Below, piece by piece: positions 1 through 64,000 of a DNA stretch of 64,000 nucleotides. A model generated the notes under the pieces. It did no database searches. It was not told the origin of the DNA and was given only the letters and a program-made list of their open reading frames with translations. Position numbers and translations under genes: made by a program. This stretch comes from Lepas anatifera (Eukaryota > Arthropoda > Thecostraca > Lepadidae), in NCBI GenBank assembly GCA_034440635.1, contig JAOTON010000315.1:613501-677500 (forward strand), read 5' to 3'. Within the stretch, counting starts at the first letter, position 1; each line of letters begins with the position of its first letter.

Positions 1-27
1 CAAACCTACTGCCTAGATCCGCCACTG
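1..27. mobile_element. hAT-type MITE, right end only
   Basis: The first bases end in TAGATCCGCCACTG, the reverse complement of the CAGTGGCGGATC terminus shared by about 20 elements here. The rest of the copy lies before the window. Confidence 0.6.
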
Positions 28-324
28 GTACGCATGGAGGGAGGAACACTAGATGGGAGGGAGGGGAGGCAACAGGGACTCATGAGCAGGAGCGTTGGAA
101 CTATGCTCAAAGTTGGGGGGCAGCGGGAATTTTCAAGTCATTTCTTTCCAGTAAACGCCATAGGGTTAATGTTTAAGAATCATGAAAGTTGGGGAGGGGC
201 AGCTGCCCCCCTGTTCCTACGTCCCTGGACATGAGTCTTGGCCGTCTTACCCTGACCTCTTTTAATCAAGCCGCTGGCGTTGCAAGCTAAGAGAAATGTA
301 AGACTCCTGCGCCTGCTTAAGCAG

Positions 325-511
325 CAGTGGCGGGTACAGGGGGGCTAGGGGACCAAGCCCCGCCCCCTGAAATGTCACGAGTGCCTATAGTAAATGCGTG
401 CGTAGCGTTTTAGCAGCACGCGACGTGACACCGCCATATCATGTGACGCAATTTGTTCAACATGTGTATATGTAATCAGGCCCGGCGTCATTAACACCAC
501 GTCCGCCCCTG
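325..511. mobile_element. hAT-type MITE copy
   Basis: Begins CAGTGGCGGGTACAGG and ends GTCCGCCCCTG, matching the family termini with some divergence. Nothing else is recognised between 28 and 575, which is probably the intron before the first visible exon. Confidence 0.5.
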
Positions 512-575
512 TTCGGCAGGTAATACACAGAGGTGTGCCACAGTGCCCCCGAGACGACTTCTACCCCGACCCCAG

Positions 576-2846
576 GTGGCGCACGTGAAGCCGCGGACCG
601 CCGCCAGCGCCGCCCCGCGGCCCAACCGCACAACTATCACCAAACTCAACGACTCTGGCCTGGGCGCCACCCGCGGCTCGCTCGCCTCCAGCGCCGCCTC
701 CGATAAAGACGAACATGACAAGATTATCAAACAGGAAATGGCCCCAATGGCCACCAGCGAGGAGTTTCATGATGTCGGCGAAGGTGTCGAAGAAAGCGGA
801 GGCAGCGATTTTCAGGTGGGCATTCGGACCGATGGAGCGACTATCGCCCTTTCGGTGAACATCCACAAGGGCGCGAATGCCGCAGTGAGCCGGCCGCAGG
901 TGACCGTTAGTGACCCGGCCATCAAAGCTCGCGTGACGCAGATTCAGCGTCCAGGGTTCGGTTTTACCCAGCCAGCGGGTCTGACCCGCCCCCTGGTCTG
1001 TCTCACCCTGTTTCATCATCTGCTGTGTCTTCCACTGCTTCAGCTGCTCCAACATCGGCGAAACCATCCGGTATCCCTGCTTCACGCTCCACGTCGAACC
1101 TACACATGCGTCCGTCTCGGCCTAGCATGGTTCCACAGCCGGCCGCTAGAGCCGCTTCTGGCGCTGGTGTCGGCGTGACGTCACCTCCCGCCGGCGGGAA
1201 CAAACGCAGTGTTGCCCTGCCTGTGGCGCGGCCGACTCATTCGATTCTTGACCAAACGGTGAGAAGTAGGGTCACGCGATGGGAGGAGAAGGTTCACCAG
1301 ATATCGCGGGATGCGCTCATGGTGGCCCAGACACGAGCTACAAGCCAAGAACCAGCTGCCACAATAGGGATGACAGCGCCCGCCAACGTTCTGTCGCCAA
1401 CGGGACCGGCAAAGACAGGCGTCAGAACAGCTCGTGTGGCTGCTCCTGTCACGCCGGGAGCTCTCCAGCGCTGCCTCCCAGGCTCTCTCTCATCGTCTCC
1501 TATCGCTCTATCCACTCCAATCACCGCCAGTGTGCAGCAGCCGCTGCTGCTGCCATCGAGCGGCAGAAAACCGGACCTGAAGCCCAAACCGACGGAGGCG
1601 GTGAACTCGATTGTTCAGCTGCGCCGTGAGATGCGGCAGCTGACCAGGGATGTGGCCACATCGCCTCTGCACAGGCCCCGGCTGCGCGATACGGGTACCT
1701 GCACAGAGGCTACCACCAGTCCGCCTCGCTCGCAGGTTTCGCAAGGCTCCGGCGATCTCTCTCCGGTCCTCTCGGCCATGCAAGGATCCCGCAGCGGGAT
1801 CGAAGATTTCATCGATGACGAGATCGGAGATCAGCCGGCGTTTGGCGCCGCCTACCGGGCGGGCGCCATGTCGGATTCGACACACTCGGACGGGTTTATC
1901 GACGATGTTCTGACGGGAGTGGGCCTTTCCCTTGGCGCTGAGCCGCTGCCTCCGCTGGAGATCACAGAAACGGTGAAATCCTGCGACATTAGTGATTATG
2001 TGCGGCCGTTCCGTCTAACCCCGCGGCCGGTAGCTGCTTTGACTACGCTGGAGACACCGCTGCGCCGCCCAGCGACCGAGGCGGGAACTACAACTGCGGC
2101 CCGCCGTCAACAGATGGAAGAGCGCGCGGAGCGGCTAGCGCGTCGGCTACAGCTGCAAACGCCGGGGTCGACGGCGGCTGCGACTGAGTCGGACTCAGAC
2201 TCAGGACTCGGGTCCACCTACCAGAGACTGGGACTCAAGGACCCGGTGGTGTCGGATTCGGATCTACCAGCCGTAACGACTGAGGATGACATCACTGAGT
2301 CCCACGATACCATCTCTCCAGAGCACTCGCTACCGCGCGACCCCGACGATGGCGGCATCTGGTCTAAACCCGCCCTTAAACTGGACTCCTTCTCCCCGTC
2401 ACGTGGTTATAGCAGTTCAGACGCGGCGAGGTCACGTGGGGCGGACCGTGCTGAATCGCCGGAGTCACGAGACCCAGTGCGGCCCCTGGAAGATGAGATG
2501 ATAATGAGCGAGTATAGTAGAGAAGCGCTGAAGGAGTCTCACGACTCGTTCACGGAGATTCCGCGCGGGTTCGCACTGCAGGTGTCTCGCGAGTCTCAGC
2601 AGAGGGAGGACAGACCAATCGGCCGGGTGTCATGTAGACAGGACTCCTCCGATTCTGCTTCTGAGCTGTCTGGAGAGTACTCCCGGCAGGGGTGGAGGGA
2701 GTCGCAGGAGTCGGGTGACTCCACCCGGGAGGAATCGCTGGAGTCGCGCAGCAGCTGTGGTCGTCGCAGCGGAGGGAAGACGGGCGCGGCCGAGAGAGAG
2801 GACCGGGAGGAAGAGAGCTACAGCGACTTTGAAAGCCAGGACGAAG
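576..2846 (+). CDS. CCSER-like gene, large serine-rich exon
   Basis: Large exon of a putative coiled-coil serine-rich (CCSER/FAM190-like) protein. The acceptor follows a pyrimidine tract (ctaccccgaccccag) and the reading frame starts in phase 0 with VAHVKPRTAAS. The donor is GAAG|GTGAGC, phase 1. The 5' part (NRTTITKLNDSGLG, DKDEHDKIIKQE) reads in frame 3. The rest (SGIPASRSTSNLHMRPSRPS and onward) reads in frame 2. The switch sits at the C5 run 989-993; one more C gives a smooth GLTRPPGLSHPVSS join, so I read it as a sequence undercall rather than a broken gene. The protein is rich in Ser, Pro, Arg, Glu and Asp, has FIDDE/FIDDV acidic patches and no globular domain, and looks disordered. One very large serine-rich exon is also, as I remember, a feature of vertebrate CCSER1. 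Upstream exons with the start codon are outside the window. Confidence 0.75.
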
Positions 2847-3225
2847 GTGAGCACCGTGTGGTTTTGTCAGAGTTGGAGGCCTTTTTGTAAAATTTCTGGT
2901 TTGGATGTCCTTTTTTAAACACGTTCTCAAAACCAGCGCGTTTATGCACAGTTGCGGCGCGCAGTAGTATGATTGAAGATGGAGAGCAGATCAACTCCAG
3001 GTAGAATTTCCAGACGGAAACGTTCCCAAGTTCAAAACATTGACAATTTTTTAGCTTCATAAAGTTAAATGGCTATCTTAAGCACTTAACACAGCTTTAA
3101 AGGTCTTACTTCTACATATTGTCGCCCGGACTCGATTCGGTAGTTTCGGTCTACTGCACAGCCCAACTCTCCACGGCGTTTTCCACCTAGCGGCGTGTTC
3201 TGGAACTAACGTCTGCTCTCTTCAG

Positions 3226-3385
3226 CGTTCGCGTCGCTGGGCGGGTGCCGGCCGCGGGCGGCCTCCTACCGGCGCGTTTCGGAACTGCGCGAGGACGTGA
3301 CCTCCCCCACTGCCAGCGTCGGCTCCGATGACCTGATGGCGGACTTCGATAAGGACTCGGACACGCTCTGCGAAGACGAGGACAG
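3226..3385 (+). CDS. CCSER-like gene, exon with acidic DDLM motif
   Basis: Acceptor is ctgctctcttcag, donor is GACAG|GTCAGT. The phase 1 start completes the previous exon's codon (G+CG) and the exon ends in phase 2. The frame is open throughout: Arg-rich start, then SELREDVTSPTASVGS followed by DDLMADFDKDSDTLCEDED. The DDLM-D-acidic motif resembles the conserved DDLMLDL segment of CCSER proteins and is one of the two best links to that family. Length, phase and GC-rich third positions fit a real exon. Identification of the family is from memory of its motifs, not from a search. Confidence 0.75.
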
Positions 3386-4536
3386 GTCAGTCTCCCTTTG
3401 GCGGCTAAAATATGCTTCAACTAACAACTCGGAATGAAGTGAACTCGGCCGTGTGTTCAGCCGTTATAACGTGTGCTCCAAACATGATACAATTATCATA
3501 AAAAGTCTAAGTTACTCGTGGCCCATACAATTATTCGCAAATTTGGGTATCCGGCACAATATTCCGAGGCGGCTGTGTTCACACGGCCGCGTGGATCGGC
3601 GAAATGGCACTGACTACGAGTCGATCGGGATGGAATATCAGAGAAAAGATAGCTTTCAGAAAGCGAAGATCATGCTGAACTCGTCTTGCAGCGAGAGACT
3701 GGATGCCAAAATGTTAACTTAACTGGTAGGTTAGAGAAGCAAGGATGTAAAGTATGACAATTTAGCCACATCAAAAATTTGTATTGCAACCTCTCAACCC
3801 GACTCGACCCAGAATGAAGTGAATACAGCAGCGTGTTGGTACGAGCGAGGGGCAAATCCTGAGTCGTGTGTTCGTGGTATCACAACGAATGTGCTCTGCG
3901 TAAATTTCATCGATGGAGCCAGCAATATTGGGGTTTTGCTGTGGACCGTGAAGTGGAAATGGCTTTACGGAAACTATGGATGTTGTAAGGGAGGAAGAAG
4001 GTTATGAGTATTGACAGGTCTAGGCGAAATGTTTGGAGGGTCAGCCCTGGAAAAATCGCGAAATACAGTCTAAAAAGAATCTGTCAAAATGTATCCGCTT
4101 TGGGAAGCATATTCATTTGCCCCCCCGGACTCGCTAGTGAGAAGCTGAGGCTAGACTTCTGACACTTTCCAATTAGGATCCGAAGAAATTTTCGTAATTG
4201 TTTCCGTTGGCTGCTTGGCTAAAGTGGCGACGACCTTTGTAGTTAAATACGGACGGATGAGCCTGGCTAGTGGACGCCCACGCTGTGACTGTTAATCTGT
4301 TGGTCGGGTTGAAGGGAGCGCTTCTTAAAGACCAATCTCCGCGCATTTATAATCCCTCTTTCCGAACTTGAATGAAACTATGGAGAGTGGAGTGGGAATG
4401 AGACATAGTGGTAGCAATGATATATACGTTGGTTTTGTAATTTCCACAAGTCTTGTTTGTCGCGTTGCGTTTACACATGGACGGCGGAGATGCTGGCAAC
4501 CGTGCGAGCCAGCTTTAGCCACACGATGCTCCTTAC
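3386..4536 (+). other. intron, no feature seen
   Basis: AT-richer intronic sequence after the GTCAGT donor. I see no coding frame with splice borders, no RNA gene and no clear repeat. Confidence 0.5.
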
Positions 4537-4898
4537 CAGTGGCGGACCCAGGAAAAAATTTCGGGGGCGAGTCTTCCCCGCTATTGCCTCGGAACAGCCT
4601 CCGGCTATGCATTATTTATTGATTTTATTTATTTGTTATTAAGGCCACTCCCAACAGGCACACTTGCCCACTTACAGGGAGCATTGGCTTGTGTGTTAAA
4701 GGATCCTCTCCACCGGTTCAGATCGGACACGGAAGGCGGTTTCCCGCCGTGGGGATTTAACCCACGTTAATCCATGCTACCCGATCTGAAGGCGGGCAAC
4801 TAAGCCACTAGTCCACCCCGGTCCCTAACTATAGACACTGTCGTTTTGGAGGTGTGGGCTTGAGCCCCCCTTAGCCCCCCTCCTTGTATGCGCCACTG
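4537..4898. mobile_element. hAT-type MITE interrupted by a SINE
   Basis: Starts CAGTGGCGGACCCAGG and ends TGTATGCGCCACTG. Flanking octamers CTCCTTAC and CCCCTGAC agree at 6 of 8 positions. A tRNA-derived SINE (4641-4824) splits it, so the SINE came later. Confidence 0.65.
4641..4824 (-). mobile_element. tRNA-derived SINE
   Basis: On the minus strand it carries a tRNA-like head with a B-box-like GGTTAAATCCCCACGG and an upstream TTAGTTGCCCGCC stretch resembling an A box. It lies inside a MITE. Confidence 0.45.
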
Positions 4899-5229
4899 CC
4901 CCTGACTCCCTTCTACAACACACACTCCCACTGAGTGACGGACGTCCCGCTGAAGCGCAGGGGCACGCTGTAGCTTCAGCGTTGGCAGTTGCGTGGTTAA
5001 TACTCCCAACTTGACTCGTCTGTCGCCATTGGGCTCTTGTGCGGTGGCCGGGTTCGCTTTCGTGTGACATTTTCTGGCCACACGGAAGCATTGCAGATGT
5101 AAAAAATGACAACAGGAGATAAACTCCTGATCTGTCTATTTGTATATTGGCTTCTGCTGAGGATGATACCTAAAAGTTCCTAAACAGATGGATGTGTCCG
5201 AATAGTGAATTACGTGTCCGGTTACCTCT

Positions 5230-5757
5230 ATAGATCGGCTCACCCGTGTCCTGTGTTCGTGGTGTTTGTATGTCCGTCGTATGTGTCATATGTTTCCGTC
5301 CTATGTGTGGGCTTTTGTGTGTTTGTCGGATATGTCGTGCTTTTCTGTGTGTCCGCTGTATGTTTGTACATTTTTTGTACAAACATGCGTGTGCGTGATT
5401 ACGTGTGCGTGATTTGGTCCTGTCTGTCGTATCTGTCGTATGTGCTGCGTGTGTGTGTACTTCGGTGTGTGTGTGTGTGTGTGTGTCTCTCCTGTCGTAT
5501 TTGTCGGGCTTGTGGTGTGTGTTTCGGTCCTTGTTGTTGCACCTGTCGTATGTGTCGTGTGTGTGATTGTGTGCTGTGGTCCTATGTATCGCACCTGTCG
5601 TATGTGTCGTGTGTGTGATTGTGTGCTGTGGTCCTATGTATCGCACCTGTCGGTATGTGTCGTGTGTGTGATTGTGTGCTGTGGTCCTATGTATCGCACC
5701 TGTCGTATGTGCCGTGTGTGTGAGTGTGTGCTGTGGTCCTATGTATCGCACCTGTCT
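5230..5757. repeat. TG-rich tract with 52-bp minisatellite
   Basis: A T/G-biased stretch contains a (GT)n run near 5466-5488. From about 5539 there are four or more copies of a 52-bp unit that includes CGCACCTGTCGTATGTGTCG and GTGCTGTGGTCCTATGTAT. Open frames across it are low-complexity artefacts. Confidence 0.85.
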
Positions 5758-6240
5758 GTATGTGTCATGCCTTCGACTATCAGCCGGCTTAAGCGACAGT
5801 GCGCCTGTCGGCCGCCTTTTTACCTATGCCGTCACCTGCGATACCGCGAGATAAGCAGTTGACCGACCACAGGCACGACGGGCGCTTATGCTGGTGCGAC
5901 AGGCGCCGGGGGGAAGCAGGCGGACCGATAGGAAACGGGGGCGTGTCCCCGTGGGACAGATCAGACCAAGGGTGCGTGTGAGCCTGCAGGCTTACGGTCT
6001 ACCCAGCTGGGGGAACGGTTAACAGTGTGGTGCGGAGTGGTGCGGGTGTGATTGTGCCGTGATTGTGTGAGGGTCGACAGGTTAGCGCCGTGCGCGGCTG
6101 GGTGGGATTTTTGTGCAGACGGCTGCAGCAGGTGCGAGTGTGGCTGCCGCGACGTGAGGTGGTGCTGGGGGACTGCGTGAGGTGGGGGCGAGGAGGCTCA
6201 GAAGTGCTCTCAGGGTGTCCGTGTCGGCGGGTAGAAGACG

Positions 6241-6720
6241 GTCTCTCCAGAGTGCCAGTGTCCGGGACTCAGTCCCTCCAGAGTGTCGGTGTCCGGAACT
6301 CAGTCTCTCTAGAGTGCCAGTGTCCGGGACTCAGTCTCTCCAGAGTGCCAGTGTCCGGGACTCAGTCTCTCCAGGGTGTCGGTGTCCGGAACTCAGTCTC
6401 TCTAGAGTGCCAGTGTCCGGGACTCAGTCTCTCCAGAGTGCCAGTGTCCGGGACTCAGTCTCTCCAGGGTGTCGGTGTCCGGAACTCAGTCTCTCGGCTG
6501 CCACTGCCAGTATCGGTGATTAAGACTCAGTCTCTCGGAGTGTCGATGATTAAGACACTCTCTCAGGGTGTCAGTGACCGGGACTCAAGTCTCCCAGAGT
6601 GTCACTGCCATTGTCGGTGACTGGAAGTCAACCTCTCCAGAGTGCCCGTGACTGGAAGTCAGTCTTCCAGAGTGCCCATGACTGACAGTCAGTCTCTCAG
6701 AGTACCAGTGTTCTGTGTCC
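6241..6720. repeat. 31-bp minisatellite
   Basis: About eight tandem 31-bp units containing AGAGTGCCAGTGTCCGGGAC and CTCAGTCTCTCC, followed by degenerate derivatives to about 6720. Some units carry a GTGTCGG variant, giving a higher-order three-unit pattern. Confidence 0.9.
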
Positions 6721-7647
6721 AGGAGTCCCTGGACACTACTCGGCTCAAAACATCGCAGGACACATACATAGTGGGCGGGGCGGCACATCGTGGCAGGGAG
6801 GTGGTTAAAACTGTCTGAGGTCGGTGTTGATAGTCTCAGGAGAGGCTCAGTGTCCCTCCAAGCTGGACAGTAGCGCTGTTTGGTTCTGCTATCTCAGCTC
6901 CTCTCTCCTGGTGAAGAACCACATGTCTCTAACCTAGGATACAACACAACTGCCCTGTACACATCGAACGTCTTTATACCGCCCATCCGTGTCGGAGATT
7001 TTGTGCTATACGGGACTGAGCTGTCACATACACAGCTGTCATCTCAAGCGGACTGGTCTGTCATATACAGTCACACGTCGCGGCGGCGTTGACTGTAGTT
7101 GAAACAACCTCAGGGGACCCGGGAGGACTTCAGTGGCCACTCAGGAGTGAGCTGCCAGGAAGAGATGGCGCTTTTGTGGGAGTGTCAGGTGTCAGTGTGG
7201 ACATTAAATACCCCCAGAAGTTGACACAACCAAAACACTAAATTATGATGGTGATACCGTGATTATCGGAATCTGGACCCAAGCGTTAGCATTACTTACG
7301 AGGCACGCTTAGTTTGGTGCCGTTTTGGTGTCATTTGAGGTGTTTGCGACCTTGTATTTATATTCCTGGACATCAGATTGACAGAACATCTGACCTGCTG
7401 CCTCGCATTCTCCGATTTATGTGGTGGGGACGGAACGGTCATCGAAACCCGCGATGGGTCTTGTGACCTGAAGGTACAATGTAACACTGCGAGATCGGAG
7501 CTGTTTGACAAATTGATTCATATCATCGGATGATACATTTCTCGTGAGCTGAGCGGCCTCAGAACAGCCGTCAATCAAACTCGTCTGAAGAACATCGAAA
7601 AAGTATTGACGGTGCTCGGATGCGATCCCGGCACCTTCGGTGCGCAG

Positions 7648-7722
7648 TCCCGCTATGGGCCAGCGAGTGTCCAGTGATGTCGGCGGATTCCGGAGGACCG
7701 AGTCGCTACCTGCCAAACACCG
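7648..7722 (+). CDS. CCSER-like gene, small exon or alternative first exon
   Basis: A 75-nt symmetric exon, phase 2 in and phase 2 out. Acceptor is ggtgcgcag, with only a weak pyrimidine tract. Donor is CACCG|GTAGGT. It reads SPAMGQRVSSDVGG then FRRTESLPAKHR, a Ser/Arg-rich style like the large exon. Phase 2 matches both the exon ending at 3385 and the exon starting at 34241. The in-frame ATG at 7655 with a weak acceptor means it could instead be an alternative first exon encoding MGQRVSSDVGG. RNA evidence would decide. Confidence 0.5.
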
Positions 7723-8065
7723 GTAGGTACCTGGGCTTAACTAGCTGGTAAATGGTAACTTAACTATCCGGTATCTACACTGTTTTTGTATGCGATTGGT
7801 GTTGATTTATTTGCTTGTGTCGGGAATAGACTTTACACCCAGACGCATAAAGATAAAGACAATTCAAAAGGGGTTTATCATAACTGAAACGGTTCGCTCG
7901 ACTAAAAAGGTTTGAAAACATGCAGTCGATGTTAAAACAGATGGTTTATGACATACCTATTGGTTCTGACCTTAAAACTAGCATGTGATGGATTGAAAAG
8001 ATCCGCCTTGCGCAGCGACACCGTTGGCGTTAAAAGCTACAGCTGCCCGGCGGACCAAACCTCCT

Positions 8066-8518
8066 TTAAAGGGAATGCGGCACCTTGGTCGAATCCTGGA
8101 ATTTAGTGAAATTAGGGGAACTTTTAGCTGACAATCAAGGAGGCGTCCATGATGTCTCCGAAAAATGTACAATAAGCTCAATATTTTTATTTTTAAAATG
8201 CTCCTCTAGGGAAAGAAATTAATGTATGCCTGTGTATGATGTCATGACGGCAACCACTACCATATTCAATACGCTTCAAGGGCTTTGATTGGCTAATGCT
8301 CATCGTGACGTCAGCATCGTCGCACCCAGAGCCATGACAACTGTGGCATGCTGCTAAGGGTACATGAGGGGTGCATTTCAGGTAGATTTTAGCCTTTTCT
8401 ATGGAAATCTCGAGTTCCAAGACAAATGATATCTTGGGTACCGGGTTTTCCGACTTACTTTACCACTTGGCTATCTCAGTTAAAATCACGTTATGAAGGT
8501 GCCACATTCCCTTTGACA
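8066..8518. mobile_element. non-autonomous DNA element with AAAGGGAATGCGGCACCTT ends
   Basis: The left end AAAGGGAATGCGGCACCTT is mirrored at the right end by AAGGTGCCACATTCCCTTT. A second copy at 57847-58140 shares TTGGTCGAATCCTGGAATTT, ATGTACAATAAGCTCAATAT and AACGCTTCAAGGGCTT-like blocks. Copy one holds a CRE-like TGACGTCA near 8306. No transposase is present. Confidence 0.7.
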
Positions 8519-8639
8519 GTCTCAACAGGAGGCTTGGGCACGTACAGGAAATGGCCAAGTGCTTCCTAAGTTCTCGGCTGGGGCACGTCCGGTACGGCAC
8601 TCCCAAGCAGGGGAGCGGAGTCTATTCTGCTGAAAAGAA

Positions 8640-8825
8640 CGTGGTGTAGAAATCAAATACCGTCAGAGTCGGGTCCAGACCGCCGTTTTGGGTGGGGCAG
8701 GGAGCAACAGGGCCCAATATCGTAAAAACATGTTTTTTTAAAGAAAATCTGCATAAATCGGGGTTGGAGGTTGGAAGGAAGGGCAATTGCCCGGTTAACC
8801 CCCCCCGCCCCTGGATCCGCCAATG
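8640..8825. mobile_element. hAT-type MITE copy
   Basis: The right end CCCCTGGATCCGCCAATG matches the family. The left end is diverged (near CGGGTCCAGACCGCC). Confidence 0.45.
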
Positions 8826-9229
8826 AATGCCGCACCTTTGGGAGAGTGAGTTTCCTCTGGGGAATGATATTTTACAACTCCGCCCCAGATGAACATGTAT
8901 GTTCCAGAATTCTTCAAGTATTTCCACAGTTTTTTATCGGTTTTCTGAAGAATATCCTGGAATGATCGTATACGATCGTATCGTAAAATAGTTCATCCGG
9001 AATATTATCAGTGAAACAGTTGGAAATAATTGTGTTTAAAAGTTGCCAAATCAGAAAAGGCGAGTATTATTTGTCTCCTTGACGACGGTCCATGAAATAT
9101 ATCGTATTAAAATCACAATCCCCGTACGTGTTCCTGCAAAGAGGCTACCCCTCCCCCTAGAGGGTCACCACGGTGCCCGCGCGGAGGTTTGGGAACCACC
9201 CACCTGTGCGTATGAATGGCGTTTGACAA

Positions 9230-9480
9230 CAACCTGTCAGCACCATCTCAAAACCCAGGTGGACGTTTTAGAATCCTTTCCCAGTGCCCTGATTGAAGTT
9301 TGAGAACCATCTCCCCTCAGCTCCCGAGTAAACGTTTGAGAATCCCTACCCAGCTCCCGAGTTAACGTTTGAGGACCACCTCCCAGCGCCTTCTTTGACA
9401 TTTGAGAACCACGTACCAGCGCCTTGGTTGACATTTGAGAGCCACTTGTCGGCGCCCTGATTGATGTTTGAGAGCCGCCC
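9230..9480. repeat. degenerate ~32-bp minisatellite
   Basis: Repeated GTTTGAGAACCACCTCCCAG and GCGCCTTGATTGAC-like blocks form about seven diverged units. 9481-10442 otherwise shows no feature I can support. Confidence 0.7.
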
Positions 9481-10442
9481 GCCAGCGCTGTGCTATCGCC
9501 GCCCCTGAGGAATCAATACTGCCGTCTGCACCATACTTCGACACGAAGCCCCTCCGCGCGGCTTTGGCAGGCCGCCGCCCGCCGGGGCTTTGCTTGGGAC
9601 ACGCTGGGGCTTCGCTTGGGACGCGTTGGGGATTTTCTGTCCTCTTGAAAGGGATCGTTTGACGGTCTCAGGGTTTTTGGTAAATATCGGATAAGTTTAT
9701 GTTTTAGCAGTTTAGTATAGCTCATATTTGGTACTGCTCTAAAATACTGATGAAAATACTGCTCTAAAATAGGATCATACTATTTGGTACTGATAGAAAA
9801 CATCACGATATCCCCCATGATTTTTCCAACGGGGAAGAATTGAGCAAATTCTACACACAGGAGAAAATCTGCGGCGTAAATTTTGTTAAAAATGATGGTG
9901 GGTGGAGACAAGTGAAGTGCTGTCAATAATCAACAAAATAATGGATAAAGGATTATACAAACATTGTTTTCAATCAATTAACCGGTGCAATAAAAAACTA
10001 TTCAAATATCTTGGTCTGTTTTTTATATCTGGTAGCTAAGAATACATAAGTCTTGGTGCAGAATAGTTCTAGATAGACCATCCGGGATGTCGTGTTGCCA
10101 TGGCAACAGCGGGGCTGATCACACTCCTGATGAACCATGCTACCAACAAGCTGAAATGAACGTATAGGGCAGTTGAGGTATTGGCTTGTTTACCTTTCAC
10201 ATTCGGTTGTGGTTCCGGTTCTTGACTGGTCGTGAAGAGCTGGTTCTGACACGATAGCGCTTTCGTTGGAGCGTTGACGCGTTCCGGAACTCGACAGTTC
10301 GTATCGCTCCTGGGTCTGGTTTTCCCCTGTCTGCATTTTTAATCTGATCTGCTGTTGGTTCTTACCAGCCCCCTTCCCCCTCCAAGACCAAGGGCTGGTC
10401 CGTGGGGTGATGTTACACCCCCACCCTCCAAGGCTATACCAA

Positions 10443-10617
10443 TGGGGATGGGTGGCCTGGTGGATAAAGCGTCTTTCTACTAAGCCACCGGCCACGGGTT
10501 TTAAGTCCCGGCGGAGCCTCTGAATAAATCGATCTAATCCCCCAAATCCCTTCCAACAGGATGGGAAATGGCGACGCCCTATGACCCTGGCAGTTGGTGC
10601 GCTGGCAAACCCCAACA
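10443..10617 (+). mobile_element. tRNA-derived SINE
   Basis: Starts GGGGATGGGTGGCCTGGTGG, a tRNA-like head with an A box, followed by a B-box-like region GGGTTTTAAGTCCCGGCGG. The body CCCAAATCCCTTCCAACAGG and end GGCAAACCCCAACAATG are shared, in reverse, with the copy at 62227-62402. Confidence 0.75.
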
Positions 10618-11059
10618 ATGATTAAAGGTATATCGATACTTTCCAAAGTATTCCAAAACGATAACCACACTCAAAGACTGAATGGTGTATTTTTACTATT
10701 TAAACGCAGTTGAAATCCTTGTGTTCTCTCGCGTTTGCGAGCGAGCATCACAAGATTTGAAATATTTTTAGCAGACCCAGCTGTGGAAAAATCGTTCCAG
10801 ACCCGTGTGACGTCACTTTGGTGTGAAGGAATCCCTTCGAACCTGCCTGTAAATAAATGCATCTTGAACTCTCACAGGTGCAGAGCATATATCCGTTGAA
10901 GCCAGAGCTATGTCGAGAAATCACCTAGCCGTATGTCCTTTCGTTTTAGTCTTGTTCTCAGGAGACAATGCAGGACGTGGGACCTCTTATCGGTCTCTCG
11001 GTCCTGAATGGGTCGACACTGACCCGGTGGCAGAAACCCTATCAGAGACCCGTCGGGAG

Positions 11060-11240
11060 TCGCCAGGCAAGGTTCAGTCCCTTTGAGAATCCCCAGGCAA
11101 GGATTCAGTCCCTTTGACAGTCCCTAGGCAAGGATTCAGTCCCGTTAAGAGTCCCCAAGCAATGATTCTTTTTTCCAGATTCAGTCCCGTTGTGAGTCCC
11201 GAGGCAAGGGTTCGGTCCTGTTGGGAGTCCCCAGGCGGGA
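11060..11240. repeat. ~28-bp minisatellite
   Basis: Six or so degenerate units of GAGTCCCCAGGCAAGGATTC and AGTCCCGTT. A short (ACAGAC)n tract follows at about 11392-11426. Confidence 0.8.
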
Positions 11241-11568
11241 AGTTCAGTCCAGCCGCCTGCCGCGGGTGCGGCGGTCAGTCCGTCCGTCACGCGCGTCACG
11301 CTGGTCCGTCACGCTCTGAGTCACGCTGGCACGCGCATGCTGCGGCCTCGCCTCTGAAACGGCCGGCTTCAGGGTGTGGTGTGGCGTCACAGTTACAGAC
11401 ACAGTCACAGACACAGACACAGACACGGCTGGCGGGTCGGATGGAACGACGACGCCGCACAGTCTCCCCGCTGCGGTGTCCGGTAGTGTCGATTAGTTTT
11501 TTTTTACAACCTGCGTATTTTTCACTTTCGATATTGTAATGATCGGCATCTACTTCTCTTTCTTTTAG

Positions 11569-11817
11569 ATTGTATCGTGCACCTCCTGAATTGCACCGTG
11601 CAGCGCCTGAATTGTACCGCGGGCCGCCTGAATTGTACCGTGGACCGCCTGAATTGTGTCGTGCAGCGCATGAATTCCACCTTACATCACCTGAACTGTA
11701 TTACACAGGGCCTGAGCTGTACCATAGTGACTGTGGCAACATCCAGAATATTGATACAGCTTCTGAATCTCCAATTAGTGTTCGTTTTTCTCACTGGCCT
11801 GTGGGGGAGACCGGGAA
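11569..11817 (+). CDS. candidate CCSER-like cassette exon with PELYRGP heptads
   Basis: A 249-nt symmetric exon. The acceptor is very strong (tacttctctttcttttag) and the donor is strong (GGGAA|GTGAGTA). It is phase 2 at both ends, as required between the exons ending at 7722 and starting at 34241. The first half encodes seven 7-residue repeats: PPELHRA, APELYRG, PPELYRG, PPELCRA, AHEFHLT, SPELYYT, GPELYHS. The DNA period is 21 bp. Copies differ partly by synonymous changes (GAA/GAG, TTG/CTG, TAC/TAT), which argues for selection on the protein. The second half (DTASESPISVRFSH) is not repetitive. The alternative is a non-coding 21-bp minisatellite with chance splice sites. No known domain is recognised. 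Confidence 0.5.
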
Positions 11818-11935
11818 GTGAGTACCGCGTGTGTCCAGTGGTGGCGTCCCTCAGTTGAAGTCGACCCTCTACAGGCCATAAACATGACACACCGCCGTGC
11901 TTTTTGCTGTAGAACTTCGGGCCCCTTACAGAGCT

Positions 11936-12310
11936 GTATATACATAAATTTCAGCAAATGTCCGTCCTATTTAGCGAGCTTACAATACCCGACGTTAGAC
12001 CTGTCGACTTGGTTCGTATTTATGGGCTGGGCAGAAGGTATCCCTCCACCTGTAGGTTAGAGGTGAAACCTGGTAGCCACGCACTCTGCAACTGTACTGT
12101 GACCGGTCATTTGGTATTTTCACCTGCTGTGAGAGTTTGTGCCTGTTATTTTGCTATGCAGTTGTCCGGTTTTTCACGATATCAGCGTGAGAGATAATAT
12201 TGGATGAAGCTCCGAATCATACAACACCTCTGACCGTGCCACCAAATCACGGAAGTTCCCGGATGAACGAGCTTAACAAAACTTTGAAACTCCAGACCTC
12301 CAGAGTCACA
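11936..12310. repeat. inverted repeat, left arm
   Basis: Matches the reverse complement of 20215-20594 for about 375 bp. Shared blocks include GTATATACATAAATTTCAGC at the outer edge, GCTGGGCAGAAGGTATCCCT in the middle and GATGAACGAGCTTAACA near the inner edge. Scattered substitutions show it is not a recent or assembly duplication. Confidence 0.85.
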
Positions 12311-13507
12311 CTATTACGAGGCTTCGAACTGGCAGCTGCTCTATAGCGCTTTCAATACTCTGAGCTGTTATTGCTGGATTTGTCTTCGGCTATGGGAACC
12401 AATTTTGGCACAAGACAAGGAACTTCGGGGACACAGTTTAGAAGAAGTTAAGCAGTGCTCTTGCTTGGTGTGTGTTGTCATATCTTTAAATAAGCAAGAC
12501 TGATGCACATTTATTCGCAGTGCTCACGGCCGCTGTGTGCCGGTGTGCCGACTGATCTCACTCACCTGTAATAACCTGCTCATCCATTTCGATCATCGTC
12601 TGATTGTTGTGAAGTTAATCGCACTGTACAACGTTACTACGAATACTTCGGATCCTTTGAACACGGCCACAACAATAGAAACGAGATATATACCTGGGAC
12701 AGCATTTAGATGATAGAGGAAACTGTTGATGTAGAGAGGAGACGGGACTGGTGGTGCAGTGATCCCAGGATTAGCCTTCTCCGACGGAACGAGAAACACG
12801 AGGAGGAGCACCAGGTCAGCATTTCTTCACCGTCCTGCCAACCGCGACATACACCGTTTCAGCTTTGCATCTAGACTGCCACAACCAGGGAAAGTGCATC
12901 TGTTGGACATTTCTACAACGTGCTTGTTTAAGAGATATTTATTATGCATGTGTTCAAGACAGCATCTGCGATCAGCACGCTGATGCTTTCAGGAAGCTTC
13001 ACCGATAGGTCAAATCGTCCTTGTTAAAAGTAAAGGGAGCAAAAGTAGGAGTGTTGTTCTGGCGTCACAAATCTATGGATGGCACTGTTGCGGCAAATCT
13101 GGGTAAGGTGTCTCAAATCTGGGGATGACACTTGTGACAAATCAAATTTAGTTACCTCTAGGCTGCCAAGTCGGCTGGACGTGTGTTTGTGGCGCTCCAT
13201 TAGATTTGATCTTATAGTTAGAATACTTGGTTTTTTCGTGTCATGAAGAGTTAAAAATAAGTTCAAAAACAGTAGCATCGGACGCAGTTTTTTGAAATCG
13301 TAGACTTCAAGTGTTTTTTTTTCGAGTGTGAAGTGTAATAGAGTAGAGATCAGTGCGCCACGAACGCCGACGGCACGACTGGTAGGCTCGAGGTATTGTA
13401 ATTGAGGCATTGAGATCACTAGGACATTAATTTGTGCTTGGTAAAAACAGTCTTATAGACAATTAGAGTGTAAAAAGTCGAAAGGAAGGGAGTCCAGAGA
13501 ATTCCAA
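12311..13507. other. interval between inverted repeat and LINE ORF1
   Basis: No supported gene. Around 13020-13470 there is a possible 5' leader of the retrotransposon. Phrases such as ACAAATCTGG near 13080-13140 recur near 19990-20040 beyond its 3' side. Confidence 0.4.
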
Positions 13508-14460
13508 ATGGAAAAGTCAGAGATATTAAGTCTGATAGAACATGAGACAGCAGGGTTAAGGATTGAAATCACTCAGCTGAAAGAAGAAAAAGTAGCCATG
13601 CAGGAAAAGTATGCACAGCTCAAACAGGATTTTGATCGTATGAATGCGCATATTGGGCAGCTTTTTGGACTTGTGGAAAATAATGAGCAACATGGTAGGC
13701 AAGATTGTTTGATAATCAGTGGCGGCAGCGTTCCAAACCCTGAGAAGGGGGAAACTCCTCCCCAAACACGAGCTGTGGTAACAAAGCTGATCAAGTCCAA
13801 ATTAGGAATAGATATAAAAAACAATGACATCAAGGCATGCCATAGACTTCAGGATAAAGGCAGAGTCATCATCAAATTCAATGACATTGACACACGTAAC
13901 TCAATCTACGAGGCTAGATTTGATCAAGTGAAAGGTGATAAAAATGCTCTCATAGTTCATGAGAGTGTCACTGCCCCTAGAGCGGAGGTCCTCAAAATCC
14001 TAGCTGATCTTAGGGCAAAAAGATGGTGGGTAGCTACCATACCAGAAATGGACAAGTCAGGGCTAGGAAGTCAAGTGAACATCCATATGTGGTCATTCCA
14101 CCTGGTGCAAATGCAGAGAGAGTTGTTGAGCTGGTTAACCTCACTGGAAAGAAGAAAGCATCTACTAGTGTGGGGAAAGGGGGAAGCGGCACATCCAATG
14201 ATTGGTCATCAGGACATAGGTCTCATGCTCACACTGCTGTTAGCCCCCTAGATCCTCAGCAGCTCAAGGAGATGCAGACCACATCCCTACACAGGCTACT
14301 CTGGGTGATTATCTACCACTGTGCACAACGCAAAATGGCTCAAGTGATAGATGTCCAAAAAACACAAAAGGAAATGAAGGCCCAACCTACCTACGCCAGA
14401 GTACTTAGGTCAAAAGCTGGTAGAGATGTCAGTGCAGGGTCAGAGTCAGATGGGAGATAA
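13508..14460 (+). CDS. non-LTR retrotransposon ORF1 (nucleic-acid-binding protein)
   Basis: The start ATG at 13508 opens a predicted coiled coil (about residues 5-50, with heptad leucines in EITQLKEEKVAMQEKYAQL). An L1/CR1-type ORF1 RNA-recognition region follows, with DIKACHRLQDKGRVIIKFND as its hallmark. The frame shifts at the A5 run 14017-14021. Adding one A joins LADLRAKK to MVGSYHTRNGQVRARKSSEH and carries the protein to the stop at 14460, about 317 residues. Such proteins bind the element RNA and chaperone it during target-primed reverse transcription. Confidence 0.75.
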
Positions 14461-16003
14461 TTTATTATTCTGTCAAATTTATCTAAGATAGGATCTCTCC
14501 TGATATTTCTGAGGTTCTTATGGATGACTTTGCAGACAGCCTTTGGGTAATTTGGCATCTCAATGGTTGAGGACACTGGTGATGATGATGATGATCATGA
14601 TGGCAAACGTGTGGACATTTTCATGTCCTTGAATGCACACCAGGCTAGTGATTGAAATGACACTGGCTCTACCTAGTAGCTCACATCTTTGTAGCAATTT
14701 AAATTTGAAGGGCTAAGGGTGGTTAAGCTCCTCTGGGCACTGATGTGTCCAGTCCGCTAGCATGCAATTGGACTGGCATGCATCAGTGTGAGTGAATGGA
14801 GATGGATGTGGATGACTGCGAATGTGGCAGAAACGTTCTGTTTTAACCATGAAACACCAGGGGAGCATATAGTATATAACTGATAAAATGGTAAAAAAAC
14901 TGCAGTTACAATGCTCAAAGATGTTAATAAGTAGCTACATGCATACTGGTATGAATAGCCATTATCTGTGTCATATGTGCAGACCTGTGACCTTACCTAA
15001 ATGGAGGCCAAGGAGTTTATTCATGAATTGGAAGAAATGATGTGTGAAACTGCACATGTGTATGTCTATTTCCTGGGCTGCTATATTGTCATCACTTTAA
15101 TAGGAACTTTGGAATTTAGCTCTCCTGTGTATCGCAGGTGCCTGCAGAGAAATTTGGATAACTATTATGTACTCTGCAGTCTACCTCAAGCTGGCTCTGA
15201 CCCTAAAAGCTGTTAACACCCATTAATCTGACAATCTCCTTTCTTTTGAGAGTTCATTACACTTGAATATCAACCCCCTCTTAATTCAGAGATTTCATAC
15301 AGTGATGATCTGGCCAATTGCTCTCTCTCTCAATAATTTGGACCTGCAAATCATGCATAATTTTCGACAATTCTTTTGCCCTAGTTGAATATCTTCTTAT
15401 AATGAACTAGTGATAATTATGCTTGAACAGATTGGCTGTGCCTCTTGTCCTTTGATGGTGGGTAGTTGCCTACCTGAGTATTGTTTTGTTGGCAGCTGAA
15501 AATCATTCTGCAGGATTAACATGATCTCAACACTCATCGTGTAATTTTCTATTTCTTCAACTTGAATCTAAGTTAGGAATCTCTCAACGATTTCAAATGA
15601 TACTGTTAACCCGCATACCTACACACAACCTTATAAATTACTGCAGCGTGCAGCGGACACTATCTGCATGGCATGCAAATAGCGGTACAAACTATTATAG
15701 GTGGCGCTTTATCAGACATGTGCAGGGATTCCATACGCTCAGACATGTGTACAGAAAAAGGGTAGGATCCAATAAAATATAATATGTAAAAATGTGATAT
15801 CCTCCAATAATGCATTATTAAACTTGCTTAGATAGGATGATTCTTTGTAAATCTAAAGTTCTCTGGACTCCTGGTGAAACCCCCTTTCGCCTTTTTTCCG
15901 CTTTCGTCTTTTGGACAATCAAAATTTATTTTTTGGAACTTCCTGCAGCTTCTAAACTTTCGGGTTTATCCTACTTAGTTTGAACATTGTTGGTTGTTAC
16001 TTG

Positions 16004-19000
16004 ATGCCTCAGAATGCTAAAACGAACATTTTTCTTGATAACATAAAATTTGATCCGTTTGAAACATCAGATAGTGATGAAAGTCCGGACTACCATGAAG
16101 ACTTTGAGAGAGTAAAAAATTCATGTTCATATTACCGACCAACTGCTCTAAGTTCTTTCAAAACATATAGTGACAAATCTTTATTCATTATGCATATGAA
16201 TTGTAGATCAATTTTGAATAAATTAGACCATATCTCTGAGTTTCTTCAAGAAACTGCAGTTCCTTGGAACATTTTATCGATCTCTGAAACTTGGATTGAT
16301 AGTAATCTGGAAAAATATTTTGGTATGTCGTCCTTCTCTGCATTCTTTTGCCACAGGGAGGACAGAAGGGGCGGTGGGTCTGGCTTGTATATAAAAACTA
16401 ATCTAAAGCCTGAACAATTGCATCCTCCTCCGTTTACGACTGCTGATGTTGTATGTGCAATTGTTAAACCGTCCAATAGTAAAGTATTCTTAGTTTGCCA
16501 AATATATAGAGCACCTAACTCAGACAAGCCCAAGTTTATTGAAGAACTGATTTTGGCTTTAGAGTGGCTTGCTCAACTTAATAAAATGACCTTTATTACT
16601 GGTGACTTCAATTTTGATCTCTTGTCTATGCAAAGTGATCCCTATGTTAAAAGTTTTTTCTGGACCATGTGCTCATATGGTTTTCTCCCTACCATTTCAA
16701 AAACGACCAGACATTCAGGAAGCTCAAATACAATTTTAGATAACATATTTACAAACGAGTTACCGTCCATTGAACTTTCAGGGATTGTGTTAAGTGACAT
16801 TGCAGATCATTTCCCTGTTATGTTAATTGCAAAGGAATGTGTGGCGCAAAATGTGACACCTACTCAAATGACTTGCTTTGATTATAGAAAAATTAATGAT
16901 ATGAATGATCTTTTAAGGATTGAGTTACAATGCCTCGAAGGAGAGACTGATGTGAACATTATGGCTAACAAAATAATAGATTGTTATAAGAAAGGTATAG
17001 TAAAATTCTCTTATCAACACAAATGTAATCGTAAGACCCATCCAAGAAAACCATGGATTTCACCTGGTGTTCTTGCATCCATCAACTTTAAGAATGAACT
17101 GTACATAAAAGCATTGAAAAGTAAGGACGAAAATGACCTAAAGAAATTCAAGAGGTACAGAAATATTTTGGTTCAGGTGATTCGCAAAGCGAAACAAAAT
17201 TATTACGCTTTAGAATTTGATAAGGTTAAAAATGATTCGAAAAAAACTTGGAAAACAATAAATGAATTAAGAAATGCATCAAGCGAAAATAGTAGCGTAC
17301 CTGAAACAGTTTATGACACAGAAGGGTATAAGACAAGTGGGAGTAAGAATTTAGTGGAAGCATTCAACAATTTCTTTTCTACTATAGGTATTAAGCTCAA
17401 ACAAAAAATTAATCCCTCCTCTCTTGACCCAGTAATTCAGGTCCCATATTGCGAACAGGAACTTTTGCTATATCCAACAAGTGAAGATGAAATAGATTCT
17501 ATTGTACAAAATTTGAAAGATGTAGGGGCAGGTGTTGATGGAATTAATACCAAATTATTGAAAAAACGTATAAAAGCATCATTTCTTACCTCAATCAATT
17601 TTATAATGCTTGTTTGGATAATGCAGTCTTCCCTGATTCTCTGAAAGTAGCTGTAATTAAACCTATATTCAAAACAGGTGACAGATCTCAATTGACGAAT
17701 TATAGACCTATTAGTATATTGCCAGTGCTGTCAAAAATTTTAGAAAAACTGCTATTTACCCGGCTAATGGATCACCTAGTTACCAATTCAATTATTTATA
17801 AAAACCAGTTTGGGTTTCAAAAGAATAAATCAACGTATATGCCTATCATTCTGCTACAAGACTATGTAACTTCGGGGTTTGAAAATGGGGAACATATTCT
17901 AAGTATATTTATTGACCTTAAGAAGGCTTTTGATACCGTCAACGTTGAAATTCTCCTAAAGAAAATTGGAAGGTATGGCATGAGAAATAAAGCTAATGAT
18001 ATGTTTACTTCCTACTTGACCAATAGAAAACAGTGTGTAAAAATTCAGAATGAAATATCTCAATTTAAGGATACTACAATTGGTGTCCCACAGGGGTCTA
18101 TTTTGGGGCCGATTCTGTTTCTGCTATATATAAATGATTTGCCATTGATCGATGAAAATATGTCCTGTCTTCTTTATGCTGATGATACAGCCCTATTATT
18201 TAAAAATAAAGACCCGGATACCCTTCAACAAGTCGTCAATGATGCTCTCCGGAATGTATCTGATTGGTTCTCTGCAAATTATCTTTCTCTTAATGCCGAT
18301 AAAACTTTCAGTCAACATTACTCTCCATTTCCAAGTGACCTACGGTTAAAACTATCACTGGATAACCGGGAAATACAAGAGAAAAAAGAAGTTAAATACC
18401 TAGGAGTTATCTTTGATCAACAACTAAAATTTAATGCTCATATTAGCCATGTTTGTACCAAAATTAGTCGATGCATTGGGATTATTCATAGGATAAGATA
18501 TTTTATTAACGAAAGAATAGCACTGCTTCTTTACAACTCCTTGGTCCATTCTCATTTAAACTATTGTTGTCTAGCTTGGGGGTAAATTACGCATCACAGC
18601 TGAACCGTTTAATTGTGTTACAGAAAAAAGCGGTAAGACTTATTGCAAATGTTTATTTACCACATAGTTCCGAACCATACTTCGTAAAATTTAAGGTTTT
18701 GAAAATTAGTGATATAGCGAAATCCCAAATGCTTCTTCTGGCTCACAAGTTTCTAACAGGCTCGCTTCCTCAATCACTTTGCACTATGTTCAAAATAAGA
18801 GAAATAAATAGTCATGGGACTCGGCAAAATGCGTTTCTCGAACAGCCGTTTTCGAATAGAAATTATCGTTTATTCACTACTCCCTGCCTAGGCCCTAAAT
18901 TGTGGAATACCATGTTCATGAACGAATTCCAACTAATTGAAGACGTGCCAGCAAGCAAAGCAGTAATAAAAAATATCATAAAAAAGAAACTGATTCGTAT

Positions 19001-19043
19001 GTTAACCAATAGACTTGATTCGTATCTCTTATCGCTATGGTAA
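16004..19043 (+). CDS. non-LTR retrotransposon ORF2 (endonuclease and reverse transcriptase)
   Basis: About 1010 residues when two frame changes are allowed for. The apurinic-like endonuclease comes first: MHMNCRSILNK, SISETWIDSN, GSGLYIK, TGDFNFDL, DIADHFPV. The reverse transcriptase follows: LKVAVIKPIFKTGDRS, NYRPISILP, FIDLKKAFDTVN, GVPQGSILGPILFLLYIND, and the catalytic LLYADDTALL at about 18173. A C-terminal cysteine-poor helical region typical of CR1/Jockey elements ends the protein. The frame changes at the A6 run 17561-17566 and the G5 run 18578-18582. One added base in each restores a continuous protein (for example CCLAWGVNYAS at the second). The function is nicking target DNA and copying the element RNA there. 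Confidence 0.9.
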
Positions 19044-19197
19044 CCAAACAAGGTTCATGTAAATCATTCTGAGGAGAATTGCTGTCTTTAACTTTTTGCT
19101 TCTCTGGTCGGTATATTGTTAGTGATAATAATTATGTAAGACAAAAATAACAAAATAAATTGTAAGAGCTAAGCTGTTTCATCTAAACTAAGCTGAT

Positions 19198-19962
19198 AAT
19201 ACGTTATTAATAACGTATATTAAACTGTATGTGGTTCAGCACCCGGGGTTAAGGTGCTCTGTGGTGTTTCCACGGTGTACGCACAAAATATCATCATGCT
19301 ATCATGCTCTCATATTAAGTCGCCCTCACCTCATCATCAAAAAATGAAAAAAATTATCGCCACCCGGTGCTAGCCTGCACTGTGGTATTTCCCAAAAAAT
19401 CATGCCCACATCAAAAGTCACTCTCACCTCATCATCATCTGAAAGGATTTCATTTCTCCTGGAGATCATCGTAAGTAAGTGTGGACGCGAATCTTCTCTT
19501 ATCGTTGCCCTTTTCTTGTCGACATGACATCTGGCCGATTATGCTAATGAGGAAATATGTATCTTTGGTAAAGCATGAGCTTCCTTTATTTGCCTTTGAC
19601 GGCCGGTGAGCAACAGGGCTTTCCTCGCTTACTGGCCTGAGGGGGTTATAGAGTGAGGCTCTTTCATGCGTAATCATGCTTTCATGTGTAACCCTCTCCT
19701 CAGCATCTAGAACAGGTTCTAAAGACGTTACTTGTAACGTATATTAAACATGTCTGTGGTTCAGCACCCTAGGTCAGATGACTTTGTGGTGTTTCCACGC
19801 TTGACACACATAATATCATGCTCTCATCTTAAGTCACCCTCACCTCATCATCATAAAGTGTTTCAGCACGCGGTGGTAGTCCGCACTGTGGTGTTGCCAC
19901 GTGGGACTCGCAAAAATCATGCTCACATCTTAAGTCACTCTCACCTCATCATCATATAGAAA
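19198..19962. repeat. pair of ~240-bp direct repeats made of ~100-bp subunits
   Basis: Copies at about 19198-19445 and 19724-19962 share AACGTATATTAAAC, TGTGGTTCAGCACCC, GTGGTGTTTCCACG and TCACCTCATCATCAT. Each copy is itself two diverged subunits. The spacer 19446-19723 has no feature I recognise. Confidence 0.75.
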
Positions 19963-20214
19963 ATCCCCCTTTAAAAAAACAAAAAAATCTTGGGATATTG
20001 TCACAAATCTGGTGATGCTGCTATAAATCTGAGGATGTCGTTTTATCTGTGGACGAGTGATCCCCACCCCATTGACTGTCCTCAATGCTATTTTTCAAGC
20101 GTGTGGCTCGGTGTTGTACCGTGATTCGCTTCTCTTTTGGGAAAGAAATGTGTCTACAATACCACTACCAGCAACTCTATACACAATAATAGCAAGAAAC
20201 CCGACCAACCGTGA

Positions 20215-20594
20215 TAGTCTAACCCCGGAGGCTTGGGAGTTTCAAAAGTTGTGTTAAGCTCGTTCATCCGGGAACTTTAGTGATTTGGCGGCACGGTCAG
20301 AGGTTTTGTATGATTCGGAGCGTCATCCAACATTATCTCCCACGCTGATATCGTGAAAAACCGAACAACTGCACAGCAAAACAACGGAAAAAAATTCCCG
20401 CAGCAGGTGAAAATACCAAATGACCGGTCACAGTACAGTTGCAGAGTGCGTGGCTACCAGTTTTCACCTCTAACCTACAGGTGGAGGGATACCTTCTGCC
20501 CAGCCCATAAATACGAACCAAGTCGACAGGTCTAACGTCGGGTATTGTAAGCTCGCTAAATAGGACGGACGTTTGCTGAAATTTATGTATATAC
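20215..20594. repeat. inverted repeat, right arm
   Basis: Reverse-complement partner of 11936-12310. The outer edge is GCTGAAATTTATGTATATAC. Together the arms bound 8.66 kb that contains the retrotransposon. Confidence 0.85.
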
Positions 20595-20724
20595 TAGTTT
20601 CTAATGGGTCATATGTCTGTTATCATCTGCTCGTCCGTCGGTCATCGTGCGATTGTGTTTGTGAGCTGCATTTTATAATACAATGGTACCTCGATTATTT
20701 CTTACCGGACGGCTTCGGCTATTG

Positions 20725-20787
<63 letters not shown>
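20725..20787. repeat. (GA)n microsatellite
   Basis: About 60 bases of near-perfect GA dinucleotides, followed by a short G run. 20788-21682 shows no supported feature. Confidence 0.95.
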
Positions 20788-20789
<2 letters not shown>

Positions 20790-21682
20790 GGGGGGGCAAT
20801 CTGAATGAGAAAACGGAGCAGCGTTCGAGTTAACAAGGCATGCAGGAGATTTAGAGCGTATACAGAGGAGACTTTAACAATGGTGTGGATCGTTAAAGCA
20901 GCATGGTTTGGAACGGCTGCATGTCGCCCAAAGGGGATTTAACATCGCTTTACTGGAAGCTAAGTGGACGTCACATAGCGATATGCCTGCCATGGCTGCA
21001 AGAACTAAGGCAAAACCTCATTGACTTTGAAGAGTTAGCTTTAGATGTACATAATTTTGATGAATTGGAACGATATCCACTTGAGAGGAGCAATTTGCGC
21101 AAAAATTGTATGAAAGATTATGGTGAAACAATTGAATCCTTTTAAGGTGAACTGTACCTGTCAAGGACGTTTGAATTTGATCAGTTTTAACATGGGAACT
21201 TATGGTTCAATTAAAATTGTCCTCGCCAACTTGGCTTAACAGTATAGGAGGCTCTGGGTTAGTGGCTGGGACCGACTTAAAATATCTAACCCATGAAAAT
21301 GTCCGGCCAAATCATATTTCTGGAATGGCATCTGATCTTTTGTGAAAGTATCCGCGTCGGTTCAGGTATTTGTTGCTCGCAAGCTAAAATGTATCCATGC
21401 AAGGAGTGCCACGAAGTACACATTTCCGCATTGTATCGTGGGGACAGTTAACAGTAGGTTGATTTCCCGTCTCAGTCGTCCCCACCCGTTCCTCTCACCT
21501 GGGATATAAATAGCACCGCCCCTGTTGGTGTCTTGCCGTGCCCCTCCGTCGCTTCACCCTGATGCCGCCCTTGCTGCTGCTGCTGCCTGCCTGCCTAGCG
21601 GGAAGGAGGGCGGGAGGAACATTCCACCTGCCCGTTATGACGGAATACCCATGATTGGAGATGTCGGCGTTATGGCCTGTCG

Positions 21683-21893
21683 CAGTGGCGGATCCAGGAC
21701 TTCATTTGGGGAGGGGGTCAGGGGGCTCGAACTGCTCCCGCCATTGCCTCAGAACAGTTCCCTGCTATACATTAACTACAGGCACTCGGACATTTGGGGG
21801 GGACATTTCGGGCATTGTGGAGTGTCATTAACTATGGGCACTCCAGCAGTTTCCGGAGTTGGCTCCTAGCTCCCCTCCTTATATCCGCCACTG
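21683..21893. mobile_element. hAT-type MITE copy
   Basis: Begins CAGTGGCGGATCCAGGAC and ends CTTATATCCGCCACTG. Contains the GCACTC...GGGCACTCC internal motif seen in the copy at 44039. Confidence 0.8.
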
Positions 21894-22189
21894 ACCTAAG
21901 GGTAGCTGTAAATGTAATCGGAAGCTGTAGGACGGATCAGCCTCGCTAAACGCCGGGATGCTGTTATACTCGCAGATGAGGTGTTTACGTCTCATCTCGA
22001 TCACTACTTACATTTCGGACCCACGCACACACTAACACACCAGCGTGTATTCAAGAAGACTGGTTTGTGAGGCTATGTGCGTTCCTTGGTTGTGGAGCTC
22101 GCGCTGAAACCGTGATTGGATCTGGCTGCTGATGGACATTGTCGCTTTCGCCTGGCTTTTCCAGGAGGAACGACGCAAAGTTTTATCTC

Positions 22190-22265
22190 AGACGGGGATC
22201 GAACTCACAACCTGTCCCAAACATGTGTGCTATTTATGGTATTATCCGACTGCTAAACGTTAGAA
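22190..22265 (-). mobile_element. tRNA-like SINE fragment
   Basis: Read on the minus strand it has TAGCAGTCGGATAA (A-box-like) and GGTTGTGAGTTCGATCCCCG (strong B box) about 40 bases later. There is no clean acceptor stem, so I do not call a functional tRNA. 22266-23731 shows nothing further that I can support. Confidence 0.5.
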
Positions 22266-23731
22266 CCGTGCAGAGTAGCAGGGACGGATCCACAGGAGAG
22301 GGCGAGGACGTGCGTTACCCCTTAGGTCCGCTGAGCCGCATCCCTTGTGTATGTCGGGTATTGAAGGCACCCTGAACGCCCCAGGAACTGTGCAGTACAG
22401 GCACTTAAGATTGACTTTAGGATGTGGCCTTGGTAGAGGCGCACAGTTTTCCGGCACACTGTTTAGAGGCTTGCATTGCCTGTTCACTGCCAGCTGCAAG
22501 CCTCCATTTGACTATTTGGTCAGACTCCATTTGACTCTATCCACCTTGCGGTACCTCTGACCAGTTCTGCTCGGGTACTTCCGGGCAGGACTTTTAAAAC
22601 ACCTATCTTCACAAAAAGTGTCCAAATGATTGTATCGGGATCGCCCCCTGCGAATGCGCAACAGCCGCCTCCTGGGGTACCTCCCCCCGTTCTGAAATTC
22701 TCATCCAATCATTGCGAAGAGTACGTTGGGTCAAATCTGACCATACTGTGCACGTTGTGTCCAGTTGTTATTGAACTCGGCAATTGTACTGTTAATTCAT
22801 TGGAAAAGTTGAAGGCTAGCGTGCATCTCTGAACCCGTAGAAGATCATTGCCAGCCTGAATCGCACCTGAAACCCTTTAGGGGTGTTTGTTGACGATGGA
22901 GAGATTGAGAACCTAGCCGATGCCTGACACCCATGTGTTGTGCACCGTGGAAATGTTTGAAACTTGGTCCACAGCTGACACTTATTACAGGTGTTTTCTG
23001 GCGAGCTGCGGGTGGATTTGACGTGATGGTGACATGCTCGGGACGATTCTAAAGTTTGTTTACAGGTGAAAGGCTAGTTATCGTCGTGATCTCAGGGTAT
23101 GGAGGTGCCTGTCCATATGCGCGTGAACGCCGAAAGCATTGTAACAGGGGAAAATAGAAGCAGTATATTAGTTTTTTACCATGTTACGCCCTCTCATTTT
23201 CTCATTTTAATTATCCTCATATCACGCAGCCCTATAGCCCTATAGCCCTAAGAATCTCACTTCCTGTCTCCTTGCGTTCTTATTAGGACGCTTTCGTATG
23301 AAATGTTCTCCTTGTCTCTACTTCAAGGGGTTCAGGAGATAAGGACTGGTCAGGAACTGGTTCAGGGGTATAAGGACTGCAAGGTTCAGGGGATAAGGAG
23401 GGTACCACCCCTCGATCGACCATCAACCCTCGGCGCCCCCTGGAATGGTTGCGGCGCCATCACGAGTATCGACGCCATCACGATATGACTGTTCGCCCAC
23501 CTGATAGGTGTTGCCGACCAAAAGTGGCGTCTACCTACCATGTACCCCCTCCCGATAAGCAGTCCTGGCTCCGCCTTTGGCAAGGATGCTGTCTATCCGG
23601 CTGAGTCAGGCGGTCTCGTTTCACGCTCTGTACCGATCATGCCATCACCTGTTGTTACACCGGTGGCCTCGACCTCCTGTGGCTGTCCGGCTGCAGCTGG
23701 CACGGAGACTAATGGCTGGGGATGTTCATGC

Positions 23732-23875
23732 CAGTGGCGGATCCAGGGAGGGGGCGAACCGGGTATTTTCCCTCCCCAAACCCCTCGATGTTTTCCGATT
23801 TTCCACAACAAAACACATGTTATTTTACGATTTTGGGCCCTTTGCCCCCTAATCGTCGGTCTAGATCCGCCCCTG
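23732..23875. mobile_element. hAT-type MITE with perfect 8-bp target duplication
   Basis: Begins CAGTGGCGGATCCAGGG and ends AGATCCGCCCCTG. The same octamer GTTCATGC flanks both sides, which fixes the element borders and the hAT-like 8-bp duplication. Confidence 0.9.
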
Positions 23876-26800
23876 GTTCATGCGATGGCACGCCACCAAC
23901 CCGATCCGGAGATGTCGATATGACCTTCTGACCTGTACCGTTTATGGGCGATTGTTATGGTGTTTGTTCGCTGGTGTTGTGAAGCTGGGTATTTTTGGGG
24001 ATAAAAGGCGTATACTTTGCTGTAGGCCGTGCGCCAGAGTCGTAAATGTGAACCACTCATGTCTTGGCTATTACGACTCAACGTCATGGATGTAGATCAT
24101 CATAAGACGAGACAAAAGACGAGGTAGATCATTATAGCACGTGGCTTTGGTGAGGCTTCTATCCTCCGGGGTGTGGGTTTATTGATGTATTTCGTATTAC
24201 TCGGGAAACTCTTATGAAACCTTGGGAGTAATGCTGGAATATCGTTTTAATTTTTGTGTTAATCATTTCTAGGTATTTACATTGTTTTTTCAGTTCAACA
24301 GGCCTGTGGGAAAGCTAAACTGCTTTATTGATTTATTACTTTTACTTTTAAAAGGGTGTTTATTGACACTGTTTCAAATGTGGTCACCCCGGGTCATTTT
24401 CAGGAATCCACACCCCTAAGAACTGCTGTCACTGCGCCACCGTGCGGTGGTGAGTTTCAGGCCTTGTATTGTGTGGCTGGGCTATAACCTGGCTTCAGCC
24501 GCGGGGTCGTGGGCCGCTAGTGAGGTACGAGGGTCCTGTAACTCTGCCCCCGGCCATTGACTGCTGCCGGGGACGCACACTCAGTAACAGCTATATCGAG
24601 GTCCGGCGCAGGCTCTGACGTTAGGTGGGCAGGTAGAAACCCATAGCATCTCCTTTGGCATATTTGTCGCTGATTGTTGATTTTATCCAAACCCCCTGTA
24701 GCGACATAGGTGTTGGCAGGATTGATTTTTGGCTCTGAGAGGATATTGAATAAACCGGAATTTATTCCCATTAAACGCAGTAGATTATTAAGTGGTCACC
24801 GCGAGTGATAATCGGCGGCTAATCTTATGAAGTAAGCGGCCGTCTCAGAATCGCTCACGGCAGTGGCCCCGTCTCAAATGAATATTTGAAACGGCATTTA
24901 AACCAGACCAGATATCAGTCTCCCGGCTAACAACGGGCGGTCTTGTTAACTGGAAGCGGGCCAATCGCGGAAACCAGTTGTCCAACGGCACTTGCGTCAC
25001 GGGGCGTCTGCCAACTTTGGCGTTCGGTACCCGTTGGTTTGTGTTTTTTACTGCGCCAGTTTACAGGCGGTTTCACTTATGGGTGCAACTGGATAATCAT
25101 GATGAGTGCACAACCACACCGTTTATGTGGTCATTCTTTAAAACCATCTCAATGTAAGTTTGCGCCGTAAAATTCAGAACAAGGCTACAGCAATGTGTGT
25201 TATCCCGGGGTAGTCATACCTTTTATGTGTGGGAGTGCCATTAGATGTAGAATAAGTAGGAAACAAATTATTATTCAAATTCGTCATAGAGCTCGTAGTT
25301 GTGTGATACAGCGACGCAAGGATCTATCAGAGACCAGATAATAGGTAAAAAATGAGAAAATACATACCCATTTCTAGTAAATTGAATGCACTGCGGGGAT
25401 TGTCTGGCGGCTATCCTCTCCTGGCTCCGGCGGGGGTGTGACGTCATCCCATGTCCGGTCACGTGTCCGGCACCCGTCTCGCTGCGGGCTCTAACAGAAC
25501 AATGTCACTGTTCATGTCAGGCATGGCTCTCTGATGCTGCCGCCCCGGGCTCTGGGTTATGCCTCGAGGGCGGGTGGTTGGAATTGACATTCGGAGCGGT
25601 CTGATGGCTGTGAATATTCGGACAGACTGACGTTTGGAACTGGTATTGGAACTGACAGGAGGTTTGTGACCGGTTTTTCCCTCGAGGTTAGTTTAGAGTT
25701 CTGACATAATTTCGTCTGGTATTTGCATTACTTCGCTTTGTCATTTAATTGAGTAATTATGTTTTTAAATATGTTACTTTGATGGTATTTTGTACTGGAT
25801 TAACATTGATTTCATGTGTAGAACCCCGAATATTGTTTCTAGTTTTTATCCAATATGAATATTGCAAGCTTCATGAGACGTTATTCTTTAATTTTTCGCC
25901 TGTATTTCCTACATAAATTATGGGCAGTTCTCGGCCCTCAAAAGAACAGCCTTGAAAAGTGTTGGGAACCACGGTTTTAGCTGCCCAGTTTCACCCAAAG
26001 TTGGCATTTGAACTACAGTGGGCCCAATCCCCTCGATGTGGACAGAGTCGTGCCTGCAAAGTTTGCAACATACTTCAAGTCGGATAATATCTTGCTTTAG
26101 AGTGGCAAATATGTTTCTGAGGGATGCCAATTTTTAGAGGTGGAATAAGTCTATAGAATGCAACCTTTTCAACTTTGTTTAAGCAGAACCAGGTATGATT
26201 TTTCCTCAATATACAAGGTGTTTTCATCCCACTTAATGATTAAAACATTGAGGATGGATTTTTTTTAAACTAGACATCGCCGGGTGGTTCCGGGCATGGA
26301 ATTTTGGACGAATGAAATTTTTATATATTTGGACTTAAAAGTTGGAGTATGGATATATGAAGTAATTCATATATCCAAAGATATGGCGATATGAATTACT
26401 AACCAGTTTGCATAATTTTGGTCGCCCTACGTGCTGTTTTGCATCACTAATTGGTGCTTTCTCAGTTGGAGTGGTTCTGTTTTTCTCCACTCTGAATCAT
26501 CAGCTGCGGGCACCCGTGACGTGTTGTTTTGCATCACTACTGAGTGATTTATCAGTCGGCAGGGTTCAGTTTGGCGCGTTTTCTCACCTTCAGAGCCTTG
26601 GACGTGCCACCTGTAGGCAGCAGCCATGACGATCGCCGAGTACAAGTTTCAGGTGTGCTCAGATAACGTGACAGAGATGCCAAATTTACAACAGTGCAGA
26701 CCGATCACGATGAAAACCTGGTAGAGATGCAGGTTTGACACAATGGGAGACCCGCAAAAGCTGTAGTCCGCTTACCAGTATTGCTACTATTGGGAAAGAG

Positions 26801-27164
26801 ATTGGCGAACACTGTTCTTGTTTCCGGGCTTTGTAGCACCGTGATGACTTTTCGCCAAACCTTTTCAAACCAGGTTTCAAAGCAATCCTGATTTCGGTTG
26901 CGAAAATGTTTCGTCAGGAATGGCTTTTCAGCCTTCCGCGCTGACATTTATCTACCGCACTAAAACCCAGCAGTTTTCGGATAACACCTAGTTCTTACAC
27001 TCCGCTGATGGTGCATTTCTCACCAGCGTAGTTAAAATCGGGAAATGTGATGACTGGGTGGATATTTCCCTGCTGTCCCCCAGCACCCGGCTCTTTTGAT
27101 TTCGGTATACTACATCTGAAGTAAAAGTAGTCGTTCGGGTAGCTCCAGTGTTTCGAAGTGAGGG
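23876..27164 (+). other. intron, little structure seen
   Basis: A CRE-like TGACGTCA at 25438 sits in a GC-rich patch. A small palindrome lies at 26351-26376 (arms GGATATATGA/TCATATATCC). A diverged duplication of about 110 bp lies at 26420-26590 (GCTGTTTTGCATCACTA twice). No coding exon is convincing. Confidence 0.4.
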
Positions 27165-27440
27165 TAGCTCAAGTGTCGAGATTGGGCTAGCTCCGGTGTG
27201 TGGGAGTTGCGGATAGTTCCGGTGTCTCGATATTGCGGGTAGCTCTGGTGTCTGGGATTGGTGTATAGCTCCTGTGTCTCGAGACTGCGGTTAGCTCCTC
27301 TGCGCGGGCAGCTCCGGTATCTCGAGACTGCGGCTAGCTCCGCTGTGCGGGGGTTGCGGGCAGCTCCTGTATCTCGATATTGCGGTTAGCTCCGCTGCGG
27401 AGGTGGGGGGGGTTGCGGGCAGCTCCTGTATCCTGTGGTT
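27165..27440. repeat. degenerate ~33-bp minisatellite
   Basis: Eight or so units built on GTAGCTCCGGTGTCTCGAGA and TTGCGG. 27441-29902 holds no supported gene; a short direct repeat (ACATGGCCTTGT) occurs at 28600-28640. Confidence 0.8.
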
Positions 27441-29902
27441 GCCGACAGCTGCTGTGACAGTTCCGCATCATTAACCAGACGACTACCCACTGTTGACTGA
27501 TCGCTCTGTGTCTGTGGAGGGCCGTCTATCAGCCGAACCTGTTCCGAGCTGTCGTCAATCGAATGGGGATCTCTTCAAGGCGTGGGTGAGCTCCTATTTA
27601 TTTGTCTCGGAAGTTTATCGGGGCGGGTCGATCTAGTGAGAGCCACACTCGAGGCCTGCGATTTCTGCGTGCGTGGTGATGTTGCATTGAAAAACAGTTG
27701 CACACGAATCAGCGCCTTCTTGGTGCTTTTCCCACCAGGTGTTTGGCGTTTTTTTAGTTCTTGTTTCTTCCTACATGTTCTGTGCGAGATCGAGCTTTTC
27801 TGAAGCACCTGCTGACGCGCCGGCAGTGCAACCTTCGAATGAGGAGCCAGCAGAGTTGTGACGTCAGTATTTCCCACGGCCGTTCTTGATGTGGAAGCCA
27901 GGCTTTCGTTTTCGGTTCAGCGGTCGCTGGTGATCGCTTCATTGCATCTTCACGGGCAGCGAGGTTAAGTGAGTCATCCATTCTGAAGATGGGGAGTGAG
28001 CACTCAACGTTGTGTTCCGGCTGATACGGGGTGTGGATTGCCTGCTCTCTGAGATCAATCGAAATCATATCTGACAAAGGTGGCACTTGCAAGCCTCCTC
28101 TTGAAAGGAGTGGATATCATCAGCTGAGCTGTGTGTCTTAACCCTTCACCACCTGAGGGGTCCGATCGGACACCCTGTTTTTTGTGAGTGATTCTGAGTC
28201 GACGTAAATGAGACGTGTGTCGCTTTGCACGCCTCTAGGGTGACCAATTTGACAACTAATGACTAAAAAGTGGCATCATGCTAGGTCATGTCAACGAGTT
28301 CGTCATTTCTGCACGCATATAAATTGATTGTTCTTCTAAAATGAGACTAACGAAACGAATATGTAACTCGGCTTCTGGGAGATCTACGTCAAGTTTCGAA
28401 ACGTCACTCGAAAGCTCTTAAAACGACAGATGATGTTCTTGCTGTCATCCATTTTGAAGTCAGGTCAATACTTAAGTCACTAGAGGTCACCAAGGGTCGT
28501 GGTTTTCGAAATTGTTTGTGTTTATATCGTTTGAACGAAACAATATAGACTATGAAATTGGTTACCATAGTGATGAGCATGACCCAATGACTCAAATGCA
28601 ACATGGCCTTGTGACTCAAATGATTGCAACATGGCCTTGTAAGATCATGTGTAACGTGTCCTTACGAGGTCGTACGGTAATATATTCAATCCTTGGGTTA
28701 CGATGAACACATTGATGCCTTTTTTGTTATAGGTCTAAAGGTTTAGATTTATAATAGATTTCCAAAAACTCAGCTCCAAGGTAGAAGACTGTAAAGCGCT
28801 TTCAGCGCTGTTTCAATTTTTTCGGTATCACTTCTGGTTCCCGCCATCGTAGAGGGGTCCGATCAGAGCCGCAGGTGGTGAATTGTGCGAAGAACCCAGG
28901 CTGTGCCAGGTCTAAAGTCGGCGAAATCGTGGAAATGGTCTTGAGTAGCAGCTTGAAGAAATGAAAAAAAGTTTCTGGTGTGGTAATTCCCATGGAATAG
29001 TATTCCATGGTTATTCTCCTGGTTTATTATGAGACAGTAAACAGACGTCGATGATCCTGAGAGATATCTCAAGGATGCGGTGAATAATGTCCTTTTGTGA
29101 CTGCAGACGTGGTCAAGCACAACCGCACGATGAGGTGGATTCGGACCGACGGTGACGGTCGATCGGTTGCTACGGCTTTTGTACAGCATAAAATCGCCAA
29201 ATACGGCCTGACCTGCCGACTTAGTTACTCCTCGTCGTCCCGGATCAGCTCCAAGCCTAGACTGGCCATTTTGGAGCAGACTTTCTCATTGTTCCAGGCT
29301 TAGACGGGCTTTGAGATGTGGACCAATCACCTTGGAGGGATCAGAGCTGCACCGAAGAGTCTGCCCTGAACCGACACAAAGACCGTGAAATGGGGGGACA
29401 AAGTCGTAGAAAGTCTTCCAGCAGACGGTCTCTCCGCGCCGGGTCGTGTGTGTCGAATTGCTGCTGGTTTTGGCTGGTCGGTTTCTGCCTTGGAATGTTC
29501 CCAGCCGGTGCAAATGCATTGCTCCGTGCACTCGCTGCATATCTGTGAAGACCATGCGGAACTCCTCGCTCGGGGTGAATTCCTCCGTCCGGGTGTTTTC
29601 CGGGTTATGGTCGAGCTGGATTCCTTCGTCCGGGTGTTTTCTGGATTACAGGTTTTCCTCTTTCGGACGCAGGATTCTTATCAGGACAGACGGCGAAAAC
29701 TAAACTGAGCACCTGTCTTTAAGAACGTTATCGTGACTGTTGAACTAACGAAAAGTGTGAGTATTGACTCTGGTCCACTCCCGGAAGAGAGATGAAGGCA
29801 AATGCCGGGATGGAGTCCCAACTTTGGGAGGGTCAACGTTTCCGCTTTCACCGCCCATGATTCCACAGTATCTGCATTCCACAGTATGGCAGTATCTGGT
29901 GT

Positions 29903-30265
29903 CACCCCGCGACACTAGCTGCAGTACCTCTGTGATGCTACCTGGTGTCACCCCGCGACACTGGCTGCAGTACCTCTGTGATACTACCTGGTGTCACCCC
30001 GCGACACTGGCTGCAGTACCTCTGTGATGCTACCTGGTGTCACCCCGCGACACTGGCTGCAGTACCTCTGTGATACTACCTGGTGTCACCCCGCGACACT
30101 GGCTGCAGTACCTCTGTGATACTACCTGGTGTCACCCCGCGATACTGGCTGCAGTACCTCTGTGACACTAGCTGGTGTCACCCCGCGACACTAGCTGCAG
30201 TACCTCTGTGACACTAGCTGCAGTACCTCTGTGACACTGGACGGTGTCACCCCGCGACACTAGCT
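29903..30265. repeat. 46-bp minisatellite
   Basis: Seven or more tandem units containing GCAGTACCTCTGTGATACTA and CCTGGTGTCACCCCGCGACA. It ends about 45 bases before an exon-like segment at 30311. Confidence 0.9.
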
Positions 30266-30310
30266 GCAGTGACACTGCAGTGCCTACCCCACCTGGCGAC
30301 TTTCTCTCAG

Positions 30311-30347
30311 CCGGCGGAGTGACGCCCGCAGGAACTGAGTCATCCAG
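30311..30347 (+). other. candidate cryptic or poison exon
   Basis: A 37-nt segment has an excellent acceptor (gcgactttctctcag) and donor (CATCCAG|GTACGTG). Entered in phase 2, as the neighbouring coding exons would require, it reads to a TGA. Inclusion would therefore truncate the protein or mark a non-coding isoform. Only phase 1 entry keeps it open (GVTPAGTESS). Its reality depends on RNA data. Confidence 0.3.
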
Positions 30348-30409
30348 GTACGTGTGTGCGGTTTTGCGGTGGTCACACATCCGGCAATTCCGCTGGCCGC
30401 TTCTCACGC

Positions 30410-30570
30410 CAGAGGCGGATCCAGGCGGAAGGCTTGCCGGGGAAACTTTACTAAAATCCTGAGAAAACTGCGTCATGTACAAAATTGGAAGAAATCGGAT
30501 AAAAGTGCGCAAAATTTTGGCTGCTTTGGGGACTGGAACAATTGCCGAATCCCCCCTGGAACCGCCCCTG
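30410..30570. mobile_element. hAT-type MITE copy
   Basis: Begins CAGAGGCGGATCCAGGCGG and ends GGAACCGCCCCTG. Confidence 0.7.
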
Positions 30571-30737
30571 TTTCCCAGGATCATTACGGACTGACGGGTG
30601 CCATGGAGATGCGTAGAATGGGAAGGGCTGCTCTGTAGCTATTTAGAGAGTGATGCATGTTCAGGCTTTGCGGCACACTAGCTACCTGTTGATTCTGGCG
30701 GCGCCGATCGCTTGTGGATTAACCTTCTCACCGGCAG

Positions 30738-31733
30738 GGGGGGGGTGTTTGAACACCCCATTCGGGTTTTACTGCGGCAGCAGAAAATGGGGGCACGAAG
30801 CGCCGCCGTTCTTGGTATACGTTATCTTTGATTAATTCTTAAACTTTTCAAAATTTTAAGGTCGGGTCATCTTAGATCAGGTTACTAATGCAGCTCAAGT
30901 GACCTTGCAACCAAAATTTGCTAAGATAGCATAAATAAGAACAGGGTTAATCTATCTGATTGGAACTAATAGTACCTAACGGACCCATCGAGTGCTACAA
31001 AATTTATTCCGGAATTTTTAATAGCAATGACCTAGGGTTAGATACAGGTCATGACCTCATTGGAAATAATGGGGAAAACGGGAATTGGGCGAGAATGGCT
31101 CTATTTATGTAGATACAGCTCAAGATATTTTTTTACATTTTCGAAATCGTAGTATCGTAGACCCCCTTTTAGATTTATGTTGCAAGTTTGAGCCTGGGAT
31201 CTTTGAAAGGTCATTTGAGGCTATTTAAGAAGGTGTTCAGACCTGAGTCAATAACTTTTTAGGAAATGGCGATAAAACTTTTATTTTGATACCATTGTGT
31301 TTGGATTATTATTACGATTTGATTGATTTGCATATTAACCATGCTAGATCAGATAGTAACCTTGACCTGGCCTTAGGTCAGGTCATTTTTGTGTTTTGAT
31401 ATGGTATAATCATCATACATCGTTTGATTTGCCGTAACGAGAGGAAGTAAATGGTGCCTACAATGATTCTTACTCAACTCTTGTCAGGCGCTAGAGCCCA
31501 GAAACTCTTATCTAACCTGCCACCTTCTTTGACCTTTCATGACCTCAATATTCACCCGAGCCAAAAAGTGAGAAATTAAGTTTCTTTATGATTATTATTT
31601 TCTGTCCACCAGCCTTGGTGTTTTTTTCTTGCTTTGCCGCATAGGGGCCGATATCGAGGGGTGTTTGTACCGCCCCCCTCCACCAGGGCGAAGGTGGCTC
31701 GAAGGCCTTCCGGGGCGGGTGTTGAAGCACCCT
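30738..31733. mobile_element. diverged relative of the AGGTCA-rich TIR element
   Basis: Shares the layout and many blocks of the copies at 43133 and 61378: CAGCAGAAAA, GCGCCGCCGT, CTTGGTATAC, AAAATTTTAAGGT, AAGATAGCATAA, GCGAAGGTGGCTC. Its end palindrome is GGGTGTTTGAACACCC instead of GGGCGGGTACCCGCCC. Half-sites such as AGGTCATTT and TGACCTGGCCT remain but are fewer. Confidence 0.7.
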
Positions 31734-32370
31734 ATTTGAGGAGATCTTCCTGGGACCTGAGCTGAGTCCGGAAACACTGCGATTGTCTCTTGGCCAGGGG
31801 TGCCAGGAGAGGTCTGTAGGCCGGTACAGCCAAGTCTGTGGAAGCGCCCTAAAAACCCCGATATAGATCACCTCCGATGATAAAAATCAAATGGCTTCTA
31901 TATCCTACGTGTGAAACCAAGGCCACTTGGTTTGTACCTAAATTTCTGTTCCGCCCTTCTTTTGATCGGCGCGACCATTCTTGGACACAATTGCTCCAGA
32001 CTCGTAGATTGCTTGGGATCTACCACGACCATTGTTATCAGTCTCTGTGTACAAGGCCGAGCGACGCTGAAACGGTTACAACATCGTTCCCCGGCGGCAA
32101 CATGAGAATGAGCTGATAGGGTTGTGCTTTAAGAGTCACATTACTCTGCAAGGGAGCCGAGTCCTAATGTCTCGCTGAGTGTACACTATTTTACACCGGA
32201 AATGTTTCAGCCATTCACCAGCGTGACCCGTGGAAGCCTAATAAGTTACTCCTTTCTCTTTGGTTTTTCCGGGAAAGGCCTGCCCGACAGTCCATTGTTC
32301 TAGCGCTGATATCAGTCGGTGTTAGTGTTGCCTTGTTGCTCTTATTTTCTGCACTACCGGGTGGTGGAAC

Positions 32371-32371
<1 letters not shown>
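31734..32371 (+). other. intron, no feature seen
   Basis: I see no repeat, RNA or exon with splice borders in this stretch. Confidence 0.4.
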
Positions 32372-32460
<89 letters not shown>

Positions 32461-32617
32461 TTCTCTCTTTCTCTCTTTCTCTCTTTCTCTCTTTCTCTCT
32501 TTCTCTCTTTCTCTCTTTCTCTCTTTCTCTCTTTCTCTCTTTCTCTCTTTCTCTCTCTCTTTCTCTCTCTTTCTCTCTTTCTCTCTTTCTCTCTCTCTCT
32601 CGCTCTCTCGCTCTCTG
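32372..32617. repeat. long (CT)n and (CTTTCTCT)n polypyrimidine tract
   Basis: About 245 bases of pure or nearly pure pyrimidine on the plus strand. It starts as CT dinucleotides and passes into an 8-bp TTTCTCTC register, with CGCTCTCT near the end. It lies about 230 bp before the CRE cluster. Confidence 0.97.
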
Positions 32618-32843
32618 TCCTCGACGATAAACAAGCATGATAACGGACTGCTGTGTTGGAGAATGCCTTGTAATTACTTTTTGTTCCTGATAATTACACA
32701 ATGACGCGGTGAGAAGGTGAGTTAATGACTATTTCACGCTAGTTCGGAAAATAAGTTGTCATTCATTCGTTGCCGGCGTGAGATATTCCGCCGCGCTGTG
32801 CTGGATTTGTCCCCGGTATCCGACGGTCCACCGACTACGCCAG

Positions 32844-32975
32844 TGACGTCACTTATGACGTCACCAGCGCCGGTGTGTGACGTCATCACCGTCGGAGGGT
32901 GACGGCCACCATCTGTGTCGGTCTCAGCCGTGCCAACGTCACTGAAACACCAGTTTTGGACATGATATTATATAA
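32844..32975 (+). promoter_or_regulatory. alternative promoter: three CREs plus TATA box
   Basis: Perfect palindromic CREs (TGACGTCA) lie at 32844-32851, 32856-32863 and 32878-32885. A TATA box (TATATAA) lies at 32969-32975. CREB/ATF-family factors bind this octamer. Spacing predicts transcription start near 33000-33005. The following GC-rich stretch to 33738 would be a 5' UTR plus first exon. It contains an upstream ORF of 146 codons (33042-33482), which could be translated or repressive. Confidence 0.6.
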
Positions 32976-33688
32976 GACATTTCGTGGTAGGCAAGATTGC
33001 CTAAAAAGGATTTTAACAAGCAAACCCTACGGAAAAAGTTGATGCAGCGTGGATGTGTGAAGGCGCCAGTCTCTACGGCGGGTCCTGGAGGAGCCGGTTC
33101 GTGTTTGACCTCACCATTCCGCCGCCGCTGTCGCTGTCGATGCGACGCCGCCGCTCAGCCGTCCGCCTCGTCCGCGGCAGCCGACAGTCCGGCGCTGGTG
33201 ACTGCTGAGGGCGGGTGGGAGGCGCAGCGGCAGAGCGTCTGTGAGAGGTGTTGCGGAGGAGACGTGGTGGTTCTGTGTGAGGTCGTGGTGCTGCTGCTGG
33301 TTCTGCAGCATCGCTGGGAGTCGTGGTTGAATGTCGCGAGAGTGGTGGAGACAGATGGTGAGGGCAGGCGTGTTAGAGCTCTGCTGGTGCTGAGGCGGAG
33401 GGAGTGTGGCACTTCTAAGGTGGGAGGAGTGGAGCCCCGTCGTCGCGTCTGTCCGGTACTTCAGACCGGTGCTGGAGTCTGACCTCCAGCTCTCGGTGCA
33501 GAGAGCTGGATTGTCAGCAGAGCGGAGATCCCTGATGTGAGGTGCTAAGCTCTGTAGACAGCGTTGCCTGTGCTTTGTGCAGCGTTGAGGTTTAGAGCTT
33601 GTATAGAGCCGGGAAGCGGTGTTATACAGCCGGGAAGCGGCTGTATTGTGGGGAGTCTGTGTAATCAGTGTTTGCCTGCCTCGACACT

Positions 33689-33738
33689 ATGAGGGAGACG
33701 ATCCCTCCGCGACCCGGGCCTCAGGGCCGCAGTAACAG
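33689..33738 (+). CDS. CCSER-like gene, alternative first coding exon
   Basis: ATG at 33689 reads MRETIPPRPGPQGRSN and stops at a good donor (AACAG|GTGAGA) in phase 2. The exon at 34241 starts in phase 2, so the two join in frame. A promoter with CREs and TATA lies about 700 bp upstream. This isoform would lack the long serine-rich part and keep the conserved helix, coiled coil and tail. The alternative reading is a 45-nt internal cassette entered after ACTATGAG, also symmetric in phase 2. Confidence 0.5.
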
Positions 33739-34240
33739 GTGAGAACCTCGCTCAGAGAAGACCACTCCAGGTCTTACCGCTGTCCAAGTCTATGCTCTCT
33801 TTTAAGGCATCACAACAGTTTTTATAAGCGCTGCTTGTTTCCATGGTGCTACTGTACTACCGCCATGTATTCGAGTACTGAAATTAACGTAGGTTCTGCC
33901 GTTCATAGTAGCTTGTTTGATTCGACTTCTATGCTGAATCAAAGGTTATAACTTGTATCTCCGACATGGGAATTTGACGTTGGAATTTCGGGAGAGAAAA
34001 AGCACTGAATTGAAGGTTTGCTCGTGCTCAGTGTCCGTCAGAAAATCCGCTTCGTTTGTGTCATCTGTCAACTCAGTCTTAAACAATCAGCCGAGCATCC
34101 CAGCTTTTTTGTGCCAGGAAATATTGTTATGTCCGTCCAGTACTACATGGATCAGAATTACCACTCGTTTCGCCGTAGTATTGTTTCACTGCGCTTCTTG
34201 TAAATAGTGGTATACCATCGCATCCGAGGCTTTCCACCAG

Positions 34241-34346
34241 AACCACCTTCTCTGGTTCAATGGCAACCAGAGCATCTCCGCCGACCCCTAGCTCTTTCTC
34301 CGAGTTTCTCTCCAGTCACGCGATCCGGACTCTGCTGTTGTCTCAG
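34241..34346 (+). CDS. CCSER-like gene, SPPTPSS exon
   Basis: Acceptor is gaggctttccaccag. Donor is TCTCAG|GTCACG (weaker). Phase 2 in, phase 0 out, which links all phase-2 upstream exons to the phase-0 exon at 46830. It encodes TTFSGSMATRASPPTPSS followed by FSEFLSSHAIRTLLLSQ, a Ser/Pro stretch leading into a short amphipathic helix. GC-rich wobble positions resemble the other exons. No domain is recognised. Confidence 0.6.
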
Positions 34347-34527
34347 GTCACGTGGTCCCGAGTTTGCATGCCCGCGGGCGTTGACGTTACGCACTGTGGC
34401 TACCTGACCTGGAAATGAATCGTGAAATGACTCCGTTTAAAGGGTGGTGGGACTGACAGATTGAACATAGACACGATACCCGCCATCTCACTACTGGATT
34501 TTGTGTAGGCGTTCAAGTTTACATCGA

Positions 34528-34766
34528 GTGTTGGGACTTCATCACTAGAAGAAACGTAAATGATTCGGAGCTTTCGGATATATTTTACAAGGTTTCGTCA
34601 GCGTTAAGTTCGAATCGAATTGGAAAGCACGGTTAGTTTTTCTGATCCTAGTTTTTCTAACCGTATTTTCTGGTCCGATTCGAACTTAAGACAGACGAAC
34701 GCCTGTAAAATATAGTCGAAAGCTCCGATTCCCTTTACGTTTCTTCTAGTGAAGAAGTCCTAACAC
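34528..34766. repeat. large imperfect hairpin (~115-bp arms)
   Basis: The left arm (ACTAGAAGAAACGTAAA, CGGAGCTTTCG, TTAAGTTCGAATCG) pairs with the right arm (CGATTCGAACTTAA, CGAAAGCTCCG, TTTACGTTTCTTCTAGT) around a loop of a few bases near 34645. The arms are about 85 percent complementary by eye. Confidence 0.9.
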
Positions 34767-34788
34767 TTCATTTATTGAATTTATAGGT

Positions 34789-34946
34789 ATGTAAATGAGG
34801 AATAACAGCCTGATGCTCATATTATATAAAACTTGTTCGAAAGTTAACAGTCAATATATTTCGCCCATGGGGCATGATCACGACAGCGAATCTTTCGAAC
34901 AAGTTTTATATAATATGAGCATCAGGCTGTTATTCCTCATTTACAT
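34789..34946. repeat. perfect 55-bp inverted repeat
   Basis: 34789-34843 is the exact reverse complement of 34892-34946, with a 48-nt spacer. The outer end is ATGTAAATGAGGAATAACAG and the loop-side end is AACTTGTTCGAAAG. It lies 22 bp after the previous hairpin. 34947-36417 holds no other supported feature. Confidence 0.97.
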
Positions 34947-36417
34947 ATTTATCATCATGCTCAAAATAGCTCTCCAAGACATCGAATTTATAGGTGTTGT
35001 GTTTTCGCTCTCTTTCGCATGCATTTGTATCGATCGAATTACTGCAAGTATCTGTGTCGTGTTTGTGTGTACCGATTCGTCTCAGCAATATGCTTGGGCC
35101 GGGTGCATAGTTCTGTATGGTTCAACGCATACTACCCAGATTCATGACAGATTTGCTTATATCTAAAAGACAATTGATTTCGCTTGTGATTTAAGGATCT
35201 GTGCTCCTTGCGAAACCCCCTTAGACCACCGTTGATTGTGGCTGCATGTTTTGCGGTTTTAAACTAAAGACAACTGTAGTGTTCTCAATACGAAGAACGG
35301 ATAACTAATCGACCATCCATGTCATCCACGCCAGTCTGTTGAAAAACATCGAAACCCGAGAGAAAACTCGGAGCGCAGAGCCGACTGCAGTGATGCGTCA
35401 TCTGACCTATATTAACGAAGCAAACGGAGCGCTGTTGACTGACACTGGGACCACTTGTATGATTAATTAAAGGGAAAGGTGTTGTAGACATGTTTGTTGA
35501 CGTTAGCGGTTTGACGCTGGCAGTGTGCCACCCCCCCCCCCCTCCTGGGTATTTAACGGCATCAGTGACCTCTGGATTCAGCAGACATAGCTGGGAGGAG
35601 CAGATAGCTCAATCGTTGTGGCCGCACGGCCCCGCCCTCAGCATTGTTCTGTTGGCATTGTCCCCATAGTGGTGTAATTATGGGGACATTGTCCGCTGTA
35701 CCGGCGTAACTACGGTGACTGTAAACGTAAGTGCCGGATCGCTCTGTCCGGCGTGGGCGTAATTTTAGAGATACTGTCTAACCGCTTTGTCTCGCTTTGT
35801 CCTGCGTATTTGATTGCCAATGTACCGTTGTGGTGTTTCACATTGTGGTGCAGTGTCAGAATTCGCCCTCGTGGGGAATTTAGAACTGGGTTCATGACAG
35901 GTCACGTTTTCTTCCTCTTTTGTCATCGTAGCACTCTGTAAATCAAGCACCATAAAGAATGAAGTGAGCTGGATTGACGGTATGCAAACGTTACAAAAGT
36001 CGTCCCTGGTTTGGGAGATGTATTGTTTCACGTTTTTGAACGCGAAGAGGGACTTTGGCTCGTGATTTCACGATGCATAGAGCACATGCGTTCAATCTTA
36101 CATTGTTACATTCTCGTCGCTGTCTGTAGTAAGACGGAAACGGTCCCGTTTGCCCCATATTTACCGCTTCCTGTGAACCCTCCTCACCTCTGACCCTTTG
36201 ACCTGCCGCCGCGCTCGTGCGACCCCTGGCCACCCCTGCGGTTGTTTGCCTGACCTCTACGACGTTGGTTCTGACCCCTGGGAGTAAACGGAATTGTGCG
36301 TGTGTGGGCAGGCGCTTTTACGGTCGTGGTTTATATCTAGCTCTGCCTTTTCTGGAGGAAACGTTTTTATGGTTGATGCTATGCTGCGTCGGCAGAACGT
36401 TTAGTTTTGCCCTGGTG

Positions 36418-37305
36418 TAGTGTGGTGGTATTTTTTCCCGACTCACTGCGTGTCAGCGCCGTAGTGTTATTGAAAATCATTTGTTTCGTGTAATTAGCTT
36501 TTAGCGGCATTAGACCGTCATTAGCGATATAATGCTCTAGCGCTGGCTGCGTCTTTTTGTCGCTGCGCAAGGTCCTTTGCCTCTGGGTGTAGGTCGGGTT
36601 TAATGTGACCGCCGTCTTCAATCTGAATATTACTCTGAAACTTTTGTGGTCGTTGCAGTATATGTGTGGCAATCTTCAAGACCTCAGTTTATTATTTGGT
36701 TGTTGCTATACTGTGGTGGAAGATTGACAATGTTTAATTCTATCCTGATGCCGATGTAGTGGTATTTTTGCATGATCGCCTGCGTGCTTGCGCTGTTGTG
36801 CTATTACTTTGTTTCGTGAAGGGCCACTTATTAGTGACATAATGATCCAGTGCTGTCTGCGTATTAGCTTCGCTGTGTAAGGTCCTTGGCCTCTGGGCAG
36901 TGGCGGATCCAGGGCTTCATTTTGGGGAGGGGGGAGGGACTCTCACGCGACTGCCTCGGATCAGCCTCCGTTAAAACATTTACTATAGAAGTTCTAACAT
37001 TTCGAGGGGGAGGGTTTGAGTCCCCTCATACCCATACGTGTGTGTATTTCACAAACAAACGAACATGCATAACCACAGTGCAGGCCAAATTCGTGCAAAA
37101 GCGTCAGGGTGCATAAACCGAGGCACCTTTCGGGGGAGCAGCATTTAGAAATATATTAGCGCCGCCCGTCAGTCCACCCCCTTGTATCCGCCACTGCCTC
37201 TAGGTGCAGGTCGGATTCAACGTAACCGCAGTCTTCTGTTTTCAACACGGTGTAATATATATCTGGGTAATTTTGTGGTCGTTGCAGTATGTGTGTGGCA
37301 ACGTG
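36418..37305. repeat. diverged tandem segmental duplication, one copy with a MITE
   Basis: 36418-36672 and 36753-37305 share TTTGTTTCGTG, CGCAAGGTCC/GTAAGGTCC, CCTCTGGG, and TTTTGTGGTCGTTGCAGTAT. The second copy is split by the MITE at 36898-37196. The first copy preserves the empty target site. Confidence 0.85.
36898..37196. mobile_element. hAT-type MITE with empty-site control
   Basis: Starts CAGTGGCGGATCCAGGGC and ends TTGTATCCGCCACTG. The flanks are CCTCTGGG and CCTCTAGG. The paralogous uninterrupted site at about 36580 has a single CCTCTGGG, proving an 8-bp target duplication. Confidence 0.95.
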
Positions 37306-39926
37306 CGTTATTTTTGTAATGCGCTGGACCAGCAGCAGATTGGCAGCTCCAAATTGCATGGGTTTGGCCGCCGTGTTGTTCTTATCTCGGATGTGACGCC
37401 CCGGCGGCCCGGTAGACGGCGAAAACGCGAGACAATGCACGCTCGGGCGGGTCGTGAGAACTCGGTTCCCGCCTCATGGAAAAGGCCAGGGTAGAAAGGT
37501 TTGGTAACCGATGTTTAAGCGTACTGGGCGAAAGCGCGATTGTTCCCGATTGCGGTGTTGTTTTCGGAGCGGTACGACGGACTTTAACGAGAGTGGAGCA
37601 CGGAAAACGTGCAACTTGGTGAATACTTCAAGCTCCGAAAGTTGCTGGAGGAATGAATGTAGAAAACATGAAGTGTAAAATGAGTTTTTGACATCTTTAT
37701 AACAGTATTACTGTATAAATGAACAGGTTCACATGCTTCATTGGTGACTTCCCGTCGCAATACCAGGACTTGGCTTCTTGTTTGTTTCTTACTGGAAGCT
37801 GGAAGCTTGTCCCGGTTATTGATAGCGGAGTACAACATACATAACTCGAGTACGTTTGAAGAGGTGGTTTTCGCTTTCATTAGAGTGAAGCAGATCAGGC
37901 GGTGGCCTGTGCTAGGATCTGGATGGTCGATATGTGATCGGGATGTCGCGAATTAAATATAATTCACGAATTCTCTCTGCCTAACTTTGTACTCTCACGT
38001 TATAACTCGATTTCTAGGTATTGTTCTCCGATGCTTACAAGTAGGACTTTAGGGTTGTAAAGTATTCGGGAAACGGAGACTGCACCGTGGCTCTGACTTA
38101 GCCGGGAAGCCCGATACTGGACCTCTAGAAAGGACGAATACTTGCTTTTTGTGATCAGCACGTACCGTTTCACCGGACTAACGTGTGCCTGTTGTAGGTG
38201 TTCGCTTTACCAGCGTTATTTTTTCCGAACGCTCGGTTTTCATCGCCACCAGAAATCCGCTTAAAACCCGTCACCTGGCTCTCCTGTAACGCCAAGGTTA
38301 AATCCTCGATAACCTCTGCTACGGAACAGTTACACAAGCTTCACCAGCTGGCAATGTCCGGCGCTCCGGTGCCGGTGGCCGTATCCGGAGGAATAGACAG
38401 GGCTACTGAAGCATTTTTAACGTGTTTCTGGAGTGATTACTGCAGCACCCATGTTGTGGCTTAAAATGCAGATGAAATCTGTAAATATTAGCGACAAGAA
38501 TGCTAATTATGTTCCATATTTCTATGAGAGTTGGAGTTCTCACTGTGCAGCTGTCCTGTGCTGCCTTAACGGTGGGGCTCGGCTCAGTTTTCAACAAGGG
38601 CGAATTCAGGACCATTCCTATAGAGAGGGGGGAGGGGGGGTAACTGGCGACAAGGACACAGTTTTCTGGGTCGAAGGAGGGCGTGGGGTATGGACTCAAA
38701 CAGGGCATATTTTCTTGTAAATTGAATCATCGTACGTGTTTCAACAACAACGTACAATTGATTTCTGTATGGCCGGATAGGCCAGTTTAGTTGTAACGTT
38801 ATGCGCGTCACTCAGTGACTCGGTGTGAGCCTTCTCCCAGACAGGAAATTGGAATGTTATTCAGAGTGGAGCTGCAAATTACCTACGCCTCCGGCGCGGG
38901 GACGCTCGGAGACAGTGAAAGAGCGACCTCCCCTGTTCTCCAGCATCAAATGGTGCCACTGCCTCCACGCCCTTCAGGTTTTCCTCCGCCGGGGACAGGC
39001 TCGGTGGTTTCCCATTTTTCGGTGTTTCTCAGAATTGGTTTTGCGCTATGGTATACGGTGTAAAACTGTTGGAAAGTGTGGTCAGTGCGTGTAAAACTCA
39101 AAAGTTTCAATATTGTGAGTTAATCAAAACCTTATAAAAATCCCGTCTTCAATGTTTAGGGATTAATTTCCATAAAGATTGTTCTTATTTTGATAATTTT
39201 GATGTGTTCATACACGCTAGAAGAATTGAACCCTGCTAGAAAGGTTCACTTGAAATTTAGAGGACAATTAAGCAAGAATAGCACAGAAGTGGGTGAAAAT
39301 GGAGCGTGCTCGGGTTTGGCCCTCCACCCCGTACCCTGGGATTTGGGACACTCGGTCGGACAAGTATTTTGAGTCCTTCACTGAAGACCGTTCTGACATG
39401 GTGAGTAGTTTTATAGTGCAGAGCAGGAAGACAGTCCCTCCGTTAAAGCAAACAATAGGGCCCTTTCGACCGTCGAGATGGAGATGTGCTCCTTGGGGCC
39501 TTCTACAAGGAGGAAGACCAAGCAGCCCGTTCCATCGTAAATCCACTATAAAGTCCTGAGGAAAAAGCACTGAATCGTTCCCGAGTTTGTTTGACTTTCT
39601 GCCGGGCGAGATGGTGTTATTCAAAAGAAAGATAACCGGACAATAAGGACAATTATTGTCATGGGCTGATTCAGGGTCCACTCCTAGCAGGTTTATCCCC
39701 AAAGTGCTAAAGTGGTGGGTATTTTGGCTTGATTTTGGTGAATTTACCATATAATTAAAACTCCTTTTCCCAATTTTTGTCCGCATGCCCCGGCCCCTCA
39801 AACGGTTGGCTCGTACCCGCCTCTGGCCAGGATTTCAGTTGCCTCTCCTTCCTCACCAGTGGTGGTAAGACACAGACCATGCAGTGGCTGGGGCCGACTT
39901 CCACCAGATTCGACCATGTCCATACA
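37306..39926 (+). other. intron, no convincing exon
   Basis: Several open frames exist (for example 38198-38464), but none has matching acceptor, donor and phase. A MITE-like fragment near 38590-38640 is too diverged to delimit. Confidence 0.4.
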
Positions 39927-40228
39927 CAGGGGCGGACGCAGACCCGAGTTTTGGGGGAAAGCCATGTCTGCCTCTTCGCCTGGGGGGTGGGAGGTGGGAT
40001 GTGCAATGTGGGTGCTCTGCAGACCTAGTACAAGCTACCTCTCCAAGTACATGATGGCTCTCTCCTGGGGGGTGGGAGCGAAAATTTGTTTGATCTACAG
40101 ACCTAGTGTAAACACCTTTTTCTAAAAAAATGTGTAGCGTTTGGCGGGGCAACATATATTAACTCCCCTCTTCCAGCGCTTTGGGGGTCCATAGCCGGAA
40201 TGCCCCCCTCCCCCTGCGTCCGCCGATA
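39927..40228. mobile_element. hAT-type MITE copy, GGACGCAG subfamily
   Basis: Begins CAGGGGCGGACGCAGACC and ends CCCTGCGTCCGCCGATA. Flanking octamers TCCATACA and TCGATACA match at 7 of 8. Related to 60697-61025, with the shared phrase GTACATGATGGCTCTC or its equivalent. Confidence 0.8.
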
Positions 40229-41529
40229 TCGATACACGTGTAGTAAAGTGTCGTAAAGAGTCGAACATCAGTGAACACCAGACGGAGAGCGGGCTTCCGT
40301 CTGTGCTTTATGCCCTTCCTGCCGAATTACCAGTGACATTGAACTTGTGAGGACATCCGGCGTATCCGTCATGGTGCTCTGTTTTGTTACCGAGACCAAT
40401 GGAGACTTCTCGAGACTTCCCGAGATCTGTACTCCGCTAAAATGGCGATCTGTTTCACTGAAGGTTGGTCTGAACAATCCTATTTGTTAGGGTATAGCTT
40501 TTTCTACGTGATCGCCCGTTCTAAACCAACAGTCTTTAAGTTGTGTGATCGATGCGGCGTTAAACTTACGTAAGTTTCAGTGGAGTTCTTTGATGTTGGC
40601 GGTTTGTAAATGGGCATTTTGTCCACCTCTGTACAATCCTTACAGTGCACTATCCACCTTAATAGCGGGGGATTTCACACTCGGTGAGTCTCGGACTAAG
40701 TGCTCACCAGTCGGCCTCGAGAGGGTCGCACATGTCCTTTACGGGCTGGTGCCTAGTCACGCTGCTGTGGACTAAACACCTGTGAGAACGCTGCCGCCGC
40801 CGCTGACATCTGTCGGCCGGTAATGGAACTGGGTCGGGACGATGCGTCGGCCCGTTTAGAAAAGGGCTGCGGGCGTAGTGTCTGAAATGATCGGGAGTGT
40901 GTTATAGACCGGAGGGAAACTGAAATGAATAGTCGATGGAGATGAACGATGGGGATGAAGCTTTTGCGATTTAACTGTCTTGTGTGATATTTCTCGTCAA
41001 GCGCTTTCCTCGAATTCTTCATCCGAGTGAGGATATTTTAGGAATAACGAGACTCTTATGAATATTATATGTATGAAATTTTATCAGTGAAAATATGGGA
41101 TATTACATGGTGAGAAAGGCCGCGTTGTCTGCTGCGTTTTTCATGATCCAGTATTGAACGGGAGCCAGAGCAAGAGCCTGAGTATCGATAGAGGCTCATC
41201 AGTGACGTATTTAGGTGACGAAATGGGTCACATTTCCTTCTCCCGTATGACGTCACATGTAACTTTGTCAATTTTGCAGTGCCCCCTCCCCCCGAAAATT
41301 AGCTAAAACACTGTACACGAATTCCCCCAACACACTTAAAGCTAAAGAAAACCTTCACCCCAGAGTTATTTTGGCATGATTTCCTAGTCATACCAGAAAT
41401 CGTAATCAGTGTAATGTGTCTGCCCGTGATGAATGTTGGGTGGTGCGCCGGAGTCAACACGACAGTTTTCTCCTCGTTGGTGTCACTCTCGCGGCACGTA
41501 CGCCCACTTCCTGAACAACACCAGCCGGG

Positions 41530-41682
41530 GTGTGGTGGTGGTGTGGTCAGCACGCTCGCTTTCCATGCGGTGGACCCGGGTTCAAGGCCAGGCAGGTTCA
41601 CTTAGCTAAGAGCAATCTGGCTCCCGGGAAACCATTCCAACTGGGAAAGAAATGGCGATGCTCAAAAAGAACTACCCCTAAC
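41530..41682 (+). mobile_element. tRNA-derived SINE
   Basis: A-box-like GTGGTCAGCACGCTCGC and B box CGGGTTCAAGGCC come first, then the SINE body AACCATTCCAACTGGGAAAG and GAAATGGCGATGC. 40229-41529 holds no other supported feature. Confidence 0.65.
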
Positions 41683-42166
41683 GCATGATGTAGCTGTGGC
41701 AGTCGCCGTACTGTACAACATGTTCTATATTAGGCAGATAGTTGTGACCATTTGACACGGAATAGACGTCGATTCTTCCCCCGGTTTCCCTGAGGCGATG
41801 TTAGGCAGCGACGCTGCCAAAGACTTCGGGTAAGTTCTATCATACTTGAGAGAAGTAAAATTTAGTCTGCAGCCCGATGCTAGCTTTTAAGACCTGACAC
41901 CCTTTGCTATGTGTGTTTGCTGTGTGTTTCCTGCTAATTAGACTGCTCTAGAAATATGTTGATCTGATAACGTCGCGCACTTTATGGCTTATATCAGCTG
42001 ATGTGCCCTCAACCCCAGTGCTACTGCCTCTCGTTCTCGCTCACCGTCGAATTGCTCTGCTGGTCAACCCGGAGCGTGCGGCCGGAGACCGTACCGCGTG
42101 CGTGTTGAATTTGGGCGCCATCTAACCCAGCCCATGCAGGGGGACTGTCACGCCAGTCACGCTCGG

Positions 42167-42368
42167 CAGGGGCGGATCCAGGGAGGATGGACGATGGGGC
42201 AGGTGCCCCCTCCTCCCTGATCGGGTACTCGGCTCCCCATAATGAGCCCTGGTGCTCTCTTAAATGTTTTCCCAACCGCCCCCCAAGATGGGTGACGCCC
42301 CCTGATCCAAATAACGTCTTTTGGGGAGTTCCCCACCTCCCCCATCAGAAATCCTGGATCCGCCACTG
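42167..42368. mobile_element. hAT-type MITE copy
   Basis: Begins CAGGGGCGGATCCAGGG and ends CTGGATCCGCCACTG. Flanks ACGCTCGG and ACGCTCGT match at 7 of 8. Confidence 0.9.
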
Positions 42369-42647
42369 ACGCTCGTGCCAAAAACGCGGCTGACCGGGCT
42401 GGAGGGGCGTGCGCCTCTGGATAGATATAGTGTGGGCTGCGCATGTTCCAGGCGTGACGTGATACTGGTCTATCTGGTTTTTGAAACATGAAACGTCCGC
42501 GTGGGAGAGAACCGGTTTAGGTTTTGAGCTGTTTAGCGTGCTTCTGTGCCAGCATAACGAACGTCTGCAGGGATTCTCAGGACTCGTGTAAAACCGAGTG
42601 GCATCGCCTCAAACGTCCACCCATCTTCTTTATACTCCGTTACCCGG

Positions 42648-43045
42648 TTCCGGATCTATCCGGTAGGTTGAGGAGGTGGCAAACCCAAGTCGGAAAGCCC
42701 AAAAACGGCACGCGGTGAAAGACTTAGTCATAATTTAATGAGACGGTAGGTTTGGAGGGAAGAAAACCCAAGCCGGAAAGAAAAAAGTCACGGGGTGAAA
42801 GACGTCGCCACAAGATGCCTGTTTTTGCTATCAAGAGCACCAATGTCTAATATTTGCACTGAAGTTGACTAATTCTGTTTGAAGTTGACTGGTTTAGTAA
42901 AAGCACTAAAACCTTGCTGGTAAACTTAAAAAGAGCCGGAACAAAAAGGAGGCCGACAGATTTTGTAGGGAGCAAAACAGCTTTATCCCGAGATTTTTCG
43001 TCGGGGGTGGAGAATGCCTTTTGCCCCTCCCTGGATCCGCCGCTG
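42648..43045. mobile_element. long-subfamily MITE copy
   Basis: The right end CCTCCCTGGATCCGCCGCTG is clear. The interior is homologous to 59971-60426 (GTTTGAAGTTGACTGGTT, AAAAAGAGCCGG, GGGGTGAAAGAC). The left end is diverged. Confidence 0.65.
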
Positions 43046-43132
43046 CCGTTATTGCACTACAGACAGAACTGTGTTACGCCCGTTGCTCTAAGCTGTTGTC
43101 GCGCCTGTAAGGACCGAACTGTCGAAGCATTA

Positions 43133-43974
43133 ACACGCGCATTGACGGGGGGCGGGTACCCGCCCCCCCTCGGGTTTTTCGGAGACAGCAGAAAAACGGC
43201 GGCGCGTAGCGCCGCCGTACTTGGTATACCTTTTCCCTCATCATTTTTACAACTTCTGTGAAAATTTTAAGGTTAGGTCATCTCAGGTCAAGTCACCAGT
43301 ACAGGTCAAGTGACCCGACCTCAAAAAAAGTTTAAGATAGCATAAGTCGGAGCAGGGTGAACTTATACGATTGAAACTCACATCACACAATGGCCCCACC
43401 GAGTTCTCTAAAATATGTTCCGGTATTTTTGATATCGATGACCTAAGGTCAGGTACGAGGCATGACCTCTCCATTGGAAATACATGGGAAAAATGGTTTT
43501 TACGGAATAAATCAGTAACGGATGGTGATAGAGCATTTATTTTAGCTGCATTAGACTCGCCTGGGCTTTGCGGTTTTAATGATATGCATTTTATATAATT
43601 TGACCCTGACCTGACCTCAGGTCAGGTCAAATCCTTGATTTGACCTAGCAAGGTCAAATTATATATCATTCGATTCGGCTTGCTAAGAGGATTCATATAG
43701 TTCAAGTAGTTTTGCTCTATCTTTACTTGTTCAGATTTCATGGCCGAAAAACTGAATTTACATGTTATCCCTAGGACGGGCATGTTTTGACCTCTCGTGA
43801 CCTGAAATGTGACCTAACAAAAAAATGGTTCAAATGTTTTCGATGGAGAAGTGGATGGGCAGCCCAACGCCGTTTACCGTTTTTCGCTACCTACCGTGGT
43901 TCTCGAGATTTTAGGGGCGGGTACCCGCCCCCCGTCAATGCGAAGGTGGCTCAGACCCCCGTCAATGCGCGTGT
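43133..43974. mobile_element. AGGTCA-rich TIR element, copy 1
   Basis: Terminal inverted repeat ACACGCGCATTGACGGGG, flanked by TA on both sides. Just inside both ends lies the palindrome GGGCGGGTACCCGCCC. At the left end a second palindrome follows, CGGCGGCGCGTAGCGCCGCCG written as two 10-base halves around one base. The 540-bp interior has 15 AGGTCA/TGACCT half-sites. There is no transposase frame, so it is non-autonomous. It is nearly identical to 61378-62221. Confidence 0.9.
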
Positions 43975-44038
43975 TAAAATCGACCGGCTCCTACCCCTGC
44001 AGCAGGCGCCGGCACCCCGCGCTCTGATCCCTCCGGCA

Positions 44039-44185
44039 CAGGGGCGGATCCAGGACAACACTCGGAGGGGAGGGTCCACGAGCCTCTCCCGTCATTGCTT
44101 CGGGACAGTCTCCGGCTGTGCATTGATTATGGGCACTGTCTTTCGGGGGGAGGGTGGGCCAAAGCCACCCTTGTATCCGCCTCTG
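44039..44185. mobile_element. hAT-type MITE copy
   Basis: Begins CAGGGGCGGATCCAGGAC and ends TTGTATCCGCCTCTG. Flanks CTCCGGCA and CACCGGCA match at 7 of 8. Confidence 0.85.
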
Positions 44186-44561
44186 CACCGGCACCCCCTT
44201 GCTTTGGGAAGGGGGCGAGAGAAGTGGTGCGGGTGGGGCCAACAACGTTGCAGGGGAATTGGCACATTGCGCATGAATCCGCCTATGCACCACTCTGCGT
44301 AACGTCTACACATTGTGTGGCTGTTGTAATGCATATGCTGGATGTACTGTATTACCGGGGGGCAATGCGTTCCGTCGGTTTTTATCCGTATATACAGAAC
44401 GCATGCTGATTTCCTAAGTTGTCTTTCCAACTCCTCCATAGGGATGAGGTGTGTTACCAGAAACCAAATTAAGGCGTAACAATCCACGTGAAGAAAACTC
44501 GTTGCCAGTGATGGAACCGTTAATGACGCTGCATGACCCTTAGCTGATATTTCATCTCTGG

Positions 44562-44728
44562 CATGGTCGGATCCAGGAGTGCCGATCGGAGGGGGGCATG
44601 GTCGAAGGGTGCCGTTTTTGGGTGGTAAAACGTATCAAGTGGGTGCCAGTTCCTAGCGGGTGTCGAGGCTCGATCAGGGGAGGGGGCAGCCAAGTCCTCC
44701 CACTCCCCCTCCCTGTGGATCCGCCTAT
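44562..44728. mobile_element. hAT-type MITE copy, diverged
   Basis: CATGGTCGGATCCAGGAG at the left and CCTGTGGATCCGCCTATC at the right. Confidence 0.55.
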
Positions 44729-44745
44729 CATACGCGTCGGAAAAT

Positions 44746-44969
44746 AGGGGCCAGGGGGGCCTGGTCCCCCACTTTTGGCCAAAAATTCCTGATCTCAGTC
44801 AAAATGAGAGAAAACCGGACATTCTTATATCCAGCCGCTGCGGGAGGCAACGAAGAGCCCAAATTCGAACAGTTCTTGGTCCTGACGTTGAAAGTTTTCT
44901 GTCAGCGTCAGGTTGAAGTTTGGCTGGCCCCCCCCACTTTTTGCCGGTGGCGACACTTATGCCGCCTAT
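44746..44969. mobile_element. MITE-like fragment
   Basis: Ends ATAGGGGCCAGGGGGGCC and GGCGACACTTATGCCGCCTAT are weakly inverted. The interior resembles other family members (CCCCCACTTTTTGCC). Borders are uncertain. 44970-45332 has nothing further. Confidence 0.35.
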
Positions 44970-45332
44970 GATAATGGGCTGGGGCGGAATAAGTAAGAAA
45001 CTCCCGTCATATCAACTGCTCAGTACTCGTAATCTTATTGAACGATTTTCCTGCGCCAACGAAAGTATACAGTTGTTTTTTAACATGATGTGAGTCAGGC
45101 TGTGGAGTTAAAGCCTTCAGGATTGTTGTGTACTCAAAATGAAACGTGGCTTCCTTTACACGATTTGTACCCGTAAACTGTTCCATTTCTCTAGCATAAA
45201 TGGGCTGTTTCGCACCCATACCATAATTTCTTCGTCTAAATCATATGTGTGAGACTCCGTCTAGTATTGTTACGTGGGGACAGCCGACGGGTGGCATTCT
45301 CTGATATCGTGTTTTGCTCCTCGGATTACAGT

Positions 45333-45501
45333 CCTATGTCTGTGATTTAACGCGTGCCTTTTGGCGCCATCCAGTCGTCAGCTGTTGGCGCCAACAGTTC
45401 CCGCCATAATCGTATCGTACAGCCCTCTCTCTATGATTTAACACGTGCCTTTTGGCGCCATCGAGTCGTCAGCTGTTAGCGCCAACAGTTCCCGCCATAA
45501 C
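45333..45501. repeat. 91-bp tandem duplication carrying E2F-like sites
   Basis: Two units with GATTTAACRCGTGCC, TTTTGGCGCCATC, AGTCGTCAGCTGTT and CAACAGTTCCCGCCATAA. Each has a TTTTGGCGCCA and a TTCCCGCCA, both close to the E2F consensus. Confidence 0.85.
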
Positions 45502-45832
45502 TACACCGATGTGATGTCTAACCGGGGGTTCCGAAGTAGGCTGTGGTATCTCTGTGTGAAATTGCTGTTGGAATGTGCTTCATATGCTGAGGGGTGCTCA
45601 AATAGAATGGCTATCGATTCGTGAGCCCACTTTTCGTCACTGTCCTTACTGATGCATAAATATTGTATCGTCGCTCACTTTTTGTCACTTATCTCTCGAT
45701 ACAGTTTGACCCTTACCATCGGGCAGAACGCCTTCTCACCCTCCGACCCATTTTCCTATGGTTCCCATCTGTGTCCCCGTATTCCCGCCTATGTTCCTGA
45801 CCGAGTGTCCCATTGTTCCCAGTTGATAAAAT

Positions 45833-46829
45833 ATCGTCATGGGGCTGTGTTTCAGTGTTAGTACTGATGCCCTGTGCCCTGTCTTTCAGTGCTAGTACTG
45901 ATATCCCTGTGCCTTGTGTTTCAGTGTTACTAATGATGCCCTGTCTTTCAGTGCTAGTACTGATGTCCCTGTGCCTTGTGTTTCAGTGTTACTAATGATG
46001 CCCTGTCTTTCAGTGTTAATACTGATGTCCCGTGCCTGTGTTTCAGTGTCGGAACTGATGCTCTGTGCCCTGTCTTCCAGTGCTAGTACTGATGTCCCTG
46101 TGCCTTGTGTTTCAGTGTTACTAATGATGCCCTGTCTTTCAGTGTTAGTACTGATGTCCCTGTGCTTTGTGTTTCAGTGTTACTAATGATGCCCTGTCTT
46201 TCAGTGTTAGTACTGATGCCCCGTACCTGTGTTTCAGTGTTAGTACTGATGCCCTGTGCCCTGTCTTCCATTGCTAGTACTGATGTCCCTGTGCCTTTTG
46301 TTTCAGTGTTACTAATGATGCCCTGTCTTTCAGTGTTAGTACTGATGTCCCTGTGCCTTGTGTTTCAGTGTTAATGATGCCCTGTCTTTCCGTGTTAGTA
46401 CTGATGCCCCGTGCCTGTGTTTCAGTGTCAGAACTGATGCTCTGTGCCCTGTCTTCCAGTGCTAGTACTGATGTCCCTGTGCCTTGTGTTTCAGTGTTAC
46501 TAATGATGCCCTGTCTTTCAGTGCTAGTATTGATGTCCCTGTGCCTTGTGTTTCAGTGTTACTTATGATGCCCTGTCCTTCAGTGTTAGTACTGATGTCC
46601 CTGTGCCTTGTGTTTCAGTGTTACTAATGATGCCCTGTCTTTCAGTGCTAGTATTGATGTCCCTGTGCCTTGTGTTTCAGTGTTACTTATGATGCCCTGT
46701 CCTTCAGTGTTAGTACTGATGTCCCTGTGCCTTGTGTTTCAGTGTTACTAATGATGCCTGTCTTTCAGTGTTAATACTGATGTCCCTGTGCCTTGTGTTT
46801 CAGTGTTACTAATGATGTCTGTCTTTCAG
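45833..46829 (+). repeat. tandem array of complete 3' splice-site modules
   Basis: About 62-bp higher-order units of two monomers. One has TGTGCCTTGTGTTTCAG|TGTTAC. The other has TACTAATGATGCCC followed by TGTCTTTCAG|TGTTAG. I count 29 intact YTYCAG signals. Most are preceded 15-30 bases upstream by a branch-point-like TACTAAT or TACTGAT. The true acceptor of the next exon (TGTCTTTCAG|TGTTTCC) is the last member. Frames through the array are mostly open but the unit is not a multiple of three. Confidence 0.9.
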
Positions 46830-46946
46830 TGTTTCCGGCCAGGTGTCGCGTCTGCAGAGGATGCGACTTCGCAGCAGCACAGACGGAGGCCGGCCCTCCC
46901 CGACCCCGGCACCGGCCCCACCAGACTGCTCAAACCGCCCCGACAG
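46830..46946 (+). CDS. CCSER-like gene, basic linker exon
   Basis: A 117-nt exon, phase 0 to phase 0, with donor CGACAG|GTAAAC. It reads CFRPGVASAEDATSQQ, then HRRRPALPDPGTGPTR and LLKPPRQ, a basic Pro-rich linker before the conserved helical exon. The acceptor is the final copy of the splice-site array. Several in-frame AGs inside the exon (for example after ACTTCG) could act as minor acceptors. No domain is recognised. Confidence comes from phase, donor quality and continuity with the next exon. Confidence 0.7.
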
Positions 46947-47109
46947 GTAAACTGGCCCTCTCGCACACCATAGGAGAACCCGCCTTCCTCGACTTCGCGA
47001 GTGCACTGGCTCTCCCAGGCCCCTAAGTAAGCTTGGGACCCTGACCATACAGCTGAACTGGTCCTGCCTTACCAGTCAGCTAAATTGACCCCGCCGACCC
47101 CATAGATAG

Positions 47110-47757
47110 TTATCCCTTTAACAATGTCTGCGTTTGGCGTTGATTTCTCTTTTACAATGTCCGCGTTCGGGGCAGAGTTCTCTGTGACAATGTCTGCGTT
47201 TGGTGATCTCTCTGTAACTGCGTTCGGGGCAGAGTTTTCTCTGCAACAATATCTGCGTTCGGTGATATTCTCTCTTTGTAACTCAAACAACGTCTGCGTT
47301 CGGGGCAGAGTTCTCTCTGTAACAATGTCTGCGTTCGGTGCAGAGTTATCTGGGTATCGATGTCTGCGTTCTCTCTGTAACAATGTCTGCGTTCGGTGAT
47401 GTGACAACGTCTGCGTTCGGTGCAGAGTTCTCTCAGTATCGATGTCTGCGTTCTCTCTGTAACAATGTCTGCGTTCGGTGATGTAACAACGTCTGCGTTC
47501 GGTGCTGAGTTCTCTCAGTACCGATGTCTGCGTTCTCTCTGTAACAATGTCTGCGTTCGGTGATGTAACAACGTCTGCGTTCGGTGCAGAGTTCTCTCAG
47601 TATCGATGTCTGCGTTCTCTCTGTAACAATGTCTGCGTTCGGTGATGTGACAATGTCTGCGTTCGGGGCAGAGTTCTCTCAGTATCGATGTCTGCGTTCT
47701 CTCTAACAATGTCTGCGTTCGGTGATGTGACGTTTGCGTTCGGGGCAGAGTTCACAG
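47110..47757 (+). repeat. 82-bp minisatellite filling the intron to the acceptor
   Basis: Units contain AACAATGTCTGCGTTCGGTG, GTGCAGAGTTCTCTCAG and TATCGATGTCTGCG. There are four regular copies from about 47382, preceded by scrambled ones. The true acceptor GGGGCAGAGTTCACAG is a variant of the unit's GTGCAGAGTTCTCTCAG. Confidence 0.9.
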
Positions 47758-47868
47758 GGGGACGGCGGAGACTGGCTGCTGATCGACCGCGACACCTACA
47801 TGTACATGGCGCAGGACATCACCCACACCAAGACCATGCTGCACAAGCTGCGGAGGCTGCTGCAGGAC
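47758..47868 (+). CDS. CCSER-like gene, conserved helical exon
   Basis: A 111-nt exon, phase 0 to 0, with donor CAGGAC|GTGAGT. It encodes GDGGDWLLIDRDTYM then YMAQDITHTKTMLHKLRRLL and QD. The pattern DW-L...(F/Y)-M-QD-T--KT-L-K(M/L)-R-LQ corresponds closely to the block before the coiled coil in vertebrate CCSER1, as I remember that sequence. This is the best family evidence. Wobble positions are strongly G/C, unlike the surrounding array. Role in the cell is not established for the family beyond suggested links to microtubules and cell division. Confidence 0.85.
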
Positions 47869-48431
47869 GTGAGTGGGGCAGGGACGGCTCAGATGAGCTG
47901 ACGCTCACGGAAGGAAATGGCAAGGAAAGCGGAGATTCCGTTCAGGATGAAGCTCTTTGTAAACTATGATCTATATTCCACACTTATCTGCGAGTTTCGT
48001 ATAGGTACACATGTTTGGTGAGCTTGTTTAGAGAATGGGTGTTTGTGTTGTGCGGTTCAGTAAACGCCATAGTTACTTGGGAATGAATCCCTGGAAAAAA
48101 TATAAATTACCCTCAGAAAATGGTCTTGCCAAAACCATGACGATTCGGCCAAACAAAAAATCAGAATCCATGTTGCGTTCAGAACTAACCCAAAGGATCC
48201 ACTTAGATATGCATTCCCTGGAAGGTTGTAATGGTGCGGCCCGGGGTTCAAATGTTGAAATATAATCAGCGAGGTTTTCAAGCGTCCAGGTACCGACAGA
48301 GGCGTCCGCCTGTTGGTTGATAATTTCGTCTTTGAGAATGTGTTCTAGATCTCCTTCCTTCGGACGTTGTGATTCAAATCCGCCGGCCCCATCGTTCCCT
48401 CGTGAGTATAACAGTTTGTGTTCATCCTCAG

Positions 48432-48467
48432 GCGGAGACAGTAAACCCGTTCGAGAACAGCATACAG
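48432..48467 (+). CDS. CCSER-like gene, 36-nt microexon
   Basis: Twelve codons, AETVNPFENSIQ, phase 0 to 0. Acceptor is gtgttcatcctcag and donor is ATACAG|GTACGA. It continues the helical block. In CCSER1 an equivalent short Pro/Phe stretch follows the helix. Confidence 0.7.
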
Positions 48468-49009
48468 GTACGATGTTGCAGAGCCATTGGTTTTGTGGGT
48501 TATAGGTTGGAACAGTTGGTTAAGAGTTGGTTGGGACAGTTTGTTATTAGAACAGTTGTTTGTGCGCTATGCTGGATGTTCGTGCCTCACGACTTTGAGT
48601 TCGTCAGTAGACTACCCGTCGCTGGTTTTATAGTATGATTATCTCGGGGTGGCGTGTACCTTGGCCGATTGTAGTTTTTAGTTTTGAATCATGTCGTCTT
48701 CGTTAGATCACTTACGTATGTATCTCCAATCAAGGGGCTTTGAAGCTGCCATGCATTAAACTTGTAAAATGGATCCCTTAATTTTGCAATCTGTCTGTAG
48801 GGTCTTCGTTGGCGCTAGGAAGTCCAGTTTCTTGCAAGTCTCATTCTTCAGCCCTGTATGTCTGGTCCCATTTGCACCACTGTGCCTCGTTCGTCAGATC
48901 AGAAATTTGTTGTCTGAGTTGTTACATTTGTAGATCCGTATCTTGCTAGTCCTATTTCTAGCCCAAAGATGGCGCTGCCGCCGCTGACCTGCCCCCCATC
49001 TGTTGGCAG

Positions 49010-49147
49010 TCCGGAAAGCGTGGTCCCTCCGTCTCCAGCGAGTCACAATTGTCCTCAATAGATGGCCGGACCAGTTTAGAGGGCAGGCCGGCTATAGATG
49101 GCGGCACCTCCGATCTTGCGGCAGAGAACGCCGATCTGAAACGACAG
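49010..49147 (+). CDS. CCSER-like gene, serine-rich to coiled-coil exon
   Basis: A 138-nt exon, phase 0 to 0. Acceptor is cccccatctgttggcag and donor is CGACAG|GTGAGA. It reads SGKRGPSVSSESQLSSIDGR, then TSLEGRPAIDGGTSD and LAAENADLKRQ. The last eleven residues begin the coiled coil that continues in the next exon. Confidence 0.85.
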
Positions 49148-49598
49148 GTGAGAAGAGTGCGAGGTTTTGTGATAGGTGAGCCGAGTTGTTAATCGACTCG
49201 GGGTGTTACATTGGATGAGAGTAAATTCTGCTTTGTAGCTCAGTTGGGTGACTCAAAAGCATGTAATTCAGACGATGTACTTGTGAGATTGTTCACTAAA
49301 TTTGGCATCCACAATGGCTTTTGCAATTTTAGCTCATCAAGTTATCTTGCAGAGACAAACATTTGTTTTGGTTTAATTGAGTCAGAGACTTGGGTGCAGA
49401 TCCTGGGGCTGGGGAGGATCCCGCCCCCTGGATTTTGGGATTCCCATACGCCGTGCCATGCATTGTACTTGTATTGTCGTGCCAGCGTTAACCCATCCAG
49501 GACCCCCGTGGGTCCAAAAGAGATCTCCAGCCTAGATCAGAGACGACCCTCAACTATTGTCACTCTTAAGTGGTTTTACAATCATACTGGTGACGTCA

Positions 49599-49750
49599 TT
49601 GGCGGATTCAGGGATATGACGCGGTGGTTCCCTTCCCCCCCTCCGATAGAGCACTGGGCATCCTTGCGGTGGGCTCTGCACCCCCAGAAGCTGATCTGGT
49701 ATCCACGCAAATGTCGCTCGCCACGTCCACCCCCCGAGGATTCCAGTATT
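49599..49750. mobile_element. possible MITE, diverged
   Basis: TTGGCGGATTCAGGGATATG at the left resembles the family terminus. The right end (near CCCCGAGGATTCCAG) is weak. Confidence 0.3.
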
Positions 49751-50532
49751 GGCACCCAAATTGGCAGATTTAGCGCCCCCTTGATGTGTCGAAACGCAAG
49801 AAATGAATCATGACCCAATTGAATTCTTACCTTATGAAGTTTCAACTGACAGATTCCGCAAAATACGAATTCCAATGACACGCCCGACCAGTATTCCAAA
49901 CTGTCCCCTACATGCAAGCCTCCGTAAACGGCTCTTTTCCAAGCTGTCTGACTCGCTTTGTCTCGATATTAACGCTTTATCAAAAGAACTCAAGTTGGGA
50001 TTCAGGTTCACGGTTCTGACTTCGATGCAAACCAGCAAGAAACTATGGCCTTCGGGTTCCAAAAGTATTTTCTGCGATCTGGTCGGTTCAAAGAGCTCTA
50101 TTTATGCCAAAAACTACATTCAAGTTCTTTTGAAATTTAGGCAGGGGAATCGTAGAGTGGTAGTGAGTAATCCACCGCAATAATTCGGGGCTGAATATGT
50201 TCCTCCTCTACCCCCTTCCTCTCGCGGAGAGTGGGATATGATAAATATGTTCGGATCATGTGCGTGGAGTGTATACCAGCACATGTATATGTAAATAATC
50301 GATGTGGAAGTGGGGTGTTATGAGATGGCAAGTATGGCTTGTGAGAGAGGCGCCCTGACAAGCCTAAAACGGCTTTTGCGTCAATCTCGTATGCTGCACT
50401 GGCTGATTGGATATGAATGATGATTAACTGTATGATACGATTTCGATCTGGCGGGATAGCGCCCCTTAGTTCGAATGATGTGCCATAGCTGGGGTGCTAC
50501 CCCTCCCCAAATCACACATTATGCATCGACCT

Positions 50533-50795
50533 ATGGTTTGTAGCATATCTGTGACTTGTGAGTGGTGTTCCTGCGTCGTGTCTGTGACTTGTTTTTTGGC
50601 GTATCTGTGTCTGTGGCGTTTCCGTATTGCTCCCCTGCCGCTCCTCTCTCTTTCTCTACTCTGTTACTCCCCCCTCCCCCATCAGAAATAACGTATCAGC
50701 TCCGTCAGAAATAATGTCTGGCTTGTCTGCAGCATGTCTGTGACTTGTGTCTGTAGCGTGTCTGCGCCGTTTCCGTACCGCTTCTCTCCTGCCAG
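50533..50795 (+). repeat. partial duplication of the intron 3' end
   Basis: GCATATCTGTGACTTGT and GGCGTTTCCGTATTGCTC (50536-50636) recur as GCATGTCTGTGACTTGT and GCCGTTTCCGTACCGCTT (50731-50785), directly before the acceptor CTCTCCTGCCAG. Confidence 0.7.
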
Positions 50796-50918
50796 GTGGC
50801 ATCGCTACAGTCGCAGCTGGAGGAGAGAGACCACACCATCCACCTGCTGCAGCAGCAGATGGCCAAGTACGCCACAGTGCCGCTAGACGTCACCACCGTC
50901 GCCACACAGGCCACACAG
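50796..50918 (+). CDS. CCSER-like gene, coiled-coil exon
   Basis: A 123-nt exon, phase 0 to 0, donor CACACAG|GTACGC. It reads VASLQSQLEERDHTIHLLQQ, then QMAKYATVPLDVTTVATQATQ. With the end of the previous exon it gives four to five heptads (LKRQVASLQSQLEERD), a clear parallel coiled coil. It corresponds in position and style to the CCSER C-terminal coiled coil. An internal CAG|GCC nine bases before the donor could give a three-codon splice variant only if used as an acceptor, which is unlikely. Confidence 0.85.
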
Positions 50919-51130
50919 GTACGCTGGCGTTCTGGTGTCGTGTGTAGCCTAACCAGTTTTCTCGCCCTGTTGCTCGCACATATTATGCTGGGTTTAATGA
51001 ATCATGCTGTGTGTAATTGCTATTCTTGAAACTTTCGATTTTTCAGCTATCTTCACACCCTTGTGTTTCTGCATTATGTTTGTCCCTGGTTGATGTTTCA
51101 GCTTCCCCGTGTTCCATCCATTGCGGCTGC

Positions 51131-51291
51131 CAGGGGCGGATCTAGGCGAAATGTTTGGGGGCAACCAGGGTCAAATCGTGAATAACGTGTCTTTTTTTAA
51201 AGAAAAGCATCCCAAATCAGCCCAAACTGTAAAAAATGTACCGCTTTGGGCGGAGTAATGACTGCCTTGCCCCCTCCTGGATCCGCCACTG
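51131..51291. mobile_element. hAT-type MITE copy
   Basis: Begins CAGGGGCGGATCTAGG and ends CTGGATCCGCCACTG. Flanks GCGGCTGC and GCGACTGT match at 6 of 8. Confidence 0.85.
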
Positions 51292-51357
51292 GCGACTGTT
51301 TTAAGACGTTGATTTAAGATCTGTAACTATCCTGACGATGGTTTTTTCTGCCCACAG

Positions 51358-51386
51358 CCGGTGGCGGAAGATCCCCAAGTCATCAC
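51358..51386 (+). CDS. CCSER-like gene, 29-nt microexon
   Basis: Acceptor is ggttttttctgcccacag. Donor is ATCAC|GTGAGT. It reads PVAEDPQVI plus two bases of the next codon (phase 0 in, phase 2 out). Splice signals at both ends are strong for so short a segment. Confidence 0.65.
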
Positions 51387-52842
51387 GTGAGTACAGAAAC
51401 TATTTTACCTAAAAACAAACCCATCGTCTTTAGAGCCTTTGTAGGATAACGGAAATATGGTATGGTGTGTATAAATAATAGTACAAGCATGGAATAAAGA
51501 TACCTGGAACGGAAGCCTCATTGATTTCTGGGATGCTTTATCTCTTTTCCATGGTACAAGGATGTGTTTAAGTAGACGGAAATGCCAGCGTTTTTTAATC
51601 TACCAGATTTAGGTATTTAGTATATTTCTGCTTACTTCTTAGTTTTTTTGTAGTCTTCTTTGTAGACATTGATGGGGGATCGGTTGTATAAAAACGCTGG
51701 AATTTGGTAGATCTGCCTGTTAGACCTGTTCAGAGGCTGTGGCTAATGTAGTGGTTCGGCTTTGGTTGATTTGCGTTCATGATGAAAGCCTTTACCGTGG
51801 TTTCGGCCTTGTTTTTTTAGGTATCGGCCAAAGCCTGATCTTGAAGCGACTTTGAAGTTCACATCAAATTGATCTGCGTTCATATTACCCGGACTTCATT
51901 CATTCAATTTCATTCACCCCCAAATTGATTCAACTTCAACTTTTCGCCCGCTGTTTTCGGTACCATCATTCTTGGCAGTTACAGTATTGCGGAGGTGATA
52001 CTGTTCTGAATCTGGTCCTTATTTTTTAAAGATCAGGTGTCTTATAACGGTGCCCTTCCCTTTTATTTATGATTTTTAATGGATCTGAGTAAACTTCTTA
52101 CATCACTAGCCTGGGTTACTGAGTTTTCTACTCACTTAAGATAGGAAACAAGATTATAATATTGCCAACATTGCTGGGGACAAACTTGCGGTAATCATTG
52201 CGTAAGAAGTATGGCTGAGCATCATTTAAACATTCTTTCAATGATAAGAAAAAATGGAAACTTTAAAATTTTCATTAACTTTATACCTAGGTACTTTGTA
52301 CTTGAGACTTGAGGCACTTTGTATGTTGGAACATGTGTTTAAATGTCAGCGTGCATTGGATGTAAAAATATATTGTCTGCCTATAAAACTGATCTGTTTT
52401 TTCTATGAAACACGCCACCCCTCACGTAATTTCCCTCCTGTATAGTCTGTTGCCAAAGTATTGTCCCAATCATATGGTGTCGAACAGCTCAGGATAATGG
52501 ATTTTAAAGGCCCGTGCCTAATCGCCATCCTTTGGGTTTGAGGAGCTCCCAGTGATGAAGATTATATTGCTGATTAGACATGAAGTTCTCAAACATTCTG
52601 AACTAAACAGCTCATTACCTGAGGGCAGGCACGATACTTATGCAATAGAATACACTGCCGTGCAAGGGAAGAAAGCTATCTCCAGTGTATTGACAATGAT
52701 AGATCCTTGTTTCCTTTACATGACAGCACTACCCTCCCCTCATGACGCCCTCTGCCCTGTTACTGGAGCTACCCCCTCCCCATCTGTGAACATCGCCCCC
52801 TGGTGTTAACCTCTCCCACCTCTGCGCCCCGCACTGCGTCAG
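51387..52842 (+). other. intron, no feature seen
   Basis: AT-rich, without recognisable repeats or exon-like segments. The last 70 bases form a pyrimidine-rich approach to the next acceptor. Confidence 0.5.
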
Positions 52843-53038
52843 GTTCAGGATTGGCCAGGTAGGAGCCGTGGACGCCTGTCTGGGTGTGCTTCTGTTGGCT
52901 GCCCCGCTGTACTTGTCCCTAGCCCTGCTCTGCTACCCGACACTCGATATCCCGGGAGGTATTATAGGCTTAGCGCTGTGCCTGCACCTCAGAAAGGCTT
53001 TGCTTCAGGGAATGCGACGCTTTTATTGTGGGGTTTGA
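52843..53038 (+). CDS. CCSER-like gene, last exon with hydrophobic tail
   Basis: The acceptor ends a long pyrimidine-rich stretch (gccccgcactgcgtcag). The phase 2 start completes AC+G as Thr. The frame reads FRIGQVGAVD, then a hydrophobic span ACLGVLLLAAPLYLSLALLC, then YPTLDIPGG, a second weaker span IIGLALCLHL, and a basic end RKALLQGMRRFYCGV before TGA. This looks like a tail anchor or hairpin in a membrane, with the coiled coil facing the cytosol. A second AG six bases on gives the same frame without two residues. The layout recalls the membrane tails of syntaphilin and syntabulin, but I cannot claim homology. If this exon is not used, the 51358 microexon must join one I have not found. 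Confidence 0.55.
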
Positions 53039-53431
53039 ACCGAGAAAGCAAGAAGACAGGGTGTACCTGGCCATTTCTGATTGTTATTTTTTATATAAAT
53101 TTTGTCCAACTTGTTCCTAGTACGGCTGTTGGAGTCTGAGTCTCACTAAAGTCCTCAGGGAACTTGTCACGGAGACCCCGACCCCATCACCCGAACAAGC
53201 AACTCCCACAATGAAGGGATACTATCATTAATTTTACATGTGGAACTCGCCATGCATGAGGGAATAGGATTTGAAAGAGCGGGTCCGGGCCCTCTGCTCC
53301 GCGTCGGCCGCAGTTACCACTGACGACACTCCGCGCGGCCTAACGGTTCATAGGGGAATGGGAGGGGAGGCGTTAGGTAAGGCGGTTCAAAAAGAAAAGC
53401 TCTGTTTGCCCTCAAAATGTTGTTCAAACGT
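53039..53431 (+). other. probable 3' UTR
   Basis: Follows the TGA at 53036-53038. No AATAAA lies within the first 800 bases; the first good one is near 53892. The poly(A) site is therefore unassigned. Confidence 0.35.
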
Positions 53432-53629
53432 TTATTCGTAAAATGTGTAGAACAACACGGCAACGCAATTCTGCTCCTGCACGATCTTGTCCAGGATTTT
53501 AGTGCTGACCTCGATCTGGTCTGGAAGCTCCATGGTGTCCAAATTGGTGAGGAACTCCAGTACGGAATCCTCGTCCATCAAGTCACCGCACTGAGTGACA
53601 GTTGCCCCATCTTGCCCACCCTGGACCAT
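53432..53629 (-). pseudogene. fragment of a thioredoxin-fold repeat protein
   Basis: The minus strand reads QCGDLMDEDSVLEFLTNLD, TMELPDQIEVSTKILDKI and VQEQNCVAVLFYTFYE, then a stop. The pattern DEDSVLE(F/W)LT...ELPD-IE-V--K-L-K...VAV-FY is one I associate with long arthropod proteins made of thioredoxin-like repeats. The expected cysteine-bearing segment after VLFY is absent. With no donor there either, it is probably a stray exon copy or decayed fragment. Family naming is from memory only. Confidence 0.4.
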
Positions 53630-53993
53630 GTAGGGAGGCCATCCACTGTTGTTTGAGAGGCTCGAACACTACTGTGTGCGGTGTTGCAAATGTATCCCGA
53701 AAAAGTATATATTTCAAAACGTGCCATATTGAAGTCCTGCTTCAGTTATGCCGCCCGGACAAAAAAGTAACGTTTAACAAATAATGGAGAAATGCACAAA
53801 ACACGTTTTTGGTTAGATGTTTGATTATGCATATATTGATTTACGAACCGTGTTAGAAATCATAAGCACGGGAAACATGTGCTAATGTTATAATAAAAGG
53901 AAATATATTAAATGTCAAATAACGTTAAAACATATATTTATTCTCGGTACAATTCAGTGCATTCTCTCACACTTGCCCACGACCAGTGACATA

Positions 53994-54135
53994 TACATGG
54001 AGGCGCTACGGGGCTCAAGCCCACCACCCCCACCCCAGCCTGAGCGCCTATAGTTATCATATAGTAGGAGGTTATTCGAGGTAAAGGTGGGATTGAGCCC
54101 CCCCTCCCCGAAATGAAAGTCTGTATCCGCCGCTG
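53994..54135. mobile_element. hAT-type MITE copy, diverged left end
   Basis: Begins CAGTGACATATACATGGAGG and ends CTGTATCCGCCGCTG. 54136-55149 holds nothing else I can support. Confidence 0.55.
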
Positions 54136-55149
54136 CCCAAAACTCTAATGTGACGGTTACGGAGAATCAACGTTTATAGCAAATTCGATATGTACCCTAC
54201 ACTCGCTGATCCAGAGGGCGCTTTGATATATTGTTTTTTTCAGTTTGTCCTGGTATCAATTGTATGCCCGCCACAGCACGCCTGATGCTTGGTTATTTTA
54301 TATGGATATCGCTTCTGGTAAACTCACGCTATGTCGCTTTGCAATATCTCCTGGAATTGTTTCTGAGTATTTTTTAGTATGGCATGCCTGCTTGGTAAAG
54401 AAATATACGTTACAGCAGAACATCAGTTTATGAAATATTTCTTCATAACGTTATAAAGATGGAAATGTCTTGTTCGAAAGCTGCATAGGCATCGCGGATA
54501 TTGTCATGTATTGATTTTGTCTTCGCTTTCTTCAGGTTTCACCTTCTTCAGGTGGCTTAAACATTGTTTCGTTTCTATTGGACTGCATTTACGCTGCTGC
54601 TTCTTTGTCTTGCGATGGTGTTTCTTTGGTGGATGCTCCACATCTATCCTACTAATGCATGTCTCGATAGGAAAAAACGCAGTGTGCAACCACGAATTGC
54701 TTGTAATTCTCAACGCGACGAATAGCTTAGTTCAAATCCAAATGAAGCAGGCATATTCCCTTTAATGCAAAATCAATGTCTGATTTGGAGAAGTGAGACA
54801 CGTTAGAGCTTAGGGTGGCGACTGCAGTTAGCTTTGGTGATGTTCTTAAGGCCGGGTTGTCGGAAGACATTTCTGTCACGCTTCAATCCTGTGCTGTAGC
54901 ACGGGCGGAGAACAGAAACACGGCCGATGCATGGTTGACCAGTCCACATCTGTATGTAGAGCTGATCCCCGGTCGTACATAACTGACCCCTGGTTGTATG
55001 CAGTTGGCTCCCGGCTGTTCGTGGTTGGTCGCCGACTATACCCTCAGCTTTGTCCGTCTCGAGCGGGGCTCATCTTGGCCCGGATAACTCGGGGCATGTC
55101 CTGGTGTCGCTGTTTTTTTTCGATCGCACGTTAGTGTATCTGTAATAAT

Positions 55150-55375
55150 TATTGTCGGGGTGTACCGACGCACCGGCAGATTTTTTTGGGCGGGGGGAGT
55201 GGGGGACTTATCGACGCACCAACTGCCAGGGCCATATGTATGTTGTCACCAACTCTCTCCCTGTTGGAAGAGTTTCTCGGTAGCCAGCTTGCCCCTTGTT
55301 CAGGGCAGCCGCCGGGCCTTGAACCCGGGTCGGCTGAATGGTCGCTGACCACTCCACTACCGCGCCCTCTGGTCC
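55150..55375 (-). mobile_element. tRNA-derived SINE
   Basis: On the minus strand: a tRNA-like head with CGGGTTCAAGGCCCGGCGG (B box), then the body AACAGGGAGAGAGTTGG and CCCTGGCAGTTGGTGCGTCG shared with 62227 and 62450. A 40-base G/T-rich insertion splits the tail. Confidence 0.75.
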
Positions 55376-55574
55376 CGTAGATGTATGGCGGTGTGAATGT
55401 TATACACGCATTCGCCTCCGAGCTGTACTGTAGGTAAAAGAGTGTGTAACTTCGATAACTCCCATGCTTGGAGCTGTGGTGTAAAATGTTGGGGTTTTAC
55501 GATAGACGAGTTGGTAATGTCTTACTGTTCCGCCAAATTACACCGTTTCTGGATGGATGACAGGGAACAGAACG

Positions 55575-55630
55575 CTGTTTATTCTGGGCACCCGCCGGGA
55601 CTTGAACCCGGGACATTTGCCTGAAGCAGG
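55575..55630 (-). mobile_element. SINE head fragment
   Basis: Only the tRNA-like B-box region (CCCGGGTTCAAGTCCCGGCGG in reverse, written here as CGGGTTCAAGTCCC) is clear. 55631-57846 shows no supported gene. 56990-57080 is GC-rich and could be a distant promoter, without direct evidence. Confidence 0.45.
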
Positions 55631-57846
55631 CGCTTAGTAGCATTGCATTTATTTTTCCTCGCATGCGAGTGGGAATTTTGTCGCTTATATCTGCCTGGGT
55701 TTAGTCAGCTGAGACGTCCTTCACTGTTCCTGAGCGGCTCTGGGAGGTTGATTTATGCACCGATCTAAACTTCAGTGTACTATTTGTTATGTTCTGAATA
55801 AAGAATACACTTGAGTTAGTGAGTGAGGCATGCTACTTCCATCTGTGAAATATGGTACCATTTTTGTTTCTCAAGTTTCAATTACTATCCAAAACAAAAT
55901 ACCCCTTATAGGTGGACTGAAGTTCTCGGAGAGCTTCATGGAGATGGGGCTGTCTGAAATATTAAAAAGAATGTCGTTTCACCCTAGGAAGATTCCGAAG
56001 AGAAAGAGTGTCCAAAATTCTGAAAATATTGTATAGCTTGAATCTGTTTAGGGTTAAGGGTTATTCCTTCCTCATACATATAGGTGAAGCAATATAATAG
56101 AACCTAAGACAAACATCATTGTGTCTCCGCTTCTGTTTTGCGAGTCAAATATAAGTCGTTGAAGTACTTAGCCGTATCCCATTTCAGAATTTGACTCACT
56201 CGCGTTCCCTATGTTAATGGTAGGCATGCCCTCTTCTCCAAGACGATACCGCTGTACACTACCACTGAGTGTGAACTCGCTTTATTTCAGCGTATGCGCC
56301 GGTAAGTGAGCAACACCAATAGCAACTGGCGGCGTCTAGTCGCCATGGCAACGACTCGCTCGGACAGGCGACATCGCGAACGCTGCGAGTCTCCAAGAAA
56401 CGCGAACACGGTCGACTGGTGGGCTGTTACCAGGACAGCATCTGTCCAATTCAAGACTGGTGCAGCAAAGACATGAGAAGTCTCCCGACGGGAAACCGGT
56501 ATCATCTAGGAAGGCAACGGCTTAAGCGGATGGTGCTCAGACACGAAGTGCTTGGCTGGTATAGAGGGTAGGCTTTGCTTTCATGTTGATTTGTTTTGAC
56601 GAAGATCTGTCACAAAATCCGAATGCGGCCCCGTATAATCATTGGCGTGGAAAGATTGTAGTTGATTATCGTTAGACCTGCGTCCAAAACGGACTGATGG
56701 CTGCCAGTGGCGCAGGCTTTGAATTTTTCCCCTACATCGAAAGTACCCGTGTTTACTTGAATCTCGCGTTTGTTTAGGGTTTTCGTGTGAGCAGCTTTGT
56801 GTCGGACGCCCGTATTTGCCTTGAACCGAAGGCAAAAGACGCGAGTGTATGTAAAGATTGATCCCCAATGTCGCTTCCATTCCACAAATGAAACGATGCG
56901 TCGTTCGTGTTCGGCGTGAAATCCAGTGACTGGTGACTATCTGTGATCTTCGTGCTGCGTGCTGCGTGAAGAAACACTAAGCCACTGAAAACGTGGAGAC
57001 AACCAGAGCGACGCTAGCGCCGCCTTTGTGCAACGGCAGCCGAGCGAACTGGAGAGCGGTGGAGTTGTGAGTTTGTGACATCACCGACAACAATGCCAAA
57101 GATTTTCGTGATGTGAATCGGCGTGATTTGTGTGTTGAAGAGAGTCTGCTACAGAAAGAGAAAGATGTGAATGTGCGTAATGGGGTGAAATCTGTGGGTG
57201 CGTGAATTATTGGTGAGCTGAAGTCTTCAGATTGAGGAGTATGTGGTCATTTGGTGTGCGGTGCGAGTTGTAGACCTGGCCATTTCAAAGAGCGATCAGA
57301 TTATACAAGGGAAATATTCAATCGTGTGGAAAGGGCTGGGGGATTTGGGTAGCAGCAACAGTGAGGTGGCCACAGCATACTGTAGTAAAATATCTGTAAA
57401 CTATCGGTATTCAAAATTGGGCATGCTGGAATTATTGAGGGGTAGTGTAAACTTGTGCGTTTTCTTTCGTTTCCGGCTTTTCGTCACATCGGTGTTAACC
57501 TGGGTCTTAAACCTATGTGTGAACCAGCTTGAGGGAGGACTCATGTAGCGATGGCGCCTTGGTTTTAGTTTTCAATCGTGTTTTAACAGATTCCCGGGGA
57601 AGCTCATATGACCTGCATCTGTGATTGTCCCTTGCATTCCGTTTATTTGCAGACGGCGGTGTCGCTTGTACGTGTTGTGGTGCGAATCATTCCCTGGCTT
57701 CGAACGTCGAGTTCCTGCGGTGTTCTAAAGTAGCTGGATCCATTTATATGTGTCATTCCAGAATAAAGCTACGTGATTCTGTGCGATTTATCTGTTGTGG
57801 CGTTTTAGTCGAGGGTACCACACTAGGGGGCGGAGCGGCGGAACTG

Positions 57847-58140
57847 AAAGGGAATGTGGCAGCTTGGTCGAATCCTGGAATTTAGTGTAATTAAGCGTTG
57901 CTTTAGCCGAAAATAATGAAACCGGTCATGATTTCTCTAAAAAATGTACAATAAGCTCAATATTTTGATTTTTAAAATACTCCTCTAGAAAAATAAATAA
58001 ATATCCGCCTGTGGATGATGTCACGATCTGGCAACCACTACCATACCCGAAACGCTTCAAGGGCTTCGAATGGCTGATGCTCATCGTGACCTCAGCATAT
58101 GTCGTCACACCAGCAGCTCACAGCAATGGCCGCCTGGCGA
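57847..58140. mobile_element. non-autonomous DNA element, second copy
   Basis: Matches 8066-8350 over most of its length (AAAGGGAATGTGGCAGCTTG, AAAAATGTACAATAAGCTC, CGCTTCAAGGGCTTCG). The CRE of copy 1 is changed to TGACCTCA here. The right terminus is not recognisable. Confidence 0.7.
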
Positions 58141-58590
58141 AGAGGTACAGTCCCCCGCAATTGAAATTGCCATAACTAGGCTCGACCGGTTTAGGATGGA
58201 TATCTTGCATCCTATGGTGCCTATAGGTTTAGAAACGGGTGCATCATGTGTATTTTTTCAAGAGCTTTCCAGTGGTCACCATTATTTACTAATCTGACAT
58301 CTGGGTGAGAAAATATTACACAATTACTGATTTTGCTGCTTTCTGACGGGGTAGTCTTCGGCTGACTTGCCACCGCCTCTGATAATCCCTGACCCTCTCG
58401 CCCATACCTGGACCACGTGACCTCACAGATGAATGGGCGGTTGGCATTGTGCCAGCTCATTCATCCCTCTCACAAATCTTGTCGTGTCTGAGGGGCACTC
58501 GTATTGCAATTGCTCCCACTGTGTTGCTGTGTGCTGGACAACTGGCGTCACTGACCTGGGGCCCCGGTCAGTGGCAGAAACCACGCAATG

Positions 58591-58722
58591 CAGTGGCAGA
58601 ACCACGAGTTGCTTTTTGAGGGGGGAGCAATATCCAATAAGATGGGCACAGATGGGGCCAACCATCGGAATATATTTTGCTGCGGGGAAGCACACGAATT
58701 TTCCCTCCTATATCCGTCCTTG
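58591..58722. mobile_element. hAT-type MITE copy, diverged
   Basis: Begins CAGTGGCAGAACCACGAG and ends CTCCTATATCCGTCCTTG. Confidence 0.5.
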
Positions 58723-58892
58723 TGCTTGGGTTGCGAAACATGTAAGCTGTCATTGGCTGCCGGGCTCCCCTCACCTGCATGTTTATTTAGACAGGATTCT
58801 GGTAAAACGGCTGATACAGTGATACAACTTTGTTTGGAGGTTTCATTAAAATAATATTTTCAGATACTCGTCAGAAGAGGGGACAGTTGGAG

Positions 58893-59163
58893 CCATAGGT
58901 GGATCCAAGGGTAAAGGAATGCAGGTCCCCCTCATTGACCCTCGGCGTCCCTAAAATGATCACAGCATTCCTCTAAACGGTCGATGACACTTCCTGAAAT
59001 GTCACTTCCACCCCTCCCCCAGGATGCGAAAATTGGCACCCCGCCATAGGATTTGGCACCCACCTGAAAGCTTTTACCGGCCAAAAGTGGCACCCAATTT
59101 GTACGGATGACGTCCCACCCCCGGCAAGGTGACCCCCATCGGTGATCCTGGATCCCCCTATGG
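58893..59163. mobile_element. hAT-type MITE copy
   Basis: Begins CATAGGTGGATCCAAGGG and ends CCTGGATCCCCCTATG. Flanks GTTGGAGC and GTGGGGGC match at 6 of 8. Confidence 0.7.
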
Positions 59164-59627
59164 TGGGGGCAGGCCCCCAATTTTCATTAAACATCGCGAT
59201 TTAAGAAACAATAGGAAAATCGGGCATTGTGTGGGCAGCATTTTGCGAAGGTCTCAAGAAGCCTGAACCTGACGAGGTTTTGTTTTTAGATGGGAAATTT
59301 TCTTGTCAAGGGTGACGGTTCACTGGCTCTATCACTGTTTCGTCGGTGGCGGCGATTATTTATTATGGGACAATTGCTTCCAACTAAATGAGCTTAATTC
59401 CGTCCACAGAGAATTTTCAAATTTCCAGCTTGAGAACCTTTGTAGAGCCTATTTCTCGGGAGCATAAAACCGTGCTCTCGCTTGACTAAAATCACGCAGT
59501 CGTCTCCCTCTTAACGAACGGCAGCCATTGCTTTAACTGGGGAGGATAGAGTTTCCATGAACTGGCCTCTAGACTGACATCACACGGTGCAAGCTTGGCA
59601 TAGCGTTTGCGATAGTCTCTAATAAAA

Positions 59628-59800
59628 ATTGTTGGGGTTAGACGCCGCTCCAGCTCTCAATGTTATATGGCGTTACCAAATCTCACCCTGTAAGGATAGA
59701 TTTGGTGCATCTGATCAGCATACCTATTCAGAGAATCTCCCGGGACATGAACCCAAGGAGATGAACCCGGGGGGAGTTGAGCCAGGGAATTAGCGCTAGG
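59628..59800 (-). mobile_element. old tRNA-derived SINE
   Basis: ATTGTTGGGGTTAGACGCCG and CTCACCCTGTAAGGAT match the 3' body of the family. The tRNA-like part (CGGGACATGAACCC) has decayed. Confidence 0.55.
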
Positions 59801-59970
59801 TTTCTTGCGGCCTTTTGGCAGCACCCTCACTTGTCGGAAGGATTTGATCATATTTTATGCTGAAAATATTAGATAATTTTAAGCAGTATTACAAAGGTAT
59901 AAAAGCTTATGTAGCAGCTTTAGCGGTGATAGTGCTGGTAGTTGTGCGTATCATTAGCGGTAAAATTGGT

Positions 59971-60426
59971 CAGTGATGGATCTAGGCGGTAGTTTTGGTG
60001 GGACAAACAAAAATCGAAACGCAGGAAAAAACATCACGCAGTGAAAGCTTTTGCAACAATCTAACTAGCCGGCAGGTTGGGGAGGCGGGGAGTGGGGATT
60101 AAATATAAGTCGAAAAGCAAAACAAACAGGCGTCACTGGGTGAAATATGTGGCCACAAAATGCTTGCTTTCGATATCCAAGGATCATTCACCCAAATACG
60201 ATTTAAAATATCAAGAGGACCAGGCTCCAATATTCACACTGAAGTTGACTGGTTCTGTTTGAAAATGATTTCTTCAGTTAAAGCACCAACACCTTGCTTA
60301 TGAACTTAAAAGGAGCCGGGGAAAAGGTCGACAGCTTAGGGGAGGGGGATAACATTATGGTTTTGCTCCGAGCTTTTTCGTTCGAGGAGAAACACGTATT
60401 GTCCCCCCCCCCTTGGGTCCTCCATT
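59971..60426. mobile_element. long-subfamily MITE copy
   Basis: Begins CAGTGATGGATCTAGGCGG and ends CTTGGGTCCTCCATTA. The interior matches 42648-43045 over about 300 bp. Confidence 0.7.
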
Positions 60427-60696
60427 AGAACTGGATGCTGTTTGAGGGGCCTTGTTGCCACGTGCGACCACCGAGGGTAAAAGGGCAGTGAATAGTGATT
60501 GTTTCTCTGATGAAATCCACCAACTCGAGAGCTACTACTCTTCGAAATTTAGCACGACATTGGTTCCAGCTATTATTGATGTTAAAATTGTTCGATGTGT
60601 CGCTGAAATGAAGATATTTTAGGATAAATATTGTTTACATATTTTGGTTGGGCGAAACCAGACTATTACCCGGGGGACCTTGTAACCAAAGCCTAC

Positions 60697-61025
60697 CTTT
60701 GGCGGACGCAGGGGGCATTCCGGTCATGGCCCCCCAAAGCGCTGGAGGGGGCCAAACTATCTTTCCCCCCAAACGCCGGAGAAATTTTTGAAAAAAGGTG
60801 TGTACACTAAGCCTGTAGAGCAAAAAAATATTCGCTTCCCCCTCCCCCCCGGAGAGCGATCATGCACTTGGAGAGGTAGCTTATACTAAATCTGTCGAGC
60901 ACTGAAAAAAGGTGTTTACAATAGGTATGTAGAGCAAAAAATATTTGCTCCCACCCCCTTCCCCCCCACAGGAGGACAGGCAGACATGGGTTTGCCCCCA
61001 AAACTCGGGTCTGCGTACGCCCCTG
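60697..61025. mobile_element. hAT-type MITE copy, GGACGCAG subfamily
   Basis: Begins CTTTGGCGGACGCAGGGG and ends GTCTGCGTACGCCCCTG. Flanks AAGCCTAC and AAGCCCTA are similar. Inside, the phrase GTACACTAAGCCTGTAGAGC recurs in variant form, an internal duplication. Confidence 0.75.
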
Positions 61026-61377
61026 AAGCCCTACGCTGCTCCCTTGACCTGAGAGGGTATATTACCAACAAGACTAAAATTGGACTGGAAACGAATGTTA
61101 ACCTGGTCTGATTCTGGTTTAGCCGAGAGATTATTATCAGTATATTGTTTTGGGATTTCATTGAGTTTAAATCTTTAGCCTCGATAAATTTTTGAGAACT
61201 CCCGCAGCCTAATATTGAGCCCCTTGGGCTAAAGGGTGTTTTAAGCTCGTGCAATCTTTCGAAAGCCTAGCTGGCTCTGAGGCCCTAACTATCGTGCATC
61301 CATAGCTGCCATCTCAACTTAACGTATCTGCATTGGTTTTGGTCGCCCGGAAAGAGGCACATAAGCATTTATCACTA

Positions 61378-62221
61378 ACACGCGCATTGACGGGGGGCGG
61401 GTACCCGCCCCCCTCGGGTTTTTCCGAGATAGCAGAAAAACGGCGGCGCGTAGCGCCGCCGTATTCTGGTATACCTTTTCCCTCATCATTTTTACAACTT
61501 CTGTGAAAATTTTAAGGTTAGGTCATCTCAGGTCAGGTCACCAGTACAGGTCAAGTGACCCGACCTCAAAAAAAGTTTAAGATAGCATAAGTCGGAGCAG
61601 GGTAAACTTATCCGATTGAAACTCACATCACATAATGGCCCTACCGAGTTCTCTAAAATATGTTCCGGTATTTTTGATATCGATGACCTAAGGTCAGGTA
61701 CGAGGCATGACCTCTCCGTTGGAAATACATGGGAAAAATGGTTTTTACGGAATAACTCAGTAACGGATGGTGATAGAGCATTTATTTTAGCTGCATTAGA
61801 CTCGTCTGGACTTTGCGGTTCTAATGATATGCATTTTATATAATTTGACCCTGACCTGACCTCAGGTCAGGTCAAATCCTTGATTTGACCTAGCAAGGTC
61901 AAATTATACATCATTCGATTCGGCTTGCTAAGAGGATTCATATAGTTCAAGTCGTTTTGCTCTATCTTTACTTGTTCAGATTGCATGGCCGAAAAACTGA
62001 ATTTACATGTTATCCCTATGACGGGCATGTTTTTGACCTCTCGTGACCTTAAATGTGACCTGACAAAAAAATGGTTCAAATGTTTTCGATGGAAAAGTGG
62101 ATGGGCAACCCAACGCCGTTTACCGTTTTTCGCTACCTACCGTGGTTCTCGAGATCTTAGGGGGCGGGTACCCGCCCCCCGTCAATGCGAAGGTGGCTCA
62201 GACCCCCTTCAATGCGCGTGT
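61378..62221. mobile_element. AGGTCA-rich TIR element, copy 2
   Basis: Same TIR, end palindromes, TA flanks and half-site content as 43133-43974, differing at roughly 20-25 positions by eye. High identity points to recent activity of the family. A SINE starts five bases after it. Confidence 0.9.
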
Positions 62222-62226
62222 TAAGA

Positions 62227-62402
62227 ATTGTTGGGGTTTAACGACGCACCAACTGCTAGGGCCACGCGGCGTCGCCAACTCTCACCCTGTTGGAAGGGAT
62301 TTTGGGGATCAGATCGACTTATTCAGAGGCTCCGCCGGGACTTGAACCCGGGACCGGTGGCTTAGAAGACAAGGGTGCTATCCACTAAGCCACCTCATCC
62401 CC
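62227..62402 (-). mobile_element. tRNA-derived SINE, best-preserved copy
   Basis: Read on the minus strand: GGGGATGAGGTGGCTTAGTG (A box), CCCGGGTTCAAGTCCCGG (B box), CAACAGGGTGAGAGTTGG, then the tail AAACCCCAACAATT. This is the clearest member and can serve as the family reference. Confidence 0.85.
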
Positions 62403-62449
62403 TTATCACTAACTTTATACGATATTATACGTAATAAATAATTTTTGGG

Positions 62450-62622
62450 CTTATCGATGCACCAACTGCCAGTGTCATATGGTGTCGCCAACTTTTTTAC
62501 TGTTGAAAAGATATCCCGGGAACCAGCTTGCTCCTTGTTCAGGGAAACCGCCGGGCCTTGAACCCGGGTCGGCTGGGTGGAATCAAGCTACGCTGACCAC
62601 TCCAATACAGCGTCTCTAGCAT
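62450..62622 (-). mobile_element. tRNA-derived SINE, second subfamily
   Basis: B box CGACCCGGGTTCAAGGCC on the minus strand, with GCAGTTGGTGCATCG near the end. The head (TTGGAGTGGTCAGCG) matches the 55150 copy, so these two form one subfamily. 62623-64000 shows no supported gene; 62945-63015 may be a further SINE tail. Confidence 0.7.
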
Positions 62623-64000
62623 TTAATTGGAATTGAAGACATCCCTCTATCTGAATACTGATTTGTGCAAATCAGGATATATTTGAATATAAGCTGATGA
62701 CCATTGTTGGTTGGCAGCCCCTACCAATGGTCCCCAGCCTTTGGAATTTTTCCCTAACTGGCAAACAGTACCCCTCTAGCTCGAAATACCTGAAGGCCTT
62801 TCCCGTTTGGCAAGGGCTAATGCGTGACCTTTGAGGAAGGTCGTTATGAGCACATAACCAGGCAAGCAAGGGCAAGGTAGGAAACCGAAGAGCCTAATAA
62901 AGAAAACAATAGCTCTTTTTCGATTCATGTAATGTTCCCTTTGTGCCCATCTCCCAGCAACATGAGAGTTGGCGACACTATATAGCCTCAACAGTCGGTG
63001 TGTGTAAAACCCCAAAGCTGCTTTGAACCCATTTTCTTCCTTTGTCCCTGGAAAAATGCGAAAACAAGCAAGACCTGAATGTGTGTATTTCGCTCTGGAC
63101 ACATGAGCAACAAAAAAACAGTGGAATAAAATTCAGGCAGAATATCTGCTCCTAATTTCGAAACATTTCAAATAAATATGAGGATTCAGTACTTGCAAGT
63201 CGATAGTTTTAGTCATTTTTAGTGTAGTGGCAGGTTTCGACTCATTACCTCATGCATTTATCTACCATTTTTTGTGATTGAGACCCATTAGCCAAACGGC
63301 ACTTTTTCATGCTCCCTTCTTGTTCTTCATAAGGAGTTTTAGCGACCTAGCGTTCATGAATTGTAGCCAAATATGTTAATCATTTTTATTTTAACCATTT
63401 TCTGGTCCATAAGTCCTGATTACCATATAATAAAGAGATATTTATTTATGTATTTTGCAGCACAATGGTGACAATACTATCAGCATAATTCACAACAGGA
63501 ACAGACACCCATGGAACAGGCATATATGTTAAACCTGATAAACAATCTGAATTCAAACTTACCCCAAAACCCCAGGCCATTCCATTGATAAGCTAAGCGG
63601 GGAATATAAAGGAAAAAATATGCCCATATACATAATTTTAATCGCCTTGGTGCTCTTCCCGGGCCCCATCCTCATTTTTGGCGAGTTATTCGGAGCCGAT
63701 TTAAATGAGAGACTAGTCGACTTACACCAATTTATGGTTATCAGCCTGACAACTTATAACTGTAAATTGATAACAGTTCAGGTCAGGTGAACGAGTTTTA
63801 ACGTGATTTCCACGCCCATGTGGGTCATTTTTGTTTTTCTTAGATAAGAACGACAAAGCAAGGGAAAAACGCGACTCCTACAGCAGGCCATGGTCGAGTT
63901 TCCCTCCTCATTCAAAAGCTCTTCGAAATAAAAATTTCCCAGATATCGTCTAGTTATTTTGAGATCACGTCAGTAAAGACGCTACCAGGGATCACCGGAG

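What the first reader, a model, noticed from the sequence alone, without database searches (positions are those of the whole stretch)
45833..46830. Thirty consecutive 3' splice sites: a tandem array whose last copy is the real acceptor
Each monomer carries a near-consensus branch point (TACTAAT or TACTGAT), a pyrimidine tract and CAG|TGTT at functional spacing. I count 29 intact copies before the true acceptor TGTCTTTCAG|TGTTTCC, which is itself array-derived. If upstream copies compete, the cell faces a ladder of acceptors. Each choice would add array-encoded residues and shift frame, since the unit is not a multiple of three. It could work as a splice-site reservoir, a splicing-factor sponge or a length-dependent switch, with allelic copy-number variation as a natural dial.
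Basis: partly seen in the sequence, partly recalled or inferred. Interest (0 to 1): 0.9.

Follow-up and report, generated by a model that had tools for sequence, protein, structure and literature searches.

The report
Intron end multiplied into thirty acceptors
In an animal gene, the closing signal of one intron stands about thirty times in a row right before a likely exon, and a second array of different sequence ends at the next exon; most likely this is a harmless repeat that grew out of the splice site itself, and only the last three copies would be able to lead to an intact protein.

Summary
Window 45856-46829 contains 31 complete monomers (24-27 or 33-35 nt). 30 of 32 unit ends keep CAG, and 24 of 31 monomers carry TACTAAT or TACTGAT 17-23 nt before it (24 modules against 0.08 in shuffles). 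The last copy abuts a likely exon (46830-46946) of a gene with arthropod relatives. The donor given at 34346 is weak. New here: a second array (47108-47753) with no detectable similarity to the first ends at the acceptor of the very next exon, though its copies are weaker acceptors. All 27 intact acceptors upstream of 46768 meet a stop in all three entry phases; only 46768, 46803 and 46829 can be productive. Intron sequence of the same lengths is closed in 98% of draws, so this is no sign of design. Splice-critical positions vary no less than others (7/280 against 20/618, P=0.68). Best reading: a 3' mirage, the boundary-spanning minisatellite described in amphioxus (PMC3087553), mostly neutral, spliced from exon-proximal copies. 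A copy-number splicing dial is not excluded but has no positive evidence. Species, transcription and junction use could not be tested.

The parts
45856..46829 (+). Array 1: 31 complete monomers, most of them a short complete 3' splice site (TGTT/TGCT + branch-point-like heptamer + pyrimidine-rich stretch + CAG)
46463..46758 (+). Most recent growth visible in the array: exact 172-nt repeat at 124-nt spacing (46463-46634 = 46587-46758)
46743..46829 (+). The only three potentially productive acceptors: 46768 (entry phase 1), 46803 (phase 2), 46829 (phase 0), phases counted for the conserved downstream frame 0
46807..46813 (+). Branch-point-like TACTAAT of the last copy (branch A at 46812, 17 nt before the AG); 11 of 12 in a simple U2-pairing score
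46830..46946 (+). Likely exon behind array 1; frame 0 ends in TRLLKPPRQ, resembling LRPPR(Q/P/S) of arthropod relatives; donor at 46947
47108..47753 (+). Array 2: no detectable similarity to array 1, 82-nt higher unit with GGGGCAG|AGTTC; its last copy holds the acceptor of the next exon
47758..47868 (+). Next exon, GDGGDWLLIDRDTYMYMAQDITHTKTMLHKLRRLLQD (start at 47758, or at 47749 in the same frame)
48432..48467 (+). 36-nt exon AETVNPFENSIQ, resembling AETINPFD.. of spiders and SETGSPFDTSLQ of P0002
49010..49147 (+). Exon SGKRGPSVSSESQLSSIDG...LAAENADLKRQ
50796..50918 (+). Exon VASLQSQLEERDHTIHLLQQQMAKY...; 43-nt degenerate direct repeat before its acceptor
51358..51386 (+). Exon PVAEDPQVIT
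3226..3385 (+). Nearest upstream exon of the same gene found (SVGSDDLMADFDKD, resembling SIASDDLMLDYEK of spiders); ends in phase 2
914..2846 (+). Large serine-rich coding ORF, in phase with 3226-3385 (true 5' start not determined)

Best explanation
Array 1 is a minisatellite whose monomer is a near-complete 3' splice site and whose last copy abuts a likely exon, and it most likely arose by repeated tandem duplication of that intron's own end (a 3' mirage), with splicing predicted to use one of the last copies. Shown: the array, its acceptor-like copies, and a second array of other sequence that ends at the next exon. Shown: every intact acceptor upstream of 46768 meets a stop in all three phases before the donor at 46947. 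Inferred: the duplications started at the real boundary, because both arrays include the first 4-5 nucleotides of the exon. Inferred: unequal exchange or slippage homogenises the array and extends it at its exon end. Inferred: exon definition from the donor at 46947 favours the nearest copies, while transcripts spliced to distal copies carry an early stop and are removed by nonsense-mediated decay, so the array is tolerated rather than used.
For: Array and chance control. Exon and gene. Two of the 7 modelled acceptors lie within 5 nt of the end of a tandem array (P about 1.6e-4; post hoc, with 16 array ends of period 20 or more chosen by hand from the 46 rows, nested and short-period rows dropped). 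Recent duplication: an exact 172-nt repeat at 124-nt spacing. Neutral pattern: 7 of 280 critical cells vary against 20 of 618 others, P=0.68. Stops: for array 1; in array 2 only 47748 and 47757 of 13 sites scoring 0 or more are open in the conserved frame. Precedent: amphioxus genes with tandem repeats over exon-intron boundaries, said to leave regular splicing undisturbed (Adh3 data and globin RT-PCR; PMC3087553 and PMC3902484, passages read).
Against: TACTAAT and TACTGAT pair with U2 better (11 and 10 of 12) than the best heptamer before the seven other acceptor sites of the gene tested (at most 9), and 30 of 32 AG are kept, which would also fit selection. Array 2's copies are poor acceptors (0.1-5.1 in the matrix; best branch score 5-6), so the likeness of the two arrays is one of position more than of parts. 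No RNA data. The frame of exon 46830-46946 is not settled: frame 0 fits the next exon and the relatives, but codon usage prefers frame 1, and the nearest identified upstream exon (phase 2) does not fit 46829 in frame 0. The species is unknown. Only 4-5 exon nucleotides are in the repeats, so the claim that they span the boundary is thin.
Confidence: 0.66

Rival explanations
1. Copy-number throttle: the upstream copies compete for U2AF and U2, and each wrong choice gives a transcript with an early stop, so array length would set how much protein is made.
For: 30 intact acceptors and strong branch-point matches; all 27 distal acceptors closed in all three phases; recent growth at the exon end, hence probable length variation.
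Against: No sign that splice-critical positions are better kept than others. Random intron positions of the same lengths are closed in 98% of draws. Published mirages did not disturb regular splicing (PMC3087553, passages).
Confidence: 0.12
2. Plain minisatellite that happens to lie beside an exon; its acceptor look is incidental.
For: The window is rich in minisatellites (46 rows); 14 of the 16 array ends considered are not within 5 nt of a modelled acceptor. Array 2's copies are poor acceptors.
Against: The monomer is branch point, pyrimidines and CAG (24 modules against a shuffle mean of 0.08). Both arrays end at exon starts (P about 1.6e-4, post hoc). The acceptors 46842 and 46857 inside the exon score 4.9 and 5.1 against 7.0 for 46829.
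Confidence: 0.12
3. Phase selector: the last three copies offer acceptors in three different entry phases, and the productive one is 46768, which adds about 20 array-encoded residues.
For: 46768 is the only array acceptor that is in phase with exon 3226-3385 (ends in phase 2) and open through frame 0.
Against: An unfound exon between 3386 and 45855 could supply another phase: spider relatives have more residues at this place. An indel inside exon 46830-46946 would also explain the phase conflict. I saw no such insert in the 6 relatives aligned.
Confidence: 0.07

Closest known systems
Amphioxus mirages (Adh3, globins BflGb6 and BflGb9, PGBD5, troponin C)
   Same: Tandem repeats at exon-intron boundaries of ordinary genes, with copies carrying splice signals; a 3' boundary among them (BflGb6); several genes; signs of recent homogenisation
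   Different: Here the repeat holds only 4-5 exon nucleotides and the unit is a minimal acceptor of 24-35 nt; 31 copies against 6 and 3 in BflGb6 (150-160 bp units); two consecutive introns of one gene; host not shown to be amphioxus
Dual-specific splice sites in tandem-repeat genes (human UBC; PMC10809524, passages read)
   Same: Splice sites repeated by a tandem array, giving a ladder of possible choices
   Different: In UBC the array is coding and each site acts as both donor and acceptor; here the array is in an intron, has no donor-like hit, and its 62-nt dimer is not a multiple of three
Poison exons and NAGNAG-type tandem acceptors (recalled, no call)
   Same: Alternative acceptor choice leading to an early stop or to small changes
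   Different: One or a few alternatives there, about thirty near-identical ones here; use not shown

Membership tests
Mirage (boundary-spanning minisatellite) | Tandem repeats of an exon-intron boundary of a gene | tested here: met
   Array 1 ends at 46829|46830 and array 2 at 47748|47749 or 47757|47758; the units include the first 4 (TGTT) and 5 (AGTTC, if the exon starts at 47749) exon nucleotides. The exonic share is small and the exon starts are predicted.
Mirage (boundary-spanning minisatellite) | Copies carry splice signals | tested here: met
   Array 1: 30 of 32 AG intact; 24 of 31 with TACTAAT or TACTGAT. Array 2: weaker, 13 sites scoring 0.1-5.1
Mirage (boundary-spanning minisatellite) | Regular splicing is undisturbed | not testable with these tools
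   No RNA data are held
Mirage (boundary-spanning minisatellite) | Length instability between alleles or tissues | not testable with these tools
   Only one haplotype; an exact 172-nt repeat at 124-nt spacing suggests recent change
Mirage (boundary-spanning minisatellite) | Host is a cephalochordate (so far reported there) | tested here: inconclusive
   The host could not be identified; protein relatives found are arthropod (P0004, P0005, P0007-P0009) or unnamed (P0001-P0003, P0006)
Dual-specific splice-site array | Same site works as donor and acceptor | tested here: not met
   No donor-matrix hit above 5 between 45500 and 46946
Conserved regulatory splice-site cluster | Splice positions kept better than the rest of the unit | tested here: not met
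   7/280 against 20/618, P=0.68, low power, 28 of 31 monomers used

The most novel reading that the evidence does not exclude
The array is a length-tunable splicing throttle and phase selector: thirty competing acceptors of which 27 are self-poisoned, because the branch-point motif TACTRAT itself contains a stop codon and the 62-nt dimer rotates it through all frames, while the last three copies offer three different entry phases. Allele length would then set the output of the gene, and the next intron carries a second, independently grown device of the same kind.
Probability: 0.1. Interest if true: 0.8.

Novelty: new member of a known kind. Interest (0 to 1): 0.5.

Why it matters
It is a natural competition assay: thirty similar acceptors in cis before one exon, many of them tellable apart by small sequence differences, so long reads could show how the spliceosome chooses among nearly equal sites and how distance to the donor counts. 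Two consecutive introns ending in arrays of different sequence suggest that acceptor regions may be prone to tandem growth in this genome. It also shows why growth could be tolerated: with a period not divisible by three and a stop inside the branch-point motif, misuse of distal copies ends in an early stop, as it would in most intron sequence, as long as the last copies remain in use.

Tried and rejected
RNA structure hiding the copies: 339 nt at the exon end fold with z = -1.15, 12 of 100 shuffles as good; rejected. Rfam families at their gathering scores and tRNAs (bacterial settings): none in the window. Donor in the array (recursive or dual-specific splicing): none above 5 bits. Antisense acceptors: 0 of 178 minus-strand matrix hits fall in the array, although the branch-point-plus-CAG pattern matches there 7 times. 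Intervening exon between 3386 and 45855: a profile search with six relatives and an exon scan (best 60 rows seen) gave no convincing one. Copies of array 1 elsewhere in the window: none by blastn. Relatives of the locus: none in viral contigs by unit pattern or by protein; no collection of animal genomes was searched. Species: not determined. Gene name: the protein reminds me of vertebrate CCSER1/2 (recalled, not tested); pieces of this gene reached no Pfam cut-off and one 31-residue piece no PDB chain. The Adh paper on amphioxus of 2002 is not held; I know it only through PMC3087553. Literature searches for minisatellites with splice acceptors (listings only, 20 of 52 papers and 15 of 464) showed no similar array outside amphioxus among the papers listed; this is no proof of absence. 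The codon training set contained the exon itself in frame 0; one search repeats the count without it. The first join of exons ran one base too far in one exon; one search corrects it.

Full report
What is there. The stretch 45856-46829 splits into 31 complete monomers. Two forms alternate: B (33-35 nt, about TGYTAGTACTGATG..CCTGTG..TTTCAG) and A (26-27 nt, one of 24, TGTTACTAATGATGCCCTGTCTTTCAG). By the order of forms there is one B, then three six-monomer units BABABB (about 191 nt, a period also found), then six BA dimers of about 62 nt next to the exon, where an exact 172-nt repeat lies at 124-nt spacing, a sign of recent growth. 30 of 32 unit ends keep AG; of 31 monomers 15 have TACTGAT, 9 TACTAAT, 6 a one-base variant and 1 none; the branch A lies 17-23 nt before the AG with no AG in between. 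Such modules number 24 in the array, 0.08 on average in shuffles of it, and 4 in the rest of the plus strand, as its shuffles predict (4.45). They also occur 7 times on the minus strand of the array, since part of the motif is palindromic, but no minus-strand site there reaches 6 in the acceptor matrix, against 26 on the plus strand. The matrix scores are 6.2-9.3 for 26 of the 30 intact acceptors and 1.3-4.9 for the other four; other acceptors of the gene model score 8.1, 8.3, 5.2, 11.4, 10.2 and, behind array 2, 3.7 or 0.1.

The gene. The window's plus strand encodes a serine-rich protein with a C-terminal coiled-coil-like part (my description by eye). Tblastn with a 157-residue relative (P0002, unnamed source) placed three exons. 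A search with the predicted protein found six relatives: a mayfly, four named spider entries and one unnamed. The alignment supports 3226-3385 (SDDLM), 47758-47868, 49010-49147, 50796-50918 and 51358-51386, and the exon scan shows a 36-nt exon 48432-48467 (AETVNPFENSIQ) that resembles AETINPFD of the spiders. Exon 46830-46946 lies between. In frame 0 it ends in TRLLKPPRQ in front of GDGGDWLLID; the six relatives have LRPPR followed by Q, P or S a few residues before the matching DGG/EENG part. In shuffled-residue tests frame 0 scores best of three for 5 of 6 relatives, but only one is clear (P0006, P=0.007; the others 0.06-0.31), and for P0004 frame 1 is higher. Codon usage prefers frame 1 (15.5 against 7.7 bits). 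Frame 0 is in phase with the next exon; frame 1 is in phase with 3226-3385. So either an exon is missing between them (spiders have more residues here), or another acceptor or first exon is used, or there is an indel in the exon. I keep this open.

Acceptor use. Independent of that frame question, I read from each of the 30 intact acceptors to the donor at 46947 in all three entry phases. All 27 acceptors from 45855 to 46742 meet a stop in every phase. 46768 is open in one phase, 46803 in two, 46829 in three. A plain cause is that TACTAAT and TACTGAT contain TAA and TGA, and the 62-nt dimer moves them through the frames. Control: random positions elsewhere in the window (3400-11000, 20000-45000, 52000-62000), read over the same 27 lengths, are closed in all three phases in 98% of draws (82% at the shortest, 204 nt), so this is no sign of design.

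A second array. The following intron (46947 to 47748 or 47757) consists for the most part of another array (47108-47753, 82-nt higher unit) with no blastn similarity to array 1, whose last copy, GCGTTCGGGGCAG|AGTTC, carries an acceptor of exon 47758 (or 47749) and in the latter case runs 5 nt into the exon. In array 1 the shared exon part is TGTT. Array 2's copies are weaker: 13 sites score 0.1-5.1, three upstream copies (5.1) above the ones next to the exon (3.7 and 0.1), and only the last two are open in the conserved frame; the best branch heptamers there score 5-6 of 12. Two of seven modelled acceptors within 5 nt of an array end is unlikely by chance (about 1.6e-4, post hoc, with 16 array ends chosen by hand). 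The acceptor of 50796 has only a degenerate 43-nt duplicate; nothing comparable was found before 3226, 48432 and 49010 (regions 2850-3230 and 48000-49012); 51358 was not examined.

Selection. Within monomers of equal length (28 of 31; the two 26-nt and the one 24-nt monomer were left out), 7 of 280 cells at branch heptamer and last three bases differ from consensus against 20 of 618 elsewhere, P=0.68. The test is weak because the copies are not independent, but it gives no support for selection on each copy. On the other side, TACTAAT and TACTGAT score 11 and 10 of 12 for pairing with U2, while the best heptamer before the seven other acceptor sites tested in the gene reaches 9 at most; 7.2% of random positions reach 9 and 1.2% reach 11.

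What it most likely is. Tandem duplications of exon-intron boundaries are known in amphioxus as mirages: Adh3 (units 10-72 bp), globins BflGb6 (6 and 3 units of 150-160 bp in two haplotypes) and BflGb9, with copies carrying splice signals, length instability and, by the authors' RT-PCR, regular splicing (PMC3087553, passages); PGBD5 and troponin C are added in PMC3902484 (passage). The structure here fits that kind, with more copies, smaller units and two introns in a row. I could not find out whether the host is amphioxus. Mechanism, inferred: duplication starts at the real acceptor, unequal exchange spreads and homogenises it, the donor at 46947 favours near acceptors by exon definition, and the rest is removed with the intron or by decay of faulty mRNA. 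Regulatory readings remain possible and testable.

Noticed in passing
window 15956-19043: LINE-type element with endonuclease (PF03372) and reverse transcriptase (PF00078) split over overlapping frames, so probably inactive; an ORF of 268 codons without a Pfam hit lies upstream at 13445-14251.
   Followed up: partly
window 11569-11701: 21-nt repeat reading in frame as a 7-residue motif (LYRxxPE..) directly behind the acceptor with the highest score among the listed exon candidates (12.9); entry phase 1 would suit exon 3226-3385.
   Followed up: no
window 43775-44302 and 61980-62192: Two places share the reading LTSRDLKCDLTKKWFKCFRW.., probably an interspersed element.
   Followed up: no
proteins P0001-P0003 (unnamed jgi contigs): Relatives of the same gene differ mainly in the number of coding repeats of the type GGRxSVD, a length-variable coding repeat in the part matching exon 49010-49147.
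   Followed up: no
window 5491-5810, 6241-6710, 29896-30220, 45327-45500: Further minisatellites (units of about 30-105 nt) in the same gene region; none ends within 5 nt of a modelled acceptor.
   Followed up: partly
window 45856-46829: The junction of copies TCAGTGTTAGTACTGA is nearly self-complementary, so the AG of one copy could pair with the branch site of the next; the fold of the region is not significant.
   Followed up: partly
   Followed up: partly
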